64,000 bases of DNA from the NCBI RefSeq assembly GCF_026162365.1, contig NZ_JAOANW010000013.1, forward strand, positions 62,001-126,000, written 5' to 3'. This stretch comes from Nitratireductor luteus. Lineage in GTDB: Bacteria; Pseudomonadota; Alphaproteobacteria; Rhizobiales; Rhizobiaceae. Each line of letters starts with the position of its first letter. The stretch's first letter is position 1. This document shows, piece after piece, positions 1 to 64,000 of this stretch. The notes beneath the pieces were generated by a model. That model searched no databases. It had not been told where the DNA came from and saw only the letters and a list, made by a program, of their open reading frames with translations. Position numbers and translations under genes: made by a program.

Positions 1-28
1 GGGGAACTCGAGGCGGCTCTTCGGAGCG

Positions 29-721
29 ATGACGGGCAAAGCGAGGAAAAGGCGGATGATCGTGGCGGACGTGAAGCGGCTGAATGATGCGGAACGGATC
101 AATCTGGATCGCTGCTACGCGAAGAGCGACAGGCAGATGGACGTCTCTCGACGCCAACAGGCATTGCTTGCGGCAGCTGGAATGGATGGGCCGAATCGGC
201 GTTGGGCGATCATCAAGGTTGCGCCCAACCGGGAAAATGATGTGGATAACCTGCTCGCCAGGGCGATGATCGAGCATTGGCTGCCGCTGAAAAAGGCTGA
301 TCAGGCGTCCCATGGCGGCAGGGCAGGGCGCAAGGGGAGCGCCATTTGGGTGCTGGCTTGGCCCGGATATATCTTCGTAAAGGTGGCGTCTACGGCAGCG
401 GCTTGGGCTGGCGTCGCGAGTGTCAAGCACACGAAATCAGTGCTCGGCGTTGATGAACGTCCCTTCTTCATCGACGACGCCATGATGTTGAAAATCAAGG
501 CCGAACTGGCGACGTTGAAGACGGTCGACGGGCCAGAGACGATGTATGTCGAAGGTGAGAAGGTGAAGGTGGTCGACGGGCCGTTCGCATCGTTCCCTGC
601 GACTGTGGAGAGCATAGCGCAGGATGGTCCTCATGCGGGACGGGCGCGCGTCGAGGTGATGATCTTTGGCCGTGCGGTGCCAGTCGAGCTCGATCTTGCG
701 CAATTGGCGAAATCGTATTAG
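29..721 (+). CDS. NusG-like transcription antitermination protein, phage-encoded
   Basis: A NusG-family protein of 230 aa. Residues about 58-158 look like the NGN domain that binds the RNA polymerase clamp, with a WAIIKVAPNRE-type opening strand and the WPGYIFVKV strand typical of the family. Residues about 174-200 (EGEKVKVVDGPFASFPATVE) form a KOW motif. Family knowledge: NusG/RfaH paralogues bind elongating polymerase and suppress pausing or termination. It lies directly upstream of the phage late genes, where lambda carries its antiterminator Q, so I infer a role in late transcription. The frame is open to the left edge of the window and the ATG at 29 has only a weak GGAG nearby, so the true start may be upstream or at the later Met at position 56. 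The N-terminal 50 residues are a basic extension not found in housekeeping NusG. Confidence 0.8.
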   Translation: MTGKARKRRMIVADVKRLNDAERINLDRCYAKSDRQMDVSRRQQALLAAAGMDGPNRRWAIIKVAPNRENDVDNLLARAMIEHWLPLKKADQASHGGRAGRKGSAIWVLAWPGYIFVKVASTAAAWAGVASVKHTKSVLGVDERPFFIDDAMMLKIKAELATLKTVDGPETMYVEGEKVKVVDGPFASFPATVESIAQDGPHAGRARVEVMIFGRAVPVELDLAQLAKSY

Positions 722-849
722 CAGACTCGTCCTCAGGAGACCTGACAGAGTCGCACTCCAGGTGAGGCAGCGCCATCAGGCCCAGGTGAAGCGGACGGAA
801 CAGACGTCTCAGCTTCATCGCGATGGGAACCTATTGTCGAGACATCCTC

Positions 850-1614
850 ATGAAGATCACGGTCGGCGCAGATATGCGCGACTTCGAGAAGCGTCTTGCG
901 CGTGATCTCGGTCGCGATCTTCCTTTCGCTGTGGCGCGGGCTCTGACCTGGACCGCCAAGGATGTGCAGAAGAACTCCCGGAAGGGGATGGGGCGCGTCT
1001 TCGACCGGCCAACACGATGGACGCTGAACGCCGCTTTCGTGAAGCCGGCCAACAAGCGCACCCTCACTGCCGAGGTCTACTTCAAGGACTTCGCACCGAA
1101 GGGAACGCCGGCAGGCAAGTATCTGCTGACCCAGATCAAGGGCGGGCGCAGGCCGCACACCCGCTGGGAAAAGCGATTGATCCATGCCGGCGTGATGAAG
1201 GCGAACGAGTATGCGATGCCCGGCAAGGGCTTGAAGCTCGACCGTCATGGCAATGTGCCACGTGGCACCTATGCGAAGATCATCGCGCAATTGCAGCTCG
1301 GCGCGAGCGGAATCGGCAACGAGAGCAAAACGACCAAGGCGGGCAAGCGTAGGCGGGGGGCCGCACGCTATTTCGTCTCCTACGGAAAGGACGCGCCTCG
1401 CATCGGAAGCGTTCGACCTTCGAGCCTGCCCAGGGGGATATGGCAGCGCGACACAAGGGGAAAGATATCCCCGGTGTTCGTCTTCGTGAGCCGTGCGCCG
1501 GACTATCCGGACATCTTCCACTGGAAGATGTGGGCGGAGCAGACGGTCAGGGCGCGCTTGCCGATCAACTTTCATCGCTCCGCAGCGATGATCTTGCAGC
1601 GTCCGAACCGCTGA
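850..1614 (+). CDS. Phage minor tail protein, gpZ-like (tentative)
   Basis: A basic protein of about 254 aa. Residues 1-75 resemble the tail-completion/minor tail Z group: an N-terminal helix (DMRDFEKRLARDLGRDLP), an alanine-rich helix with ARALTWTAKDVQ, then a VFDRPTRWTLNAAF segment. A lysine/arginine-rich low-complexity stretch and a short conserved-looking C-terminal part follow. Family knowledge: gpZ-like proteins help finish the tail end that joins the head. The ATG at 850 is preferred over one 27 bases upstream because the protein then begins MKITVGADMRDFEK, but neither has a strong ribosome site. It sits upstream of the terminase instead of between the head and tail genes as in lambda, so the function rests on weak similarity only. 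Confidence 0.5.
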   Translation: MKITVGADMRDFEKRLARDLGRDLPFAVARALTWTAKDVQKNSRKGMGRVFDRPTRWTLNAAFVKPANKRTLTAEVYFKDFAPKGTPAGKYLLTQIKGGRRPHTRWEKRLIHAGVMKANEYAMPGKGLKLDRHGNVPRGTYAKIIAQLQLGASGIGNESKTTKAGKRRRGAARYFVSYGKDAPRIGSVRPSSLPRGIWQRDTRGKISPVFVFVSRAPDYPDIFHWKMWAEQTVRARLPINFHRSAAMILQRPNR

Positions 1615-1715
1615 AGCGTCCCGACGACCGCGAAACCGGGCCCACCCACGCCCCTCCATCCTCACGGGTCCTTCCCAGCCAACCCCGCCCAGCGAGTAAT
1701 TCGATCCGCGATGTT

Positions 1716-1722
1716 GCGGTAG
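1716..1722 (+). promoter_or_regulatory. ops-like heptamer in the late-gene leader (speculative)
   Basis: The bases GCGGTAG occur in the non-coding stretch between the gpZ-like gene and the terminase. They match the core of the ops element (GGCGGTAGCGTG) through which RfaH, a NusG paralogue, is recruited in enterobacteria. The match is only 7 bases, so chance is quite possible. It is listed because a NusG-like gene lies just upstream. Two short direct repeats of AGCCTAAAG follow just before the terminase start. Confidence 0.15.
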
Positions 1723-1761
1723 TCTGAGCGGAAATTGAAAGCCTAAAGTCGAAGCCTAAAG

Positions 1762-2400
1762 ATGACCGCATCCGCTAAAGTCGAGACGATGACGAAGGGC
1801 GACTTCGCGCGCCTGATCGGCGTGTCGCCTGGCCGCGTGTCGCAGTACATCGCCGAGGGCAAGATCTTCGGCGATGCGCTGGCGGGCGAGGGGCGCGGTG
1901 CGAAGATCGTTCCGGACGTGGCCCGGGCGCAGCTGGTGAAGACGCTGGAGCCGACGCAGCGGCTGGGCGGCAACGGGGCGGCGCTGCGCAGTGTCGCGGC
2001 GGCAGCCGAGCAGTCCGAGCCCCCAGCGCTGACGAAGCCGACCGCTGAGCCCGTCCATGACGAACTGGCGGCCGAGCGGCTGAAGCAACAGCGCATGAAG
2101 ACGGCGCAGCTCGAACGCGCGGAAGCCTTGGAGGCGGGTCGCTACATGCTGGCGGAGGACGCCCGCCGCGAAATGGGCCGCGCGGTGGGTGAGGCCTTCA
2201 AGATCATGGATCAGGGCATGCGCGAGATGTCGACGGCGCTTGCCGCCGAGCTCGGCGTCAATCAGCGCGAGGCGCACCAGGTAATGATCAAGGCCTTCCG
2301 CGACGTCCGCGCCCAGGCGGCGTCCGGCTTTCGTGCCGAGGCCGCTGCCTCGCCGGCGCTGGTCGCCGACCAGCCCGACGACTTGCAGGCCGCGTCATGA
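1762..2400 (+). CDS. Terminase small subunit
   Basis: A 212-aa protein placed directly before a GpA-type large terminase, overlapping it by 4 bases (ATGA), as expected of the DNA-recognition subunit. Residues 10-35 (MTKGDFARLIGVSPGRVSQY) form a helix-turn-helix of the kind found in Nu1-like small terminases. The middle (about 75-120) is charged and probably helical. The rest is alanine-rich helix suited to oligomerisation. Family knowledge: the small subunit binds the packaging site and stimulates the large-subunit motor. No good ribosome site precedes 1762. The Met at 1789, which starts the helix-turn-helix, is an alternative start. Confidence 0.8.
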   Translation: MTASAKVETMTKGDFARLIGVSPGRVSQYIAEGKIFGDALAGEGRGAKIVPDVARAQLVKTLEPTQRLGGNGAALRSVAAAAEQSEPPALTKPTAEPVHDELAAERLKQQRMKTAQLERAEALEAGRYMLAEDARREMGRAVGEAFKIMDQGMREMSTALAAELGVNQREAHQVMIKAFRDVRAQAASGFRAEAAASPALVADQPDDLQAAS

Positions 2401-4430
2401 CCATGATGTTCAATCCGCGCCGTATGGCGTGCGAGGTCCTGGCCGAAGCGGCGGAACCGCCGCCGCCGGTCGACTACTTGCAGTGGGCGATCGACAACAT
2501 CGTCTTTTCCGAGCGCATCACGGATCACTCCGGGCGATACAATCCCGGCCTCGTGCCGTTCTTCAACGAGATCCTCGCCGCCCTGTCGCCGGACGATCCG
2601 TGCAACACGGTGACGCTGGGCAAGTCAGCCCAGGTGGGCGGCACGATCCTCGCCAACATATTCACGCTCGGGACCATGGATATGGACCCTTGCGACTTCC
2701 TGTACACGCATCCGACCGACGACAATGCCGCGCGTTGGTCGAAATCGAAACTGATGCCGCTTATCCGCGAGACCACCGCGATCAAGCGCATCTTCTCCGA
2801 GTCGAGCCGCGAGGGCGGCAACTCGATCCACTACAAGGAGCGCATCGACGGGCGCGGCGCCATCCAGGCGTCGGGCGCGAACTCGCCGGCCAGCCTGTCC
2901 ATGATCTCGCCGCGCAAGCAGGTCCAGGACGACCTGGCCAAGTGGAACATGAACGAGGCAGGCGACCCCGAAGCGCAGGCCGACAGCCGTTCGAAGGCCT
3001 TCTTCAATCGCAAGGTCCTGAAGGTTTCGACGCCGCTTATCTCGCCGGGATGCCGTATCACGACGAACTATCATGCCGGGACACAGGAAAAGTATCACGT
3101 CCCATGTCCGCACTGCCACGAGTTGCAGGCGCTGGAATGGGAGAACATGCGGGATCACATCGACCCCGAGCACCCGGAGAATGCCCATTTCGTCTGCATC
3201 CATTGCGGGTGCGAACTCCATGAGCACCATCGCGCATGGATGGTCGACCCGTCGAACGGCGCCAGGTGGATCGCCAGGCATCCCGAGCGTGCCCGGCGGC
3301 ATCGTTCCTTTCACATCTGGGTCGCCTATTCGCCGTTCGAATCGTGGGAAGCCCTGGCGCACGCCTGGTTGCGGGTGCAGCGCGGCGGCCCCGACGACAA
3401 GGAAAAGGGCGCGGGCGCCGAGCAGACCTTCTACAACGACTGGCTGGGGCTGCCCTACGAGGCCGACAACAAGGCGGTGGCCTGGGAGGATCTGCGGGAC
3501 CGGGGCGAGGAGAGCGGCTTCGCGCGCGGCGTGATCCCGGCCGAGGCGCTTGCCATCATCCTCGGCATCGATGTGCAGGGTGACCGTGTCGAGTGGCAAC
3601 TGGTCGGATACGGCCGCAACCGCTTCCGCTGTGTCGTCGATCGCGGCATCATTGACCACCGCGCCGGCAGCCATCTGCCCGGCTACAAGGTCCATTCCGG
3701 CCACATCGCCGAACCCGAGGTTCGCGCCGCCCTCGACCGCCTTGTGGCGAAGACGTGGGTGGACGAATGGGGCAACCGCCGCTGCGCCGACATGACGGCC
3801 ATCGACGGCAACGCCTACACCGAGGATGTCTGGGGCTGGGTCCGCAAGCATCCGAAATCGCGTGTCATCATGGTGCGCGGCGACAATCGCGACACGGCCC
3901 GCATGCTCAGCCAGGTGCGCGAGTTCGACCGCAAGGGCAAGCCGAAGAAGCAGAAATGGGCGGCGCGCTTTTTCAACTTCAACGCCTCAATCATGAAGAT
4001 CGGCCTCTACCGCGATCTCAAAAAGGACGATCCGGAGCAGACCGGATACATCCGTTTTGCCATTGGCCTCGGCGATGACTTCTACCAGCAGGTCACGTCC
4101 GAGATCCGCGTCGCCGAACGCACGCGCACAGGCCATGCGCGCTACGTGTGGAAGCTTCCGGCCGGCACGCGCAACGAGGCGCTGGACATGATGAACCAGG
4201 CCCATGCCGGTGCGATCCGCCTCGGCGTCACCTACTGGACGGACGAGGAATGGGACATGCTGGCCGAGCGCCTGGCCAAGGCTGAGAAGCCGGCACAGGC
4301 CGACCTCGAGGACCTGCTGACGCCCGTGCCCGAGAACGAGGCGCGAAAGTCTACCGATAGCAATACCGCCGACGCCCTCGTCACCGCCGCCCTGGCACGC
4401 GCCGAGCGGGCCCGCAAGCGCAAGCGATAG
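2397..4430 (+). CDS. Phage terminase large subunit, GpA family
   Basis: A 677-aa packaging motor of the lambda gpA type. An ATPase domain occupies roughly residues 40-330, with a Walker-A-like loop at 75-83 (GKSAQVGGT) typical of the family. A four-cysteine zinc-binding motif lies at Cys237/Cys240 and Cys267/Cys270. A C-terminal nuclease domain begins near residue 385 with an acidic GIDVQGD motif (Asp392) on its first strand. Family knowledge: the enzyme cuts concatemeric DNA at cos sites and drives it into the prohead through the portal. Length is close to lambda gpA (641 aa). It is translationally coupled to the small subunit and ends 7 bases before the gpW gene. Confidence 0.95.
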   Translation: MTMMFNPRRMACEVLAEAAEPPPPVDYLQWAIDNIVFSERITDHSGRYNPGLVPFFNEILAALSPDDPCNTVTLGKSAQVGGTILANIFTLGTMDMDPCDFLYTHPTDDNAARWSKSKLMPLIRETTAIKRIFSESSREGGNSIHYKERIDGRGAIQASGANSPASLSMISPRKQVQDDLAKWNMNEAGDPEAQADSRSKAFFNRKVLKVSTPLISPGCRITTNYHAGTQEKYHVPCPHCHELQALEWENMRDHIDPEHPENAHFVCIHCGCELHEHHRAWMVDPSNGARWIARHPERARRHRSFHIWVAYSPFESWEALAHAWLRVQRGGPDDKEKGAGAEQTFYNDWLGLPYEADNKAVAWEDLRDRGEESGFARGVIPAEALAIILGIDVQGDRVEWQLVGYGRNRFRCVVDRGIIDHRAGSHLPGYKVHSGHIAEPEVRAALDRLVAKTWVDEWGNRRCADMTAIDGNAYTEDVWGWVRKHPKSRVIMVRGDNRDTARMLSQVREFDRKGKPKKQKWAARFFNFNASIMKIGLYRDLKKDDPEQTGYIRFAIGLGDDFYQQVTSEIRVAERTRTGHARYVWKLPAGTRNEALDMMNQAHAGAIRLGVTYWTDEEWDMLAERLAKAEKPAQADLEDLLTPVPENEARKSTDSNTADALVTAALARAERARKRKR

Positions 4431-4437
4431 GAACATC

Positions 4438-4671
4438 ATGGCACTGACACCGGAACAGCGGGCTGCGCTCGAAGCGCAGCTTGGCGAAGCGCGCGCGGCT
4501 CTGCACCGGCTCGAGTTGGGCGCCATGACCGCCAGCGTTTCCTACGAGGGCGAGCAGGTGACGTATTCGGCCGCCAGCCGCGCATCGCTGCGCCAGTACA
4601 TCCGTGACCTTGAGGCACAGCTCGGCCTGCGCACCAGCAGCCGGGCGCGTAGCCGTGGAGTGATCTTTTGA
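4438..4671 (+). CDS. Head-tail joining protein, gpW-like
   Basis: A 77-aa protein between the large terminase and the portal, exactly where lambda W (68 aa) lies. Residues 1-35 form a helix with LEAQLGEARAALHRLELG, a short strand region follows (ASVSYEGEQVTYSAA), then a second helix with LRQYIRDLEAQLG. This is the alpha-beta-beta-alpha pattern of gpW. Family knowledge: gpW plugs beneath the portal to stabilise packaged DNA and prepares the head for FII binding. Its TGA overlaps the ATG of the portal gene. Confidence 0.8.
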   Translation: MALTPEQRAALEAQLGEARAALHRLELGAMTASVSYEGEQVTYSAASRASLRQYIRDLEAQLGLRTSSRARSRGVIF

Positions 4672-6413
4672 TGAGTCCGACCGTGACCAGCTCCGCGCCC
4701 GTCCTGCTCGGGCCGGACAGCAACCCGCTGCCGGCAGGCGTGCGCAACGCGGCGCGCATGCAGATGTCGCGCAACCGCATGATGGCGTCGACCGCCTATC
4801 AAGGCGCGGGATACGACAACCCGTCGCTGGCCAAGTGGCGTCCGGGCAGTTTCTCGGGACAGGCCGCGTTGCGCTGGGAGCGGCCCGAGCTGGTCGACCG
4901 GCTGAACGATGCCGCCCGCAATGACGGTTGGTCCGCCGCCGGCGTCTCACGCCTGGTCGACAACATCGTCGGGTCCGGCTGGACCCTGTCGGCGAAGCCG
5001 AACTTCACCTCGCTCAACATGAGCTACGAGGATGCGGAGGAGGTCGCCGACCAGATCGAGGCGCTGTGGCGCGACTACACGCTCGATGTCGACAAATGGT
5101 GCGATGCCGAGCGCTCGAAGACCATGTCCGGCATTCTTGGTCTTGCCGCGCGCCATCGCTTCGGCCCGGACGGCGAGGCCTTCGCCCTGGTCGTGTGGCG
5201 CGATGATGCGCCGGGCTTCCAGACGGCAGTGCAGGTTGTCGATCCCGGCCGATGCTCAAATCCGATGGGGCGCATGGACAGCGAATTCATGCGCGATGGT
5301 GTCGAGATCGACAGCTACGGCGCTGCCACCGCATACTATTTCCGGCGCGCGCATCCTGGCGACGTCTTCACAGGCATGCCCAATCAGTGGATATGGGATC
5401 GCGTTGAGCGCCAAACCGAGTGGGGGCGCCCCATGGTGGTCCACGCATTCGAACAGAAGCGCGCGGGCATGACGCGCGGTGTGTCCGACTGGGCGCCCGT
5501 CATACGCTCCATCAAGCAGTATACCGACTACGAGGATTTCGAATGTCAGGCGGCGCTTTTGAACGCGGTCATGGCGGCCTTCATCGAAACGCCTTTCGAT
5601 CCTGACGAGCTGATGGATTCTCTTGGCGTCGACGGCCAGTCGGCGGTCGGCAACATGTACGGCGCAATCTCCGAGGCGCAGAAGGCCTATTACGGGGCCG
5701 CGCCCATCGACATGCCGGGCGTACGCGTCAATACACTCCAGCCGGGCGAGACGGCAAAGTTCACCCGGCCGGAACATCCCAACGCGAACTTCGACGTGTT
5801 CGTGAACGCCGCGCTGCGCAAGATCGCCAGCGCCGTGGGTCTGACCTACGAGCAGCTTTCGATGGACTGGTCGAAGGTCAATTACTCGTCGGCCCGTGCC
5901 GCCCTTCTGGAAATCTGGCGCGGCCTGACGGGCAAGAAATCGAACATCGCCGCACAGTTCATGGGCCCGATCTATCGCGCCTTCCTCGAAGAAGTGTTCG
6001 ACAAGGGGCTGGTCAAGCTGCCAGCGGGCGCGGTGCCCTTCGAGGACAACCCCGCAGCCTGGTGCCATGCCGAGTGGATCGGCCCGGCACGCGGCTGGAT
6101 CGATCCGATGCGCGAGGCGGAAGCTGCCGGCATGCGCATCTCGACGAACCTTTCGACCCTCCAGGCCGAATCGGCGGAGCAGGGTCGCGACTGGAAGATG
6201 GACGCCATGCAGAAGAAGCGTGAGCGCGACTTCTATATCAAGCTCGGTCTCGACCCGGATTCCGGCCGCACGGAAGCGCGCATCCAGTCGCAATCGGTGA
6301 CCCAGACCAAAGACCCCGACGACGAGATCGAAGAGGAGGTGAACGGCGACGAACGGGAGTCCGCCCGCCGCCACCCTGTCGGTATCCCGTCCATCCGTAG
6401 GAGCCCGGTATGA
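4671..6413 (+). CDS. Phage portal protein, lambda gpB family
   Basis: An approximately 580-aa portal. Family-typical features include the N-terminal ARMQMSRNRMMASTAYQGA segment, the SRLVDNIVGSGWTL segment and the long core ending in TYEQLSMDWSKVNYSSARAA, followed by a charged C-terminal tail rich in Asp/Glu. Family knowledge: it forms the dodecameric ring at the single prohead vertex through which DNA passes. ATG at 4671 overlaps the preceding stop, so it is preferred to the TTG three bases upstream. The gene overlaps the protease gene by 4 bases. Confidence 0.93.
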   Translation: MSPTVTSSAPVLLGPDSNPLPAGVRNAARMQMSRNRMMASTAYQGAGYDNPSLAKWRPGSFSGQAALRWERPELVDRLNDAARNDGWSAAGVSRLVDNIVGSGWTLSAKPNFTSLNMSYEDAEEVADQIEALWRDYTLDVDKWCDAERSKTMSGILGLAARHRFGPDGEAFALVVWRDDAPGFQTAVQVVDPGRCSNPMGRMDSEFMRDGVEIDSYGAATAYYFRRAHPGDVFTGMPNQWIWDRVERQTEWGRPMVVHAFEQKRAGMTRGVSDWAPVIRSIKQYTDYEDFECQAALLNAVMAAFIETPFDPDELMDSLGVDGQSAVGNMYGAISEAQKAYYGAAPIDMPGVRVNTLQPGETAKFTRPEHPNANFDVFVNAALRKIASAVGLTYEQLSMDWSKVNYSSARAALLEIWRGLTGKKSNIAAQFMGPIYRAFLEEVFDKGLVKLPAGAVPFEDNPAAWCHAEWIGPARGWIDPMREAEAAGMRISTNLSTLQAESAEQGRDWKMDAMQKKRERDFYIKLGLDPDSGRTEARIQSQSVTQTKDPDDEIEEEVNGDERESARRHPVGIPSIRRSPV

Positions 6414-7309
6414 GCGGACAGTCACACTATCCCGAGATCGCGTCGCGGCTCTTCAACACGCCCCTGATGCTGCACGAGGCCAAAGGCGACATCATCGCTC
6501 GCGCTTTCGGGCCGCGCGTGCTCGGGATGCCCGATATAGATGTCCGTGGTGGCGAGCAGCTCGGCCTCGTCGGCGACGAAATGGGTCAGTGGGGAGAGTC
6601 CGGCGACCGCTACTATCAGCCTCGCCGACATGGCGACATCGCCGTCATCGAGATCGAAGGCTCGCTGATCAACAAGGGAAAGTGGATCGGCAAGTCGTCG
6701 GGGCAGACGACCTACGAGGGCATCATATCCCAGGTCAATTCCGTGATCGACGATGCGTCGGTGCGCGGCATTATTCTGGAAGTCGATTCCTTCGGCGGAG
6801 AGGTGACCGGCGCATTCGACTGCGCGGAACGGCTGTTCGAACTGTCTCAGGCCAAGCCGACCATGGCCGTGCTGACCGACCACGCGTGCTCGGCCGGATA
6901 CTTGCTCGCCGCTGCCGCCCGCCAGATCGTCATACCGCAGAACGGCATTGCCGGGTCCATCGGCGTCATCTCGCTGCATGTCGACATGAGCAAGTGGCTC
7001 GCCCGGGAGGGGTTGGCCGTCACCATCCTCAAGGCAGGGCAGCACAAGGCGGACATGAACCCCTACGAGGCGTTGCCCGAAGAGGTGCTCGAGCGCGAGC
7101 TTACCGACCTTGAGGCCATTCGCGGTGAGTTCGCCGGGACCGTCGCCCGCTTTCGCGGTGACCGTCTACCGAAGGATGCCGCCCTGGCGACGGAAGCCGG
7201 CGTCTATCGCGGCCAGGCGGCAGTCGATGTCGGCATTGCCGATGTCGTGGCGCGGCCGAGCCAGGTGCTCGCCGCCTTCGAGGAAGAGATCGGCCGGACG
7301 GCCGGCTGA
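6410..7309 (+). CDS. S49-family head maturation protease, lambda gpC-like
   Basis: A 299-aa ClpP-fold serine protease of the SppA/S49 family. The nucleophile region is ACSAGYLLAAAA with Ser161. The catalytic Lys is likely Lys213 in GQHKADMNP, and the GSIGVISLHVDMS segment near 182-195 is family-typical. Family knowledge: lambda gpC-like proteases are built into the prohead and remove scaffold and portal termini. Lambda gpC is about 439 aa and contains the scaffold Nu3 in its C-terminal part. This protein stops short, and a separate acidic protein follows 23 bases later, so protease and scaffold appear to be split. Confidence 0.92.
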   Translation: MSGQSHYPEIASRLFNTPLMLHEAKGDIIARAFGPRVLGMPDIDVRGGEQLGLVGDEMGQWGESGDRYYQPRRHGDIAVIEIEGSLINKGKWIGKSSGQTTYEGIISQVNSVIDDASVRGIILEVDSFGGEVTGAFDCAERLFELSQAKPTMAVLTDHACSAGYLLAAAARQIVIPQNGIAGSIGVISLHVDMSKWLAREGLAVTILKAGQHKADMNPYEALPEEVLERELTDLEAIRGEFAGTVARFRGDRLPKDAALATEAGVYRGQAAVDVGIADVVARPSQVLAAFEEEIGRTAG

Positions 7310-7332
7310 AAACTGGAGCAAAGGAGAAGCTT

Positions 7333-7899
7333 ATGTCGACGCTCACTCAAAGCGTCCTCGCCGCCGTGCGTGGTCGCAGGAAAGGCTCGCGCCTCGAGGA
7401 CGACCGGACGATCCCGGAAGAAATGGAGGAAGAGGAAAAGGAGGCTGAGGAGGAAGAGAAAGACCCCGACGTCGAGGAAGAGGATCGCGATCCCGACGCC
7501 GAGGACGAGGAAGAGAAAGACGAGGCCGACCTCGACGATGAGGAGAAGGATCCTGACGCCGAGGAAGAGGAAGAGGGCAAGCAGGCCGGCAGCGCCAAGG
7601 TGCGTCGCGCCGAACAGTCCCGTATCCGGTCCATCCTCACGCATCCGAAGGCCGATGCAAATCCCGGTCTCGCTTCCGAACTTGCGTTCGGAAAGCGCTT
7701 CTATTCGGCAAAGGCAGCGGGTGCGTTGCTCGATCATTCGGGCGGATCGGTCGGCCGACTTGCCGGTCGCATGAAGGGCAAGAGCCCCCGGATCGGCTCC
7801 GAACCTCACGGATCCCCGGCGACGGAGCGCCAGACGCTCGTTTCCAATGTCAGGCAGACCATCCAGGCCCTGCACGGTCGCAAGCCCGCTTCGAAGTGA
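7333..7899 (+). CDS. Highly acidic putative capsid scaffold protein
   Basis: A 188-aa protein with an AAGGAG ribosome site before ATG 7333. Residues about 28-90 are almost entirely Glu/Asp with interspersed Lys. The C-terminal 100 residues resemble the terminal part of many lambda-type S49 protease-scaffold polyproteins (SRIRSILTHPKA, LASELAFGKRFYSAKAAGALL). It follows the protease and precedes gpD, which is the Nu3 position. I infer an internal scaffold cleaved by the protease. A secondary possibility is a DNA-mimic-like acidic protein. No direct homologue is named. Confidence 0.55.
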   Translation: MSTLTQSVLAAVRGRRKGSRLEDDRTIPEEMEEEEKEAEEEEKDPDVEEEDRDPDAEDEEEKDEADLDDEEKDPDAEEEEEGKQAGSAKVRRAEQSRIRSILTHPKADANPGLASELAFGKRFYSAKAAGALLDHSGGSVGRLAGRMKGKSPRIGSEPHGSPATERQTLVSNVRQTIQALHGRKPASK

Positions 7900-7901
7900 A
7901 C

Positions 7902-7927
7902 AGGGCCGGCCAATGTCGGCCGGCCCT
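7902..7927 (+). terminator. Hairpin between scaffold-like gene and gpD gene (no U-tract)
   Basis: AGGGCCGGCC (7902-7911) is the exact complement of GGCCGGCCCT (7918-7927) across a 6-base loop. Only mixed bases follow, not a run of T. It may act as a partial terminator, RNA-processing site or mRNA 3-prime stabiliser separating low-level scaffold message from high-level decoration and capsid message. Confidence 0.4.
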
Positions 7928-7976
7928 TCCGCTCAATAACCGACCCCGCTTGGGTCATTGATGAAGGAACACAGCC

Positions 7977-8333
7977 ATGGAAACCGCAACCTTTGCGCCA
8001 AACGATCTTCTCGTTTCGGATGTCGAAGTCGTCACGCGCAACATCACACTCGTATCGGGCCAGGTCCTGGAGCGCGGCGCCGTGCTCGGCAGGATCACGG
8101 CAGACGACAAATATACGTTGTCGGCGTCTGCCTCTGCCGACGGCTCCGAAACGCCGGCGCTCGTCCTCGCATATGACGCCGATGCGACCGCAGGCGACAT
8201 CACGGTCGCCGCCTACGCCTCCGGTGCGTTCGATTCCACAAAGCTTGTTTACGGCACCGGACACGATGCCGCGAGCGTGGAAGCTGCATTTCGCACTGCC
8301 GGCGTGCCCCTCTACGTGCGCACGCTCGCCTAA
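7977..8333 (+). CDS. Head decoration protein, gpD-like
   Basis: A 118-aa protein directly before the major capsid gene, close to lambda gpD in length (110 aa) and place. It shows the gpD-family pattern: VTLVSGQVLERGAVLG-like segment (here NITLVSGQVLERGAVLG), an ETPALVLAYDADA strand, AYASGAFDSTKLVYG, and a C-terminal hydrophobic end. Family knowledge: trimers bind the expanded capsid at threefold positions and stabilise it against packaged DNA pressure. A GAAGGA ribosome site precedes ATG 7977. Confidence 0.85.
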   Translation: METATFAPNDLLVSDVEVVTRNITLVSGQVLERGAVLGRITADDKYTLSASASADGSETPALVLAYDADATAGDITVAAYASGAFDSTKLVYGTGHDAASVEAAFRTAGVPLYVRTLA

Positions 8334-8410
8334 CCCCAACATCTCGAACGCTGTCCTGCGGGCGCTGTCCGCGTGGGCCAGAAAACGGCCGAACCAGAAA
8401 GGTCATGACA

Positions 8411-9442
8411 ATGGGCAATATCCTACTCAACACTGCGGAGCTGATCGCCGTTCTTCCCCCGCGCGATCGGCCCGAAGCATTCCTGCGCAGCACCATGTTC
8501 ACCACCGTGGTGCTTTCCGACATGGAAGAGATCGTCTTCGACAAGATCCTGCCGGATCGCGAACTCGCTCCCTTCGTTCACCCTGATGTACCGGGAAAGG
8601 ATTCCGCCAATCGCGGTTTTCAGGCCACCAGCTTCACGCCGGCATACGTTAAGCCGCAGAACACCCTGCGTCCTCGCCAGAACATGATCCGCATTCCCGG
8701 TGAGCGCATCGCCGGAGACATGTCGCCGGCGGCGCGCTACGCCTACAACCTCGCGACTATCGTCGATGATCAGGATCTTCGGATCACCCGGCGCGAGGAA
8801 TCGATGTGCAGTCAGGCGCTGCGCACCGGCATGGTGATCGTCGAAGGCGACGACTATCCGACGCAGACGGTCGATTACGGCAGGGACCCGGCGCTGACCA
8901 TCGCGCTGGCCGGCGCGGCCCGCTGGGGCGAAGTCGGCATCGATCCCTTTGACGACGTCGAGGCATGGGTGCAGCTGCTTGCAGATACGGACGGCTTCAC
9001 CGCCAGGACCGTCATTCTCGGGCCTGGCGCGGCCGGATTGCTCAAGAAGTCGCTGCGGTTCCTGGAAGCGCTCGACAACCGACGCCAGGACGGTGGTGTG
9101 TTCCAGCTGGGGCCGGTCTCGACCGGCGCAGAGGGCCGCTACTACACCGTGCTCGGTACCATCGGTCAGCTGACGTTCGTGCAGTACTCGCAGCCCTATA
9201 CCATCGCCGGGGTCAAGGAGAATTTCTGGCCGAGCTATGGTGTCGGCATCTTCGATCCCTACGGCTTCATGGGCCATTTTGCCTATGGCGCCATCCTGGA
9301 CAACGAGGCGCTGCTTTCGTTGGAGCGCTTCCCCGACATGTGGACGGAGAAGAACCCCAGCCGCACGGTTGTCCAGACGCAGGCGGCTCCGCTGCCCATC
9401 ATGCCGGAGCCCAACGCTTCCCTCTTCGCACTTGTGCGCTGA
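8411..9442 (+). CDS. Major capsid protein, gpE-like (HK97 fold)
   Basis: A protein of about 343 aa in the lambda gpE family (341 aa). Family features are the MFTTVVLSDMEEIVFDKILPDRELAPFVHP N-terminal region (shown here only in part), the GERIAGDMSPAARY segment with the E-loop context, and the C-terminal AYGAILDNEALLSLERFPDMW region. Family knowledge: it forms the icosahedral shell. Two ATGs lie 6 bases apart. The second (8411) is placed 8 bases from AGAAAGG and is preferred. Confidence 0.92.
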   Translation: MGNILLNTAELIAVLPPRDRPEAFLRSTMFTTVVLSDMEEIVFDKILPDRELAPFVHPDVPGKDSANRGFQATSFTPAYVKPQNTLRPRQNMIRIPGERIAGDMSPAARYAYNLATIVDDQDLRITRREESMCSQALRTGMVIVEGDDYPTQTVDYGRDPALTIALAGAARWGEVGIDPFDDVEAWVQLLADTDGFTARTVILGPGAAGLLKKSLRFLEALDNRRQDGGVFQLGPVSTGAEGRYYTVLGTIGQLTFVQYSQPYTIAGVKENFWPSYGVGIFDPYGFMGHFAYGAILDNEALLSLERFPDMWTEKNPSRTVVQTQAAPLPIMPEPNASLFALVR

Positions 9443-9457
9443 GCCCTGTGCCGCCTT

Positions 9458-9491
9458 CAGCTCTCCGCCAGCATGTGCGGGCGGAGAGTTG
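9458..9491 (+). terminator. Hairpin after the capsid gene (no U-tract)
   Basis: A 12-bp stem: CAGCTCTCCGCC pairs with GGCGGAGAGTTG (one G-U pair) around a 10-base loop at 9470-9479. No T-run follows. As with the hairpin before gpD, it may protect or process the abundant D-E message or partly terminate it before the low-abundance FI-like gene. Confidence 0.4.
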
Positions 9492-9532
9492 CGGGAGACA
9501 CAGCGATGCATCTCGGATCAAGGAGAAAACCA

Positions 9533-9994
9533 ATGGCAGACAAGCACCGTTTCAATGCGACCGTAAACCTGGGCAGCACGTCTTACGCTCCCGGCGATGC
9601 CGTTCCGATTGGAGGCAAGACGGGCTTGCCGAAGGACGAGGTAGAACGGCTGGAGAAGCAGTTCGGCAAATGGCAGGGCAAGTCTGCCTCCGACGATGAG
9701 AAGCTGGCTCGGTCGACTGCAGAGAACAAAGAGCTGCAGGCGACCGTCGCCCAGCTTGAGAAGGATAAAGAGATCCTCGCTGCGCGCGCCAAGGAGTTCG
9801 CCGAGAAGAACACGGCACTAACGTCCGAAAAGCGTGATCAGGAGGCCTCGCTGCGGCAACTAGAGGAAGACAATGAGGTCCTTGCCACACGAGTTGCGAA
9901 TCTGGAGGCATCTCTGACGCAGGCGCGGGATGACAACACCGACCTCGCAGCTCGCGTTGGCGAGCTCGAGAAGCCCGGCGGAGCGTCGAAGTGA
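9533..9994 (+). CDS. FI-like coiled-coil phage head protein
   Basis: A 153-aa protein. The start at 9533 follows an AAGGAG site, unlike the upstream alternative at 9473. Residues 1-45 form a small N-terminal domain (NATVNLGSTSYAPGDAV then GLPKDEVERLEKQFGKW). Residues 55-145 are a long heptad-pattern coiled coil (for example TAENKELQATVAQLEKDKEI). By position it matches lambda FI, which assists DNA packaging at the prohead, but the sequence does not prove this. Its N-terminal module recurs in the next gene. Confidence 0.55.
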   Translation: MADKHRFNATVNLGSTSYAPGDAVPIGGKTGLPKDEVERLEKQFGKWQGKSASDDEKLARSTAENKELQATVAQLEKDKEILAARAKEFAEKNTALTSEKRDQEASLRQLEEDNEVLATRVANLEASLTQARDDNTDLAARVGELEKPGGASK

Positions 9995-10188
9995 TGGCAA
10001 AGGCCTCTGAAACTGTGACCGGCCGCTGGCCGGTTGCCGTCTATGGCGCGGACCGCAAGCGTGTCGCGCCAGGCGAACCCGCCACCGTGACCAAGGAAAA
10101 GGCCACGGAATTCGACCGCCGTTTCGGTCGCTTGCCGGATGATGCGCCGAAGGCTGCATCCCCGGTCGCCGCACCGAAAGCAGACTGA
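9994..10188 (+). CDS. Small phage protein sharing the N-terminal module of its upstream neighbour
   Basis: A 64-aa protein whose ATG overlaps the stop of the coiled-coil gene by one base (a GTG three bases upstream is possible). The pattern V-x-VYGADRKRVAPGEP followed by a helix ending in FDRRFGRL parallels the SYAPGDAV...LEKQFGKW pattern of the neighbour, suggesting a tandem duplication in which only one copy gained a coiled coil. The C-terminus is Ala/Pro-rich. Function unknown; translational coupling suggests a head or head-tail role. Confidence 0.55.
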   Translation: MAKASETVTGRWPVAVYGADRKRVAPGEPATVTKEKATEFDRRFGRLPDDAPKAASPVAAPKAD

Positions 10189-10200
10189 CGGGCGCATTCG

Positions 10201-10530
10201 ATGACCATTCCGCCCCATCCCGTCTTCGGCGCCATGCCGAACGCATTCCTCTCCACGCTCGGCGAGGAATGCGAGTTGACCATCGGCGGTGTCCCGCTGC
10301 CGGGTCCCATTCGCGTCATCGCGCGCGGGCCCTTCGGCAGCGTGGCGCCGGATTCGGGATATGGCGAATCCGGCGTGTCCGGCATGAGGCCGAAGGCCTC
10401 CTTTGCCGAGACCGATGTTCCCGGCCTGAAAGACGGTGACACCATGGTGTTCAAGGGTGTGACCTGGAAGATATGCCAGCCCGAGCCGGATGGGCGCGGC
10501 ATGGTGCGCTGCGAGCTGGAGAAGGCCTGA
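10201..10530 (+). CDS. Head-tail attachment protein, FII-like
   Basis: A 109-aa protein located where lambda FII (117 aa) lies, between the FI-like genes and the gpU-like gene. The order of strands (ECELTIGGVPLPGPIRVIA, a flexible loop, KASFAETDVPGL, GDTMVFKGVTWKICQPEPDG) fits small beta-barrel connector proteins, which bind below the W ring and accept the tail. No diagnostic motif is available, so the call rests on order, size and strand pattern. One base separates its stop from the next ATG. Confidence 0.6.
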   Translation: MTIPPHPVFGAMPNAFLSTLGEECELTIGGVPLPGPIRVIARGPFGSVAPDSGYGESGVSGMRPKASFAETDVPGLKDGDTMVFKGVTWKICQPEPDGRGMVRCELEKA

Positions 10531-10531
10531 G

Positions 10532-10930
10532 ATGCATCCGCGCACCGCTATTCGCAATTCCGTCTTGGCCATGCTCGAGGCGGCCGCGCCGCCGGGATGG
10601 ACCGTCAAGAAGGGCAGGGGGCGCGAGATCGCCATCGACGATTGCCCGTGCGTGATCATGGCAATTCCGAGCGAGCCGACCTCGCGCGGGGCCCAGCGCA
10701 AGGTGCGCGAGCCGCTGCTGACCGTCGCTGCCTACATTGCCGTCGCCGATGACGGCGATACGGCTTGTGACGATGCGGCCGAATGGATCGAGGCGACCCT
10801 CGACGCCGACCCGACGCTCGGCGGCACCGCACAGGACGCCACCCATGCGCGCACTGATATCACCCCCTACACCGGCGGCGAGACGCCCGTGTGGGAAATG
10901 ACGCTGACCTACAACCTGCGGGTTTCCTGA
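10532..10930 (+). CDS. Tail terminator protein, gpU-like
   Basis: A 132-aa protein, practically the length of lambda gpU (131 aa). It starts with MHPRTAIRNSVLAMLEAA and has a central strand series (PCVIMAIPSE, EPLLTVAAYIAV) then WIEATLDADPTLGG and a final EMTLTYNLRVS strand. This matches the gpU layout of an N-terminal helix, central sheet and C-terminal strand. Family knowledge: gpU hexamers cap the tail tube to end its polymerisation and provide the head-binding face. ATG 10532 is taken because the upstream alternative would run through the FII-like gene. Confidence 0.72.
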   Translation: MHPRTAIRNSVLAMLEAAAPPGWTVKKGRGREIAIDDCPCVIMAIPSEPTSRGAQRKVREPLLTVAAYIAVADDGDTACDDAAEWIEATLDADPTLGGTAQDATHARTDITPYTGGETPVWEMTLTYNLRVS

Positions 10931-10958
10931 TCCCGCCTTTGCGAAGGAGCAACTAGCC

Positions 10959-11387
10959 ATGGCAACCGTTCTCGGCCGCCTTCTCATCATCCAGCGCCCG
11001 ACCGGCCAGCCCGCGCCGGACGACTGGGAGAATGTGTGCGGCATCAACACGACGAACTTCCGCATCCTCAATGACATCATCGAATCGAAGACATCGCAGT
11101 GCGCCGACCGCTCGCTGCCGCCCATCCGCAAGCGCAAATATGGCGGCAAGGATGTGCAATTCACCGGCTCAGGTATCTTCGAGGATGATACGGCCGGAAA
11201 GCTCCTCGCTGACGCCGCCGTCAATCAGACCGTGCTCACCGGTTATCGTGTCTTCGTTCCGGGCTACGGCGATTTCACAGGCGATTGGGTGCTGCCCAAC
11301 TTCGATTTCTCCGGCGACCTGGACAACGACATGAACTTTTCGACGGAAGTCCAGGCGGCCGGCGATATCACCTATACGGCACTGTGA
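10959..11387 (+). CDS. Major tail tube protein, gpV-like
   Basis: A 142-aa protein placed between the tail terminator and the tail chaperones, the tube position in lambda. It has the tube-protein pattern: WENVCGINTTNFRILNDIIES, KYGGKDVQFTGSGIFEDDTAG, FVPGYGDFTGDWVLPNFDFSG and a strand-rich end (FSTEVQAAGDITYTAL). Family knowledge: hexameric rings stack into the tube that conducts DNA. An AAGGAG-type site precedes ATG 10959. Its TGA overlaps the ATG of the chaperone gene. Confidence 0.8.
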   Translation: MATVLGRLLIIQRPTGQPAPDDWENVCGINTTNFRILNDIIESKTSQCADRSLPPIRKRKYGGKDVQFTGSGIFEDDTAGKLLADAAVNQTVLTGYRVFVPGYGDFTGDWVLPNFDFSGDLDNDMNFSTEVQAAGDITYTAL

Positions 11388-11806
11388 TGACGGCCGCGAA
11401 CCCATGGCGCGGGGAGCGCCTATTGAAGCTCCCAGGCGGGAAGCCGGTGAAGGTCGAAGCCACGCTCGACCAGATCGCCCGGCTCATGTCGGAGACTGGC
11501 ACAGAGACGCTGGAAGCGTTGCAGGATGCACTCTTCGCCCGCAAGCCGGAAACCCTGAAGGCCGCACTCCTCATCCTCAAGGGCGAGGACCAGGTCAAGG
11601 CGATATGGCCGCGCGTTAACGGCATGTCGGGCCTGACGGCCGTCTTTGCCGCCGTCTCCGGTGCAGTGTCCGGCCTCACGCCGGAGGAGGAAGACGAGGC
11701 AAAAAAAGCCGAGGCCGATCGCGAAAGAGGCAGGGAGGCGCTGGCGTTGGGCCTGCTGGCGAGCGCGATCGGCCGATCGAGCGTCTCCCCTTCGGACAGT
11801 GGATGA
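11387..11806 (+). CDS. Tail assembly chaperone, gpG-like (upstream part of G/GT pair)
   Basis: A 139-aa zero-frame product starting at the ATG that overlaps the tube gene's stop. N-terminal strands and helices (LKLPGGKPVKVEATLDQIARL) and a helical centre are followed by an acidic EEEDEAKKAEADRERGREA tail. Position and acidic end fit the lambda gpG group, which coats the tape measure during tail assembly. At 11701-11707 the bases A AAA AAA sit in the phase required for -1 slippage (gcA AAA AAA), inside a 187-base overlap with the downstream frame. I infer two products: this one and a 206-aa G-T fusion. Confidence 0.8.
   Translation: MTAANPWRGERLLKLPGGKPVKVEATLDQIARLMSETGTETLEALQDALFARKPETLKAALLILKGEDQVKAIWPRVNGMSGLTAVFAAVSGAVSGLTPEEEDEAKKAEADRERGREALALGLLASAIGRSSVSPSDSG
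11701..11707 (+). promoter_or_regulatory. Slippery heptamer for programmed -1 frameshift (A AAA AAA)
   Basis: Seven consecutive A, read gcA AAA AAA gcc in the gpG frame. Shifting back one base continues as AAA AAA AGC in the frame that is open from 11620 to the stop at 12004-12006. The heptamer satisfies the X XXY YYZ rule exactly. Family knowledge: a frameshift between the G and T tail chaperones is conserved among long-tailed phages. I did not identify a clear stimulatory pseudoknot by eye. Confidence 0.75.
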
Positions 11807-12006
11807 GCTTCGCCGGCGGCGTGCTGCACTGGACGGAAGATGAGTTCTGGTCGACCGGCTTCGCATATTTCCGCGCGGCCTGGGAAGGCTGGGCAATCTC
11901 CAGTGGCGCGAAGAAGGTGAAAACAAAGCCGCCGTCGCGGGACGAATATGAGGCGGCCAAGGCCGCGCTCGCCGAGCGCGACCGAAAGCGTGCGATGAAG
12001 GGGTAA
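11803..12006 (+). CDS. Tail assembly chaperone, T part of G/GT (downstream frame)
   Basis: The frame is open from 11620, and the family-like sequence begins upstream of the ATG: PIERLPFGQWMSFAGGVL continues into HWTEDEFWSTGFAYF. This resembles the short tail-assembly chaperone domain seen in gene transfer agents and lambda-like phages (a GxLxWTxxEFW pattern). Because conserved-looking residues precede the ATG at 11803, the functional product is more likely the -1 frameshift fusion (codons to 11707, then 99 residues in this frame). The ATGA overlap at 11803-11806 leaves separate coupled translation possible. Confidence 0.72.
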   Translation: MSFAGGVLHWTEDEFWSTGFAYFRAAWEGWAISSGAKKVKTKPPSRDEYEAAKAALAERDRKRAMKG

Positions 12007-12009
12007 TCG

Positions 12010-14064
12010 ATGGCAGACGATCTCCGATACCGCATTGGTGGCGACACCGGTGGTATCGATGCCGCATGGGCCAAGATCAAGCGCGATGCCAGGACGACCG
12101 CCAACAGCATCGGCGCTTCCCTGGGTCGCGTGCGCACCGAAGCGACGTCGCTGCTGGCGCCGTTACGGTCAGTGCAGGGCGCGCTCGGCGCTCTAGGGGT
12201 GGGTGTCGGGCTGTCGCAGGTCAGGCAGATGATCACCGACATCGCCGATATCGGCGATGTGGCTGACAAAGTCGGTCTCACCACGGACGCGTTGCAGGAA
12301 CTGCGCTTCAAGGGAGAGCAGACCGGTGTAACGATCGGCACCGTCGATATGGCCATGCAGCGTTTCGCACGGCGCATCGCTGAGGTGGCGGCCGGGGCGA
12401 ACAACGATCTTGCAGCGATCCTGAAAGCCAACAACGTCCAGCTGCGCGACCAGGAAGGTAACCTGCGGAGGCAGGAGGACGTTCTCGCCGACTACGCCGA
12501 CCTGATCAAGAACGCCCGCAATGAGCAGGACAAGCTGCGCCTGGCTTTCGTCGCCTTCGATTCCGAAGGTGCTGCGCTTGTGAACACGCTCAAAGACGGC
12601 GCGGACGGCCTGGAGAAGAACCGCGAGCAGGCCCAAAAGCTGGGCGTCGTGCTGGACAGGGACATCATCGCCAGGGCGGACGAACTGGACAAGAAGTGGT
12701 CCGCCACATGGACCCAATTCGAGACCCTCGGAAAAAGGGCGTTGGTCTCCCTTGCGGAAGGCGCGCGCGGCTTCACCGCCGAAATGAATGCCGCAGCCGG
12801 CGCAATGCAGGATCTGATGAACGATCCTTCGTTCCGCAACCTGTCCCGGGCGCTGGTCGGCGACGGCGCGACGAGCTTCCTGATGGGCAAGGACGGCGAT
12901 GCGCGTATCCGCGATGCATTCGCCGGCACCATTGAGTCCGCCGACGAGAAACTGGTCGCGGCCCTTCGCAAGCGTTACGGCGCAGCCACCGGTGAAGCTG
13001 CCGCAGGGACGATCATTCCCGATAAGCCGGGCGCCAAAGGCAACAGTACCCCCGCCGATTTCATGCGCCAGTTTCGCGAGGAACTGGCGCTGTCCAATCG
13101 CGAGCGCTCCATAGCGGCCGAGACGCAGCGCATCCTCAACGATGCCTCGTCAGAGGGCGCGACCCTGACGCAGGAGCAGGCCCGCGCGCTGGCCGAAGAG
13201 GCGGTGGCCCGCAAGGAGGCCGAGACCGCTTCGAAGTCGTCGACCAAGACGAGCGACAAGGAAGCCGAGGCGCTTGCCCGCGTCATCGATGCGCTGGAGC
13301 ACGAGCTCTCTCTGCTGGGCAAGACAGAGGTCGAAAAGCGCATTGCCAACGAACTGCGTAATGCCGGCGCCGACGCGGCCTCGCGCGAGGGCGAGCGGAT
13401 CGCCGATCTGGTCACCCAGATCGAAGCGCAGAAGGCGGCAGAGGAATCTCTGAAGAAGGCGCAGGAAGACCGGCTGGAGTCGATCGACAATCTGTTTCAG
13501 ATGGGCGGCGACGCGCTCACGGCCATGGTCGACAACTCGTTGAAGGCCGAAGATGCGGTCAAGCGCCTGGCGCTCCAACTGGCGCTTGCGGCAGCGCAGG
13601 CGGCGTTGCTCGGCACCGGCCCGCTAGCTGGGTTGCTGGGTGGTGGCGGTGGCGGATCGTCGGCCGCCAAGATCGCGGCTGGTGCCATTGGTCTGTTCAA
13701 TACCGGCGGATGGACCGGCAATGGCGATCCGCGAAAGATCGCCGGCGCCGTGCATCAGGAAGAATTCGTGGTGAAGGCGGGACCGGCGCGGCAGTTCCGG
13801 CCGATGCTTGAGGCGATCAATGCCGGGCGAGACATCGGGCTCTATTCCGCGCAACAGACAATGAGTGATGCGGGCCGTTCTGGCGGTATCAATGGCAGCA
13901 TCACCCTGCATGTGATCGGCGAGGAAGGACCTATGTTCCGCCCGACGATCCGCGCCGAAAGCGAGGATGTTGCCGTCCAGGTGAGCGGTAAAGCCGTCAG
14001 CGACTTCAATCAGGCGCTGCCTGACCGGTTCCAGCAGATCAGCAGAAACCCGAGGATGCGCTGA
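12010..14064 (+). CDS. Phage tail tape measure protein
   Basis: A 684-aa protein directly after the chaperones with an AAGGGG ribosome site. Residues 1-100 contain the tape-measure N-terminal pattern (LGALGVGVGLSQVRQMITDIADIGDVAD then LTTDALQELRFKGEQTG). The middle consists of long charged helices. A Gly/Ala hydrophobic segment near residues 535-560 (LLGTGPLAGLLGGGGGG) could insert in the membrane. The GNGDPRKIAGAVHQEEFVVKAG motif occurs near 575-595. Family knowledge: it sets tail length and is ejected to help DNA cross the inner membrane. At about 1.5 angstrom per residue it implies a tail near 100 nm, shorter than lambda. Confidence 0.92.
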   Translation: MADDLRYRIGGDTGGIDAAWAKIKRDARTTANSIGASLGRVRTEATSLLAPLRSVQGALGALGVGVGLSQVRQMITDIADIGDVADKVGLTTDALQELRFKGEQTGVTIGTVDMAMQRFARRIAEVAAGANNDLAAILKANNVQLRDQEGNLRRQEDVLADYADLIKNARNEQDKLRLAFVAFDSEGAALVNTLKDGADGLEKNREQAQKLGVVLDRDIIARADELDKKWSATWTQFETLGKRALVSLAEGARGFTAEMNAAAGAMQDLMNDPSFRNLSRALVGDGATSFLMGKDGDARIRDAFAGTIESADEKLVAALRKRYGAATGEAAAGTIIPDKPGAKGNSTPADFMRQFREELALSNRERSIAAETQRILNDASSEGATLTQEQARALAEEAVARKEAETASKSSTKTSDKEAEALARVIDALEHELSLLGKTEVEKRIANELRNAGADAASREGERIADLVTQIEAQKAAEESLKKAQEDRLESIDNLFQMGGDALTAMVDNSLKAEDAVKRLALQLALAAAQAALLGTGPLAGLLGGGGGGSSAAKIAAGAIGLFNTGGWTGNGDPRKIAGAVHQEEFVVKAGPARQFRPMLEAINAGRDIGLYSAQQTMSDAGRSGGINGSITLHVIGEEGPMFRPTIRAESEDVAVQVSGKAVSDFNQALPDRFQQISRNPRMR

Positions 14065-14723
14065 TGGCTCCGGTCTTTCCTCTGGCGACTGATGTTTTTC
14101 AGGACATCATCAATGTCGCCGCCGCGCCGCTTCGCCTGCGCGATAACCAGGAGCTGTCGGGTCTGGGCTCCGGGCAGATCATCGGTGCCGACCTAGCCGA
14201 GCCCTTGTGGACGACCGATGTTCGGCTATTCCCCGCCTTCAGTGACGATGCTGTCGACATCCAGGCTATGATCGAAAGCCTCGATGGGGTGCTCAAGACC
14301 TTCTACCTCTACGATCCGCGCACGTCTCACCCGCGCGCCGACCCTGACGGGTCGATCCTGGGTGCGGCGACCCCGACGATCGCCGGCCTTAACGCCAACA
14401 ATAGGGCGATGGCGGTGACGGGCCTGCCGGCCGGATACGTGCTGTCACGGGGCGACATGCTGGCGTTCGACTATGCCGACCCGGCACGCCGGGCGCTTCA
14501 CCGGATTGGCGAGACCGTGATTGCCGATGGCACGGGCCTGACGCCAGAATTCGAAGTGCGCCCGCACTTCCGTCCGGGGGTTGAGACGGGCTTGCCCGTG
14601 AATCTCATCAAGCCGGCGGCCAAGATGATCATCGTACCAGGGAGCTATCAGCCTCCCGTCAGCGACGATTACGGCACCACCTCCATCACCTTCACCGCTT
14701 TGCAGTCGATCAGGGCAGGCTAA
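14064..14723 (+). CDS. Phage tail tip protein, function unassigned
   Basis: A 219-aa protein whose ATG overlaps the tape-measure stop. Predicted mostly strand, with DVFQDIINVAAAPLRLRDNQEL at the start and a conserved-looking FYLYDPRTSHPRADPDGSI loop. It occupies the place of lambda gpM/gpL-type distal tail proteins that connect the tube to the hub. I do not recognise a named domain, and similarity to M is positional only. Confidence 0.55.
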   Translation: MAPVFPLATDVFQDIINVAAAPLRLRDNQELSGLGSGQIIGADLAEPLWTTDVRLFPAFSDDAVDIQAMIESLDGVLKTFYLYDPRTSHPRADPDGSILGAATPTIAGLNANNRAMAVTGLPAGYVLSRGDMLAFDYADPARRALHRIGETVIADGTGLTPEFEVRPHFRPGVETGLPVNLIKPAAKMIIVPGSYQPPVSDDYGTTSITFTALQSIRAG

Positions 14724-14725
14724 CC

Positions 14726-15418
14726 ATGCGAAACCCAAATCCGGCATTTGCCGCTGCGCTTACCGGCGCGCGCGACCGGGGCATCCTGCCGCGCAAGTTC
14801 TTCTGGGTGACCGTCCGCGACCGTGTCGACGGCAGCGAGGAGGAAGTAGGTCTCTGGAGCGGCGACGACACCATCACCGTGGATGTGATCAGCGGGCAGA
14901 CGGGGTTACCGGTCACCCGTACCTATGTCGGAGGCGTCGACCTTCAGGTAGGCAACATCCCGCGCGTCTCCGATATGACGATCCAGACCATCGATGTCTC
15001 CGTGTCCGCGATCGACAGCACCGTGCAGCTGATGGTGCGCGGCTACGATGCGCGCCTGGCGCCCGTCGAAATCCACACCGGCGTTCTCGATCCCGATACA
15101 AGGCTGCCGGTATCGCCGGCAGAAGTCGAGTTTCTCGGGCAGATCGACGAGGCGCCCATCGAGACGGCCGCCGTCGGCGGCGAGAGCCGCATTCCCTTCG
15201 CCGTGCGTTCCGATGGCATCCTGATGCTGACGCGGACCAATCCGAAGAAGCGCAGCTATGAGGCCCAGAAGCGCCGCCAGGGCGATGAATGGGGCCTCTA
15301 TGCCAATTCCGTTGGCACATGGCGCGTGCCCTGGGGCGAAGAAGCCCAGGGCACCCCGCCGGCTTCCAGTCGGAGCAAGTTTGACGAAAAGTTTTTCAGT
15401 GGGATGCGCAAGACATGA
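14726..15418 (+). CDS. Phage tail tip protein with hub-like N-terminal domain
   Basis: A 230-aa protein of a family I recognise from lambda-like phages of alphaproteobacteria. It has an N-terminal DRGILPRKFFWVTVRDR strand, GLWSGDDTITVDVISG, the motif VRGYDARLAPVEIHTGVL, and a C-terminal KKRSYEAQKRRQGDEWGLY helix. It lies between the tip protein and the DUF6950-like protein and overlaps the latter by 4 bases, so it is probably a structural tip component. No enzymatic motif is visible. Confidence 0.6.
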   Translation: MRNPNPAFAAALTGARDRGILPRKFFWVTVRDRVDGSEEEVGLWSGDDTITVDVISGQTGLPVTRTYVGGVDLQVGNIPRVSDMTIQTIDVSVSAIDSTVQLMVRGYDARLAPVEIHTGVLDPDTRLPVSPAEVEFLGQIDEAPIETAAVGGESRIPFAVRSDGILMLTRTNPKKRSYEAQKRRQGDEWGLYANSVGTWRVPWGEEAQGTPPASSRSKFDEKFFSGMRKT

Positions 15419-15840
15419 CGGTGCTGACACGCCTGCCGGACTGGCGCTCCCGCTTCGAGGCGGAGATCGATGCCATAAAGCTCCGTCCGTTTTCGTGGGA
15501 AGACCATGAATGCGGCATCGGGCTCATCGGCAACATGGTGCTGGCCATGACGGGCGAGGATGCTGCGGCGCCCTGGCGCGGCCGATACCGGTCCTATCGC
15601 GGCGCGGTGCGCGTGATGCGCAATGAGGGCTTCGGCAATATCGCCGATCTGATCGCCTCGATGCTTCCGGAAATCCATCCGGGCCTGGCGCGGATCGGCG
15701 ATATCGCGGCATTCCCCGACGATACGGCGCTGGGCTTTTCCCTCGGCATCGTCAATGGCGAGCGCGTCTTCGTGCTCACCGAAACCGCCATGGGCACGAT
15801 GGACCTTCTTCAGGCAACACGGGCCTTCCGGGTAGGATAG
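15415..15840 (+). CDS. DUF6950-like phage tail protein (possible NlpC/P60-type fold)
   Basis: A 141-aa protein. It begins TRLPDWRSRFEAEIDAIKLRPFSWEDHECG, the signature of a short phage tail family now called DUF6950. The Cys of the HEC motif sits where the catalytic Cys of NlpC/P60 peptidases lies, and PWRGRYRSYRGAVRVM and the GDIAAF strand follow. Lambda gpK occupies this place and carries an NlpC/P60 domain that cuts peptidoglycan during entry. I infer an analogous role, though an active-site His was not assigned. The stop is immediately followed by the J-like ATG. Confidence 0.65.
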   Translation: MTVLTRLPDWRSRFEAEIDAIKLRPFSWEDHECGIGLIGNMVLAMTGEDAAAPWRGRYRSYRGAVRVMRNEGFGNIADLIASMLPEIHPGLARIGDIAAFPDDTALGFSLGIVNGERVFVLTETAMGTMDLLQATRAFRVG

Positions 15841-18800
15841 ATGATCCTTCGCATCCTCATCACAGCGCTGGCGCTCCTGCTGGCGGCGACGGCGCATGCC
15901 GATGCGGGCCCCGTCGTTGCCGCCATCGGAGCGATCGCCGCCGGCATCGGCAAAGTCATCGCCGCCGGCGGCTTCCTCGGCGCGCTCGTCAAGGGCGCGC
16001 TCACGCTGGCCCTTCAGGTGGGCTACAGCCTGATCCAACGCGCGCTGCAAAAGGATCAGGAGCAACTGCCGACCGGCGTACAGATTGATGTGGAGATCGG
16101 AGACGATGCGCCTGTCGGCACGGTCGTTGGCAGCTTCGCCACCGCGGGCACGCGCAAATATGCCGGCTCGTGGGGCCGCGACGGAAAGACGCCAAATGCG
16201 TATCTGACCGACGTCATCGAGATCGGGAACCTGCCTGCGCCTGGCCAGCCCGGCATCTGGGTCAATGGCGAGCTTTGCACCATCCTTTGGGGCGAGCCGC
16301 CAACCGAGCAGGGCTATCCCGTCGAGGAATTCCGCCAGAACGGCAAGGACCATCTGTGGGTTTGGTACAAGGACGGCACCCAGACCGTAGCCGACCCCTA
16401 CCTGCGCGCGAAATTCGGCAACCATCCGGACCGCCCATGGAAGGAAACGATGATCGGGCGCGGCTGCCCGCATGTCATCGTCACGGCGCTGGTCAACCGC
16501 GACATTTTCCGCGGCCAGATGGAGTGGCTGATCGAGCCACCCTTGCTGCATTTCTACGACCTGCGCAAGGATTCGACCAATGGCGGCTCCGGCGCCCATC
16601 GTTGGCACGATCAGAGCACGTGGGAGCCGACGAACAACAACGCCGTCGTCGCCTACAATATCATTCGCGGCATCTATTACGACAATGGCGCCGGCTATCG
16701 CGAGTGGTTCTATGGCGGCCAAGACCTGGCGGCCTTCCGCCTGCCTGCGTCAAGCTGGATGGCTGCGGCCAATGAGTGCGATGCGCAGATCCCGCTCGAA
16801 GGCGGCGGACAGGAAAACCAGTTTCGATGCGGCTATGAGATCCGTGGAGACATGGAGCCGCTGGCGGTCGCACAGGAGCTGCTCAAAGGGGCTTCCGCAC
16901 GCCTGGCCGAGGTGGGCGGCATCTTCAAGGTTCTCGTGGGCGCGCCGGGCGCGGCGGTCTACTCCTTCTCCGATGCCGATACCGTCATCACAAAGGGTCA
17001 GAGCCTCAGGCCCTTCCCTTCGCTGGGCGAGACGTACAACGGGATAGAGGCGACCTATCCCGAACCGGCCGAGATGTGGCGCACAAAGGATGCGCCGGCG
17101 CGCTTTTCGTCCGTGCTGGAGGCCGAGGACGGCAACCGGCGTCTTGCCACGGGGGTGAATTTCGCGGCATCGCCCTTCGCGATCCAGGTGCAGCGCCTGA
17201 TGAAGGCGATGATCGAGGAGGAGCGGCGGTTCCGGATCCACTCTTTCTTCCTGCCGCCCGAGGCGTGGCTGCTGGAGCCCAACGATGTCGTGTCGTGGAC
17301 ATCGGCCAGCAACGGCTACACGAACAAGAAGTTCCTCGTCGTGCGCATCGAGGGCGAGCCGGGCATGAACCAGCTCGTGCTGTTGAAGGAGATCAATCCA
17401 TCCGACTACGGCTGGAACCCGGCGACGGACCAGCAGCCCACCTCGACCGGCTTTCTGGGCCCGATCCACACGCCGGCGCAGCTGGCGACCGGATTTCAGG
17501 TGGCGCCGGCAACCTTCTTCGATGCCGCCGGCAAGGCGCGGCGTCCATCGATAGAGGCCTTCTTCGCCGGCGATCTGGACGATGTTCAGTTCGTGCGCGT
17601 GGTGGTGCGCCTGGCCGAAACGCAAGCCATCGTCTATTCGACGGATGAGCCATACGGGGAGCCGGGGCCGGACGATCAGATTCGTTCAATCATTCTAAAC
17701 GGCGTGTTCCTTCCGGACACGCTATATGAGGTGACTGGGCAGTACATTCCCTACTCCGGTCGCATCACGTTACCTTCGGCGTGGCTCCCCGTCACCACGC
17801 CTGACGTGCGGCTTGGCGCGGATGACATCTCGGTCTATCTGGCCAGCCTACAGCAGGAGGTTCGAGACTACCTCAAGGACAGGTGGGCCGAGGCTGACGA
17901 AATCTTCGAGCGTATGGAGACGCTGGCGGCCAATGTCGGGTCTGCGAATGTGGACGACATCGTCGACCGCAAGCGTCACGAGAAGGCGATTGGACGCAAC
18001 GCGGCTTCGATCACGCGGGAGAGCGTGCTTCGTGTGGACGGCGATGAGGCTCTGGCGCAAGAGATACTGACCGTCCAGGCGAACGTGGATGACAATGCCG
18101 CGTCCATTGTTCAGGAGCAACAGGCCAGAGTAACGGCCGACGACGCCCTCGCTTCAGACATCACGGCAGTTCAGGCCATAGCCGACGCAGGAACGGCGCA
18201 GGGGTTGATGCGGTGGCTTGCCGGTGCCGGGCCGACCGGAGTGACTACGCGGTTCACCATCCAAGGTAAGGCGACGGCGGGCGACACCTATCGCACTGGC
18301 GGGGCATATCTGGATGTTACGCCAACGGAGGCATTCTGGACGTTCGAGGCTGACAAGGTCTTCTTTGCGAATCCCGCTAATGCAAACCAGAAGGTCGGCA
18401 TTATCGTATTCGAAGACGGTGTCGCCACTCTGAACGGTATCAAGGCAGAGTGGGCCGACATCGTTAATGTTATCATAGGCTGGGCTGATATAGGGACGGC
18501 AGTGGTCAACAACTTCGTGGCCACAAGTGCGAACATTGGCGACCTCTCCGTCGACACGATCAAGCTGGCCGGCTCCGCCATCAACGTCAGCAACTCGTTT
18601 TATGATGGCGCGCCGCTTCATACCGACATCAGCTTCGTGACCATGGCGAGCGTGACGCTGAATGTTCCTGATGACGCCCTGGTGGTGAGGATGCTGTTCA
18701 GCGCAGTGACGAGCAATCTAAACCACATTCCCCGGATCAATTATTACGTCGACGGATTGCTGCTGACGGCGACAGAGGTCCGGTATTCCCCGTTCTACTC

Positions 18801-18933
18801 TGAGGCTGTGTGGCTTTCGCCTTCCGGTGGCAACCATACATTCGAGGTCAAGATGCTGGCCTCGGGTGCCGCGCCTGGACAAGGTTTCGATGTGTCCCAG
18901 AGGCGATTGCACGTCTACGCCCAGCGCCGCTGA
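15841..18933 (+). CDS. Central tail hub / host specificity protein, gpJ-like
   Basis: A 1030-aa protein. Residues 1-25 look like a signal sequence but belong to a Gly/Ala-rich hydrophobic segment (to about 75) resembling lambda gpI/gpJ membrane-interacting parts. The middle (about 80-640) is strand-rich, with KDHLWVWYKDGTQTV and the EATYPEPAEMWRTKDAPA region typical of phage hubs. Residues 690-790 form repeated helical heptads. The C-terminal part after 800 (ADKVFFANPANANQKVGII, LNGIKAEWADI) matches the C-terminal pattern of J-type proteins. Family knowledge: it forms the tip that contacts the outer-membrane receptor. Confidence 0.85.
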   Translation: MILRILITALALLLAATAHADAGPVVAAIGAIAAGIGKVIAAGGFLGALVKGALTLALQVGYSLIQRALQKDQEQLPTGVQIDVEIGDDAPVGTVVGSFATAGTRKYAGSWGRDGKTPNAYLTDVIEIGNLPAPGQPGIWVNGELCTILWGEPPTEQGYPVEEFRQNGKDHLWVWYKDGTQTVADPYLRAKFGNHPDRPWKETMIGRGCPHVIVTALVNRDIFRGQMEWLIEPPLLHFYDLRKDSTNGGSGAHRWHDQSTWEPTNNNAVVAYNIIRGIYYDNGAGYREWFYGGQDLAAFRLPASSWMAAANECDAQIPLEGGGQENQFRCGYEIRGDMEPLAVAQELLKGASARLAEVGGIFKVLVGAPGAAVYSFSDADTVITKGQSLRPFPSLGETYNGIEATYPEPAEMWRTKDAPARFSSVLEAEDGNRRLATGVNFAASPFAIQVQRLMKAMIEEERRFRIHSFFLPPEAWLLEPNDVVSWTSASNGYTNKKFLVVRIEGEPGMNQLVLLKEINPSDYGWNPATDQQPTSTGFLGPIHTPAQLATGFQVAPATFFDAAGKARRPSIEAFFAGDLDDVQFVRVVVRLAETQAIVYSTDEPYGEPGPDDQIRSIILNGVFLPDTLYEVTGQYIPYSGRITLPSAWLPVTTPDVRLGADDISVYLASLQQEVRDYLKDRWAEADEIFERMETLAANVGSANVDDIVDRKRHEKAIGRNAASITRESVLRVDGDEALAQEILTVQANVDDNAASIVQEQQARVTADDALASDITAVQAIADAGTAQGLMRWLAGAGPTGVTTRFTIQGKATAGDTYRTGGAYLDVTPTEAFWTFEADKVFFANPANANQKVGIIVFEDGVATLNGIKAEWADIVNVIIGWADIGTAVVNNFVATSANIGDLSVDTIKLAGSAINVSNSFYDGAPLHTDISFVTMASVTLNVPDDALVVRMLFSAVTSNLNHIPRINYYVDGLLLTATEVRYSPFYSEAVWLSPSGGNHTFEVKMLASGAAPGQGFDVSQRRLHVYAQRR

Positions 18934-18970
18934 ACCGTCGCGCCGCGTCTTCTATTGAGGTAAATCATCC

Positions 18971-20023
18971 ATGACCATCTACGCAACCGGCACGGTTTCA
19001 GTGACGGCGGGCTCCGCCATTGTCACCGGCGACGGCACCGCATGGGATCTGTTTCTGATCACGGGAGGGCTGTTCTCGTCGCAGGGCATCTCGATCCCCA
19101 TCCTCCAGGTGAACTCCGACACCGAGCTGGTGCTGGGATACAACTGGCCCGGCACGACGGACACCGGCCGGATCTATGCGATCGACCGCCAGTCCGCAGC
19201 GGCCGCGAGCGCCATTGAGGCGAACGACAGACTGGCGCAGATCGTCAAGCGCCTGGAGGCGCTGAGCTATGTCGACTTCGACGCGGTCGGCTCCCTCGCC
19301 GAGCGGGTCACTTACGACGGCGAGCCGCTGGGCTTCAAGTTCCTGCAGATTGACGTCGATCCCTTCGAGCTCTGGGTCAAGGCGTCCAACACCTCCGGAG
19401 ACTGGGCGGGCCCGAACGCTTACGGGCAGGGGCCGACAGGCGACACTGGACCGAAGGGCGATGCCGCTACTGTCACTGTCGGCTCCACCACGACGCTTGC
19501 TCCTGGCCAGCCAGCCAATGTCACGAACTCCGGAACGAATGCCGCTGCCGTTCTGGAGTTCGAGATTCCGCAGGGCGCGAAAGGCGATGCTGGCTGGGCG
19601 GCTGAGACAGAGCTTGTCGCGGACGGGGCCGCGCGCACCGTGGTGCGGATCGCCGACTTCATCGGCGGCGAAGGGACCAAGCCGCCAGGCATAGGGATGT
19701 ACATCGGGCCGGGCGGCTATGTCCTCACGGCCGCCGAGGCGATCAACGTTAAGGGCGCCGAGGGGCCGCAGGGTCCGGTCGGCGTCGGCTGGAAGGGAGC
19801 ATGGGATCCTGGCGCCACCTACGCTGTCGGCGACCTCGTCACCGATCCCGACGCACTGGACGACACTGCCGTCTGGATCGCCATAGCACCCAGCACGAAT
19901 GCGAAACCAAGGGACAGCGCTACCGAATGGTCGCTGTTTCCGGGCTCCTTCAACATTCCCCGCGACTACGGCCTCATCACCGAAGCCGCCACAGAAACTC
20001 GAGATTACGGGACAATCGCATGA
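18971..20023 (+). CDS. Phage tail fibre protein with collagen-like segments
   Basis: A 350-aa protein. Residues 1-70 form a strand-rich N-terminal attachment domain of a type common in tail fibres (TGTVSVTAGSAIVTGDGTAW). Two short collagen-like stretches (GPTGDTGPKGDA near 155 and GAEGPQGPVGVG near 260) suggest a trimeric rod. The motif WDPGATYAVGDLVT near residue 280 resembles carbohydrate-binding family 5/12-like modules. It ends overlapping the next gene (ATGA), so the three fibre genes form one coupled block. Likely role: adhesin that links the hub to distal receptor-binding proteins. Confidence 0.75.
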   Translation: MTIYATGTVSVTAGSAIVTGDGTAWDLFLITGGLFSSQGISIPILQVNSDTELVLGYNWPGTTDTGRIYAIDRQSAAAASAIEANDRLAQIVKRLEALSYVDFDAVGSLAERVTYDGEPLGFKFLQIDVDPFELWVKASNTSGDWAGPNAYGQGPTGDTGPKGDAATVTVGSTTTLAPGQPANVTNSGTNAAAVLEFEIPQGAKGDAGWAAETELVADGAARTVVRIADFIGGEGTKPPGIGMYIGPGGYVLTAAEAINVKGAEGPQGPVGVGWKGAWDPGATYAVGDLVTDPDALDDTAVWIAIAPSTNAKPRDSATEWSLFPGSFNIPRDYGLITEAATETRDYGTIA

Positions 20024-20658
20024 GCACCCAGATCCAGCGCCGCCGAGGCACGACAGCGCAGCACGCGACCTTCACCGGCGCGCTCGGCGAGATCACCATC
20101 GATACCGACAAGAATGTTCCCGTTGTTCACGACGGCGTGACGGCGGGCGGTCATCCTCTCGCACCGGAGGCGCTGGTGGCGGGCGGCACGCTAGGGCAGA
20201 TCCTTGCTGTTGGTGAGGGTGGCTCACGCGAGTGGGTCGACAACGCCGGATACACGGCTGAACCGATGATCCCGTCCATTTCGTTCGGAGGTGCCTCGGA
20301 TGGCATCACCTATGATGTTGGGGGGCAAACTGGCGGTGCTGTGCGAATCGGCGACATGGTGGTTGGAGGATTTCGCGTTAAGCTCACAAACAAGGGAACT
20401 TCGGTGGGAGATGCGGCCCTGGAGGGACTTCCGTTCCCAATTCACACGGACTTCATGGGAGTTGGAGGGGTACTGAGCATAGGCTTCTACTCGGGTATGG
20501 CTCTTCCAGGGACTGGCATCTCCGGGTTCTTCAGTAGCGGTACGGGCGTGTATCTTCGCAGCTTTGGCGCCGGTCAGGCAGCCACTCTGAACGATACCCA
20601 CTTCACAAACACGTCCACCATCATCGGCGGATATTCCTACATGACGGTGCCCGCATGA
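20020..20658 (+). CDS. Tail fibre protein with Mtd_N-like N-terminus
   Basis: A 212-aa protein. Residues 1-48 (QIRRRGT-like TTAQHATFTGALGEITI, then VVHDGVTAGGHPLA) match the N-terminal attachment domain of Bordetella phage Mtd and many tail fibres. The C-terminal half has the GFRVKLTNKGTSVGDAALEGL pattern of beta-rich fibre tips. ATG 20020 overlaps the previous stop. The frame extends further left but is not coding there. No C-type lectin variable region, template repeat or reverse transcriptase was seen, so this is not a diversity-generating system. Function: receptor binding, target unknown. Confidence 0.72.
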   Translation: MSTQIQRRRGTTAQHATFTGALGEITIDTDKNVPVVHDGVTAGGHPLAPEALVAGGTLGQILAVGEGGSREWVDNAGYTAEPMIPSISFGGASDGITYDVGGQTGGAVRIGDMVVGGFRVKLTNKGTSVGDAALEGLPFPIHTDFMGVGGVLSIGFYSGMALPGTGISGFFSSGTGVYLRSFGAGQAATLNDTHFTNTSTIIGGYSYMTVPA

Positions 20659-21749
20659 ACCTGGCAGAGACAGTATATGCCGGCTTCAGACCGATGATGA
20701 GCAACATTCAGAGTCCTCTGAACATCGATCTGCTTCCGGTCATTCCAGTCGACACGTACATGATCTACAGCGCGCCGGATATCGCGCTTCGTTTCAACAT
20801 GAACCAGTTCATCACGTTCTTCGACAACCAGTTCATCGCGATCTGGACGCAGGGGACCAACGAGGGTAACTCTGGAAACCACATCGTATGCTCCACGAGC
20901 CCAGACGGCATCACGTGGGCTCCAGTTCAGGACGTCACGCCTGTCGCTGAGACAGGATGGACCGAGGGCTCGGCCGGTCTCTGGGAGCGCGAGGGAGAGC
21001 TCTGGGCGCTCTACCGTCACGCAGAGGTTGGTACGAGGCCGGAGGGCCCCACCTACTACGGACCAAGTCTCGCTCTCCGGGGGAACCGCTGGAATGGCTC
21101 GGGCTGGGACCAGTATCAGGTCATATGTGACAACTGCCATCTGGACCTGCAGCCGATAAAGCTGCGGACAGGTAAGTGGTACGCAACGGGTCGAGACAAG
21201 CACTTCAGGACGCAGATGATCCTCGGGGACATCGGAGACTGGACACGCATCATTGTGCCGTCGCCGGAGGGAGTTCTTCTCAACGAGGCAACCATCCTGC
21301 CGATCGGCGACGGCAGCATCCTCAGCTATGAGTATCGCAATGAGATGGACATGAATCCTCGTGTGCTGCTTCGATCGTTCTCGACCAACGATGGTGGCAC
21401 TATCAGTCCACCTCTGCCTACCAACTTTCGGGATGCGGCAGGTCGGCGGGCGGTGATGAGGCTGTCGGACGGCCGGTACATCCTGTCCTCAAACGCCAGC
21501 GTTCCCTGGGGTCGCCGCAAGCTCATGCTCTCTGTTTCAGACGACGGGCTCACGTACAACAGAATGTACATCCTACGCGGCGAGGAGACGCACCCGAAGT
21601 GGGGGTGGGAGCCACCCGACCCGCCTCTCCACCGCGAGGGTTATCAGTATCCGCAGTTCCTGGAGAGGGACGGCTATCTCTGGGTGATCTACTCCCGCAA
21701 CAAGGAGGACATCGAGATCAGCCGTGTGGAGCTATCAGCATTTGAATAG
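20655..21749 (+). CDS. Sialidase-fold (BNR/Asp-box) tail protein
   Basis: A 364-aa protein translationally coupled to the fibre gene. Asp-box-like motifs are visible: STSPDGITW near residue 80 and SVSDDGLTY near 297, with related blades between. GYQYPQFLERDGYLWVIYSRNKEDI near the end is typical of the last blade of sialidase-like propellers. The first 30 residues probably mediate attachment. I infer a glycan-binding or glycan-cleaving tail component, possibly a depolymerase. True sialidase activity is not shown: the family's arginine triad was not assigned with certainty. A gene for an acyltransferase on the other strand follows within 2 bases. Confidence 0.68.
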   Translation: MNLAETVYAGFRPMMSNIQSPLNIDLLPVIPVDTYMIYSAPDIALRFNMNQFITFFDNQFIAIWTQGTNEGNSGNHIVCSTSPDGITWAPVQDVTPVAETGWTEGSAGLWEREGELWALYRHAEVGTRPEGPTYYGPSLALRGNRWNGSGWDQYQVICDNCHLDLQPIKLRTGKWYATGRDKHFRTQMILGDIGDWTRIIVPSPEGVLLNEATILPIGDGSILSYEYRNEMDMNPRVLLRSFSTNDGGTISPPLPTNFRDAAGRRAVMRLSDGRYILSSNASVPWGRRKLMLSVSDDGLTYNRMYILRGEETHPKWGWEPPDPPLHREGYQYPQFLERDGYLWVIYSRNKEDIEISRVELSAFE

Positions 21750-21751
21750 GG

Positions 21752-22891
21752 TCAGGAAGGGGATTTCGCCACTCTGGATCGATCCCTGCCTGCCTGAGCG
21801 CGGAGGTACGGAAACGCCGACTTGAAGACCTCTGGCAGCCGTCGCTCAAGAAGCGGCGACGTCAGGCCTGCAATCAAAACACAAGTGCCGACCGTCACGG
21901 CAAACGCCGCGGCTCCTATCGCTAGACTGGTGGGTGGGGCCAGAACCTGCCTGATCAACTCGATGACAATCAAGTGTTCGATATAGAGCGTGTAGGAGAT
22001 GTCCCCGAGCCACCTCATCCATCGCGGTACAGCCAGTTCAACTGTTTTGCTCGCGATCGCGAGTGCGGCAATGAGCAAGACAAAGCCAAAACCGATCGCG
22101 AGAGAGAGATAGAGGTAGAAGAACCAGGCGTTTGCGACGGCAAGACAGATCGCAATTACAGCGAGCGCGTAGGCCGTCATCCTGCTGGGCATCCGTAAAG
22201 GCGAAAAGAAGATGATGCCGGCAATCATTCCGCCGACGAATTCCCAAATGATCGGGTTCGTTGCCAGGAGCATATAGTCGAAGGGATAGGAAACCTCGCC
22301 AAAATTGGCTCGCGGGTTCCAAAGGGACGGTGCCTGAAAGAGCAAAGGTATCAATATAAGCGTGGTGATGAACCAAGCTGCCATGACTGTCCATCGATGG
22401 CGCCCGGCCAGCAATGCCAGCCCAAACACGAGGTAGAAGTAAACCTCGTAATTCAACGTCCATCCGACGCTCAGAGCCTGGCCGCTGAAAATTCCTTCTG
22501 AATTCACCGGAACAAAGGCTATGGACAAAAGGAATTGCCGAAGCATCTGACCGTCAAGCCAGAATGCGAAACCGCCGGCAATCATCATCGCTATCAGACT
22601 CACGGCGAAATAGGCCGGCCAGATGCGCAGGAACCTATTGCGCGCAAAGGCTGCCGCAGATTGTGGACCGTTCTGCCCGTAGGTCGTGTAGACCATAATG
22701 AAGCCGCTGATCACGAAGAACAGGTCGACACCACTCGCGAACGGCAAGAATATGTCGTTGGCCTCTATCGACATAGGCGAGCCGATAAAGATCCGGCGTG
22801 TGTGAGTTAATACAACTGCAAGAGCGGCTATGCCGCGCAGAGCCTGCAGCCAATCGAGTCGCGGTCGAGGATCGGTCGATAGGATTGTCAA
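21752..22891 (-). CDS. Acyltransferase 3 family membrane protein (O-acetyltransferase moron)
   Basis: A 379-aa polytopic membrane protein of the OafA/acyltransferase-3 family. The N-terminus has the family pattern LDWLQALRGIAALAVVLTHTR (shown in part) with the catalytic His in the VLTH context, and SGVDLFFVISGFIMVYT follows at about 52-69. About ten hydrophobic segments follow, with no extra SGNH domain. Family knowledge: such enzymes move acetyl groups onto lipopolysaccharide or exopolysaccharide sugars. It is the only leftward gene among the phage late genes and appears lower in GC. That is typical of a lysogenic-conversion gene with its own promoter near 22900-22960. It could mask the receptor from superinfecting phage. 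Confidence 0.85.
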   Translation of the reverse strand: MTILSTDPRPRLDWLQALRGIAALAVVLTHTRRIFIGSPMSIEANDIFLPFASGVDLFFVISGFIMVYTTYGQNGPQSAAAFARNRFLRIWPAYFAVSLIAMMIAGGFAFWLDGQMLRQFLLSIAFVPVNSEGIFSGQALSVGWTLNYEVYFYLVFGLALLAGRHRWTVMAAWFITTLILIPLLFQAPSLWNPRANFGEVSYPFDYMLLATNPIIWEFVGGMIAGIIFFSPLRMPSRMTAYALAVIAICLAVANAWFFYLYLSLAIGFGFVLLIAALAIASKTVELAVPRWMRWLGDISYTLYIEHLIVIELIRQVLAPPTSLAIGAAAFAVTVGTCVLIAGLTSPLLERRLPEVFKSAFPYLRAQAGRDRSRVAKSPS

Positions 22892-22968
22892 AGGTTCCCC
22901 CAGCCCTTCGACAGTAGCAGCAAGCTACTTCTGAGTGCAATCACACCGAAATCTGAAAGGACATCCCC

Positions 22969-24066
22969 ATGTTCGATGAAGCGACCGTTCGCGCGGTCGA
23001 GCGCATTGCTGTGCGCCTGAATGTAGAGCCGGCCGTGCTGCTGGCCGTGGTTGAGGTCGAGAGCGCCGGTAAGGTTTTCGCCGAGGTCGGCGGCCGGCAT
23101 GAGCCATTGATCCGCTTTGAGGGTCACTACTTCGATCGCCGGCTGACGGGCCGGAAGCGTGACCAGGCGCGGGCGGCAGGGCTGGCGCACCCGAAGGCCG
23201 GTGCGGTGAAAAACCCGAGGAGCCAGGCCGTTCGCTGGGAGTTGCTCAAACGTGCCGCCAGGATCGATGCGCAGGCGGCGTTCGAAAGTGCATCCTATGG
23301 CGTCGGCCAGGTGATGGGTGCCCATTGGCAGAAGCTCGGCTACGGCAACGTTTCCGGCCTGGTGGCGGAGGCTCGCAGCTCGGCGCTCGGGCAGATCGAA
23401 CTGATGGTGAAATACATCGTCAAGTTCGGCCTGGTCGACGAGCTGCAGCGCAAGGATTTCAGTGCCTTCGCTCGCGGCTACAACGGTCCGGCTTTCGCGC
23501 GCTACGGCTATCAAACGAAGATGGCGGCGGCTTATCGACGGATCTCCGGCAATGTTCCCGTCTCGGCCGCGACCGGCATGCTGCGCATGGGCTCGAAGGG
23601 CGCGCGGGTGCGCGAGCTGCAGGCGCTGCTTGTCCGCGCCGGTCATTCGGTGAAGGTGGACGGCGACTATGGCACCGCCACCAGGGACGCCGTGCGGGCC
23701 TTTCAGAAGGCGAACGGCCTCGATGTGGACGGTGTGGCCGGGCCGGAGACCATGCGAGCGCTGAGCACCTATCGCTTGGCGCCGGAGGAGCGGCCGGGGC
23801 AGGAGCGGGTGACCGATGTGACGGAGGTCAAGGATGCGGCCAAGGGGCTCGGGCCCCTTGCCATCGTCATGGCCGTGCGCGATCAGGTGGCCGACCTTGG
23901 CTACAATCTGTTCGGGCTTGAATTCGAGACGGCGCAGATGGTCGCCAACGGCCTGCTTACGGTCTCAGGCGTGATCGGCACCGGGCTCGCCGTCTACGGC
24001 CTCTATGGCTGGTGGAAGAGCCGCCAGACGGATGAGGGCGACATCGCGGCGGGGAGGGCCGCCTGA
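22969..24066 (+). CDS. Endolysin: N-acetylmuramidase plus peptidoglycan-binding domain and C-terminal TM
   Basis: A 365-aa lytic enzyme. Residues about 8-200 form a DUF3380-type N-acetylmuramidase domain, with Glu31 in VVEVESAGK as probable catalytic acid, and AFESASYGVGQVMGAHW and FARGYNGPAFARYGY as family motifs. A PG_binding_1 module spans about 205-262 (MLRMGSKGARVRELQALL, VDGDYGTATRDAV, GLDVDGVAGPET). After a linker, residues about 318-345 form a hydrophobic segment (NGLLTVSGVIGTGLAVYGLY) followed by WWKSRQ, that is, a C-terminal membrane anchor uncommon in soluble endolysins. No N-terminal signal peptide is present. It is followed, overlapping by one base, by a small membrane protein. 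Confidence 0.85.
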   Translation: MFDEATVRAVERIAVRLNVEPAVLLAVVEVESAGKVFAEVGGRHEPLIRFEGHYFDRRLTGRKRDQARAAGLAHPKAGAVKNPRSQAVRWELLKRAARIDAQAAFESASYGVGQVMGAHWQKLGYGNVSGLVAEARSSALGQIELMVKYIVKFGLVDELQRKDFSAFARGYNGPAFARYGYQTKMAAAYRRISGNVPVSAATGMLRMGSKGARVRELQALLVRAGHSVKVDGDYGTATRDAVRAFQKANGLDVDGVAGPETMRALSTYRLAPEERPGQERVTDVTEVKDAAKGLGPLAIVMAVRDQVADLGYNLFGLEFETAQMVANGLLTVSGVIGTGLAVYGLYGWWKSRQTDEGDIAAGRAA

Positions 24067-24212
24067 TGGCCGGCGGCAACGATACGGCCTTCTGGAGCGC
24101 GCTCATAGTTCGCATTGGTATCGGCCTCGCCTGGCGCATCGCGCTTCGCTTCTGGCCGGTGACGCTGCTTGGTCTCGGCGCCATCGCGTGGCTGATCAGG
24201 GGGTGCTGGTGA
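24066..24212 (+). CDS. Small membrane protein, holin-like candidate (48 aa)
   Basis: This ORF of 48 codons begins at the ATG that overlaps the endolysin stop and itself overlaps the next start (TGATG). It encodes two hydrophobic stretches, about residues 10-26 (WSALIVRIGIGLAWRI) and 31-45 (PVTLLGLGAIAWLI), separated by a basic ALRFW turn. Coupling on both sides and the lysis-cassette position support a real gene. A holin or antiholin role is inferred from size, topology and place only. Confidence 0.6.
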   Translation: MAGGNDTAFWSALIVRIGIGLAWRIALRFWPVTLLGLGAIAWLIRGCW

Positions 24213-24484
24213 TGCTTGCCTTCATCGCCAATGCGCTTGGCATCAACCGGGCTTTCGTCTGGATCGGCGCGGTCATGCTCGCGGCCGGCGTGATCTGGGG
24301 CGTCTATGAGTTCATCAAACACCAGGGCGCCGACGAGGTGCGCAGCGAAATCGAAAGGCAGAACAATGAAGCAGGTCTCAAAGGTGGGGAGGCTCGCCTG
24401 TCTCGCCGTGATTGTGTCGATGCTGGCGGGGTGTGGGATTTCCGCGCCGGCAAGTGCGCCGGGCCTGCGGCTGGCGATCGGTAA
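24212..24484 (+). CDS. Rz-like inner-membrane spanin (i-spanin)
   Basis: A 90-aa protein starting at an ATG that overlaps the previous stop. One membrane segment lies near residues 14-35 (AFVWIGAVMLAAGVIWGVYE) and is followed by a charged, probably helical periplasmic part (GADEVRSEIERQNNEAG). The C-terminal region has two cysteines (RRDCVDAGGVWDFRAGKC). N-in/C-out topology and an embedded lipoprotein gene in another frame are the hallmarks of Rz/Rz1 pairs. The periplasmic region is short for an i-spanin (lambda Rz is 153 aa), so the call is architectural. Confidence 0.65.
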   Translation: MLAFIANALGINRAFVWIGAVMLAAGVIWGVYEFIKHQGADEVRSEIERQNNEAGLKGGEARLSRRDCVDAGGVWDFRAGKCAGPAAGDR

Positions 24485-24641
24485 CAGCCTGCCGGGGGCG
24501 AAGGGCCTCGGGCTCTCCGACCAGGACCGCATCGACGACACCGTCGCCGGCGGCTGCGCCACCGGCGTCTACACCTCGCTCGAATGCGAGCGGCACACGA
24601 AGGCAAGCGCGGAGCGGCGCGCGGAACTTAGAGCGCGATAG
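24366..24641 (+). CDS. Rz1-like outer-membrane lipoprotein spanin, overlapping the Rz-like gene
   Basis: A 91-aa lipoprotein starting inside the Rz-like gene in the +1 frame, overlapping it by 119 bases. The signal peptide (MKQVSKVGRLACLAVIVSM) ends in a lipobox LAGC with Cys23 as the lipidation site. The mature part is about 68 residues with several Gly/Pro, two further Cys, and a basic end. Family knowledge: o-spanins bind i-spanins across the periplasm and fuse the membranes at the final lysis step. ATG 24366 is chosen because the lipoprotein signal begins there. Confidence 0.68.
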   Translation: MKQVSKVGRLACLAVIVSMLAGCGISAPASAPGLRLAIGNSLPGAKGLGLSDQDRIDDTVAGGCATGVYTSLECERHTKASAERRAELRAR

Positions 24642-24652
24642 GGGCACGGTGA

Positions 24653-25024
24653 ATGTCAGGCAGCACAGAAGCACAGGTCGCGCGGCTCGACGAGCGCTTT
24701 AACTCGCTGGAGAAGATGCTTTCGAGCTTCACCACCGAAATCCGGCTGGAGCTGAAATCGGCGCGGGACAGCCGCAAGGCTTTTCACGAATCTCACGAGG
24801 CAACAGCCAAGGACATTCTGCTGATCAGCCATCGCCTCGAGACGCTGGAAAAGGAAGTGACGGCCATCCGGCCGACCAGCGACGAATATCTCAAGATGCG
24901 CGAGCAGGTGCGCGGCGCCGGCACGCTGGGCCGGTGGGTGTGGAGGATCGGCATCGGCGTGATCACGGTCGCCGGCTGGATCGTCGGCGCCTACACCTAT
25001 CTGACCGGCCGGCCGCCGCCTTGA
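24653..25024 (+). CDS. DUF1515-like phage membrane protein
   Basis: A 123-aa protein. Residues 5-80 form a coiled coil (AQVARLDERFNSLEKMLSSF, SHRLETLEKEVTAIRP). Residues about 93-112 form one membrane segment (VWRIGIGVITVAGWIVGAYT), then a Pro-rich end. This layout and wording match the rhizobial DUF1515 group found in phage lysis regions. A holin or lysis-accessory role is possible. It is the last gene of the rightward lysis cassette. Confidence 0.65.
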   Translation: MSGSTEAQVARLDERFNSLEKMLSSFTTEIRLELKSARDSRKAFHESHEATAKDILLISHRLETLEKEVTAIRPTSDEYLKMREQVRGAGTLGRWVWRIGIGVITVAGWIVGAYTYLTGRPPP

Positions 25025-25048
25025 ATGCGATGGTGTGACCCACGGGAG

Positions 25049-25072
25049 GATCTGGAGCGGCCACTCCAGATC
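25049..25072 (+). promoter_or_regulatory. Inverted repeat with GATC at both ends, upstream of the methylase
   Basis: GATCTGGAG (25049-25057) and CTCCAGATC (25064-25072) are exact complements around a 6-base spacer. Each arm begins or ends with GATC, the site commonly modified by Dam-type enzymes. No T-run follows, so it is not a simple terminator. It could be an operator by which the downstream methylase gene is autoregulated, or just an RNA hairpin in its leader. Confidence 0.3.
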
Positions 25073-25183
25073 GGCGGGAATAGCTGTACACCAAACCCGC
25101 CCAGCATGCCGACAGAACAGATGCCGCACCCGTGGCCCTCGCGGGCCGGGTGAAGATGCGGCGATGATTCTGAAGGAATCCTT

Positions 25184-26020
25184 ATGCAGGAGAATTTTTG
25201 CTTTCAGTCGGTGGAGCCGGTGTCGCCACCGGCCAGTTACCTTGGAGGAAAGAAACAACTTGCCGGCCGTATTTCATCGTTGTTGGAACAAATTCCGCAT
25301 TCGGTCTATGCCGAACCATTCGTTGGCATGGGCGGTGTCTTTTTCCGCCGGCGTTTGGCGCCACGATCAGAAGTCGTCAATGACCGATCAGGGGATGTGG
25401 CGACGCTGTTTCGCATCCTTCAACGCCACTATCCGCAGTTTATGGAGACACTAAAGTTTCAGATTACGTCTCGCCGGGAATTCGAACGGCTCGCTGCCTG
25501 CGATCCGACGACGCTCACGGATCTGGAGCGTGCGGCGAGATTTCTCTATCTCCAGCGACTGGCATTCGGGGGGAAGGTGAGGGGGCGGTCGTTCGGCGTC
25601 GACGTAACAGGCGGCGGAAGGTTCAACCTGACACGTCTGAGTTCCATCCTCGATGCGGTGCATGAACGGTTGGCCGGCGTAGTGATCGAGAATCTCGACT
25701 GGCTGGACTTCATTGTTCGATACGACCGCCCGGAGACGTTGTTCTACCTCGACCCACCATATTTCGGGAATGAGTGCGACTACGGAAAGGACGCGTTCAA
25801 ACGTGAAGACTTCTTGTCGATTGCGGCGCACCTCGCCTCCATATCGGGCCGATTTGTTTTGTCGCTTAACGATCGACCAGAGGTGAGGGAAATATTTGGC
25901 GCATTCAAAATTGTCTCGGTTCCGGTCACCTATACGGTGTCCGGCGGCAAAGGCAGCGACGTAAGGGAGGTAATCGTCATGGACAGGAAAGAGCCAGTGG
26001 TTGCAAACATGCCTGATTGA
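25184..26020 (+). CDS. D12-class N6-adenine DNA methyltransferase (Dam-like)
   Basis: A 278-aa enzyme. An AdoMet-binding segment of the Dam type lies at 19-28 (YLGGKKQLAG). AEPFVGMGGVFF (43-54) is a variant of the family's FxGxG motif. The catalytic motif DPPY is at 190-193. The length fits Dam (about 270-280 aa). Family knowledge: it transfers a methyl group to adenine N6, often in GATC, though specificity is not proven here. Phages use such enzymes against host restriction. An AAGGAA ribosome site precedes ATG 25184 and a strong terminator follows at 26056. Confidence 0.9.
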   Translation: MQENFCFQSVEPVSPPASYLGGKKQLAGRISSLLEQIPHSVYAEPFVGMGGVFFRRRLAPRSEVVNDRSGDVATLFRILQRHYPQFMETLKFQITSRREFERLAACDPTTLTDLERAARFLYLQRLAFGGKVRGRSFGVDVTGGGRFNLTRLSSILDAVHERLAGVVIENLDWLDFIVRYDRPETLFYLDPPYFGNECDYGKDAFKREDFLSIAAHLASISGRFVLSLNDRPEVREIFGAFKIVSVPVTYTVSGGKGSDVREVIVMDRKEPVVANMPD

Positions 26021-26055
26021 ATCGAGCCGATTCCACATTGAACATTGGATAGCTG

Positions 26056-26089
26056 CCCCGCTGGCCCTTCATGGCTGGCGGGGTTTTTT
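26056..26089 (+). terminator. Intrinsic terminator after the methylase gene
   Basis: CCCCGCTGGCC pairs with GGCTGGCGGGG (two G-U pairs) around CTTCAT, followed by six T. Nearly the same hairpin recurs at 26423-26456. Confidence 0.85.
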
Positions 26090-26095
26090 GTCGTT

Positions 26096-26332
26096 CTAGT
26101 TTTCTTCGCCGATCCCGTTGCTCAACAGCTGCAGAAAGGCACCGTGTGCGGACTGTTGCAGTGCATTGGTTGGGATCGTGATGAGGAAATCCTCAATGGT
26201 CATGCCATCAACAGGATCGGGCACGCAGCCTGGCGGCGCGAAGGCGATGTAGAGATGCAGCTCGTCGAGGTCGAATGCGACCTTCCACGCGCCGGTAGCG
26301 TCTTCCGCAAGAGTTCTCATCTTGATTGGCAT
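26096..26332 (-). CDS. Small conserved-type protein, paralogue of 30659-30901
   Basis: About 78 aa. A perfect AAGGAGG lies 8 bases before the ATG at 26332, and this site decides the start against the upstream ATG at 26341, which it overlaps. The N-terminal half (MRTLAEDATGAWKVAF then LHLYIAFAP) closely resembles a second protein encoded at 30659-30901 (IRKLAEDETGAWVVV, IYLGFAP), and both end in a Gln-rich amphipathic helix. Function unknown. It is the last gene of a leftward series that begins at 28287. Confidence 0.6.
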   Translation of the reverse strand: MPIKMRTLAEDATGAWKVAFDLDELHLYIAFAPPGCVPDPVDGMTIEDFLITIPTNALQQSAHGAFLQLLSNGIGEEN

Positions 26333-26422
26333 CGGCAACATCCTCCTTTTTCATGGACGATGTTGGCGCGAGGTTTCAATGAGTGCCATCACCAGATTCC
26401 GGTATTGACGACACAATGCTCT

Positions 26423-26456
26423 GCCCCGCTGGCCTTTACGGCTGGCGGGGCTTTTT
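26423..26456 (+). terminator. Second copy of the GC-rich terminator hairpin
   Basis: GCCCCGCTGGCC pairs with GGCTGGCGGGGC (two G-U pairs) with loop TTTAC, then five T on the + strand. No rightward gene lies immediately before it, so it looks like a duplicate of the terminator at 26056 or a guard against readthrough. Confidence 0.7.
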
Positions 26457-26467
26457 ACGTTTTGGGC

Positions 26468-26758
26468 CTACTGCTGATGCGGTGGGGCTTCGTGGTGGGT
26501 GAACACCATCTTGATGCCAACATCCACCTGCGACCGCAAGTGATCGGACAGTGCAAGCGCCGCGTCCTCATCGGGCACGTGCCGCAGGATGACTTCCATA
26601 GTGAGTTCCACAATGGCCGCTACCTGGCCGATATCGGATAGCATCTCGATCTGGCGGCCGGCCTTGTCCACTACCTTCCTGATCTTCGGTAGCTCTGGCC
26701 GTAGCTCTTCGTAGATCGCTGCGTCCTGTTCGGGCGTTAGTCGCGGTTTATGGCTCAT
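26468..26758 (-). CDS. Hypothetical helical protein downstream of the SRAP gene
   Basis: A 96-aa, mostly helical, acidic protein (LTPEQDAAIYEELRPELPKI, IVELTMEVILRHVPDED) with a His-rich end. Its start overlaps the stop of the SRAP gene by 4 bases (ATGA), so the two are translationally coupled. No family recognised. Co-expression with an abasic-site sensor suggests a DNA-metabolism context, but nothing in the sequence proves it. Confidence 0.6.
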   Translation of the reverse strand: MSHKPRLTPEQDAAIYEELRPELPKIRKVVDKAGRQIEMLSDIGQVAAIVELTMEVILRHVPDEDAALALSDHLRSQVDVGIKMVFTHHEAPPHQQ

Positions 26759-27501
26759 AGCAAGCTCCCCTGAGCCTCTTCCGGCATCTCCGGCTTGTCG
26801 ACGATGACGAGCTGATCGTCGGGGATGGGGCGTTGCAGCTCCTTTGCCTCATCCCATGGTGCGGTTAGCCATGTTTCCACTTCCTCCTGGGTGGCCAGGA
26901 TCACCGGCATCGCCCCGTGGATCGGCGCGACGATGCCGTTAGGCTCACAGGTGAGGAAGGCATACAGGTCCGCCGTGATCCACCCTTCTTTGATCTTGCG
27001 CACGCCCGACCATTCCGGCAGCCACAGACCGGCGAAGAAGGCGAGCGGCCGATCCTCGCCCAGGGCGAACCAGGCATTGGGAACCGGGCCGCCATTCGCG
27101 CTTGCATGATCGGGCTCGGCGAAGCTGGTGAACGGGACGACGCAACGGTTTTCCACGCCCAACCATCGCTTCCAATGCCTGCTGTCCGTCTTGCGGACAT
27201 TGGTCGTGCCGCGATCTGGCTCCATCTTGAGCAGGTCGTCGAAATCGACTTCCTTGCCCTTCGCCCGGAGCTTGTCGGCCCGCTTCTTCGCTGCGTTGAA
27301 TATGGCCTGCTTGGAAGATGGCAGGCCCCAACGGGCGCGGACAAGCTCGCGCTCGCCGTCCAACGCATTTCGGAGGATTGGCGCCGGCTGATCGGGATAG
27401 ACCTGTATCGACGGCTCCAGATTGCCCGCCAGGTCGCGCAGGGCGCGCGTGAAAGCAATGATCTCTCTCTGGGCCGAGGTGAGGTTATAGAGATTGCACA
27501 T
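26755..27501 (-). CDS. SRAP family protein (YedK/HMCES-like abasic-site protein)
   Basis: A 248-aa SOS response-associated peptidase-fold protein. The catalytic Cys2 follows the initiator Met (MCNLYNLT). Asn101 lies in GTTNVRKTDSRHW, Glu129 in FTSFAEP, and His195 in PIHGAMPVIL, where most relatives have HxRMPVIL. Family knowledge: Cys2 forms a thiazolidine crosslink with abasic sites in single-stranded DNA, protecting them, and the protein then releases itself. It lies in a leftward operon of small unknown genes next to the prophage; phages often carry SRAP genes. All catalytic residues are present, so it should be active. Confidence 0.92.
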   Translation of the reverse strand: MCNLYNLTSAQREIIAFTRALRDLAGNLEPSIQVYPDQPAPILRNALDGERELVRARWGLPSSKQAIFNAAKKRADKLRAKGKEVDFDDLLKMEPDRGTTNVRKTDSRHWKRWLGVENRCVVPFTSFAEPDHASANGGPVPNAWFALGEDRPLAFFAGLWLPEWSGVRKIKEGWITADLYAFLTCEPNGIVAPIHGAMPVILATQEEVETWLTAPWDEAKELQRPIPDDQLVIVDKPEMPEEAQGSLL

Positions 27502-27533
27502 GGCGGCAGATTAACGCGGAGCCGGCATCTCGG

Positions 27534-27794
27534 CTAGTAGATGCCGCGCTGGCGATTCTCCAGAAACTGCGGATTGACCTTGATGCTGACCTGCCGGCCG
27601 CCGCATTTCGTACACCGCAGTTTCGGCTCGAGACCATCAGCCCCGCAGCTGTGATAGGGGCCGAGCTTCCAGGCAAGATCCATCAGATCCAGGTCGTTCG
27701 AATGCTGGCACTTGGAATTGCAACAATGCGCGGTCAGCGAAAAGTGGCTGACTATCAGCTCGTCCAATGTGGTGTAGGAGACAGACCGGGCCAT
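27534..27794 (-). CDS. Small zinc-ribbon-type protein
   Basis: An 86-aa protein with Cys pairs suited to metal binding: CCNSKCQHS near residues 24-32 and LRCTKCGG near 59-66, separated by DLMDLAWKLGPYHSCG. The C-terminus is basic. The ATG directly follows the stop of the upstream leftward gene. It resembles small rhizobial prophage-associated proteins of unknown function. DNA or RNA binding is plausible from the zinc-ribbon look but unproven. Confidence 0.6.
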   Translation of the reverse strand: MARSVSYTTLDELIVSHFSLTAHCCNSKCQHSNDLDLMDLAWKLGPYHSCGADGLEPKLRCTKCGGRQVSIKVNPQFLENRQRGIY

Positions 27795-28022
27795 CTACTT
27801 CCTGCCGATCCCGGCCCGCACATAGCCGAAACTGACCGCGGCCTCCAGCGCCTGCACCCGTCCTTCCAGATATTCATTGGCGCCCAGCAGCGCCTTGACC
27901 GCCTCGCGCGCATCGCCGCCGCAGGCCTGGATGATCTCGTCGGCCGCCACCTGATTGGGATCGTCGGCGCACTGGCTCATGTCGTGGGCGGTGGCAAGGG
28001 GATGGTCAGCGCGGATCGTCAT
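27795..28022 (-). CDS. Small hypothetical protein
   Basis: 75 aa, with a clear GGAGG ribosome site upstream of its start at 28022. Predicted helical, with DEIIQACGGDAREAVKALLG and NEYLEGRVQALEAAVSF, the latter a short coiled coil. The stop abuts the ATG of the zinc-ribbon gene, so both are in one transcript. No function recognised. Confidence 0.6.
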   Translation of the reverse strand: MTIRADHPLATAHDMSQCADDPNQVAADEIIQACGGDAREAVKALLGANEYLEGRVQALEAAVSFGYVRAGIGRK

Positions 28023-28155
28023 TGGAAGCCTCCGTTAGGAAGCTTATCCTATGCAAAATCCGGCGAACGAGTCCAGCGTTTGTTCTATTTATGTTCTGGT
28101 TTCACAGACGGCGTTATTGAGGCGTGTGGGGCATAAGGTGCGTGGGCCACGGTCC

Positions 28156-28287
28156 CTAGATGCCGTCCTGAAGGTCGCGCGCTTTCGCCCGCCAGACGCG
28201 GCGCTCGTCCTCGTCGGCCGTGGACCAGTCCTTGCCGGTCTCGACTTCGAATATGAGTTGGGCGGATGCGTCTATACTGTCGGCCAT
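28156..28287 (-). CDS. Very small conserved-looking protein (43 aa)
   Basis: Forty-three codons from ATG at 28287 to TAG at 28156-28158, preceded by a strong GGGGGAAG ribosome site. The product is acidic with a pattern of small phage/rhizobial proteins: MADSIDASAQLIFEV, then KDWSTADEDERRVWRAKAR. Longer ORFs on either strand here have implausible composition and overlap this one. It is probably the first gene of the leftward operon running to 26096. Function unknown. Confidence 0.55.
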   Translation of the reverse strand: MADSIDASAQLIFEVETGKDWSTADEDERRVWRAKARDLQDGI

Positions 28288-28612
28288 TCGTCTTCCCCCG
28301 CAAAGTTGGCGACAATATCAGGGCGCGCAAAGATTGGTAGAGGCTGTAAAGTGACACGCTTTTTTGCCCTGGGCTCATCATAACGCATTGAAAATAAAGG
28401 GTCGGATGCTGGCGCTAGCAGTTATTTTACTCTTTTTGCCGTAGAGGCCTGCCAGATTGCGGTGACGTAGGTCGAGAAGCGGACACGAAAATGAGAAAGC
28501 TGACGTTCACGACCGGTCGATTGTCAGCAATAGACACACACTTTAGTGTTCATTTTACGTCCAATAAATCCGCCTGGAATCAACGAGCTTTCAAGATCGA
28601 TGGAGAAAATGT
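28288..28612. other. Non-coding interval upstream of the leftward operon and the DUF1508 gene
   Basis: 325 bases with no convincing gene. The two overlapping ORFs that reach into it from the left have arginine/serine-rich shadow composition. It looks A/T-richer than the prophage, especially 28381-28600, and should contain the divergent promoters for the operon at 28287 and the gene at 28613. It is also a candidate location for the right prophage end. No tRNA, repeat or terminator seen. Confidence 0.4.
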
Positions 28613-28784
28613 GTGGCTCACAGGTACGAAATATACAGAGATAAAGCAGGCGAATTCCGTGTGAGGTTCAAATACAATTCTGAGGTCATGTGGGCTTCTG
28701 AAGGATATTCAAGCAAGGTCTCAGCTCAAAATCTAATCGATAGTCTCAAGAGTAATGTTCCGAGCGCGCCTGTCGAGGATTTGA

Positions 28785-28788
28785 CTAG
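28785..28788. repeat. Left target-site duplication CTAG
   Basis: CTAG directly precedes the left inverted repeat and recurs at 30102-30105. CTAG/TA-type duplications are typical of the IS427 group of the IS5 family. Confidence 0.9.
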
Positions 28789-28823
28789 GCCCTGTTGACA
28801 AAAGTTGGCCCCAGCATACACGA

Positions 28824-29228
28824 CTATTCACCCCAGCCTGAGATTACGGCATCGGCCTCAAGCTCGACAAGCCATTCAGGGTTCACAAATCGATCTATGG
28901 CCATGATTGTATCCACCGGCCGAACATCCCTGAAGTATTCCCTCCGGACATCGATGGCGGCTTTCCAGTTGTCGATGTCCGTGAGTATCACTCGTGTTCG
29001 TACGACATCATGAAGGCCGGAGCCGGCTTGTTCGAGGGCGGCCTTGATAATCTCAATACATTGACGGGTTTGGGCCGCAACATCATCCACGCCTATGGTC
29101 TTGCCGTCTGGTCCGACTGGTGCGGTTCCGCCGATTGAGATGAACGGGCCAACCCTGACCGCACGGCTAAATCCGACAATCGCCTCCATTGGATTTCCAT
29201 TTGAAATCAGCTCTCTGTCAAACTTCAT
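28824..29228 (-). CDS. RidA/YjgF/UK114 family protein (IS passenger)
   Basis: A 134-aa protein of the Rid superfamily. It shows FSRAVRVGPFISIGGTAPVG near the N-terminus, then IIKAALEQAGSGLHDVVRTR, where the Arg of VVRTRVILTDIDNW aligns with the Arg that holds the imine substrate carboxylate in RidA. The C-terminal NPEWLVELEADAVI has the usual Glu. Family knowledge: RidA hydrolyses reactive enamine/imine intermediates; divergent members vary. The gene lies wholly inside the IS, about 20 bp from the left inverted repeat and divergent from the transposase. It looks intact, so the element may spread it. Confidence 0.88.
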   Translation of the reverse strand: MKFDRELISNGNPMEAIVGFSRAVRVGPFISIGGTAPVGPDGKTIGVDDVAAQTRQCIEIIKAALEQAGSGLHDVVRTRVILTDIDNWKAAIDVRREYFRDVRPVDTIMAIDRFVNPEWLVELEADAVISGWGE

Positions 29229-29268
29229 GACCTGCTCTCCCGACGAGTTCGGGGTCGATAGTAATTCA

Positions 29269-29290
29269 ACGATGACAAATCAGTCATCGT
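29269..29290. promoter_or_regulatory. Inverted repeat between RidA and transposase genes of the IS
   Basis: ACGATGAC (29269-29276) and GTCATCGT (29283-29290) are exact complements with a 6-base A/T-rich spacer. It lies in the 80-bp divergent promoter interval, so it may be an operator controlling the passenger, the transposase, or both. Confidence 0.4.
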
Positions 29291-29308
29291 CTGATTCAAG
29301 AATGCTTT

Positions 29309-30105
29309 TTGCGGGAGGCATTCTTGGCGCGTGGGGATCTGACAGACGAGGAATGGGCCATCATCGAACCGCTTCTACCGCCTGAACGGGGGCGTTGGGC
29401 GCGGCCAGCCCAGGACAACCGGCGTTATCTCAACGGTATGCTGCATGTGCTGCGGGTGGGCTGCCCATGGCGGGACATGCACGAGCGCTATGGCAGGTGG
29501 AACTCGGTCTATGTCCGATTCCGCAGATGGGCCGAGCAAGACGTTTGGGATGCGCTTCTGGAAACGCTTGTCGAACTGGGTTTGACCGACGATTGGCAAC
29601 ACATTGTCGACAGCACATCCGTCCGGGGCCATAGCCAGGCAGCCGGCGCAAAAGGGGGACTCATAAGGAGGGTTTTGGTCGAAGCCGCGGCGGCTTCACG
29701 AGCAAAATCCACGCGCGCGCAGACGGCCAGGGACGCCCTCTCGGCTTTGTCGTGACCGGCGGCGAAGCCTCCGACTACAACGCCTTCGAGCCCTTGCTAA
29801 ATATGCCAGTTGGCCGACCGCGCCTGATGCTCGCCGACAGGGGCTATGACGGCGACGCCATCCGCGAAGCGTTGCTTCTTCAGGGTATCCTGCCGGTCAT
29901 TCCGCCCAGGTCCAATCGGAGGGCTCCCACCAACTGCGATTATCGCGCCTACAAGGACAGAAACCGGATCGAGCGCATGTTCAACCGCATCAAGCAGTTC
30001 CGGCGCATCGCAACCCGTTACGACAAGACCGCTAAATCTTTCCTCGGCTTCCTATGCCTAGCCGCCGTGAGGATCTGGCTCCCGTCTTTTGTCAACAGGG
30101 CCTAG
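29309..30105 (+). CDS. IS5-family transposase, two overlapping frames (29309-29755 and 29752-30105)
   Basis: The first frame (148 aa) holds LTDEEWAIIEPLLPPERGR and VRVGCPWRDMHERYG-like segments and the first catalytic Asp (HIVDSTSVRGH). The second continues with FGRSRGGFTSKIHARADGQG, the second Asp (MLADRGYDGD) and the Glu (RNRIERMFNRIKQFRR). The switch is -1 and probably occurs at the A4G5 run 29650-29658, where the -1 reading gives AGAKRGTHKEGFGRS, as in related intact transposases. A programmed shift is usual in the family, but a mutation is possible. The start is uncertain (TTG 29309). The stop TAG lies in the right CTAG target duplication, outside the element. Confidence 0.88.
30102..30105. 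repeat. Right target-site duplication CTAG
   Basis: Second copy of the CTAG found at 28785-28788. Its TAG also serves as stop codon of the transposase second frame. Confidence 0.9.
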
Positions 30106-30658
30106 CGAGATAGAAGATCTCAAGCGCAGGCTTGAAAATGCTCCTGTTCCGGCGGCTGATCGTATCGTCAGTCTGGACCACAATTCCGCAGCGTTCAAAG
30201 AATTTAAAGCCGCCCTCCAAGAACTGGAAGAAAGCGTTCGAACTTCCAACGATTTGGGTGACATGTCTTCCGAAGAGGTGGAGATTGCCAGGTCTGAAAT
30301 TTTGCAGATCGCCTCAGAAAAAGAGCTACAATGGATGCGGCCTGCTCATATTTGGCAAGTTGCCAAAAGCACGCTCCTATGGATTTCCGAACAAGCAGCA
30401 GGTGCAGTCATCGGAGCACTCGCTCTTGCTGCCCTGGCAGCACTGGCGGGCCTACTTGGTATAGTTATTTAATGCACGTTGAACGGCGAACTCGGGGTCG
30501 AACTTTGCCGCTCCTGAAAGACGCAATAGCGCTCGCCCGCTCGCCCTGCGCATGAATGATTGGTCACCGGCTATATAGGTCGACAAGGCTGCCTTAAGGG
30601 CAACGCTATGCCCAAAAAGGCAAATTATCGTGGCATCCGACAGAGGCGACGGCGCTCA

Positions 30659-30901
30659 CTACGGTGCTTTCTGTCTTTCAATCAGGCCGGGCAACATTTC
30701 CAAGAAGTATTGCTGCGCCTGTCGCTGCAAATCATCTGCTGGCGGCCCAATGATCAAGCATTCGGGGCGCAGCAGCCACGCAGCTGCATGGGCTACCGAT
30801 GACGGTGCAAACCCAAGATAGATGCTGGGATCGTCGTCAGCGGAAACCACCACCCATGCGCCGGTTTCATCTTCAGCAAGTTTCCGAATCTCAACTACCA
30901 A
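30659..30901 (-). CDS. Small protein, paralogue of 26096-26332
   Basis: An 80-aa protein. IRKLAEDETGAWVVV then IYLGFAP near the N-terminus, and DLQRQAQQYFLEMLPGLI near the end, mirror the protein encoded at 26096-26332 on the same strand. No function recognised. Two divergent copies 4.5 kb apart on either side of the IS-hit gene suggest that the accessory region contains related cassettes. There is no evident terminator to its left. Confidence 0.55.
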   Translation of the reverse strand: MVVEIRKLAEDETGAWVVVSADDDPSIYLGFAPSSVAHAAAWLLRPECLIIGPPADDLQRQAQQYFLEMLPGLIERQKAP

Positions 30902-31163
30902 GGCCGCGTCTCCTTTGTGGTTCCAGAGGGAGAGTGGCTAGATCCGCGGTTGAGGCCCATGGGTAGATCTATCCATTGACAGCGGTCGCGCACGCAAGCG
31001 GCCATTTTCTCCTTTGATATCAATTGGTGCGGTCAGGAGCGGTTGCATCTCCACCGTACCTGGCTTCCACTACAACTCCCGGGAAACCGTCCAGCTTCGT
31101 TCTGCTTTCCAAACTGCGACTGTTCGTGCTTAACTGGTGCTCTCGCAACGAGAGGGGGAAACA

Positions 31164-31556
31164 ATGGCGCGTCGCAAAATGGGGGACATTCCCGAGAAAG
31201 AGAGTCCTGCGCCGGGTGGCCAGACTGAAGCCAAAGTCGATCAGAACGAAGTATCGCTTCTTGATGTGCCCGAGTTCTTCGGCGACAAAGTTGCACTGAT
31301 TACCGATAGCACAAGCTTCACGGTATTTCTCTCTCGACAGGTGCCCGTTCTTGTTAGAAGCCAAAATGCTGGCACATCAAGGCCAGCTGTGACGCTACAT
31401 ATGAGTCCGCAAACCGCGAAGGACCTAGCACTTCTTCTGATCGATCAAATAGACCAGCATGAGAGGGAGTGGGGCCAGATCGAAACCGCCTTCACGAGAC
31501 GCAGAACTCAGGCGGAGGCTCCAAAAAAAGCTCGACGCAAAACGGAAACAAACTGA
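31164..31556 (+). CDS. DUF3467-like hypothetical protein, first gene of a three-gene operon
   Basis: A 130-aa protein. The Met at 31164 follows an AGGGGGAAAC ribosome site and is preferred over one at 31137. A central strand region ([20 protein letters not shown]) is followed by PAVTLHMSPQTAKDLALLLI then DQIDQHEREWG. The last part resembles the SPQ-A-K-L-L-x-N-I-x-x-Y-E-x-x-F-G pattern of DUF3467 proteins, so the family is tentative. The C-terminus is Lys/Arg-rich. Two coupled genes follow without gaps. Confidence 0.5.
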   Translation: MARRKMGDIPEKESPAPGGQTEAKVDQNEVSLLDVPEFFGDKVALITDSTSFTVFLSRQVPVLVRSQNAGTSRPAVTLHMSPQTAKDLALLLIDQIDQHEREWGQIETAFTRRRTQAEAPKKARRKTETN

Positions 31557-31994
31557 TTGGCACGCGTTAAACCAGAAGCGGCCGACACAGGGAAGGTTCC
31601 GGATACTGAGATTGATCCGGAGCCGTCGCTGGTGGTTACGTTTGCATCCACAGACGTAAACCAAAGTGAGCGGTACGCACTTGTCCAGACAAGGGCTCGT
31701 GACGATGTGTCGGAGGTCAGAATGTATGAGGAGACGATCGACCACGTGAAGGCAGAGCACTCCGCCCAGTTCCCAGTGGAATTGCCGTCAATGATCAACG
31801 CGGTAAGTGGCACCCTCAAGGAGCCAACCCGGACGAGTGATAGCTACAACAATTCCGTTGAATATATCAATGACAACACGATCAATCGCAAGGGTCATCC
31901 GTTAAGGGTTTACGTGCAGAAGATCTCCGGAACAACGTCAGGTTACATGACAACTTTTTTCTTTGGTACTGTGCAGGACGATGACGATGAGTAG
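31557..31994 (+). CDS. Hypothetical protein with TTG start, middle gene of the operon
   Basis: A 145-aa acidic protein beginning with TTG immediately after the preceding TGA, which implies translational coupling. Strand-rich sequence: EPSLVVTFASTDVNQSERYALV, then a polar stretch with NSVEYINDNTINRKG, and RVYVQKISGTTSGYMTTFFF before an Asp-rich end. No family recognised. Its end overlaps the next gene by 8 bases. Confidence 0.5.
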   Translation: MARVKPEAADTGKVPDTEIDPEPSLVVTFASTDVNQSERYALVQTRARDDVSEVRMYEETIDHVKAEHSAQFPVELPSMINAVSGTLKEPTRTSDSYNNSVEYINDNTINRKGHPLRVYVQKISGTTSGYMTTFFFGTVQDDDDE

Positions 31995-32301
31995 CAATAT
32001 CGATCGCAACCGGGCACCCGATACTGTCTCTTTCAACGTTTCGTATGACCGGAGAACCGATGTGCTCTATATAAGCACGCGGCCACAGGACGGCACCGAC
32101 GCTCGCATTGATCGGAGCGGCATCGTTTGGCGATACGATGATGCGGGGCAGTTGGTTGGGGTCACCGTCATGCACTTCTTCGATCGGTGGGGAGCAGACA
32201 CGGAAACCCTTGCAGGGAAGCTGTCGAAGCGCTTTCATCTTCCGCCACAGCAAGCCAATAAGGTTGTCGATCACGCCCTGTTTCTGCATCAAAGGCATTG
32301 A
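31987..32301 (+). CDS. DUF2283 family protein
   Basis: A 104-aa protein. Of two ATGs 6 bases apart, the second (31987) lies 8 bases from AGGA and is chosen. The core (VSYDRRTDVLYISTR, SGIVWRYDDAGQLVGVTV) is the DUF2283 signature, a small beta protein of unknown biochemical role often found in toxin-antitoxin-like or accessory loci. A C-terminal helix (PPQQANKVVDHALFLHQ) follows. Last gene of the three-gene operon. Confidence 0.7.
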   Translation: MSSNIDRNRAPDTVSFNVSYDRRTDVLYISTRPQDGTDARIDRSGIVWRYDDAGQLVGVTVMHFFDRWGADTETLAGKLSKRFHLPPQQANKVVDHALFLHQRH

Positions 32302-32621
32302 TCAATTTCCACGCCCACTAAGCGTCTGTGGCTCTTGTGCTGGGCCGCGAGATCCGCCACCGGATCTCTCCTTCCCAGAACTGAATCTATTAATAGTAGT
32401 ATCCTCCGAAAGGTGTGGCAGCACGTCGCGTAAGTGATTGATTGACGGTAACGAGTTTTTTTGCCACACCGCAGCGCAACCGATTGAACTGGAACGATGA
32501 GCGGCTTCCGGGCGAGGCCTCCAAGTTTCCGGGTAGTATCTCGCGGCCCGCTTCTCCGGCGGGCCGACGCGCGAGGACCAGAGATAGCGCGCCAGGCGCG
32601 CAAGAAACGGGAACGAGGGTG
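32302..32621. other. Non-coding interval between accessory region and core chromosome
   Basis: 320 bases. It contains a short hairpin at 32349-32368 (GAGATCCG/CGGATCTC, loop CCAC) followed by TCCTTCCC, a weak terminator candidate for the upstream operon. It also contains a spaced inverted repeat GGTGTGGCA (32412-32420) / TGCCACACC (32462-32470). Reading of the next gene could extend left to a TTG at 32442, but that extension has no family-like sequence. The promoter of the methyltransferase gene should lie here. Confidence 0.5.
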
Positions 32622-33296
32622 ATGAGCGCCGATTTCTCCCAGCAGCGCGCCAAGATGGTTGAAGGCCAGTTGCGCACACAGGACGTCACGCATGTTCCTC
32701 TGCTGGAGGCGATGCGGGAGATCCCCCGTGAAGCGTTTGTGCCGGGCCGTCGCAAGGCCCTTGCCTATATCGACGAAGATCTGGAGATCTCTCCCGCCGG
32801 CGAAGGTGCCCCGGCGCGGTTCCTCATGGAGCCGGCGCCTTTTGCCAAGCTGGTGCAACTCGCCGGCGTCAAGCCCTCCGACCTGGTGCTCGATGTGGGA
32901 TGCGCCACCGGCTATTCGTCGGCCGTGCTTTCGAAGGTGGCAAGTTTCGTCGTGGCCCTGGAGTGCGATCCGCAATTGGCTGAATCGGCAAGCGCCAGGC
33001 TGGCCGATCTCGATTGCGTCAATGTGACGGTGGTAACCGGACCGCTCGAGAAAGGGCATCCCGACGAAGCGCCTTACGACCTCATTTTCATCGGCGGGGC
33101 GGTTGACCTCGTTCCCGATGAACTGATTTCCCAATTGGGCGAGGGCGGGAGGCTGGTCGCCGTTGTCGGCCATGGCAATTCGGCGCGTGCCGAGCTTTTC
33201 GTGAAGGAGGACGGTGTCGTTTCCTCGCGCCGAGCCTTCAATACAGCCGTCCGCCCGCTGCCCGGGTTTTCCCGGGAGGCGGGTTTTGTTTTTTGA
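32622..33296 (+). CDS. Protein-L-isoaspartate O-methyltransferase family protein
   Basis: A 224-aa PCMT-family protein beginning MSADFSQQRAKMVEGQLR. The AdoMet-binding motif I is VLDVGCATGYSSAVLSK (about 89-105), followed by ALECDPQLAE (motif post-I). The N-terminal VEGQLRTQDVTHVPLLEAM helix is typical of the rhizobial member that precedes tolC. Family knowledge: it would repair isoaspartyl residues, but this subgroup is divergent and activity is uncertain. A second, separate Pcm lies at 61130. The final codons form a terminator hairpin. Confidence 0.85.
   Translation: MSADFSQQRAKMVEGQLRTQDVTHVPLLEAMREIPREAFVPGRRKALAYIDEDLEISPAGEGAPARFLMEPAPFAKLVQLAGVKPSDLVLDVGCATGYSSAVLSKVASFVVALECDPQLAESASARLADLDCVNVTVVTGPLEKGHPDEAPYDLIFIGGAVDLVPDELISQLGEGGRLVAVVGHGNSARAELFVKEDGVVSSRRAFNTAVRPLPGFSREAGFVF
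33254..33294 (+). terminator. Intrinsic terminator embedded in the end of the methyltransferase gene
   Basis: CCCGC (33254-33258) pairs with GCGGG (33279-33283), and CCCGGG (33261-33266) with CCCGGG (33271-33276) around TTTT. A T-rich tract runs to 33294 and the stop codon TGA lies in it. The terminator therefore encodes the last residues LPGFSREAGFVF. Confidence 0.85.
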
Positions 33297-33500
33297 GTGT
33301 CATGCTGTTGCTCTCGGGCAACGGTTTTGATCGCGTCAATGTTGTAACGTCGTCTCTGACTCGGAGAGCGCCGGGCGCTTTGTGTGGGCAATGCTGCTGA
33401 GTTCGGGACTGTATCTTGCGGCCCTGCGGTCGTGAAACTTGGAAATGCCGGGGCAATCGTTGCGCCCGCATACAGCTTTGTGAGGTCGGACGTGTCAGTA

Positions 33501-34856
33501 ATGCGAAGCCGTTTTATGGCTGCCCTGACAATTTCAGCGGCGATTATCTGCCCGATCGAGGCCAATGCGGAAACAATCTTCGGGGCGCTTGCCAAAGCCT
33601 ACAGCAACAATTCCTCTTTGAATTCCGAGCGTGCGGGGGTTCGCGTCACTGACGAGGGCGTCGCTATAGCCAAGTCGGGCATGCGCCCGCGCATAAGCGG
33701 TTCGGCGTCGGCCACGCTTGGCAGCCGCGGCGGCGTCGAGCAGCGCACCGGCGAACTGGGAATTTCCCTGCAGCAGCCCATATTCGATGGGTTTCAGACC
33801 CGGAACAACGTGCAGGCGGCCGAATCGGGCGTGCGCGCAGCGGTGTCCTCCCTGCAGAACCAGGAAGTGAACACGCTGCTCAATGCAGCGAGCGCTTATG
33901 TTGATGTCATCCGGGACCGGCAGATCGCCGCCCTGCGCGCACAGAACCTTGAGTTTCTCCAGGAGCAGGTGCGTTCGGCGCAGTCGCGGCTGGATGTGGG
34001 CGAGGGGACGCGCACGGATCTCGCCCAGGCCGAGGCCAGCAGGCAGGCGGCGCTGGCACAGCTTAGCCAGGCTCGGGCCAATATCGCGGCCAGCGCGGCG
34101 CTTTACCAGCAGATCGTCGGCAACCAGCCGGGCGAGCTGAAGATGCCGGGCCCGTTGACCAAGCTTCTGCCTGGCAGCCTGGATGGCGCCGTAGCCATCG
34201 CCCTTTCGGAACACCCGGCCATCGTGGCGCGCCTGCATGCTGTCGATCAGACATCCTTTCAGGTGAAATCTGCCGAAGGGGCCTTGCTGCCTCAACTGAA
34301 TGCGCAGGCCGGCGTTTCCACCGGCTATACCAATTCCAGCCCCGGTCAGCAGAATGATGGCACGAACAATGCCGCCTCCATCGGGCTCAACCTTACCGTT
34401 CCCATCTATCAGGGCGGCGCCAACTCGGCGCGCGTGCGGCAGGCCAAGGAGCAGTTGGGGCAATCCCGCATCCTGGTCGACGTGACGCGGGATCAGGTCC
34501 GTCAAGCGGTGACGCAGGCTTGGACCGGCTATCAGGCGGCGCGCGAAAGCGTTGCGGCCAACCGCGAACTGGTGAACGCAGCCCAGCTTGCCCTGAGCGG
34601 CGTCATCGAAGAGCGGGACGTTGGGCAGCGCACGACACTCGACGTCCTCAATGCGCAGGCCGATGTGATCGACGCGAGGATCAATCTGGTCACCGCCGAG
34701 CGCGATGTGGTGGCAGCCAGCTACAGCATCGCCGCGGCGATGGGGCGTCTAACCGCTCCGCGCCTGGGTCTCGATGTGGCAGTGTACCAGCCGGAAGAAC
34801 ATTACAACGCCGTCAAGGACAAGTGGTACGGCCTGCGTACGCCGGATGGCCGCTAA
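33501..34856 (+). CDS. tolC: TolC family outer membrane efflux protein
   Basis: A 451-aa protein. The start at 33501 gives a signal peptide (MRSRFMAALTISAAIICPIE) cleaved after ANA. The mature protein has two OEP repeats, with GELGISLQQPIFDGFQTRNN in the first, ASIGLNLTVPIYQGGANSAR in the second, and long helices with DVLNAQADVIDARINLVTAE. Family knowledge: a trimeric channel-tunnel through outer membrane and periplasm serving type I secretion and RND pumps. Typical length for alphaproteobacterial TolC/BepC is about 450. It is followed by its own terminator at 34941. Confidence 0.92.
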   Translation: MRSRFMAALTISAAIICPIEANAETIFGALAKAYSNNSSLNSERAGVRVTDEGVAIAKSGMRPRISGSASATLGSRGGVEQRTGELGISLQQPIFDGFQTRNNVQAAESGVRAAVSSLQNQEVNTLLNAASAYVDVIRDRQIAALRAQNLEFLQEQVRSAQSRLDVGEGTRTDLAQAEASRQAALAQLSQARANIAASAALYQQIVGNQPGELKMPGPLTKLLPGSLDGAVAIALSEHPAIVARLHAVDQTSFQVKSAEGALLPQLNAQAGVSTGYTNSSPGQQNDGTNNAASIGLNLTVPIYQGGANSARVRQAKEQLGQSRILVDVTRDQVRQAVTQAWTGYQAARESVAANRELVNAAQLALSGVIEERDVGQRTTLDVLNAQADVIDARINLVTAERDVVAASYSIAAAMGRLTAPRLGLDVAVYQPEEHYNAVKDKWYGLRTPDGR

Positions 34857-34867
34857 CGCGGCTCTAG

Positions 34868-34902
34868 GAGAAGCGGAAACCCGTTTTCCATCCGGAATAG
34901 CG
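34868..34902. repeat. Degenerate copy of a palindromic intergenic repeat
   Basis: The core GGAAACCCGTTTTCC followed by ATCCGGAATAGCG resembles the complete element at 57139-57182 (GGAAAACCGGTTTTCC then GTCCGAAATCGC). The left arm is lost here. Such elements are common between genes in rhizobia. Confidence 0.5.
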
Positions 34903-34940
34903 TAAAGCCCGAAAGCACGATGGATCGCGGGGAAAGCTCC

Positions 34941-34971
34941 AGCCCTCTACCATATTTGGTGGGGGGCTTTT
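34941..34971 (+). terminator. Intrinsic terminator after tolC
   Basis: AGCCCTCTACCA pairs with TGGTGGGGGGCT (two G-U pairs) around TATT, followed by TTTT. Confidence 0.75.
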
Positions 34972-35135
34972 CGATTCCAGCGTAATCTTGTGTGCAAGCC
35001 GGTCAATCCTGAGACGGGGGATTCTCACGCGGCGGCGGGTCCGATAGGCTATTGGTGATTCGGGGGCGCGGGTTGCCGGTCGGCGGTCGGCCGCAGGACA
35101 CCCGCATGTGAGCACAAACGGCGGCGGAAACAGAC

Positions 35136-35903
35136 ATGGCACAGGCAAGCAGCGCACAGCGTGAACCGTCGATGGAGGAGATCCTCGCATCGATCCGGCG
35201 CATAATCGAGGACAGTGAAACCGTCCACAAGATGGGCCCGAACGCCGATCCGGCAGTGGCAGCCGGTGCGCCGGCGGTTGAGGTGGAAACCTTCCGTGCC
35301 GAGCTCAAGCCTGTGTCCGGTCCTGCATCCGGTCGCGAATCTGGCCTCAAGGCCGGCGAAGACCGGGAGCCAGTCGCGAAGGCGCGGCAGGATGCGGAGC
35401 CCGCCCCCTTTACCTGGCCGCAGAACGACACCGGCGCTGGCGATCAGATGAGAGCGGACGAGGACGAAGACGCCGACGAGCAGGGCTCCACATATGCGGA
35501 ACCGGCCGATGAAGCGACCGCCGGCTCGGATGCGGGACAGCGGGATGTCGCTAGGATGCCGGCGGCAGGCGACACGCATTTCGGTGAAGAGAAAGACGAC
35601 GGCCGCCAGCCGGCTGCCGCAGAACGACGGTCAGTGTCGCATATTTCGGGGGGCAGATCGTCCGATCGTGAGATCGGCACCGCGGCGCGCCCCTCCATGC
35701 TGTCGGCAGACAGCGGCCGCAAGGTGGCCGCCGCCTTCGAGGAACTCAACGAGGTTTTCGAGGCCAAACGGGCCAAGGGGCTCGATCAGGTTGCCGAGGA
35801 AATGCTGCGGCCGATGCTTCAGGAATGGCTGGACAATAATTTGCCTACGCTCGTGGAACGCCTCGTCCGCGAGGAAATCGAGCGCGTGGCGCGCGGCGGC
35901 TGA
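35136..35903 (+). CDS. popZ: DUF2497 family pole-organizing protein (PopZ-like)
   Basis: A 255-aa protein. A short N-terminal helix (REPSMEEILASIRRIIEDSE) is the conserved partner-binding region. A long acidic, disordered middle (about 30-175) rich in Ala, Glu, Asp and Pro follows, then three C-terminal helices at about 185-250 (GRKVAAAFEELNEVFEAKRA, MLRPMLQEWLDNNLPTLVE), the DUF2497 oligomerisation module. Family knowledge: PopZ forms polar condensates that tether chromosome origins via ParB and recruit signalling proteins. The tolC-popZ-valS order is common in the Hyphomicrobiales. Confidence 0.88.
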   Translation: MAQASSAQREPSMEEILASIRRIIEDSETVHKMGPNADPAVAAGAPAVEVETFRAELKPVSGPASGRESGLKAGEDREPVAKARQDAEPAPFTWPQNDTGAGDQMRADEDEDADEQGSTYAEPADEATAGSDAGQRDVARMPAAGDTHFGEEKDDGRQPAAAERRSVSHISGGRSSDREIGTAARPSMLSADSGRKVAAAFEELNEVFEAKRAKGLDQVAEEMLRPMLQEWLDNNLPTLVERLVREEIERVARGG

Positions 35904-35996
35904 ACCCGAGCGCCCCGCGCACCACGCCGCAGTTGACTCGCCCGGACCCTTCCGCTTTACACCGGCTTCCATTTCCTACTGCCAGGCGGATGTTCC

Positions 35997-38846
35997 ATGC
36001 TCGATAAGAACTACGACGCGGCAAGCGTTGAGCCCAAGATCGCTGAAAATTGGGAGCGGGAAAGGGCATTCCGCGCCGGCGCGGGCGCCGAACCTGGCGC
36101 CGAGACTTTCACCATCGTCATCCCCCCGCCTAATGTGACCGGTTCGCTGCACATGGGGCACGCGCTCAACAACACGCTGCAGGACATCATGGTGCGCTTC
36201 GAGCGCATGCGCGGCAAAGACGTGCTGTGGCAGCCCGGCATGGACCATGCCGGCATCGCCACGCAGATGGTGGTCGAGCGCCAGTTGATGGAGCGCCAGC
36301 AGCACCGCCGCGACCTGGGCCGCGAGAAATTCATCGAGAAGGTCTGGCAGTGGAAAGACGAATCGGGCGGCGCGATCATCAACCAGTTGAAGCGGCTGGG
36401 CGCTTCCTGCGACTGGTCGCGCGAGCGCTTCACCATGGACGAGGGGCTGTCCAGGGCCGTCATCGAAGTGTTCGTCTCCCTCTATAAGCAGGGCCTGATC
36501 TACAAGGACAAGCGACTGGTCAATTGGGACCCGAAGCTATTGACCGCGATCTCCGATCTGGAGGTCGAGCAGATCGAGGTGAACGGCAATCTCTGGCATT
36601 TCCGCTACCCGCTGGAGCCTGGCGTTACTTATGAACATCCCTACAAGCTCGACGGCGAAGGCAACCGCGTCGACTGGCGACCTTCCGACGGTGAGCCCGA
36701 CGGTCATGAGACGCGCGACTATCTGGTCGTTGCCACGACGCGGCCGGAGACGATGCTGGGCGATACCGGCGTTGCGGTGCATCCCGACGATCCACGCTAC
36801 AAGAGCCTCGTCGGCAAGCATGTGGTGTTGCCGCTGGTCGGTCGGCGCATTCCGATCATTGCCGATGAATATCCCGATCCCGAGGCCGGCACCGGCGCGG
36901 TGAAGATGACACCCGCCCACGATTTCAACGATTTCGAAGTCGGCAAGCGGCATCGCCTGCCCCAGATCAACGTGATGACGGTGGAAGCGGCCATCACGCT
37001 GAAGGACAATGAGGATTTCTTGGAAGGCCTCGAGCGGGATGCCCGGCTCACCACCACCATCGCGCGGCTCGACGGTCTGGACCGCTTCGAGGCGCGCAAG
37101 GCGCTCGTCGCCATGATGGAAGATGCGGGGCTTCTGGAGAAGGTCGAGCCGCATCGCCACACCATTCCCCATGGCGACCGTGGCGGCGTGCCGATCGAGC
37201 CCTTCCTCACCGACCAGTGGTATGTCGACGCCAAGACGCTGGCAAAGCCCGCCATCGCCTCCGTGCGCGAGGGACGCACGAAATTCGTGCCGAAGAACTG
37301 GGAAAAGACCTATTTCGAATGGATGGAGAACATCCAGCCCTGGTGTATCTCCCGCCAGCTCTGGTGGGGCCATCAGATCCCCGCGTGGTACGGGCCGGAC
37401 GGCCACGTCTTCGTCGCCCGCACCGAGAAGGAAGCGCTGGACGACGCGGTCGAATATTATCTGGCGCTCGAGGGGCCTTGGAAATCCTGGGTGGAAGACC
37501 AACTCGAAAATTACGAGCCCGGCAAGGTCCTCACGCGCGACGAAGACGTGCTCGACACCTGGTTCTCCTCCGCCCTGTGGCCGTTTTCCACGCTGGGCTG
37601 GCCGGACAAGACCACCGAGCTGGATCGCTATTACCCGACTTCGGTGCTCGTCACCGGCTTCGACATCATCTTCTTCTGGGTCGCCCGCATGATGATGATT
37701 AGCCTGCACTTCATGGAGGAGGAGCCCTTCCACACCGTCTATGTGCACGCGCTGGTGCGCGACAAGAACGGCGCCAAGATGTCGAAGTCCAAGGGCAACG
37801 TCATCGACCCGCTGGAACTGATCGACGAATACGGCGCCGACGCGCTGCGCTTCACCCTGGCGATCATGGCCGCGCAGGGGCGCGACGTGAAGCTCGATCC
37901 GTCGCGCGTGGCCGGCTATCGCAATTTCGGCACCAAGCTTTGGAACGCGACCCGCTTCGCCGAGATGAACGGCGTGAAGCGCGATCCCGAATTCCGGCCG
38001 GAAGACGCGCGGCTCGCCATCAACCGCTGGATACTGACCGAACTCACGCGCGCGGCCGAGGCCATCACCGGCGGCATCACGTCGTACAGGTTCAACGAGG
38101 CGGCGGGCGCGGCTTATCGCTTCGTGTGGAGCCAGTTCTGCGACTGGTATCTGGAGCTCTTGAAGCCGGTCTTCGCCGGCGACGACGAAGACGCCAGGGC
38201 GGAGGCCCGCGCCTGCGCGGCCTATGTGCTGGACGAGATCTACAAGCTGCTGCACCCGATGATGCCCTATATGACCGAGGAGTTGTGGGCGCATATGGGC
38301 GGCGGTGTCGAGCGCGACGGGATGCTGGCGCTGACGCGCTGGCCTTCGCCGGATTTCGAGGACGCGGAGGCGGCAGCCGACATCAACTGGCTCATCGACC
38401 TGGTCAGCGGCATTCGCTCCGTGCGCGCCGAGGTAAACGTGCCCGCCGCTGCCATGGCGCCGCTGGTAGCCGTCGGCGCCGACGAGACGACGCGCGCGCG
38501 CATTGCGCGGCATGATCCGGCCATCCGCCGTCTGGCGCGCGTGGAGGAACTAGGCTTTGCCGCCGAGGCGCCCAAGGGCAGCGCGCAATTCGTGCTGGGC
38601 GAGGCGACCTTCTGCCTGCCGCTGGGCGATCTCATCGACATCGGCGCCGAGACCATCCGCCTGGAAAAGGAGATAGGCAAGATTGATGCGGAGATTTCCC
38701 GTCTGGACAAGAAGCTGTCCAACGAGAAATTCGTCGCCAATGCACCTGGGGATATTGTCGCCGCCGAGCGTGAAAAGCGCGCCGAGTTCGCCGAGGCGAG
38801 GGCAAAGTTGCAGGTGGCGCTCGACCGGATGAGGGAAGCCGACTGA
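35997..38846 (+). CDS. valS: Valyl-tRNA synthetase
   Basis: A 949-aa class I aminoacyl-tRNA synthetase. PPPNVTGSLHMGHAL with the HMGH form of the HIGH motif lies near residue 45. The editing (CP1) domain spans about 190-340, including TTRPETMLGDTGVAVHP. KMSKSKGN lies near residue 595. A C-terminal anticodon-binding domain and a final coiled coil (EIGKIDAEISRLDKKLSNEK) complete it, as in all ValS. It charges tRNA-Val and edits misactivated threonine. The length is normal. Confidence 0.97.
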   Translation: MLDKNYDAASVEPKIAENWERERAFRAGAGAEPGAETFTIVIPPPNVTGSLHMGHALNNTLQDIMVRFERMRGKDVLWQPGMDHAGIATQMVVERQLMERQQHRRDLGREKFIEKVWQWKDESGGAIINQLKRLGASCDWSRERFTMDEGLSRAVIEVFVSLYKQGLIYKDKRLVNWDPKLLTAISDLEVEQIEVNGNLWHFRYPLEPGVTYEHPYKLDGEGNRVDWRPSDGEPDGHETRDYLVVATTRPETMLGDTGVAVHPDDPRYKSLVGKHVVLPLVGRRIPIIADEYPDPEAGTGAVKMTPAHDFNDFEVGKRHRLPQINVMTVEAAITLKDNEDFLEGLERDARLTTTIARLDGLDRFEARKALVAMMEDAGLLEKVEPHRHTIPHGDRGGVPIEPFLTDQWYVDAKTLAKPAIASVREGRTKFVPKNWEKTYFEWMENIQPWCISRQLWWGHQIPAWYGPDGHVFVARTEKEALDDAVEYYLALEGPWKSWVEDQLENYEPGKVLTRDEDVLDTWFSSALWPFSTLGWPDKTTELDRYYPTSVLVTGFDIIFFWVARMMMISLHFMEEEPFHTVYVHALVRDKNGAKMSKSKGNVIDPLELIDEYGADALRFTLAIMAAQGRDVKLDPSRVAGYRNFGTKLWNATRFAEMNGVKRDPEFRPEDARLAINRWILTELTRAAEAITGGITSYRFNEAAGAAYRFVWSQFCDWYLELLKPVFAGDDEDARAEARACAAYVLDEIYKLLHPMMPYMTEELWAHMGGGVERDGMLALTRWPSPDFEDAEAAADINWLIDLVSGIRSVRAEVNVPAAAMAPLVAVGADETTRARIARHDPAIRRLARVEELGFAAEAPKGSAQFVLGEATFCLPLGDLIDIGAETIRLEKEIGKIDAEISRLDKKLSNEKFVANAPGDIVAAEREKRAEFAEARAKLQVALDRMREAD

Positions 38847-38864
38847 GTGATTGCCGCCTTTGAT

Positions 38865-38908
38865 TCGGGGCGTCAGCCGCTGAACCGGCCGCCCCGAACG
38901 CCTTTTCC
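38865..38908 (+). terminator. Probable intrinsic terminator after valS
   Basis: TTCGGGGCG (38865-38873) and CGCCCCGAA (38891-38899) pair perfectly around 17 bases, followed by CGCCTTTTCC. The T-tract is short and the loop long, so strength is uncertain. Confidence 0.55.
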
Positions 38909-39207
38909 GGGAGCTTCTCCCAAGGCTTTCAAGGGTGTAGATACAGCTTTTCTGCCCAATGTCGCATTTCCGCAACACTCGCCGTGGAAAGCCACGAATG
39001 CGGCTGAAAAACGGCCAAAACCCGCGAAAATCGGCACATTCCCTGCCGCTTGTTTGCAAGCCGGGGATCAAGTCGACTCAAATTGCGGGGTTTACGTTAA
39101 GGTAAGAAAAGGGAGACGCCGCCCATGCTGCCGGCATTGCGATTGCGCGGTTTGAAACGCTCGCTATCCTTCATCAGCGAATATCGTGAGTTCAGGGAGG
39201 TCGTCGC
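38909..39207. other. Non-coding interval upstream of the FadL-like gene
   Basis: About 300 bases with no convincing gene. ORFs crossing it lack family-like sequence and a ribosome site. The last part holds a GGGAGGT ribosome site at the FadL-like gene. No hairpin beyond the valS terminator was noted. Confidence 0.4.
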
Positions 39208-40449
39208 ATGCGGTTTGGTGGTTTTGGGGTTTCTGCGCTGGGGTTTGTGCTTCTTGCCGGCAGTGCTCATGCGGGCGGCTTGGAACGCGGCGGCTACAGC
39301 GTTGATTTGCTGTACAGCCCCGAGAGGTTTGTGGGCGAGGCCTCCGGCACCTACGTGATGCCGGGCCGCAAGTTGAACAATGTGGTGGATTCGAACCCCC
39401 TCAATGGCACCCCAAGCGGCAGCAGCCAGGGTGTCCGCGACACCGAGAGCTATTTCGTTCCGCGGATCGGATTCAAGGCGGGGCTGACCGATAGCATCGA
39501 CTGCATGGTCGACTACAGTCAGCCCTGGGGGGTGCATACCAACCCGGGACTGAATTGGGCCGGCGCGAACAGCAATATCGAGACCAAGTTCAACAGCGAC
39601 AATTTCGCCGGGACATGCTCCTACAAGTTCCAGGCCGGGAAGGGACAGTTTCGCGTTATCGGCGGCGGGTTCTACCAGAAGCTGGATGCTTTCAAGGAGC
39701 GGCTGGTCTTCGATTTCACGGGCACGCCCGCATCGGCTCTTTACAGTGGCATTGGACGCCTTGACCTTGAGGGTGACGGCTGGGGCTGGCGAGTTGGCGC
39801 TGCCTACGAGATCCCTGAGATCGCGTTCCGCGCCAGCCTTATGTACAACTCCCGTGTCGAACTGAACGATGTCACCGGCACCCTTGATCTCACCAATCTC
39901 CCCGCGGGATTTGGCGGCAATCCGCTGACGGGCGCTAGCACGCCGGTCTTCGGTTCGGCCGCGATGCCCGAAAGTGTGGAATTGAAGCTCCAGTCGGGCA
40001 TTGCGCCGAACTGGCTGGCATTCGGTTCGGTCAAGTGGGTCAATTGGAGCATCCTGCAATCGATAGCCTTTTGCCCCGAATCGACGCGCGGTGTGGCTTG
40101 CGTGGCGGGCGGCCCGACCCAAGCGACAAAAATCGACCTCCTCTATCGCGATGGCTGGACCGTTTCGGGGGGCGTAGGCCATAAGTTCAACGACCAATGG
40201 AGTGGCGCGGCGAGCCTGACCTGGGACCGGGGCACCTCCCACGGATATGGGCACCAGGCCGATTCCTGGACGCTCGGCGCGGGCGTCGGCTACACGCCTA
40301 ACTCTAATGTGGAAGTCAGGCTCGGCGGCGCGATCGGCCTGCTCACGTCGGGAGAATCCGATGGCAGCCTCGTCGGGGACGGGGTGAACTACGATTTCGG
40401 GACGGACGTCGTGGGAGCGCTGAACGGATCGCTGAAGGTGAAATGGTAG
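39208..40449 (+). CDS. FadL/OmpP1/TodX family outer membrane transporter
   Basis: A 413-aa protein with a signal peptide (MRFGGFGVSALGFVLLAGSA, cut after AHA) and a strand-rich body ending in ALNGSLKVKW, a terminal aromatic residue typical of outer membrane barrels. The overall pattern (PRIGFKAGLTDSIDCMVDYS, RASLMYNSRVELNDVTGTLD, APNWLAFGSVKWVNWSILQS, DGWTVSGGVGHKFNDQWSGA) is that of the OmpP1/FadL family, which takes up long-chain fatty acids or other hydrophobic compounds. The substrate cannot be told from the sequence. It stands alone, closed by a strong terminator. Confidence 0.88.
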   Translation: MRFGGFGVSALGFVLLAGSAHAGGLERGGYSVDLLYSPERFVGEASGTYVMPGRKLNNVVDSNPLNGTPSGSSQGVRDTESYFVPRIGFKAGLTDSIDCMVDYSQPWGVHTNPGLNWAGANSNIETKFNSDNFAGTCSYKFQAGKGQFRVIGGGFYQKLDAFKERLVFDFTGTPASALYSGIGRLDLEGDGWGWRVGAAYEIPEIAFRASLMYNSRVELNDVTGTLDLTNLPAGFGGNPLTGASTPVFGSAAMPESVELKLQSGIAPNWLAFGSVKWVNWSILQSIAFCPESTRGVACVAGGPTQATKIDLLYRDGWTVSGGVGHKFNDQWSGAASLTWDRGTSHGYGHQADSWTLGAGVGYTPNSNVEVRLGGAIGLLTSGESDGSLVGDGVNYDFGTDVVGALNGSLKVKW

Positions 40450-40539
40450 TTCAAAATTGTGTCGAGGCCGGCATTCTCTCGGCCTCCTATAAGGTCAAAT
40501 GGTGATACCGCGGCAGATCTTCCGATCTGTTATTTGACA

Positions 40540-40567
40540 GGCCCGGCTCCCATGCCGGGCCTTTTTT
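40540..40567 (+). terminator. Intrinsic terminator after the FadL-like gene
   Basis: GGCCCGGC and GCCGGGCC form a perfect 8-bp stem with loop TCCCAT, followed by six T. Confidence 0.9.
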
Positions 40568-40752
40568 CGTCCGATACAGCATCTTGAAGCCGAAAACTGT
40601 GCGTATTTGCGTGCAAGGCCTTGAAACCCCGGTGCAACTGCCTCAGATAAGGCGCGTCACCCAGCCCGGGCCCCTCTGGCAGGCAAGGCGTTGCCTGTGA
40701 TGTCGGACTGAAGGACAACGCGCTGACGCGGCGCATTGAATGCAAACGCTTC
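40568..40752. other. Leader region of terC, no known riboswitch recognised
   Basis: The FadL-to-TerC interval is 303 bases in total. Past the terminator, about 185 bases form the terC leader. I looked for the manganese-sensing yybP-ykoY core, found upstream of some terC/alx genes, and did not see its conserved bulge sequences. Confidence 0.35.
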
Positions 40753-41685
40753 ATGACATTGCACGATTGGCTGTGGCCCGGCTTCCTGGCGTTTGTCGCC
40801 ATCATCCTGTTCGTCGATCTTTTCGTTCTCCATCGACGCGACCACGTCATCACCACGCGCGAGGCGTGCCGGACGGTCGGCGGGTATGTTTCCATGGCGA
40901 TGTTGTTCGCCGCTGGCGTCTTCTATTTCGCCGGCCCGGACCGGGGAGCTGAGTTTCTCACGGGCTATCTGATCGAGCAGGCACTTTCGCTCGACAATAT
41001 CTTCGTCATCGCCCTCATCTTCGCCTATTTCAAGGTGCCGGCGGAGGCGCAGTACCGGGTGCTGTTCTACGGCATCATCGGCGCCATCGTGATGCGTCTC
41101 TCGCTCATCGTGCCGGGCGTGAAACTGGTCGAGCAGTTCCATATCGTCGCCATGGCGCTTGGCGCACTTCTGATCTTTTCCGGCTTCAAGATGATGTTCG
41201 CCGGAGACGGCATGGTCGACCCCGGGGACAGCCGCGTCGTCAAGCTCCTGATGCGCAGCGGCCGCGTGACGTCGAAATATGAAGGCGCGCGCTTCCTGAC
41301 GCGCCGCAACGGCATTCTTTTCATGACGCCGCTCTTCGTCGTCCTGGTGACGGTCGAGATCACCGATCTGATCTTCGCGATCGATTCCATCCCGGCCGTC
41401 CTGGCGGTTTCCAACGACGCCTTCATCGTCTTTTCCTCCAATGTCTTTGCCATTCTTGGCCTGCGCGCGCTGTTCTTCGTTCTGTCGGGAATGATGCGCA
41501 CGTTCCGCTATCTGCAGACCGGCCTCTCGCTGGTGCTGATCTTCATCGGGTTCAAGATGCTGTTCGGCCAGTACATCCACATACCGTCCGTGATCGCGCT
41601 GGCGGTGACGGCGCTTATCATCGGCGGTTCCGTCGTGGCCTCGATGGTGCACAACAGGCGGGACGCCTCCGAGACCGAGCGTTAG
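40753..41685 (+). CDS. TerC family integral membrane protein (Alx-like)
   Basis: A 310-aa inner-membrane protein with about nine hydrophobic segments. The family motifs with acidic residues in membrane segments are present: LIEQALSLDNIFVIALIF near residues 73-90 and VEITDLIFAIDSIPAVLAV near 198-216, which form the putative metal path. Family knowledge: TerC/Alx proteins export manganese or other divalent ions, and some protect metalating exoenzymes or confer tellurite resistance. It is monocistronic with its own terminator, and no other ter genes are nearby, so tellurite resistance should not be assumed. Confidence 0.92.
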   Translation: MTLHDWLWPGFLAFVAIILFVDLFVLHRRDHVITTREACRTVGGYVSMAMLFAAGVFYFAGPDRGAEFLTGYLIEQALSLDNIFVIALIFAYFKVPAEAQYRVLFYGIIGAIVMRLSLIVPGVKLVEQFHIVAMALGALLIFSGFKMMFAGDGMVDPGDSRVVKLLMRSGRVTSKYEGARFLTRRNGILFMTPLFVVLVTVEITDLIFAIDSIPAVLAVSNDAFIVFSSNVFAILGLRALFFVLSGMMRTFRYLQTGLSLVLIFIGFKMLFGQYIHIPSVIALAVTALIIGGSVVASMVHNRRDASETER

Positions 41686-41719
41686 AACGCCGCGCGTCCT
41701 CTTGGTCGCGCGGCGTTTT
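41686..41719 (+). terminator. Intrinsic terminator after terC
   Basis: AACGCCGCGCG (41686-41696) and CGCGCGGCGTT (41707-41717) form a perfect 11-bp stem with a 10-base loop, ending in TTTT. Confidence 0.88.
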
Positions 41720-42046
41720 AATTCCTTGTTTTTCTGCATTTATGCGGATCTCGGGTAATTCCACCTGCCGCAAAATGCTGCAGCGCAGCCTTCCCACCCC
41801 ACTTCCTCCCCAGAAAATGGGAGGGCTCTTCATCGCTGGACGCCGCCTCCTCGCCGCTGGTGCGAGAGGATGGCTATCTGTGACCGATCCGCAACACTTT
41901 AATAAGATGCGTTGCGCTATGAAGGCATGGGGGCAATACGCCAATTTCCCGCCATAAAACAGGCGCACCGAGATAGCTTCTCGGACGCACCGCCCAGAAT
42001 ACTGCGTGTCAGAGAGAGAAAGCCGCGTAAAGCGGTATAGGTGATC
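41720..42046. other. Non-coding interval upstream of ilvD
   Basis: 327 bases without a supported gene. An open frame at 41742-41957 has no ribosome site, and its sequence is not rich in Ile, Leu or Val, so it is not a convincing attenuator peptide. The promoter of ilvD should lie in the A/T-richer part near 41890-41990. Confidence 0.4.
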
Positions 42047-43771
42047 ATGGACGCTCGAGCGATTTCGAAAGCAAAACTTCCCAGCCGCCACGTGACGGTC
42101 GGTCCGGCGCGCGCGCCGCACCGCTCCTATCTTTACGCCATGGGCCTGTCGCCGGCCGAAATCGATCAGCCGCTCGTCGGCGTCGCCACCTGCTGGAACG
42201 AAGCCGCTCCCTGCAATATCTCGCTGATGCGCCAGGCGCAGGTGGTCAAGAAGGGCGTGGCCGCGGCCCACGGCACGCCGCGCGAATTCACCACCATCAC
42301 CGTTACCGACGGCATCGCCATGGGGCACCAGGGCATGAAGGCCTCGCTGGTTTCGCGCGATGTCATCGCCGATTCGGTGGAATTGACCATGCGCGGCCAT
42401 TGCTACGACGCGATCGTCGGCCTTGCCGGATGCGACAAGTCGCTGCCCGGCATGATGATGGCGATGGTCCGCCTCAACGTGCCTGCCGTCTTCATCTATG
42501 GCGGGTCCATCCTGCCCGGCGCCTATCGTGGCCGCCAGATCACTGTTCAGGACGTGTTCGAGGCTGTGGGCCAGCATTCGGTCGGCTCCATTTCCGATGA
42601 TGACCTGATGGAAATCGAGCAGGCGGCATGTCCGTCAGCCGGTTCCTGCGGCGCGCAGTTCACCGCCAACACGATGGCGACTGTCGCCGAGGCGATCGGC
42701 CTGGCGCTGCCTTATTCCTGCGGCGCGCCGGCGCCTTATGAGATGCGCGACCGCTTCAACTATGCTTCCGGCGAGAAGGTGATGGAACTGATCGCCAAGC
42801 AGATCCGTCCGCGCGACATCGTTACGCTGAAGTCCCTGCAGAACGCGGCCGCCGTGGTCGCCGCTTCGGGCGGCTCGACAAACGGGGCGCTGCATCTGCC
42901 GGCCATCGCCCATGAGGCCGGCATCAAGTTCGATCTGTTCGACGTCGCCGAGATCTTCAAGAAGACGCCCTATATCGCCGACCTCAAGCCGGGCGGCAAA
43001 TATGTCGCCAAGGACATGTTCGAGGCCGGCGGCATTCCGCTGCTCATGAAAACGCTTCTGGACCACGGCTTCCTGCATGGCGATTGCATGACGGTGACCG
43101 GCCGCACGCTTGCGGAAAACATGGAGCACGTTCCATGGAACGACCAGCAGGATGTCGTGCGCCCTGCCAACAACCCGATCACGAAGACCGGCGGCGTGGT
43201 TGGCCTGCGCGGCAACCTCGCGCCCGAAGGTGCCATCGTTAAGGTGGCGGGCATGAAAAATCTCACCTTCTCGGGTCCTGCGCGCTGTTTCGATTCGGAA
43301 GAAGAGTGCTTCGCCGCCGTAAACGAACGCAAATACGAGGAAGGCGAGGTTCTGGTCATCCGCTATGAGGGCCCCAAAGGCGGACCCGGCATGCGCGAGA
43401 TGCTGGCCACCACCGCTGCTCTGTATGGTCAGGGCATGGGCGACAAGGTCGCGCTCATCACCGATGGGCGCTTTTCGGGCGCCACGCGCGGCTTCTGCAT
43501 CGGCCATGTCGGGCCGGAGGCGGCTGTCGGCGGTCCCATCGGCCTTTTGAAGGATGGCGACGTCATCACCATCGACGCGGTGAAGGGAACCATCGACGTG
43601 GCCCTTAGCGAGGAAGAACTCGCAGAGCGCCTCAAGGACTGGGCACCGCGCGAGACCGATTATCAGTCGGGCGCGATCTGGAAATATGCGCAGACGGTGG
43701 GACCGGCGGTAAACGGCGCCGTGACACATCCGGGAGCCGAGAAAGAAACGCACTGCTATGCGGACATCTAG
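42047..43771 (+). CDS. ilvD: Dihydroxy-acid dehydratase
   Basis: A 574-aa enzyme of the IlvD/Edd family. Cluster and metal motifs are present: [31 protein letters not shown] and [17 protein letters not shown]. The substrate region near the C-terminus includes [20 protein letters not shown]. The family dehydrates dihydroxy-acids in valine, leucine and isoleucine synthesis using an Fe-S cluster and Mg. Dehydratases of sugar acids share these motifs; length and overall sequence favour IlvD. ATG 42047 is taken over a GTG 6 bases upstream. Confidence 0.93.
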
Positions 43772-44558
43772 GTCCATACCGGTTCGGCTCGCCGCCGGCC
43801 TCATGCTTGTCATCGGGGGCTTCGGTTCTGCCGAAGCGCTCGATCAGGATACGGTCGTCAAGAAGCCCGAGAGTTCCAGCCCGTGGGCGATGTTCCGTTT
43901 CGGCTTCTCGGCCTATAAGCGCGGCCAGAAGCAGGAAGCGGTGGAAGCCTATCGCTATGCCGCCGACAAGGGGCAGGTGGGTGCGAGCTGGAAACTTGCC
44001 CGCATGTATGCCGAAGGCGACGGGGTGCCACGCGACGATTACGAGGCGTTCAAGTTCTTCTCGGCGGTGGTCCAGCAGGAGATACGGCCGGGGAGCGGCG
44101 ACGAAGCCTATGTTTCCGACGCTCTCGTTGCGGTCGGCAACTATTTGCGCACCGGTATCCCGGGCTCGCCGGTGCAGGCCAATCCGGCCGCGGCCCATGA
44201 CTATTTCCTGCGCGCGGCGGCGACTTACCGCAATGCCGACGCGCAATACGAGCTTGGCCGGATGTTCCTCACCGGGGAAGGCGGCACGCGAAGCATCCAG
44301 CAGGCGGCCCGCTGGCTCCAACTCGCCGCTGAAAAGCAACATGCCGCCGCGCAGGCGACGCTGGGAAATCTGCTGTTCCAGAGCGGCAAGGTCGTGCGCG
44401 GGCTTGCTCTGATGACGACGGCGCTGGACCGCGCCAAACCATCGGACATCGGATGGATACGTGACATGCACGAGCAGGCGTTCGCCCTGGCCGGCGAATC
44501 CGATCGCCGCACGGCCATCGCACTGGCTGAAGGTTATCTCGTCAACGGTCTGGAATAG
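43758..44558 (+). CDS. exoR: ExoR, periplasmic Sel1-repeat regulator
   Basis: A 266-aa secreted protein. A signal peptide covers about residues 1-27 (ending SAEA). Sel1-like repeats follow: [20 protein letters not shown], then [20 protein letters not shown] and [15 protein letters not shown]. Length, the [10 protein letters not shown] segment and the final [20 protein letters not shown] match Sinorhizobium and Agrobacterium ExoR. Family knowledge: ExoR binds the sensor kinase ChvG/ExoS in the periplasm and represses ChvG-ChvI signalling, so it controls exopolysaccharide, motility and acid response. It overlaps the end of ilvD by 14 bases and converges with the next gene. Confidence 0.88.
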
Positions 44559-44559
44559 C

Positions 44560-44811
44560 TCATCGCGCCGCCAGCACTGGCAGCGACGTGTCGTCCTGCA
44601 GGGAAATCGCGCTGCAATCCTGATCGAGCAGTTTCCAGGAACTGTTGTTCAGCACCTTTTCACAGCGCGCGAGTTGCGGGCCGTCCGGCATTTTGAGACA
44701 TGCCTGCTCGCCCTCAGCGTAGCGAGCCCCGTTCGCCACACATCGACACTCCGCTGTCGCTGGCTGCGCCAGGATCAGGCTGGACAAGAGCATCAACGCC
44801 AACTGCCTCAT
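44560..44811 (-). CDS. Small secreted cysteine-containing protein
   Basis: 83 aa with a clear signal peptide (MRQLALMLLSSLILAQPATA). The mature part of about 63 residues has four Cys (ECRCVANG, QACLKMPDG, LARCEKVLN, DQDCSAISL) that could form two disulfides. No family is recognised. It is the last gene of the leftward series that begins with the Fe-S protein at 47363, and its stop lies 1 base from the exoR stop on the other strand. Confidence 0.65.
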   Translation of the reverse strand: MRQLALMLLSSLILAQPATAECRCVANGARYAEGEQACLKMPDGPQLARCEKVLNNSSWKLLDQDCSAISLQDDTSLPVLAAR

Positions 44812-44893
44812 AATGGGCCATCTTACCGCATTGGCCTGAAAATCGGAATCGATTTTCCAAAAGCCCGACGCATCGGTTCACGGTGGTTCGGCA

Positions 44894-45685
44894 TCAAGCC
44901 GCTCCAAGCGAAAGCTCGGCGATCACCGGTACGTGGTCGGAAGGTTTCTCCCAGGCGCGGGTATGCTTGGCCACGCTGGTCGCCGACAATCGGTCGGCCG
45001 CCTCGGGCGATAGCATCAAGTGGTCGATGCGGATGCCGTTGTTCTTCTGCCAGGCGCCTGCCTGGTAGTCCCAGAACGTGTATATGCCGTCCTCTTGCGT
45101 CGTGGCGCGCAGGGCATCGGTGAAGCCGAGATGGGAAAACTTGCGGAAGGCAGCGCGGCTTTCGGGCCGGAAGAGGGCATCGCCAACCCATGCCTCGGGG
45201 TTCTTGGCATCTTCCGGCTCGGGGATCACATTGTAGTCGCCGGCAAGCACCAGCGGTTCTTCCAGGGCGAGCCTGTCCTGCGCCCATCGCTCCAGCCGCT
45301 CCATCCAGGAAAGTTTGTAGGGAAACTTCTCCGTGTCGACCGGGTTGCCGTTGGGCAGATAGAGAGAAACCACGCGCAGCGCGCCCTTGTCGGTCGAAAA
45401 GACACCCTCGATGAAACGCGCCTGGGCATCCTCGTCATCGCCTGACAGCCCCCGGTTGACCTCGTCGAAGCGCAGCTTCGAAAGGATGGCGACGCCATTG
45501 AAGCCCTTCTGGCCATGGGTTTCGACGTAATAGCCGAGCGCTTCGATGGGACCGCGCGGGAAAAGGCCGTCGACCGACTTGATCTCCTGCAGGCAGGCGA
45601 TATCGGGCTGCGCCTCTTCCAGCCAATGGAGGAGGTTGTCGATGCGCGCCTTGACGCCGTTGATGTTCCAGGTGGCGATTTTCAT
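44894..45685 (-). CDS. xth: Exodeoxyribonuclease III (AP endonuclease)
   Basis: A 263-aa enzyme of the exonuclease III/APE1 family. Starting at 45685 it reads MKIATWNINGVKARIDNLLH, with the catalytic Asn. CLQEIKS carries the metal-binding Glu, LAGDYNVIPEPED the Asp/Asn pair, and the final SDHVPVIAEL the catalytic Asp-His. Family knowledge: it removes 3-prime blocking groups and cuts abasic sites in base-excision repair. A Met two codons upstream (45691) is an alternative start. Confidence 0.93.
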   Translation of the reverse strand: MKIATWNINGVKARIDNLLHWLEEAQPDIACLQEIKSVDGLFPRGPIEALGYYVETHGQKGFNGVAILSKLRFDEVNRGLSGDDEDAQARFIEGVFSTDKGALRVVSLYLPNGNPVDTEKFPYKLSWMERLERWAQDRLALEEPLVLAGDYNVIPEPEDAKNPEAWVGDALFRPESRAAFRKFSHLGFTDALRATTQEDGIYTFWDYQAGAWQKNNGIRIDHLMLSPEAADRLSATSVAKHTRAWEKPSDHVPVIAELSLGAA

Positions 45686-45816
45686 CGGCATGTATTTCTC
45701 AGTAGCGACTGTTGCGGTTGACCCAATGTGCCCTTGGCGCGCGCTGCCGTCCACCGGTCAGACAGGGTATCGGGAGCAGAATGCTGACATTGCACAGAAA
45801 CCGAAGCCTGTCGGCA

Positions 45817-46878
45817 TCAGGCTTTTCGCGTGTCCGGCAGCTTGAACGGGACACCGGAGAGCAAAGCGCCCACGTAACGCCGCTTCTGGTAGTTTCCGTT
45901 GAGCGAAATGCGCCGGAAGGCGGTCGGGTCCTGGGTGCTTTCGGGGTACAGCACGCCCGGCAGATTGGTCACGGCGACCTTGAAGCCGGCTTGTCGGGCA
46001 GTCTGTATCTCCCTGGGGCCGACGGCGGAGGAATAGCCATAGGGGTAGGCAAAGGTCGCGGGACGATAGCCCGTATAGCGCTCCACCGTGTCGAGGGACC
46101 CGTGAACTTCGCGTTTCAACCGGTCTGCATCCACCCGCCGTAAGTTCACATGCGTGAGGGAATGCCCGCCAAACCGGCAAAGCGGGTCCTCGACAAGCCG
46201 GGCGATTTCGTCGCTACGCAGGATAAGCCGGTCGGTCAGTGCCAGCGGGTCGATGCCGACGCTGCGCGCAAGCCGGTCGATTGCATCGACCGCATCGTCC
46301 TCATCTATCGATATAAGATAATCCACGAACCTGTCGTAGACAAAGGTCTTTCGGATATCCGAGCCGAGGGAAAGATGCTTGTCGCCAGTGCCGAAATCAA
46401 AGACGATTTCGGAATTTCCCGCCAGGATGGCCTCCAGGGTCTCCCACCAGATCGAACGCGTCCGCTCCACGAAGCCGGAGGTCAGGAAAATGGTGTAGGG
46501 CACGTCGTACTTGCGGAAAACGGGGGTCGCGAACTGCGCGTTGTCGCGGTAGCCGTCATCCAGCGTGAAGCAGAAATAGGCACGCTTGTCGCGTGAATCG
46601 GCGAGGCGCTCGGGCAGGTCTTCCAGCGGCAGTGGCGTCATGCCCCGCTCCAGGCAAGCCTGGATCGCCTCTTCCAGAAAGGTCGGAGTGATCGAAAGCA
46701 GCGCGTTCGGGCGAGTGAGAGTCGAAGTCGCCGGGCGCACGTGATGCAGCGTGAAGATGACCCCGCGTCCCGCCGCGCCGCGCCACAGATGGCCGGCCCG
46801 CGTGAGCGAGATGCCCTCCAGCCCCGTGCGTATGAGCGCATGCCGCACGAAGCGCCTGACGGTCGTCCCTGTTATCAT
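45817..46878 (-). CDS. Polysaccharide deacetylase family protein (NodB homology domain)
   Basis: About 353 aa from the Met at 46878 (the frame is open to 46947). NodB motifs: FTLDDGYRDNAQF with the catalytic and metal-binding Asp pair, FGGHSLTHVNLRR with the two metal His, and TFAYPYGYSS. The N-terminal 60 residues have a basic amphipathic character and no signal peptide. Family knowledge: such enzymes remove N- or O-acetyl groups from polysaccharides, peptidoglycan or lipid-linked sugars. The substrate is unknown; the neighbourhood (exoR) hints at envelope polysaccharide, by location only. Confidence 0.82.
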   Translation of the reverse strand: MITGTTVRRFVRHALIRTGLEGISLTRAGHLWRGAAGRGVIFTLHHVRPATSTLTRPNALLSITPTFLEEAIQACLERGMTPLPLEDLPERLADSRDKRAYFCFTLDDGYRDNAQFATPVFRKYDVPYTIFLTSGFVERTRSIWWETLEAILAGNSEIVFDFGTGDKHLSLGSDIRKTFVYDRFVDYLISIDEDDAVDAIDRLARSVGIDPLALTDRLILRSDEIARLVEDPLCRFGGHSLTHVNLRRVDADRLKREVHGSLDTVERYTGYRPATFAYPYGYSSAVGPREIQTARQAGFKVAVTNLPGVLYPESTQDPTAFRRISLNGNYQKRRYVGALLSGVPFKLPDTRKA

Positions 46879-47012
46879 CGCACGCGAAGGCCATCCCGGT
46901 TGATTTGTCCCGTTCTTAACGGGCAGAGGTATACACGGCGTCAACAAGCGCGCGAGGATGGACGATTATGCGGGATGCGGATTCGCCGTTCTTGCCGGCT
47001 TGCGGCGAACGC

Positions 47013-47363
47013 TCAGATGGAGAAACTGGTGCCGCAACCGCAGGAAGCTACGGCATTCGGGTTCCTGATCTGGAAGGACTGGCCGATCAGGTCGTCGACA
47101 AAATCGACCACCGAACCGCCCATATATACCAGCGAAAGATCGTCTATGAGGATGGTCGCGCCGTCCCGCTCGATGACGTGGTCGTCATCCTCGCGAGCAT
47201 CGACCAGATCGAACTTGTAGGAAAAGCCGGAACAGCCGCCGCCTTCCACCGAGACGCGCAACGCAATCTTGCCCGGATCGTCGGCAAGGATCTTGGCGAT
47301 GCGCTTTGCGGCGGCATCGGTCATGTCCACGCCCTTCATATCGGTCTTTGCGTCCACGCCCAT
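47013..47363 (-). CDS. erpA: HesB/IscA family iron-sulfur insertion protein (ErpA-type)
   Basis: About 116 aa from the ATG at 47363, which has AAGGTGA at a suitable distance. An A-type carrier signature is visible: the first Cys in [13 protein letters not shown] and the pair in CGCGTSFSI at the C-terminus. Family knowledge: it receives Fe-S clusters and passes them to target enzymes. ErpA is chosen over IscA because the gene lies outside a suf/isc cluster and precedes dgt divergently, as in many Hyphomicrobiales. The distinction is not certain. Confidence 0.85.
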
Positions 47364-47433
47364 GATCGTCACCTTGCTTTCGCTGATGCACAATAGGTAT
47401 GAACGGGCGTGCGGCGAGTCAATAAGGGCGAAA

Positions 47434-48666
47434 ATGGCGGCCCCGACAGATCTTGATGGTATCGGCTTCGGCTACAGGCCGCGCGCGGCTTATGCGTGCG
47501 ACCCGGCGCAATCGCGCGGGCGCTATCATGATGAGCCCGAAAGCCCGACCCGGACACCTTTTCAGCGCGATCGCGACCGCATCATCCACTCCACCGCCTT
47601 CCGCCGGCTGAAGCACAAGACGCAGGTTTTCATCGCTCATGAGGGCGACCACTATCGGACCCGGCTGACCCATTCCATCGAGGTTGCCCAGATCGCCCGC
47701 GCGCTTGCCCGCGCCCTGCGCGGCGACGAGGATCTGGCCGAGGCGGTGGCGCTGGTGCACGATTTCGGCCACACGCCCTTCGGCCACACGGGCGAAGAGG
47801 CGCTCGACGAGAAGATGGCGCCGTGGGGCGGCTTCGACCACAATGCCCAGTCGCTGCGCGTGGTCACGCTCATGGAGCGCCGCTACGCGGAGTTCGACGG
47901 GCTGAACCTTTCCTGGGAAACCCTCGAAGGGCTGGTCAAGCATAATGGCCCCCTGACCGATGCGGCCGGCAAGGGTCTGTCGGGCCCGGTGCCGCGCCCG
48001 ATTTCGGACTATTGCGCGCGCCATGATCTGGAGCTTCACCGCTATGCCGGTCTTGAGGCGCAATGCGCGGCCATTGCCGACGACATCGCCTATGACGCCC
48101 ACGACCTGGACGACGGATTGCGGTCCGGCCTGCTGACACTGCCGATGCTCGCCGATGTCGGCCTGCCAGGCCGCATTCTGGACGCCGTCAACAAGCGGTA
48201 TCCCGGCCTCGATCCCGTGCGGACCGGCCACGAGCTGATGCGCCGGCAGATCACCCTGATGGTCGAGGATGTGATCGTGACTTCCCGCGAAAGGCTGGAT
48301 GCGCTCGCGCCCCGGTCGGTCGATGATATCCGTGATGCCGGACGCGCGGTGGTCGCGTTTTCGGACGATATGGCGGTGCAGGAGAAAGAGCTGAAGCGCT
48401 TTCTCTACGCCAATCTCTACCGCCATCCCGATGTGTTGGAGGCGCGAAAGGCGGCCGACAGGACGGTGCGCGAACTGTTCGACGCCTATTTCGCCGATCC
48501 GCGCGAGATGCCCGAGGGGTGGGGCGAGGGGGCGGGCCGGACCGAAGACGTCAGGGCGCGCGACGTGGCCGACTTCCTGGCCGGCATGACCGACACCTAT
48601 GCCATCAAGGAACACAGGCGCCTGTTCGGCTCCCGTCTGTTTGACCGTCTGCCCGATATGCGCTAG
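47434..48666 (+). CDS. dgt: Deoxyguanosinetriphosphate triphosphohydrolase-like protein
   Basis: A 410-aa HD-domain enzyme. [20 protein letters not shown] near residues 40-60 precedes the HD motif: [19 protein letters not shown] carries the first His and [20 protein letters not shown] the His-Asp pair with the second HxxxGH. A later His-Asp ([14 protein letters not shown]) completes the site. Family knowledge: it hydrolyses dNTPs to nucleoside and triphosphate, adjusting pools; this length class is the type-2 dGTPase-like group. The start at 47434 follows AAGGGCG. It is divergent from the Fe-S gene with about 70 bases between. Confidence 0.92.
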
Positions 48667-48736
48667 GGGCTCGCGGACCGCCGCACCGACCGCCGTGCGG
48701 CCCAATGCGCTGATTTCTCGGATCCGGATCACTCCT

Positions 48737-50494
48737 ATGAATATTTTCGCCGATTTCTCCAATCGGGTCGTCGAGGCCGTTGAAAGGCTGGGGCTCCAGA
48801 CAAAGGATGGCGGTGCGCTCGACCTTGCGCGGGTGACGATGGAACCGCCGCGCGACCCGAGCCATGGCGACCTTGCGACCAATGCCGCGATGGTGCTCTC
48901 CAAGGCGGTCGGCGAGAACCCGCGCGCGCTTGGCGAAAGGCTGGCCGCAGCGATGGCCGAGGACGCGGACGTGGCCGAAGTGAGCGTTGCCGGGCCCGGC
49001 TTCGTCAATCTGCGGCTGAGCGACGGTTTTTGGCAGGCACGGCTCGCCGAGATGCTTGACCTGAGCGCCGACTACGGCCGCTCCGACACCGGCGCCGGCC
49101 GCAAGGTCAATGTCGAATATGTTTCGGCCAATCCCACCGGGCCGATGCATGTCGGCCATTGCCGGGGTGCGGTGGTAGGCGATGCGCTTGCCAATATCCT
49201 CGCCTTCGCCGGATACGATGTCACCAAGGAATACTACATCAACGACGCCGGCGTGCAGATCGACGTTCTGGCCCGCTCGGTGATGTTGCGCTATCGCGAG
49301 GCACTCGGCGATGCGATCGGCGCCATCCCGGACGGTCTCTACCCCGGCGACTATCTTGTCCCGATGGGTAAGGGGCTGGCCGAGGAGTTCGGCACGAAGC
49401 TTCTGGAAATGCCAGAGCCTGATGCGCTCGACATCGTCAAGGACAGGGCCATCGACGCAATGATGGCGATGATCCGGGAGGATCTGGCCGCGCTCAATGT
49501 GCGCCATGACGTGTTCTTTTCCGAGCGCACGCTGCATGCCGGCAATGGCGGCGCCATCCGTTCGGCGATCAACGACCTGACGCTCAAGGGCCACGTCTAC
49601 AAGGGCAAGCTGCCGCCGCCCAAGGGCCAGTTGCCCGAGGATTGGGAGGACCGCGAGCAGACGCTCTTCCGCTCCACCGAGGTGGGCGACGACATCGACC
49701 GCCCGCTGATCAAGTCGGACGGGCAGTTTACCTATTTCGCTGCGGACGTGGCCTATATGAAGGACAAATACGCACGCGGCTTCGAGCACCTGATCTACGT
49801 GCTGGGCGCCGACCATGGCGGCTATGTCAAGCGCCTGGAGGCGCTGGCGCGTGCCATATCCGACGGAAAGCTGGAACTGACGGCGCTGCTTTGCCAACTC
49901 GTGAAGCTCTACCGCAACGGCGAGCCTGTCCGCATGTCCAAAAGGTCGGGCGAGTTCGTCACCCTGCGCGAGGTCATCGACGAGGTAGGGCGCGATCCCG
50001 TCCGCTTCATGATGCTCTACCGCAAGAGCGATGCGCCGCTGGACTTCGATTTTGCCAAGGTGACCGAGCAGTCCAAGGACAATCCGGTTTTCTATGTGCA
50101 ATACGCGTCTGCCCGCTGCCACTCGGTGTTCCGGCAGGCCCGCGAGCAATTGGGCGTGGAAAGCATCGACCGCGACACGCTGCGCCGTTCGCTGCATCTG
50201 TTGACCGACGAGGGGGAACTGGCGCTCATCCGCAAGCTGGCCGAGTATCCGCGCCTGATCGAGAGCGCCGCCCAGTCTCTGGAGCCGCACCGGCTGGCTT
50301 TCTACCTCTACGACCTTGCCAGCCAGCTTCACGCGCAGTGGAATCGCGGCAGCGAGACAGATAGCTTACGGTTTGTTAAGGTTAACGCGCCAGAGTTGAC
50401 CTATGCCAGGCTGGGTCTGGTGCAGGCGGTACTGGATGTCGTGACGTCCGGAATGGCGCTGATCGGAGCGGAAGCACCGTCGGAAATGCGCTGA
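48737..50494 (+). CDS. argS: Arginyl-tRNA synthetase
   Basis: A 585-aa class I synthetase. An N-terminal Add-1 domain spans about 1-110, followed by the signature [20 protein letters not shown] with the HVGH form of [23 protein letters not shown] replaces KMSKS as in many ArgS. A C-terminal DALR anticodon-binding domain ([20 protein letters not shown]) completes it. It attaches arginine to tRNA-Arg. The Met at 48737 begins [11 protein letters not shown], the conserved start; the frame extends upstream into dgt only by chance. It is followed by a SPOR-domain gene, a common pairing in this order. Confidence 0.95.
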
Positions 50495-50592
50495 TTTCCC
50501 TGGGGAAACCTGTCACCTTTTGCCCACAATGCGCTGGTAGGGGCCAACATAAATGAGACGTCGCCGGCGTCCGACCAAGTGTGGGAAAAGGC

Positions 50593-53166
50593 ATGGCTGA
50601 CCGCAATTTTGCCAATAGCGATGAACCCGTTCTGATGGCGGAGGACGATCCCTTTGCCGAATTGACGAGGATAATGGGGCACGATCCCCGCCAGACGCAG
50701 CCGCAGGACGAAGTGGTGGACGACCTCGCGCTGGAGCTTGAGAACGAGCTTCTTGGCGAAATGGACCCTCTGGCGGATATCGCCTCGGACGAGGCCGTGC
50801 AGGCCAGTGTTCAACGGTCGCCATTCGCAACCGACGCGGACACACCTGACATGGGCGCGGCTGCCGCGCAAGCCTTCGCGGAGGAGGGCGTCGACAACTC
50901 TCCCGATTCATCTTCTGCCGGACAGGACGATCCCTTTATCGACCTGTTCGAGGCCGAGTTCGAGAGCGCCATCGCCGACGATGCGCCTCACCCGACCCAG
51001 GAGGATGTACCCCACCCGACCCGGGAGATTGTCGGCGAGCCGGTCATGGACGACAGCGTGCCGGTCGAGGCGTATGGCGCGGACGAAGCGGAATTCGCCG
51101 CATCGGCGCCCGAAATGATTCCGTCTGAAACGCCTTCATTCGAAGCGCAGCCATCTGAAATCGCCCCATTTGAAATGCGTGAGTCCGACATGAATGTCGG
51201 CTCTCATGCTGGCGGTGCACAGGATGATGATGCCGTGTTCGATATCCGGGATGAGGATCTGGCTGCGCTCGATTCCGATTTCGCCCTCCCGGAAACGCCC
51301 GAGACCACGCCATCATCCGATGCAGACGCCGATGACGGCGGGGCCGACAGTGTTTTCGAATTCGATTATGCCCGCGCGGCAAGTGAGCGGCCCGATTTCC
51401 TCTACGGCATTTCGGACGATGAGCCCGCTCAGGACGCGTCAACACAGGATAGCTCTGAAGCCGGTGAATCTTTGAACGAAAATGTCGCGCTGCCCGAACA
51501 GGATGTGTCCTGGCAGCAGCCGGACGATGAACCGGACGGCGCCGATGACTGGTCCCCGGACAAGGTTTTCGTTTCCAGCAGTGCCGCGCAGCAAGACTGG
51601 TCGCCGTTTGAAGGTCACGAGGAGCCGGCTGCAGGCGAGCCCGCTTTCGATGCATACGATGGAGCGCCGGAGATCGATACGGTCGACGTCCCGGGCGAGG
51701 CCGTCGCTGTCGCCGACGCGCTCGACGTACCGGAGGTTCCTTATCGCGAGCCGGTAAAATCGTCAGCAGAGTTCGATGAAATCGACGAAATGCTGTCGGG
51801 CGCCTTTGGCGCCATCGATGAACTGGCGGAGCCCGAAGTGACCGCCGCCGCTCCTGTCGCCGCTGCGCCCGAGCAATGGAACAGCAGGGATAGCGGGACT
51901 GCCGCTGCTGCGTACCATGTGGACGAACCTGCCGGCGACGACGCGCATATCGACTTTAATTTCGACGATCTGGCTTACGACGAAACGCATTCTTCGGAAC
52001 ATGGATACTCGACGGCAGCCGCCGACCAGCCCGAGCCGGCTTATTGGACCGACGAGCGCGCGGCACCTTCGCTGGCCCCGACGCCGGGCGCGGAGCCTCC
52101 TCCGGCATCCGGCCAAGGCCGGTTTGGCTCGCGTGCCATCCTCGTTGCGGCTCTTCTGGGCGGCGTGGTGCTTGCGGGCGGTGTCGGCGTCTACGCTTTT
52201 GGCGGAGGAGGTGCCGGTTCCGTGGAACCGGTCCTGATCAAGGCCGACAATTCACCCATCAAGGTGAAGCCGGAAAATCCGGGCGGCACGACCATCCCCA
52301 ATCAGGACAATGAGGTCTATAAGCGCGTCTCCGGCGAGAGCAGCGATATCGAACCTGCCCAGACGGCTTTGGTCACGACCACGGAAGAGCCGATCAACAT
52401 AGCATCGAAGGCCGCCGAAGGGCGGGAGACAACCGACGCATCCGCCAAGGTAGACGACCGGCTCGTCAATGACGAGACTGGCGCGGACCCCGCATCGGGG
52501 GCCTTTGAGACTGTGTCTCTCACGCCGCGCCGTGTGCGTTCGCTGGTCGTCCGGCCCGATGGGACCATGGCGCCCCGTGAAATGCCCGAACCTTCGGAAA
52601 CCGCGGGCGTGAGCGGCACGGCAGCCGATGAATTGACGAGCGCCGCCGAAACCATCCGTTCGGCCGCACAGGATAGCGCTGCGCTTGGCACTGCCGCCCG
52701 GCAGACGGCCGAGGCTGCCGCGTCCGCCATCGGTGGGGCGGCAGGCGAGACACAGGTTGCCGCAGCGGCGGTGCCCAGAACCGCACCTATACCGCCCGCC
52801 AAACCGGCAAACCGGGCGCCTGCGCAACAGCCGGCGGCCCAGCAACAACAGGCCGCGCCGGCCCAGCAGGCCCCGCAGCCAACGCAGGCTGCCGCACCCG
52901 CCGGCCCTGCGGCTACCACGAGTGCGCCCTGGTCCGTTCAGATTTCCTCGCAGCCCTCGGCGGAGGCGGCCCAGCAATCCTATCAGGACATGGCCCAGCG
53001 CTATGGCTCCATCCTGCAAGGCAAGGGCGTGAACATCGTGAAGGCGGATATCGCCGGCAAGGGTACGTATTTCAGGGTACGCATCCCTTCCTCCTCGAAG
53101 GATGAGGCGATCCAGCTTTGCTCCCAGCTCAAATCGGCGGGCGGGAGCTGCTTCGTCTCCAAGTAG
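50593..53166 (+). CDS. SPOR-domain inner-membrane protein with long acidic N-terminal region
   Basis: About 857 aa from ATG 50593. Residues 1-505 are a long, acidic, low-complexity cytoplasmic region rich in Asp, Glu, Ala, Pro and Ser. A single membrane segment is near 513-537 (RAILVAALLGGVVLAGGVGV). A periplasmic linker with Ala/Gln/Pro repeats precedes the SPOR domain at about 779-857 (PWSVQISSQPSAEAAQQSY, LCSQLKSAGGSCFV). Family knowledge: SPOR domains bind denuded septal glycan and bring proteins to the division site. This is the Hyphomicrobiales argS-neighbour; its size and disordered cytoplasmic part are notable. Confidence 0.88.
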   Translation: MADRNFANSDEPVLMAEDDPFAELTRIMGHDPRQTQPQDEVVDDLALELENELLGEMDPLADIASDEAVQASVQRSPFATDADTPDMGAAAAQAFAEEGVDNSPDSSSAGQDDPFIDLFEAEFESAIADDAPHPTQEDVPHPTREIVGEPVMDDSVPVEAYGADEAEFAASAPEMIPSETPSFEAQPSEIAPFEMRESDMNVGSHAGGAQDDDAVFDIRDEDLAALDSDFALPETPETTPSSDADADDGGADSVFEFDYARAASERPDFLYGISDDEPAQDASTQDSSEAGESLNENVALPEQDVSWQQPDDEPDGADDWSPDKVFVSSSAAQQDWSPFEGHEEPAAGEPAFDAYDGAPEIDTVDVPGEAVAVADALDVPEVPYREPVKSSAEFDEIDEMLSGAFGAIDELAEPEVTAAAPVAAAPEQWNSRDSGTAAAAYHVDEPAGDDAHIDFNFDDLAYDETHSSEHGYSTAAADQPEPAYWTDERAAPSLAPTPGAEPPPASGQGRFGSRAILVAALLGGVVLAGGVGVYAFGGGGAGSVEPVLIKADNSPIKVKPENPGGTTIPNQDNEVYKRVSGESSDIEPAQTALVTTTEEPINIASKAAEGRETTDASAKVDDRLVNDETGADPASGAFETVSLTPRRVRSLVVRPDGTMAPREMPEPSETAGVSGTAADELTSAAETIRSAAQDSAALGTAARQTAEAAASAIGGAAGETQVAAAAVPRTAPIPPAKPANRAPAQQPAAQQQQAAPAQQAPQPTQAAAPAGPAATTSAPWSVQISSQPSAEAAQQSYQDMAQRYGSILQGKGVNIVKADIAGKGTYFRVRIPSSSKDEAIQLCSQLKSAGGSCFVSK

Positions 53167-53190
53167 GCCTTGTGAACCGGTACTGTAAAA

Positions 53191-53216
53191 ACCGCCGCGA
53201 ATCGCGGCGGTTTTTG
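53191..53216. terminator. Intrinsic terminator between the SPOR gene and nagZ, T-runs on both strands
   Basis: ACCGCCGCGA and TCGCGGCGGT are exact complements around 53201, so the hairpin closes with a small loop from GCGAATCGC. It is flanked by AAAAA on the left and TTTTT on the right, so it could work in both directions. Confidence 0.85.
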
Positions 53217-53254
53217 CTCGTGCTCATGGCAGCGATCGCGGCTATCCTTTTGCC

Positions 53255-54271
53255 ATGAGCGAATCAAAATCAATGATACTGGGTGCCGCTGGCACCCGGC
53301 TCACCGAGGACGAGAAATCCTTCTACCGCGACGAGCGGCCGTGGGGTTTCATCCTCTTCGCCCGCAATATCGAGGCGGAAGGCCAGATCCGCGACCTGAC
53401 CGCGGAGATGCGTGAAAGCGCCGGCAGGCCTGACGCTCCCGTGTTCATCGATCAGGAGGGCGGGCGCGTGCAGCGCCTGCGCCCGCCGCTCGCACCGAAC
53501 TATCCGAACGCGGCGGCAATCGGTGAAGTCTATGCGCGCGAGCCCGAGGCCGGCTTGCGCGCAGCCTGGCTCATGTCGCGGCTGCACGCCTTCGACCTGG
53601 CGCGCTACGGACTGACGGCGGACTGCCTGCCGGTGCTCGATGTGCCGGTAGAAGGCTCCCACGACGTCATCGGCAACCGTGCCTATGCCCATGAGCCGGA
53701 AGCCGTCGCCGCCTTGGGCAGGGCGGCCGCCGACGGCCTGATGTCCGGCGGCATCCTGCCGGTGATGAAGCACGTACCCGGCCATGGCCGCGCCGAAGCC
53801 GACAGCCACAAGGCGCTGCCGCGGGTGCGCGCGGGCATCGAGGAATTGCGAGCGCGCGACTTCGTGCCGTTCAAGGCGCTCAGGGACCTGCCGATGGCGA
53901 TGACGGCCCATATCGTCTATGAGGCGCTCGACCCGGACAACCCGGCCACGACGTCGGTCAGGATCATCGAGACGATCATCCGCCGGGAGATCGGCTTCGA
54001 CGGGCTTTTGATGAGCGACGACGTGTCGATGAACGCACTTTCTGGGGATTACGGCGAGCGCACGCGGGCAATCCTTGAAGCGGGCTGCGATCTCGTCCTT
54101 CATTGCAACGGCCTGATGGACGAGATGCGGGCGGTCGCCGCAAGAGTGCCGGAATTGACAGGCAAGGCCAGGACGCGTGCAGACAAGGCGCTCGCCGCGC
54201 TTTCCGCCGGCGACGAAACGCGGGAAGCACAGGCGCGCGCGGAGTTCGGGAGCATGTTCGCCATCGCCTGA
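53255..54271 (+). CDS. nagZ: Beta-N-acetylhexosaminidase (NagZ)
   Basis: A 338-aa glycoside hydrolase family 3 enzyme. The motif FIDQEGGRVQRLRPP binds substrate, KHVPGHGRAEADSHKALPRV holds the catalytic His/Asp loop of NagZ, and LLMSDDVSMNALSG has the nucleophile Asp. Family knowledge: it releases GlcNAc from anhydromuropeptides in peptidoglycan recycling. The segment SHDVIGNRAYAHEPEAVAAL is the usual N-RSF-type loop in variant form. It lies upstream of scpAB with a short gap, as in related genomes. Confidence 0.93.
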   Translation: MSESKSMILGAAGTRLTEDEKSFYRDERPWGFILFARNIEAEGQIRDLTAEMRESAGRPDAPVFIDQEGGRVQRLRPPLAPNYPNAAAIGEVYAREPEAGLRAAWLMSRLHAFDLARYGLTADCLPVLDVPVEGSHDVIGNRAYAHEPEAVAALGRAAADGLMSGGILPVMKHVPGHGRAEADSHKALPRVRAGIEELRARDFVPFKALRDLPMAMTAHIVYEALDPDNPATTSVRIIETIIRREIGFDGLLMSDDVSMNALSGDYGERTRAILEAGCDLVLHCNGLMDEMRAVAARVPELTGKARTRADKALAALSAGDETREAQARAEFGSMFAIA

Positions 54272-54350
54272 CGCGCCTCCCGCCTGAGAGTGGACAAGCA
54301 GGAGCTCGGGCAGACCGCCCGCACCACGCTCCAGCAAGGATCGGAACGAA

Positions 54351-55205
54351 GTGGCAGAGCCAAAGCGCGATAACAGCGGCGAAACGGGAACGGGCAAGCC
54401 CATTCCGATGGACAAGCTGTGGTCGGACGAGACGGAGGCGCGCGGGGTCAGCGAACCGGCGCTGACCGTCGATGTCGCCGGCTTCGAGGGGCCGCTCGAC
54501 CTTCTCCTGCATCTGGCGCGCAACCAGAAGGTCGACATGGCGCGCATCTCCGTGCTGGCGCTGGCCGAGCAATATATCGCCTTCGTCGAGCGCGTCCGCA
54601 GCATGCGGCTGGAGCTTGCTGCCGATTATCTGGTGATGGCGGCGTGGCTTGCCTATCTCAAGTCGCGGCTTCTCATCCCCAGGAAGGCGGACGACGAGGA
54701 GCCCAGCGGCGAGGAGATGGCCGCGATCCTCCAGTTCCGCCTGAAGCGGCTGGAAGCCATGCGCGACGCCGCCTCGCGGCTCGTCAACCGCAACAGGCTC
54801 GGCCGCGAGGTCTTTGCGCGCGGCATGCCGGAGCCGGTGCTGGTGGAGAAGAAGAGCGCCTATTCGGCAACCCTCTACGACCTGCTCACCGCCTATGCCG
54901 GGCAGCGGCAGCGCCGCGCCATCACCAATGTGCGCATCGCCCAGCGCGGGGTCTGGTCGCTGAAGCAGGCGCGCGAGATATTGGCGCGCATGGTGGGTGA
55001 TTTCGCCGACTGGACGGCACTCGACCAGTTCCTGATCCGCTATCTGACCGACCCGCGGGAGCGGGCGACGGCGCTGGCCAGCTCCTTCGCCGCGACACTG
55101 GAGATGGTGCGCGAGGGCGCGCTGGAAATCCGGCAGCAGGAGCCGTTCGCGCCCCTATACATGCGCAAGAGCACCGGAGAATACGCAAGAGAAGAAGCGT
55201 CATGA
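54351..55205 (+). CDS. scpA: Segregation and condensation protein A
   Basis: A 284-aa kleisin. GTG start at 54351. The N-terminal family signature FEGPLDLLLHLARNQKVDM (about residues 44-62) is followed by AEQYIAFVERVRSMRLELAA and DYLVMAAWLAYLKSRLLIPR. The C-terminal winged helix binds SMC heads. Family knowledge: with ScpB it regulates SMC for chromosome folding. Its stop overlaps the scpB start (ATGA). The first 35 residues are a polar extension seen in alphaproteobacterial ScpA. Confidence 0.92.
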   Translation: MAEPKRDNSGETGTGKPIPMDKLWSDETEARGVSEPALTVDVAGFEGPLDLLLHLARNQKVDMARISVLALAEQYIAFVERVRSMRLELAADYLVMAAWLAYLKSRLLIPRKADDEEPSGEEMAAILQFRLKRLEAMRDAASRLVNRNRLGREVFARGMPEPVLVEKKSAYSATLYDLLTAYAGQRQRRAITNVRIAQRGVWSLKQAREILARMVGDFADWTALDQFLIRYLTDPRERATALASSFAATLEMVREGALEIRQQEPFAPLYMRKSTGEYAREEAS

Positions 55206-55933
55206 CCGAAGCGACCAACGTGGTTTCCTTTTTCGGTGACGGAGGAGCGGCGGAGGACGGCGACGCCGGTCCCGGCGGCATCGCCTTTGCCGAGGCCAAG
55301 CGCATGGCCGAAGCGCTGGTGTTCGCGTCCGCAGAACCGGTTTCAGAGAAAGCGCTCGCCGATCGGCTGCCCGACGGGGTGCAAGTGAAGGCGGTCATGG
55401 AAGCCCTGCAGGCCGATTATTCCCGCCGCGGCGTGAACCTGGTGCGGGCCGAGGAATGCTGGGCTTTCCGCACCGCCGGAGATCTGGCCTTCCTGATGAG
55501 CCGCAATGCAACGCAGCAGAAGAAGCTGTCGCGCGCGGCCACCGAGATGCTGGCGGTGATCGCCTACCACCAACCCGTAACCCGCGCCGAGATCGAGGAA
55601 ATCCGAGGAGTGGAAACCTCCAAAGGCACGCTCGACACGCTGCTGGAGACCGGCTGGGTCAGAATGCGCGGCCGTCGCCGCACGCCCGGGCGCCCGGTGA
55701 CCTATGGCACGACAATCGATTTTCTCGACCATTTCGGCCTCGAGGAATTGCGCGATCTGCCGGGAATGGACGAGCTGAAAGGCGCCGGCCTGCTTTCGTC
55801 CCGCATGCCTTCCAACTTCTCGGTGCCGCAGCCGACGGCGGACCCCGACATGCTGACGGACGACGAGGACCCGCTGACCGATATCGATCTTGAGGAGCTG
55901 GGCCTGTTGACACCACGGGTCGACGATGATTGA
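55202..55933 (+). CDS. scpB: Segregation and condensation protein B
   Basis: A 243-aa protein with two winged-helix domains: EAKRMAEALVFASAEPVSEK near residue 30, then NATQQKKLSRAATEMLAVIA, YHQPVTRAEIEEIRGVETS, and RGRRRTPGRPVTYGTTIDFL at about 160-180. All are standard ScpB features. It pairs as a dimer with ScpA in the SMC complex. The C-terminal 50 residues are acidic and specific to this order. Confidence 0.92.
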   Translation: MTEATNVVSFFGDGGAAEDGDAGPGGIAFAEAKRMAEALVFASAEPVSEKALADRLPDGVQVKAVMEALQADYSRRGVNLVRAEECWAFRTAGDLAFLMSRNATQQKKLSRAATEMLAVIAYHQPVTRAEIEEIRGVETSKGTLDTLLETGWVRMRGRRRTPGRPVTYGTTIDFLDHFGLEELRDLPGMDELKGAGLLSSRMPSNFSVPQPTADPDMLTDDEDPLTDIDLEELGLLTPRVDDD

Positions 55934-56022
55934 TCCGGCCTGACCCGTGTCCACGCCGCTGATCGGAAACCAATGGCCCGTGCGATCCTAGCCATGCCAA
56001 CGCTGATTGCTCCCGCGCGCCG

Positions 56023-57126
56023 ATGAGCGATCTGGACGAAAAGCGGACCCGCGTTACTGCCGGCGTTACCTTCGCTGCCCGGCTCGCGTTCGAGAATATC
56101 AGCCACCGCTTTGCTCCCGGCGAACCGACGCTGGACGATGTGTCGCTGACCGCCGAGCCGGGAGAGGTATTGTGTCTGCTGGGGCCATCGGGCTCTGGCA
56201 AGACCACGCTGCTGCGGATCGCCGCCGGGATCGAAGTGCAGAATTCCGGGCGCATCCTGGTCAACGGGCGCGAGATTTCGGGACCGGATGTGTATGTGCC
56301 GCCCGAGGGGCGGTCCATCGGTCTGGTGTTCCAGGATTTCGCGCTGTTCCCGCATCTGACCATCCTCGACAATGTGCGCTTCGGCCTGACCGCTCTGTCG
56401 GGGGAGGAAGCAAGGCGCGAAGCCATGATCGCGCTGTCGCGCGTCGGGCTGGAAGGCTATGCTGCGGCTTATCCGCATGTGCTTTCGGGCGGTGAGCAGC
56501 AGCGCGTGGCGCTGGCCCGCGCCCTGGCGCCGCGGCCGGCCGTACTTTTGATGGACGAACCATTCTCCGGGCTCGATTCGCGCCTGAAGGACAGCGTGCG
56601 CGCCGAAACGCTGGCCATCCTCCAGCAAAGTCGGGCAACGGCCATCGTCGTGACCCACGATGCGGAGGAGGCCATGCGCATGGGCGACCGTATCGCGCTT
56701 CTGAGGGAGGGGCGGCTGGTGCAGATCGGAACGGCGGAAGAACTCTATCTCAAGCCGGCGGACCTTTTCGTCGCTGGCTTCTTCTCGGAATTGAATATAT
56801 TCGAGGGGCCGGTGAGAACAGGCTTCGCCCATACGCCGGTCGGGCCGGTGCCGGCGGCGGGATTCAGCGACGGGCAATGGGTGACGGTTGCCGTCAGGCT
56901 GTCGGGTTTCGAGGTCAATGCCAAGGCGGGTGCGGTCCAGGCGCGCATCGTTTCACGGCGGTTCCTGGGCGTTGTCGAACTCTTGGAATTGGCTGTGCCC
57001 GGCATTGAGGAGCATGTGCGGGCGCGGGTCAGGTGCGGCATGCTGCCGCCCTCCATACGCGATATCTTTCTGGATGTTCGACCCGCAGACGTTCTAGTAT
57101 TTGAAAGACAGCGCGAAAGCGCATAA
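56023..57126 (+). CDS. ABC transporter ATP-binding protein with TOBE domain (orphan)
   Basis: A 367-aa ATPase of the MalK/PotA/FbpC type. Walker A is [13 protein letters not shown] (about 54-66), Q-loop [11 protein letters not shown], signature [15 protein letters not shown], Walker [13 protein letters not shown] and the switch [14 protein letters not shown]-terminal TOBE-like domain follows residue about 270. No permease or binding-protein gene is adjacent, so the transported compound is unknown; iron or polyamine are the commonest for this subtype. It lies between scpB and tatA. Confidence 0.85.
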
Positions 57127-57138
57127 ATCAAACGGGGA

Positions 57139-57182
57139 GCGATTTCAGGAAAAGGGAAAACCGGTTTTCCGTCCGAAATCGC
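57139..57182. repeat. Palindromic intergenic repeat element upstream of tatA
   Basis: A 44-bp element. The ends GCGATTTC and GAAATCGC are complements, and the centre GGAAAACCGGTTTTCC is a perfect 16-bp palindrome. A degenerate relative is at 34868-34902. Elements with an ACCGGTTTTCC core are dispersed in many rhizobial genomes. It could terminate or stabilise the transcript of the preceding ATPase gene. Confidence 0.65.
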
Positions 57183-57260
57183 AGCAAATCATTATTGGGG
57201 CGGAATCGGTATTCGAAGAATACGAGACCCCTCCAGGCAACAGGCGAAAGAGACTGGATT

Positions 57261-57494
57261 ATGGGTTCCTTTTCAATCTGGCACTGGCTCATCGTGCTCG
57301 TAGTGGTGCTGCTTCTCTTCGGGCGCGGCAAGATTCCAGAGCTGATGGGTGACATGGCCAAAGGCATCAAGAGCTTCAAGAAGGGCATGTCCGAGGACGA
57401 TGCGGCGGACGACGACACCGCCAAGACGGTGGAGCACCGCACGGACGAAGAGATCAAGAACGCCAAGGCCAAGGAGAAGGCGAGCAAATCCTGA
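57261..57494 (+). CDS. tatA: Twin-arginine translocase subunit TatA
   Basis: A 77-aa protein starting at ATG 57261 ([20 protein letters not shown]). One N-terminal membrane segment is followed by the TatA hinge ([20 protein letters not shown]) with the conserved FGxG-type turn, an amphipathic helix, then a charged tail. TatA oligomers form the translocation path for folded proteins. The frame extends left to 57195 without family sequence, so that start is rejected. Confidence 0.95.
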
Positions 57495-57533
57495 GCGTCG
57501 TGCGCTTCGTGAAGCTCCACCGGAAACCGACCG

Positions 57534-58109
57534 ATGTTTGACCTTGGCTGGCCTGAAATCCTCGTCATCGCGATCGTGTTGATCGTGGTGGTGGGACCGA
57601 AGGATTTGCCGCGCCTTCTGCGCGGCTTCGGGCGCACGACCACAAAGATGCGCGAGATGGCGGGCGATTTCCGCAAGCAGTTCGACGATGCGATGAAGGA
57701 AGCCGAGCTTGACGACGTCAAGAACCTGGTGGACGACGCGCGCAAACTCGATCCGCGAAACGAGATCAAGAAGCATCTCAGCCCGCTCGAAAAGGCCGGC
57801 CGCGACGTTCGCGCCGGTCTCGACGATGCTATGAAGCCGAAGCCGGCAAAGCCCGCTGAAACGGCTTCCACCGAAGCGCGCGCTGTCGAGCCCGCCAAGA
57901 AGGCCCCGGCGAACAGCCCGGCCACGAAACCGGAAGTGGCCAAGAAGCCGGCTTCCAAGGCTGCTTCGTCGGGGAAATCGACAAGCACGGCTGCTCCGAA
58001 GACGAAGCCCGCACCCAAGGCGAAGCCGGCGTCCGGTAAAACCGCCGCAAAGCCTGCCGCGCGCAAGCCGGCGGCCAGGAAGACCACCAAGACGGGAACC
58101 GCCTCGTGA
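57534..58109 (+). CDS. tatB: Twin-arginine translocase subunit TatB
   Basis: A 191-aa protein. MFDLGWPEILVIAIVLIVVV is the TatB membrane helix with the conserved Glu, then GPKDLPRLLRGFGR forms the hinge, then a long amphipathic helix and coiled region. The C-terminal 70 residues are Lys/Ala/Pro-rich low-complexity sequence. TatB with TatC recognises the twin-arginine signal. The end overlaps the tatC GTG start. Confidence 0.95.
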   Translation: MFDLGWPEILVIAIVLIVVVGPKDLPRLLRGFGRTTTKMREMAGDFRKQFDDAMKEAELDDVKNLVDDARKLDPRNEIKKHLSPLEKAGRDVRAGLDDAMKPKPAKPAETASTEARAVEPAKKAPANSPATKPEVAKKPASKAASSGKSTSTAAPKTKPAPKAKPASGKTAAKPAARKPAARKTTKTGTAS

Positions 58110-58957
58110 GTGCCGGAAAACAAGAAAACGAGGATATCGACCAGTCATCCGCACCGCTGATGGAGCATCTGATCGAGCTGCGTTCACGCCTGATCTGGGC
58201 GATCGTCGGCTTCTTCATCGCGTTCCTGGCGTGCTTCTTCTTCGCCAAGCAGATATTCAACCTGCTGGTCATTCCGTTCCAATGGGCGACCGAATGGGCC
58301 GGGCTCGAGGGCGACAAGGTCGACCTCATCTACACCGCGCCGCAGGAATTCTTCTTCACGCAGATCAAGCTGGCCATGTTCGGCGGCCTGGTCCTGGCCT
58401 TTCCGGTCATCGCCCTGCAGGTCTATAAATTCGTGGCGCCCGGCCTTTACCGCAACGAGCGCCGCGCTTTCCTGCCCTTCCTCGTCGCTTCGCCCATCCT
58501 GTTTCTGATCGGCGGTGCGCTCGTCTATTTCTTCTTCACGCCCATGGTCATGTGGTTCTTCCTGTCCATGCAGCAGGTGGGGCCGGGTGAGGAAATCCAG
58601 ATTTCGCTGTTGCCGAAGGTTTCGGAATATCTGGGCCTGATCATGACGCTGATCCTGTCCTTCGGGCTGGTGTTCCAGTTGCCTGTCGTCACCACGCTGA
58701 TGGCGCGGGTCGGGCTGCTCACGTCGCAGGGACTTGTCGACAAGCGCAAATACGCGATTGTCGCTGCCTTCGTCGCCGCGGCGGTCCTGACGCCGCCCGA
58801 TCCGGTCAGCCAGATCGGCCTTGCGATTCCCACCATCCTTCTCTACGAGGTGGCGATCTGGAGCGCCCGTATGGTGGAGCGCAAGCGCAAGCGGGAAGCT
58901 GAAGCAGCCGAAGCGGCGGAAGCCGCAGCGGAGAGCCAGGACGAGCCCGCGGCCTGA
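58106..58957 (+). CDS. tatC: Twin-arginine translocase subunit TatC
   Basis: A 283-aa protein with six membrane segments. MEHLIELRSRLIWAIVGFFI near residue 15 has the conserved signal-binding Glu-Leu-Arg, FKAPQEFF-type sequence appears as YTAPQEFFFTQIKLAM, and FGLVFQLPVV and DPVSQIGLAIP follow. The GTG start at 58106 overlaps tatB. A charged Ala/Glu-rich tail follows the last helix. TatC is the receptor of the system; the complete tatABC set is present. Confidence 0.95.
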   Translation: MSAGKQENEDIDQSSAPLMEHLIELRSRLIWAIVGFFIAFLACFFFAKQIFNLLVIPFQWATEWAGLEGDKVDLIYTAPQEFFFTQIKLAMFGGLVLAFPVIALQVYKFVAPGLYRNERRAFLPFLVASPILFLIGGALVYFFFTPMVMWFFLSMQQVGPGEEIQISLLPKVSEYLGLIMTLILSFGLVFQLPVVTTLMARVGLLTSQGLVDKRKYAIVAAFVAAAVLTPPDPVSQIGLAIPTILLYEVAIWSARMVERKRKREAEAAEAAEAAAESQDEPAA

Positions 58958-59014
58958 TACTTCGGGTGCGCTGTTCCGCCAGGCGCAATATAAACGCATG
59001 GTGGAACAGGTCGC

Positions 59015-60322
59015 ATGCTCGACATCAAATGGATACGCGAAAACCCGCAAGCCCTTGCCGCCGCGCTGGAAAAGCGCGGTCAGGACAAGGCGGACGCGCA
59101 ATCCTCCGTCGAAGCGATGCTTGCCGCCGACGAGGCGCGCCGCCAGCATCTGACCGAGCTCCAGGAAAAGCAGGCCCGGCAGAAGGCCATCTCCAAGGAG
59201 ATCGGCCAGGCGATGGGCAAGGGCGACCAGGCGCTGGCCGACAAACTCAAGGCTGAAGTGGGCGCGCTGAAGACCTTCGTGCAGGAGGGCGAGGCCGAGG
59301 AACGCAAGCTCGACGAGCGCCTGCGCGACCTTCTGGCCGGCATTCCCAACGTGCCGCTCGACGACGTTCCGGAAGGCGCGGACGAGAGCGACAATGTCGA
59401 AATCCGCAAGGTCGGTGAAGCCCGCCGCCCGAACTGGGCGAAGGAGCATTTCGAGTTGGGCGAGGCGCTCGGAATGATGGATTTCGAGCGCGCTGCGAAA
59501 CTCTCGGGCGCGCGCTTCACGGTGCTTTCCGGGCAACTCGCGCGGCTGGAGCGGGCGCTGGGCCAGTTCATGCTCGACCTGCACACGACCGAGCACGGCT
59601 ATACCGAAGTGCAGCCGCCGTTATTGGTTCGCGATGAGGCACTGTTTGGAACCGGACAGTTGCCGAAGTTCGCGGAGGACCTTTTCAATGCCGGCGAGCA
59701 TCATTGGCTCATCCCCACTGCCGAAGTTCCGCTCACCAATCTCGTCCGCGAGGAAATCCTCGACACCGAGAAACTCCCCCTGCGCTTCACCGCGCTCACG
59801 CCCTGCTTCCGCTCGGAGGCGGGTTCGGCGGGGCGGGATACGCGGGGCATGCTGCGTCAGCACCAGTTCTACAAGGTCGAGCTCGTCTCGATCACCGATG
59901 CCGATTCCTCGCTCGCCGAGCATGAGCGCATGACGGAATGCGCCGAGACGGTGCTGAAGAAGCTCGAAATTCCCTTCCGCACGGTGGTTCTGTGCAGCGG
60001 CGATATGGGTTTCGGCGCCCGCAAGACTTACGACATCGAGGCATGGCTGCCGGGCCAGAAGGCCTATCGCGAAATCTCGTCCTGCTCGGTCTGCGGCGAT
60101 TTCCAAGCGCGGCGCATGAATGCCCGCTATCGCAAGGCCGGCGACCCTTCGACAGGCTCAGGGCGTCAAACCCATTTCGTCCATACGCTGAACGGCTCCG
60201 GCGTCGCCGTCGGCCGCGCGCTGATTGCGGTGATGGAGAATTACCAGAACGAGGACGGCTCGATTACCGTGCCGGAGGTTTTGCGGCCCTATATGGGGGG
60301 CGTGGAGAAGATCGGCGGGTAG
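59015..60322 (+). CDS. serS: Seryl-tRNA synthetase
   Basis: A 435-aa class II synthetase. A two-helix N-terminal arm (about 25-105) contacts tRNA. The catalytic core contains [30 protein letters not shown] (motif 2) and [20 protein letters not shown] (motif 3). Between [20 protein letters not shown] and FVHTLNGSG the usual short link is lengthened by DPSTGSGRQ. It is encoded by CCCTTCGACAGGCTCAGGG (60145-60163), a palindromic sequence that recurs between genes in many bacteria. The frame is kept, so the enzyme is probably functional. Confidence 0.95.
60145..60163. repeat. Palindromic repeat unit inserted in frame within serS
   Basis: CCCTTCGACAGGCTCAGGG, with CCCT and AGGG ends forming an imperfect hairpin. 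The same word family (CCTTCGACAAGCTCAGG and close variants) is familiar to me as a dispersed intergenic repeat. No other copy was noticed in this window. Confidence 0.55.
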
Positions 60323-60368
60323 GTGCCCGGCGTCCACGGAACGAAAGCGGCAGAGAAGGAAAAGCAGC

Positions 60369-61127
60369 GTGCGCATACTTCTGACCAATGACGACGGCAT
60401 CCACGCTGAGGGGCTGGCGGTGCTGGAGCGGATGGCGCGTACGCTTTCCGACGATGTGTGGGTCGTGGCGCCCGAGACGGACCAGTCGGGCTTTGCGCAT
60501 TCGCTGTCGCTGTCCGAGCCGCTGCGCATGCGCAAGATCGACGACCGGCATTTCGCGCTGCGCGGCACGCCCACCGATTGCGTCATCATGGCCGTCAACA
60601 AGGTCATGGATGCGCCGCCCGAACTTATCCTTTCCGGCGTCAACAACGGCACCAATATCGCCGATGACGTGACCTATTCGGGCACGGTGGCCGGCGCAAT
60701 GGAAGGCACGCTGCTGGGCATCCGCTCGATAGCGCTCAGCCAGGCCTACGACTTCACCGACGACGCACGCTATGTGCCTTGGGACGTGGTGGAAACGCTC
60801 GGTCCCGATTTGCTCAGGAAGCTGGTTGAGACGGAACTGCCGCAGGGCGTGTTCCTCAACGTGAATTTTCCCAATTGCCCGCCCGAAAAGGTGAAGGGAA
60901 CCCAGGTCACGGCCCAGGGCAAGCTGGTGCATGGCCTGTGGATCGACGAGCGCAAGGACGGGCGCGGCTTCCCGTATTACTGGCTGCGCTTTGGGCGCAA
61001 GGAGTCCGAAATCCGCAAGGGCAGCGACCAGGCCGCCGTCCGCGACGGCTACGTCTCGGTCACACCGCTGCATCTCGACCTGACCGCGCATGAGGTGCGC
61101 GACAGGCTGGCAAAGGCGATCGGCTGA
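60369..61127 (+). CDS. surE: 5-prime-nucleotidase SurE
   Basis: A 252-aa enzyme. The start GTG at 60369 gives [19 protein letters not shown] with the metal-binding Asp-Asp. [20 protein letters not shown] and [20 protein letters not shown] (metal-binding Asn) follow, then the [11 protein letters not shown] motif. Family knowledge: it is a metal-dependent nucleoside monophosphate phosphatase with a role in stationary-phase survival. The gene is followed 2 bases later by pcm, a standard pair. Confidence 0.95.
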
Positions 61128-61129
61128 CC

Positions 61130-61774
61130 ATGATCGAGGAGGAACAGGAAGGTTTTGCCGCCTTCATGCTGCGCATGCGCGCGGCAGGCATCGGCACGAA
61201 GGAGCTTTTCGCCGCGATGGAGGCGACGCCGCGCACGGCCTTTGTGCCTGCCGACTGGCGCAGGGCCGTTTGGACGAACCGGACGGTGCCCATCGAATGC
61301 GGCGAGATGCTGGAGGCCTGTGACTTCCAGGCCATGGCGATCCACGCGCTCGACCTGCAGCCGGGGGCGCGCGTGCTGGAGATCGGCACCGGCTCCGGCT
61401 ATACGGCCGCCGTCATGGCCCGGCTCTGCGACAAAGTGCTGACGCTCGACCGGTACAAGATCCTTCTGGAGCAGGCGGCTCTTCGCCACGAGCATCTGGG
61501 GTTGGGCAACATCGTCACGCGCCAGGCCGACGGCTCCGACGGGGCCGCCGATGGCCCGTTCGATCGCGTCATCGTTTGGGCCGCCTTCGAGGAGATGCCG
61601 CGCCGCTTCGTCGACTGCCTGACGAGCGGCGGGGTGATGGTCGCCCCGCTGGGGCCGGGCGACGGCGTGCAGGCCATGGCAAAGTTCGTCAAGATAGGCA
61701 GCCGCTTCGAACGCACCGACCTCGGCCCGGTTCGCCTGCAGCCGCTGGCCAAGGGGGTGGCGGAGGCGCTTTGA
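61130..61774 (+). CDS. pcm: Protein-L-isoaspartate O-methyltransferase
   Basis: A 214-aa enzyme. MLRMRAAGIGTKELFAAMEA, TPRTAFVPADWRRAVWTNRT, the AdoMet motif VLEIGTGSGYTAAVMARLC (about 83-101) and FDRVIVWAAFEEMPRRFVD are the PCMT pattern. Linked to surE as in most proteobacteria, it is the canonical repair enzyme for isoaspartyl damage. The more divergent relative at 32622 lacks this context. Confidence 0.93.
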   Translation: MIEEEQEGFAAFMLRMRAAGIGTKELFAAMEATPRTAFVPADWRRAVWTNRTVPIECGEMLEACDFQAMAIHALDLQPGARVLEIGTGSGYTAAVMARLCDKVLTLDRYKILLEQAALRHEHLGLGNIVTRQADGSDGAADGPFDRVIVWAAFEEMPRRFVDCLTSGGVMVAPLGPGDGVQAMAKFVKIGSRFERTDLGPVRLQPLAKGVAEAL

Positions 61775-61909
61775 GCGCAGGCAGGGGGCGCCGCGCGCCG
61801 AATGGAAGGCAATTTATGATAATTATTGCCGAAGATTCCGCAGCTTAACCGCCCGGTAACATTAACGCGCTTTAATCCTGTCAGTTGAGAGTAACGTGCA
61901 GGTAGCGTC

Positions 61910-63196
61910 ATGCGTTTCGGCATCACAGGACAATTCAAACGCTCGCTGGCACGAGGCGCTGCTGTCCTCGTGATGGGTGGAGTAGCGGCAGGCTGCAGTG
62001 GCGGCGGCGCTGCGCAGCTGACCGATGGCCTCGTGACGAATTCGACTTCCACGGTCCAAAGCTCCGCGCCAGCCTACCAGGCCTATCCGGGCGACGTCGG
62101 CGCGCCGACCGCGCGGCGAACCGCCGATGGCGGGCTAAAGGTGATTCGGCCGCGCGTGGACGTCGGCGGTGGGGCCGGCCCGGCCAATAATGTATCGAAC
62201 CTGCCCGCTCCGGCCGCGCCGGCTTCGGCCCCGGTCTACACGCCTCCTTCCGCCGCCCGCTCCGAAATCGTGTCGCAGCCCTTGCCGGCTCCGCAGCAGA
62301 GTTCAGCATCGGCACCAAGGCAGCAACCGGAAAATACCTTCATGGATACGGTTGCCCCCCGCCGGCAGGACGCCGCGGCGCCGGCAGAACCTGCGCCACA
62401 GCCCACGCAGCCCCGGCAGGTGCAGGCCGCCGCGGTTCCCCAGGCGCCCAAGCCGAAGGCCGAAGACAAGGATCGGGCCGGCGCCCAGCCTGCCGCCAGC
62501 AACGGCGCCTATACGGTGGTTTCGGGCGACACGCTCTATGGCATTTCCCGGAAGACGGGCATCAGCGTAGACAGGCTCAAGCAGGAAAACGGCCTTTCCG
62601 ACGGCACGATCAGGATCGGCCAGACACTGAAAATTCCATCGGGCACCGGCTCGGATGCCGATCAGATCAAGTCCGTATCCGCGCCCACTTCACACAGTAC
62701 GCCCAAAGAAGAAGAACCGCGCCAAGTTTCCACCTATACACCGCCCAAGGACAGCGACGATGTCGCGGACAAAGCCGTGTCGGAAGAGAAAGTCGCCGCC
62801 ATCACGCCCGACGCGACCGGCGTGGACCGGTTGCGCTGGCCCGTGCGCGGACGCGTGGTCACCGGCTTCGGCGCCAATGCCGGCGGCCGCAACAGCGACG
62901 GTATCGACATCGCGGTTCCGGAAGGCACTTCTGTTCGCGCCGCCGAAAACGGCGTCGTCATCTATGCCGGCGACGGCCTGAAAGGCTTCGGCAATACGGT
63001 TCTCGTGCGCCATGAGGATGGGCTGGTCACGGTCTATGGCCACGCTTCCGACATCAAGGTGAAGCGTGGCGACAAGGTTACGCGCGGACAGGAAGTGGCG
63101 CTGTCGGGCATGAGCGGCGATGCCGACCGGCCCAAGCTCCATTTCGAGGTCCGCAAGGGCACGAGCCCGGTGGATCCCACCGAATATCTCGAATAG
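61910..63196 (+). CDS. NlpD/LppB-like lipoprotein: LysM plus degenerate M23 domain
   Basis: A 428-aa lipoprotein. The signal peptide ends in lipobox VAAGC near residue 29. A long Pro/Ala/Gln-rich linker is followed by a LysM domain at about 198-243 (YTVVSGDTLYGISRKTGISV, IRIGQTLKIPSG) and an M23 domain from about 312. The zinc ligand His of HxGxD is replaced (NSDGIDIAVPEG), and the HLH motif reads KLHFEV, so it should lack peptidase activity. This is typical of NlpD/EnvC-type activators of cell-wall amidases at division. The surE-pcm-nlpD order supports the call. Confidence 0.88.
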   Translation: MRFGITGQFKRSLARGAAVLVMGGVAAGCSGGGAAQLTDGLVTNSTSTVQSSAPAYQAYPGDVGAPTARRTADGGLKVIRPRVDVGGGAGPANNVSNLPAPAAPASAPVYTPPSAARSEIVSQPLPAPQQSSASAPRQQPENTFMDTVAPRRQDAAAPAEPAPQPTQPRQVQAAAVPQAPKPKAEDKDRAGAQPAASNGAYTVVSGDTLYGISRKTGISVDRLKQENGLSDGTIRIGQTLKIPSGTGSDADQIKSVSAPTSHSTPKEEEPRQVSTYTPPKDSDDVADKAVSEEKVAAITPDATGVDRLRWPVRGRVVTGFGANAGGRNSDGIDIAVPEGTSVRAAENGVVIYAGDGLKGFGNTVLVRHEDGLVTVYGHASDIKVKRGDKVTRGQEVALSGMSGDADRPKLHFEVRKGTSPVDPTEYLE

Positions 63197-63253
63197 CCCG
63201 GCTGGGCTAATTCACCACCATCGCGCGCCGGAACCTTTCCGCCCGGCCGTGCT

Positions 63254-63303
63254 TGAAGCGGGCGGTCTGCTGACCCAATCGGCACGCCCGCTTCATTTTT
63301 TTT
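63254..63303 (+). terminator. Strong intrinsic terminator after the NlpD-like gene
   Basis: TGAAGCGGGCG (63254-63264) and CGCCCGCTTCA (63285-63295) form a perfect 11-bp stem with a 20-base loop, then eight T. It separates two convergent genes. Confidence 0.88.
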
Positions 63304-63398
63304 CTGCGCGCAGGGGCGCGTGCCAGTGCCGGCTGTTTTGATTCTATGCAATTCCGGACGGGAAACCGGCAGCCGCTTTCCCGGAATTGCTCTATTCC

Positions 63399-64000
63399 TT
63401 ATTCCTTCAACTGCTTCCCGAACCGGCCCGCCAGTTCCTGGATGAACTGCCAGGCCACCCGCCCGGAACGGCTGCCGCGCGTGGTCGCCCATTCCAGCGC
63501 TTCTGTACGCAGGGTTTCTGCATCGACCGGCAGGTCGTGATAGCTGGCGTAGGACTGGATCATCGACAGATATTCATCCTGCGAGCATTTGTGGAAACCG
63601 AGCCAGAGGCCGAAACGGTCGGATAGCGATACCTTCTCCTCGACCGCCTCCGACGGGTTGATGGCGGTGGAACGCTCATTCTCGATCATGTCGCGCGGCA
63701 GCAGATGCCGTCTGTTCGACGTTGCGTAGAGGATGACATTGGCGGGCCTGCCTTCGACACCGCCTTCCAGCGCCGCCTTCAGCGATTTGTATGACGTGTC
63801 GTCCTGGTCGAAGGAGAGGTCGTCGCAGAACAGGATGAAGCGGTAGGGCGCGGCCTTCACCAGCGCCATCAGCTTCGGCAGGCCCTCGATGTCCTCGCGG
63901 TGGATCTCGATCAGCTTGAGGGCAGGGGCATCGTCCGGCCTTGCACAGTTGACCTCGGCGTGCACGGCCTTGACCAGCGACGACTTGCCCATGCCACGCG
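63399..64000 (-). CDS. DUF815-type AAA+ ATPase, cut by the window edge
   Basis: The C-terminal 200 residues of a leftward ATPase; the N-terminus lies beyond 64000. The visible beginning RGMGKSSLVKAVHAE is the end of the Walker A motif. FILFCDDLSFDQDDTSYKSL holds Walker B, and ILYATSNRRHLLPRDMIENE is typical of the DUF815 (YjeE-unrelated) ATPase family found after nlpD in this order, as is FGLWLGFHKCSQDEYLSMI. Function unknown; probably a cytoplasmic AAA+ protein. Confidence 0.85.
   Translation of the reverse strand, partial: RGMGKSSLVKAVHAEVNCARPDDAPALKLIEIHREDIEGLPKLMALVKAAPYRFILFCDDLSFDQDDTSYKSLKAALEGGVEGRPANVILYATSNRRHLLPRDMIENERSTAINPSEAVEEKVSLSDRFGLWLGFHKCSQDEYLSMIQSYASYHDLPVDAETLRTEALEWATTRGSRSGRVAWQFIQELAGRFGKQLKE

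Follow-up and report, generated by a model that had tools for sequence, protein, structure and literature searches.

The window, meaning the whole stretch of 64,000 nucleotides from Nitratireductor luteus that was analyzed, contains an IS5-family element which is very probably a transporter IS, in which a gene of the Rid family lies between transposase and left terminal repeat and moves as part of the element. This element (hereafter the Rid element) occupies positions 28788-30102 of the window, is 1,315 bp long, and ends in perfect 17-bp terminal inverted repeats, the outer left repeat (28788..28804, plus strand) being the exact complement of the right one (30086..30102, minus strand). When 28700-30200 was searched for inverted repeats, a pair of 20 nt with 100% complementarity was returned (28785-28804 / 30086-30105) together with only one other pair (17 nt, 82%); the former appears as 20 nt and not 17 because the bases flanking the Rid element match as well. 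TA dinucleotides adjoin the repeats at 28786..28787 and 30103..30104. The right flank is TAA in two related elements, L006 and L003, and among the 28 loci of the group with both repeats located (the window's counted), 23 have TA on either side, from which we conclude that the target duplication is a 2-bp TA, the repeat 17 bp and the element 1,315 bp. The preliminary description of this DNA had proposed perfect inverted repeats with a target duplication, which stands, but had read the duplication as CTAG, the repeats as 16 bp and the element as 1,313 bp; the CTAG reading is a natural one because the Rid element starts with G and ends with C. With these small corrections the observation is confirmed. 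The Rid element is present as one copy in its own genome, which thus gives no sign of recent transposition.

The transposase is encoded in two frames on the plus strand, both open in the window. The first (29309..29755) matches DUF4096 (E=9.8e-27) and contains, by eye, the first Asp of the DDE triad, and the second (29752..30105) matches DDE_Tnp_1_2 (E=8.6e-16) and contains, again by eye, the second Asp and the Glu. An A4G5 run at 29650..29658 on the same strand is, judged from the nucleotides and the translated frames, a putative -1 frameshift site joining them. Each half passes the NCBIfam IS5 model NF033580 alone (125 and 115.7 bits, cut-off 110), in agreement with the earlier assignment of an IS5-family DDE transposase to this element. 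From its size, frames and TA duplication the element is probably of the IS427-like group.

The passenger is a complete frame of 134 aa on the minus strand (28824..29228), which runs divergently from the transposase and stops about 20 bp from the left repeat. It matches PF01042 (E=1.6e-23) at 83.5 bits against a gathering score of 27.3, which places it in the Rid superfamily, and the earlier claim of an intact, divergent Rid-family gene near one end thus holds. The 80 bp between the two divergent genes (29229..29308) are common to the window, L003, L006 and L083, and contain a dyad, ACGATGAC-AAATCA-GTCATCGT (29269..29290), which is a possible operator; it is imperfectly kept in the relatives, where variants occur. 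Consensus scans, which may fit this organism poorly, returned no sigma-70-like promoter and no terminator within the Rid element.

The element splits a DUF1508 gene on the plus strand (28613..30472, in pieces 28613-28787 and 30105-30472; PF07411 in the left piece). Joining the flanks without the Rid element gives a single open frame of 180 aa. Two relatives span the junction at residue 58: a Shinella sequence that matches residues 1-123 with 47% identity, and a sequence of a same-family genome (G127) that matches residues 37-171 with 31%. They cover 123 and 135 of the 180 residues, respectively, and no match outside the own genome covers 80% of the joined frame. The exact restoration of the interrupted gene, as proposed before, is therefore upheld, the empty site being the same under the TA reading. 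Since the genes to the left, within 15841-27501, include those for a phage tail fibre, an endolysin and a DNA methyltransferase, the Rid element sits in a prophage. Within positions 15841-31994 of the window, the Rid element lies in the right part of this prophage.

The arrangement is not confined to the window. Among the 80 best of 114 Rid relatives in genome contigs, the repeat adjoins Rid at two loci, both in metagenome-assembled genomes (L003 of Rhizobiaceae, L006 of Hyphomicrobiales), each with 2 mismatches of 20. It also lies beside Rid, with 1 mismatch of 20, at loci L083 and L084, which represent one plasmid site shared by two strains of Roseibium aggregatum, so that the outer left repeat adjoins Rid with at most 2 mismatches in 20 at each of these loci. 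For comparison, 13 of 1,560 random 200-nt stretches drawn from the same loci, which themselves contain this IS, had a match with at most 3 mismatches. The remaining Rid loci compared had at least 7 mismatches or too little sequence, apart from copies of the window locus and L091, which is apparently the L003 locus again. L006 is 1,319 bp long; its two repeats and Rid are present, and its transposase is almost complete, with a single in-frame stop. L003 measures 768 bp and likewise has both repeats and Rid, while its transposase is internally deleted and has lost its middle. At L083/L084 the left repeat and Rid are kept, stops or deletions abound in the transposase, and a right repeat was not found. 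The flanks of the window element, L006, L003 and L083 (up to 3 kb) have no similarity to each other at E<=1e-3, and the unit is thus found at different sites, with both repeats in the window, L006 and L003 and with the left repeat in L083/L084. Probable remains of the junction were also detected upstream of Rid at L093 and L007 (z of about 7 and 5-6 against 60 shuffles of each, the next best locus scoring 3.9); a transposase was found near neither gene.

These copies bear directly on the idea that Rid was trapped once between two repeats, by chance, with no history as a moving unit. That the element is single in its own genome, and that L003 and L006 are the only loci with the repeat beside Rid among the best 80 of 114 relatives, would suit such an origin, but the architecture and the junction recur at unrelated sites in different genomes, and L006 and L003 largely refute a one-off assembly, which we consider barely credible. 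The search for further copies that the preliminary description had proposed thus yielded two more genomes with both repeats and Rid (L006 and L003), and decayed copies elsewhere. The point on which that description had made a stable unit depend gave a mixed outcome: some relatives, L106 for one, lack Rid and have their left repeat next to the transposase, and yet the association of Rid with the IS is not a one-off.

The Rid-less relatives also indicate how the gene came to be where it is. In L106 and L129, whose transposase parts share 86% and 81% DNA identity with that of the window, the left repeat is followed by GGATTCCCAAATCAG or a similar sequence and then by the transposase, and matches to Rid-less elements start at element position 488 or later. 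Since the left repeat adjoins the transposase in these elements, Rid was evidently added just inside the left repeat. Alignment with the Rid-less left ends finds homology from about CAAATCAG (window position 29276) rightward, and to the left of 29276 the Rid elements have Rid with the outer repeat beyond it. Rid and its upstream region were thus placed between repeat and transposase at a cost of about 8 bp, as judged by eye. That the window, L003, L006 and L083 have the Rid/transposase junction in common favors a single capture, although the trees are less clean. In identity the window transposase is closer to the Rid-less L106 (86%) than to the Rid-bearing L006 (81%). The transposase tree joins the window and L006 (95/92), places the four Rid-bearing rows together with the Rid-less L106 and L129 in one supported set of six, and groups L106 and L129 with the Roseibium copies; as drawn, it has two changes of Rid state, one of them forced by well-supported branches. 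In the Rid DNA tree (88 rows), the window, L003 and L006 form a clade (100/96), which is joined by L007 and one further row (nearest path L004) at 99/93; the Roseibium pair is kept apart from the other three by well-supported branches, again with two changes. A single Rid clade of all five copies was not rejected (p-AU 0.31). Copies may have exchanged their ends, or Rid may have been captured a second time.

A second capture would mean that the Roseibium form arose independently of the form found in the window, L003 and L006. The well-supported separation in the DNA tree argues for it, as do the grouping of the Roseibium Rid in the protein tree with L121, a Rid without the repeat (100/89), and the distance of 125 nt between left repeat and Rid in Roseibium compared to 22-25 nt elsewhere. 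Nevertheless, with a junction from Rid to the transposase start that is recognizably common to both forms, and with one clade not rejected at the p-AU given above, we regard independent captures as rather unlikely. Another origin would be a composite one from two ISs, with the outer left repeat as what is left of a second copy that was otherwise deleted. The sequence just inside the outer left repeat is indeed unlike the usual left end (GGATTCCC), but when four elements were scored against right-end and left-end profiles the fit was no better than chance (p 0.07-0.72), and we judge this origin to be improbable. A derivation of the outer left repeat from the right end of another copy, suggested by eye, was dropped after the right-end profile scored at chance level (p 0.07-0.55). 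There is also one transposase between the repeats, and the left outer end has neither a right-end nor a left-end signature, which is not the make-up of a composite transposon.

The fate of the two genes differs. The Rid frame is open in L006, L003, L083, L084 and L007, and the transposase is broken or gone in the copies outside the window; of the five decayed forms, four have an intact Rid, the exception being L093, where it is broken and split over frames. Between copies borne by elements at different sites, the dN/dS of Rid is 0.02-0.08 in five of nine pairs, the other four being saturated, and between the two Roseibium strains, which differ little, it is 0.11. For the pairs of the window with L006, L003, L083 and L084, Rid has values of 0-0.06 compared to 0.12-0.21 for the transposase; these are Nei-Gojobori estimates, which are rough at such distances, and the comparison with L003 covers 80 transposase codons only. 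Taken together, the low dN/dS and the open Rid frames beside decayed transposases suggest that hosts keep the cargo and retain it after the transposase has been lost. Part of the purifying selection could stem from chromosomal phases of the gene.

As to what the cargo does, the preliminary description had called it a metabolite-damage enzyme. In the sense of imine hydrolysis this is not supported. Asp106 of the Rid cargo aligns with the catalytic arginine (E. coli position 105) of the structures 2dyy and 2csl, and 93% of 101 aligned Rid rows, the window's counted, have Asp there; in these relatives the Asp belongs to a conserved PVDT motif, and Glu residues are kept. According to the portion of PMC4433059 available, imine hydrolysis needs the arginine, and Rid subfamilies that lack it probably act otherwise; the same arginine criterion is applied in the corresponding portion of PMC5619798. 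The Asp makes the cargo unlikely to be an imine hydrolase. Judged from the alignment, it is probably not an amino-acid-imine hydrolase, and would be expected to act on small molecules, as an enzyme or a binder. A canonical RidA imine deaminase, which would spare the host damage of the 2-aminoacrylate type, finds support in the PF01042 match above cut-off and in a score of 63.5 bits against the RidA model TIGR00004. That score, however, lies below the model's cut-off of 106.25 bits, the arginine is replaced by Asp, and the genome encodes six PF01042 proteins besides the cargo (seven with it), of which two or more have the arginine (L197, L202), so that there is no evident gap for the cargo to fill. 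We therefore consider a canonical RidA very improbable. The best solved relative of the cargo is PDB 3i7t (E=3.9e-26), deposited as a 'putative uncharacterized protein', which also lacks the arginine and has Thr at that position where the cargo has Asp. It is presumably Rv2704 of Mycobacterium tuberculosis, and we know of no link between it and an IS.

The neighborhoods of the Rid relatives gave no functional clue. The commonest neighbor family occurs at 9 of 80 loci and in varying positions, which indicates that no neighborhood is conserved. A Pfam scan of 69 neighbors, drawn from 103 listed (without the IS proteins of L003/L006, loci from L047 onward and a few others), gave at most 4 members per family and no transposase family among the 25 families shown of 67, and gene neighborhood was dropped as a guide to function. 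The relatives L004-L082 outside the IS-borne copies, which have no IS repeat, stand in mostly unrelated neighborhoods, largely in Rhizobiales and Rhodobacterales, and the Rid protein tree mixes families among them. One of these, in Roseisalinus (L068, 5001-5520), has an IS5-family transposase remnant directly downstream in an arrangement that differs from that in the window. Viral relatives, which were not informative, comprise one in IMG/VR (L156, seemingly identical with the L068 stretch) and seven distant ones in phage records. PADLOC matched the Rid domain to the C-terminal part of PD-T4-2_B (2.7e-10), which indicates that this candidate defence protein holds a Rid-like domain; the single match was taken as a shared domain only, and a defence role was set aside.

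Rid is not the only gene carried by this IS group. We surveyed 54 distinct transposase loci, which are the matches most like the window's IS and not a random sample, and located both repeats with at most 2 mismatches at 28 of them. Eighteen of these measure 848-852 bp, as was expected for elements of 0.8-0.9 kb with the transposase only, one is 897 bp, and nine are 1,022-1,533 bp long, three of the nine (the window, L006 and L205) having entered the set on account of their cargo. Of the other six, L213 and L221 have weaker left repeats and no TA, and may be false. The group includes at least four further single-gene cargos, unrelated to each other and placed at either end. A 133-aa gene lies between left repeat and transposase in a 1,318-bp element (L159 361-1678; also L228 13228-14089, and L231 and L232 at about 1426-1893); it is found with transposase remains in Rhizobium sp. 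CB3171, and with a poor repeat and without transposase on two Sinorhizobium plasmids. In a 1,533-bp element (L110 1461-2993) a 212-aa gene lies between transposase and right repeat; L205 2456-3679 and L204 2455-3228 are of the same type. A relic of this type on R. etli p42d, near nodD1/nolE, has both repeats and a partly deleted cargo, and in R. binae the cargo and one repeat are kept and the transposase is reduced to a fragment. The interval between transposase and right repeat holds a gene for a TPR-like protein of about 104 aa in two genomes (L166 1453-2690, 1,238 bp; L230 608-1836); L166 has no TA on the left, and in an Agrobacterium plasmid this type has both repeats with TA on the left only. 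Finally, a 149-aa gene stands beside the transposase or a repeat in several rhizobial genomes (L173 1002-1984; L227 3420-3755; L228 24385-24927; L229 6969-7514), on the right in L173, where the right repeat only was located, beside transposase remains in CB3171 and beside the repeat in R. leguminosarum. Further candidates are a 127-aa frame at the right repeat, the only one located, of L170 (1058-2071), a 143-aa frame in another extended copy of CB3171, some 1.4 kb long (L228 16463-17859), and a relic on the left in L089, one of the nine longer elements.

For the L110, L166, L159 and L173 types, other records thus have the cargo next to this IS or to its repeat; neither repeat nor transposase was found beside the L110-type gene at L206, the L159-type genes at L227 and L229, or one of the two L173-type genes at L227. 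No similarity was detected among the six cargo proteins compared (best E 0.92), and their Pfam matches are confined to Rid and, below threshold, a TPR. At L227, L228 and L229, single Rhizobium replicons have cargos of different types only tens of kb apart, and the annotated stretches of L227 and L229 abound in small genes and further ISs. With recurring cargos whose proteins are mutually dissimilar, the Rid element looks like a member of a clan that takes up single genes just inside one end. Whether the clan serves generally as a shuttle for single genes is nearly an even question, which we answer, by a small margin, with a tentative no: small cargos (the Rid, L159, L110, L166 and L173 types, and perhaps more) would have been captured repeatedly just inside one terminal repeat, moved as elements of 1.2-1.5 kb on plasmids and prophages, and domesticated upon decay of the transposase.

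For the Rid element itself, the course of events may be pictured as follows. A Rid-family gene would have been taken up between the left terminal repeat and the transposase; the transposase, made by -1 frameshifting, would act on the two 17-bp repeats, and with the outer left repeat lying beyond Rid the whole 1.3 kb would move as one unit, and the 80 bp between the divergent genes would drive the expression of Rid. Following insertion, the transposase would be killed by mutation and Rid kept by selection, so that the Rid element would serve as a delivery vehicle whose cargo becomes domesticated. ISs are usually treated as transposase-only and their remains are annotated as junk, but here an alphaproteobacterial IS group carries single unrelated genes, and signs of selection on Rid outlast the transposase. 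This would explain in a simple way, open to checking, how small orphan genes come to spread and become established, and it draws attention to a Rid subfamily that is both mobilized and retained. If the clan reading is true, this IS clan could account for the scattered occurrence of many small orphan genes in rhizobia and related bacteria.

Compared to known systems, the cargo shares with the Rid4-Rid7 subfamilies, as far as the portion of PMC4433059 available describes them, membership of the Rid family, the kept Glu and the absence of the arginine, and has as its own the Asp at that position within a conserved PVDT motif. With the IS5 family (NF033580) the element shares the model passed by its transposase halves, the two frames and the TA duplication; it is some 470 bp longer than most Rid-less elements of its group (about 849 bp) and has Rid immediately inside the left repeat. 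The literature matches listed, as judged by titles and abstract starts, include no IS5-family transporter IS with a Rid cargo, and neither the Rid element nor a multi-cargo clan is described among them; transporter ISs as such are known. In the excerpted Ralstonia IS survey (PMC7371123), IS5-family elements measure 850-1,200 nt and passenger genes are named for Tn3-family transposons only. ISs with passenger genes unrelated to transposition are termed transporter ISs in the accessible part of PMC3129680, and the Rid element resembles these as described there in being IS-sized, with one transposase and an unrelated passenger inside its terminal repeats. It is a unit bounded by repeats and a target duplication, with a passenger unrelated to transposition, that is found at different sites.
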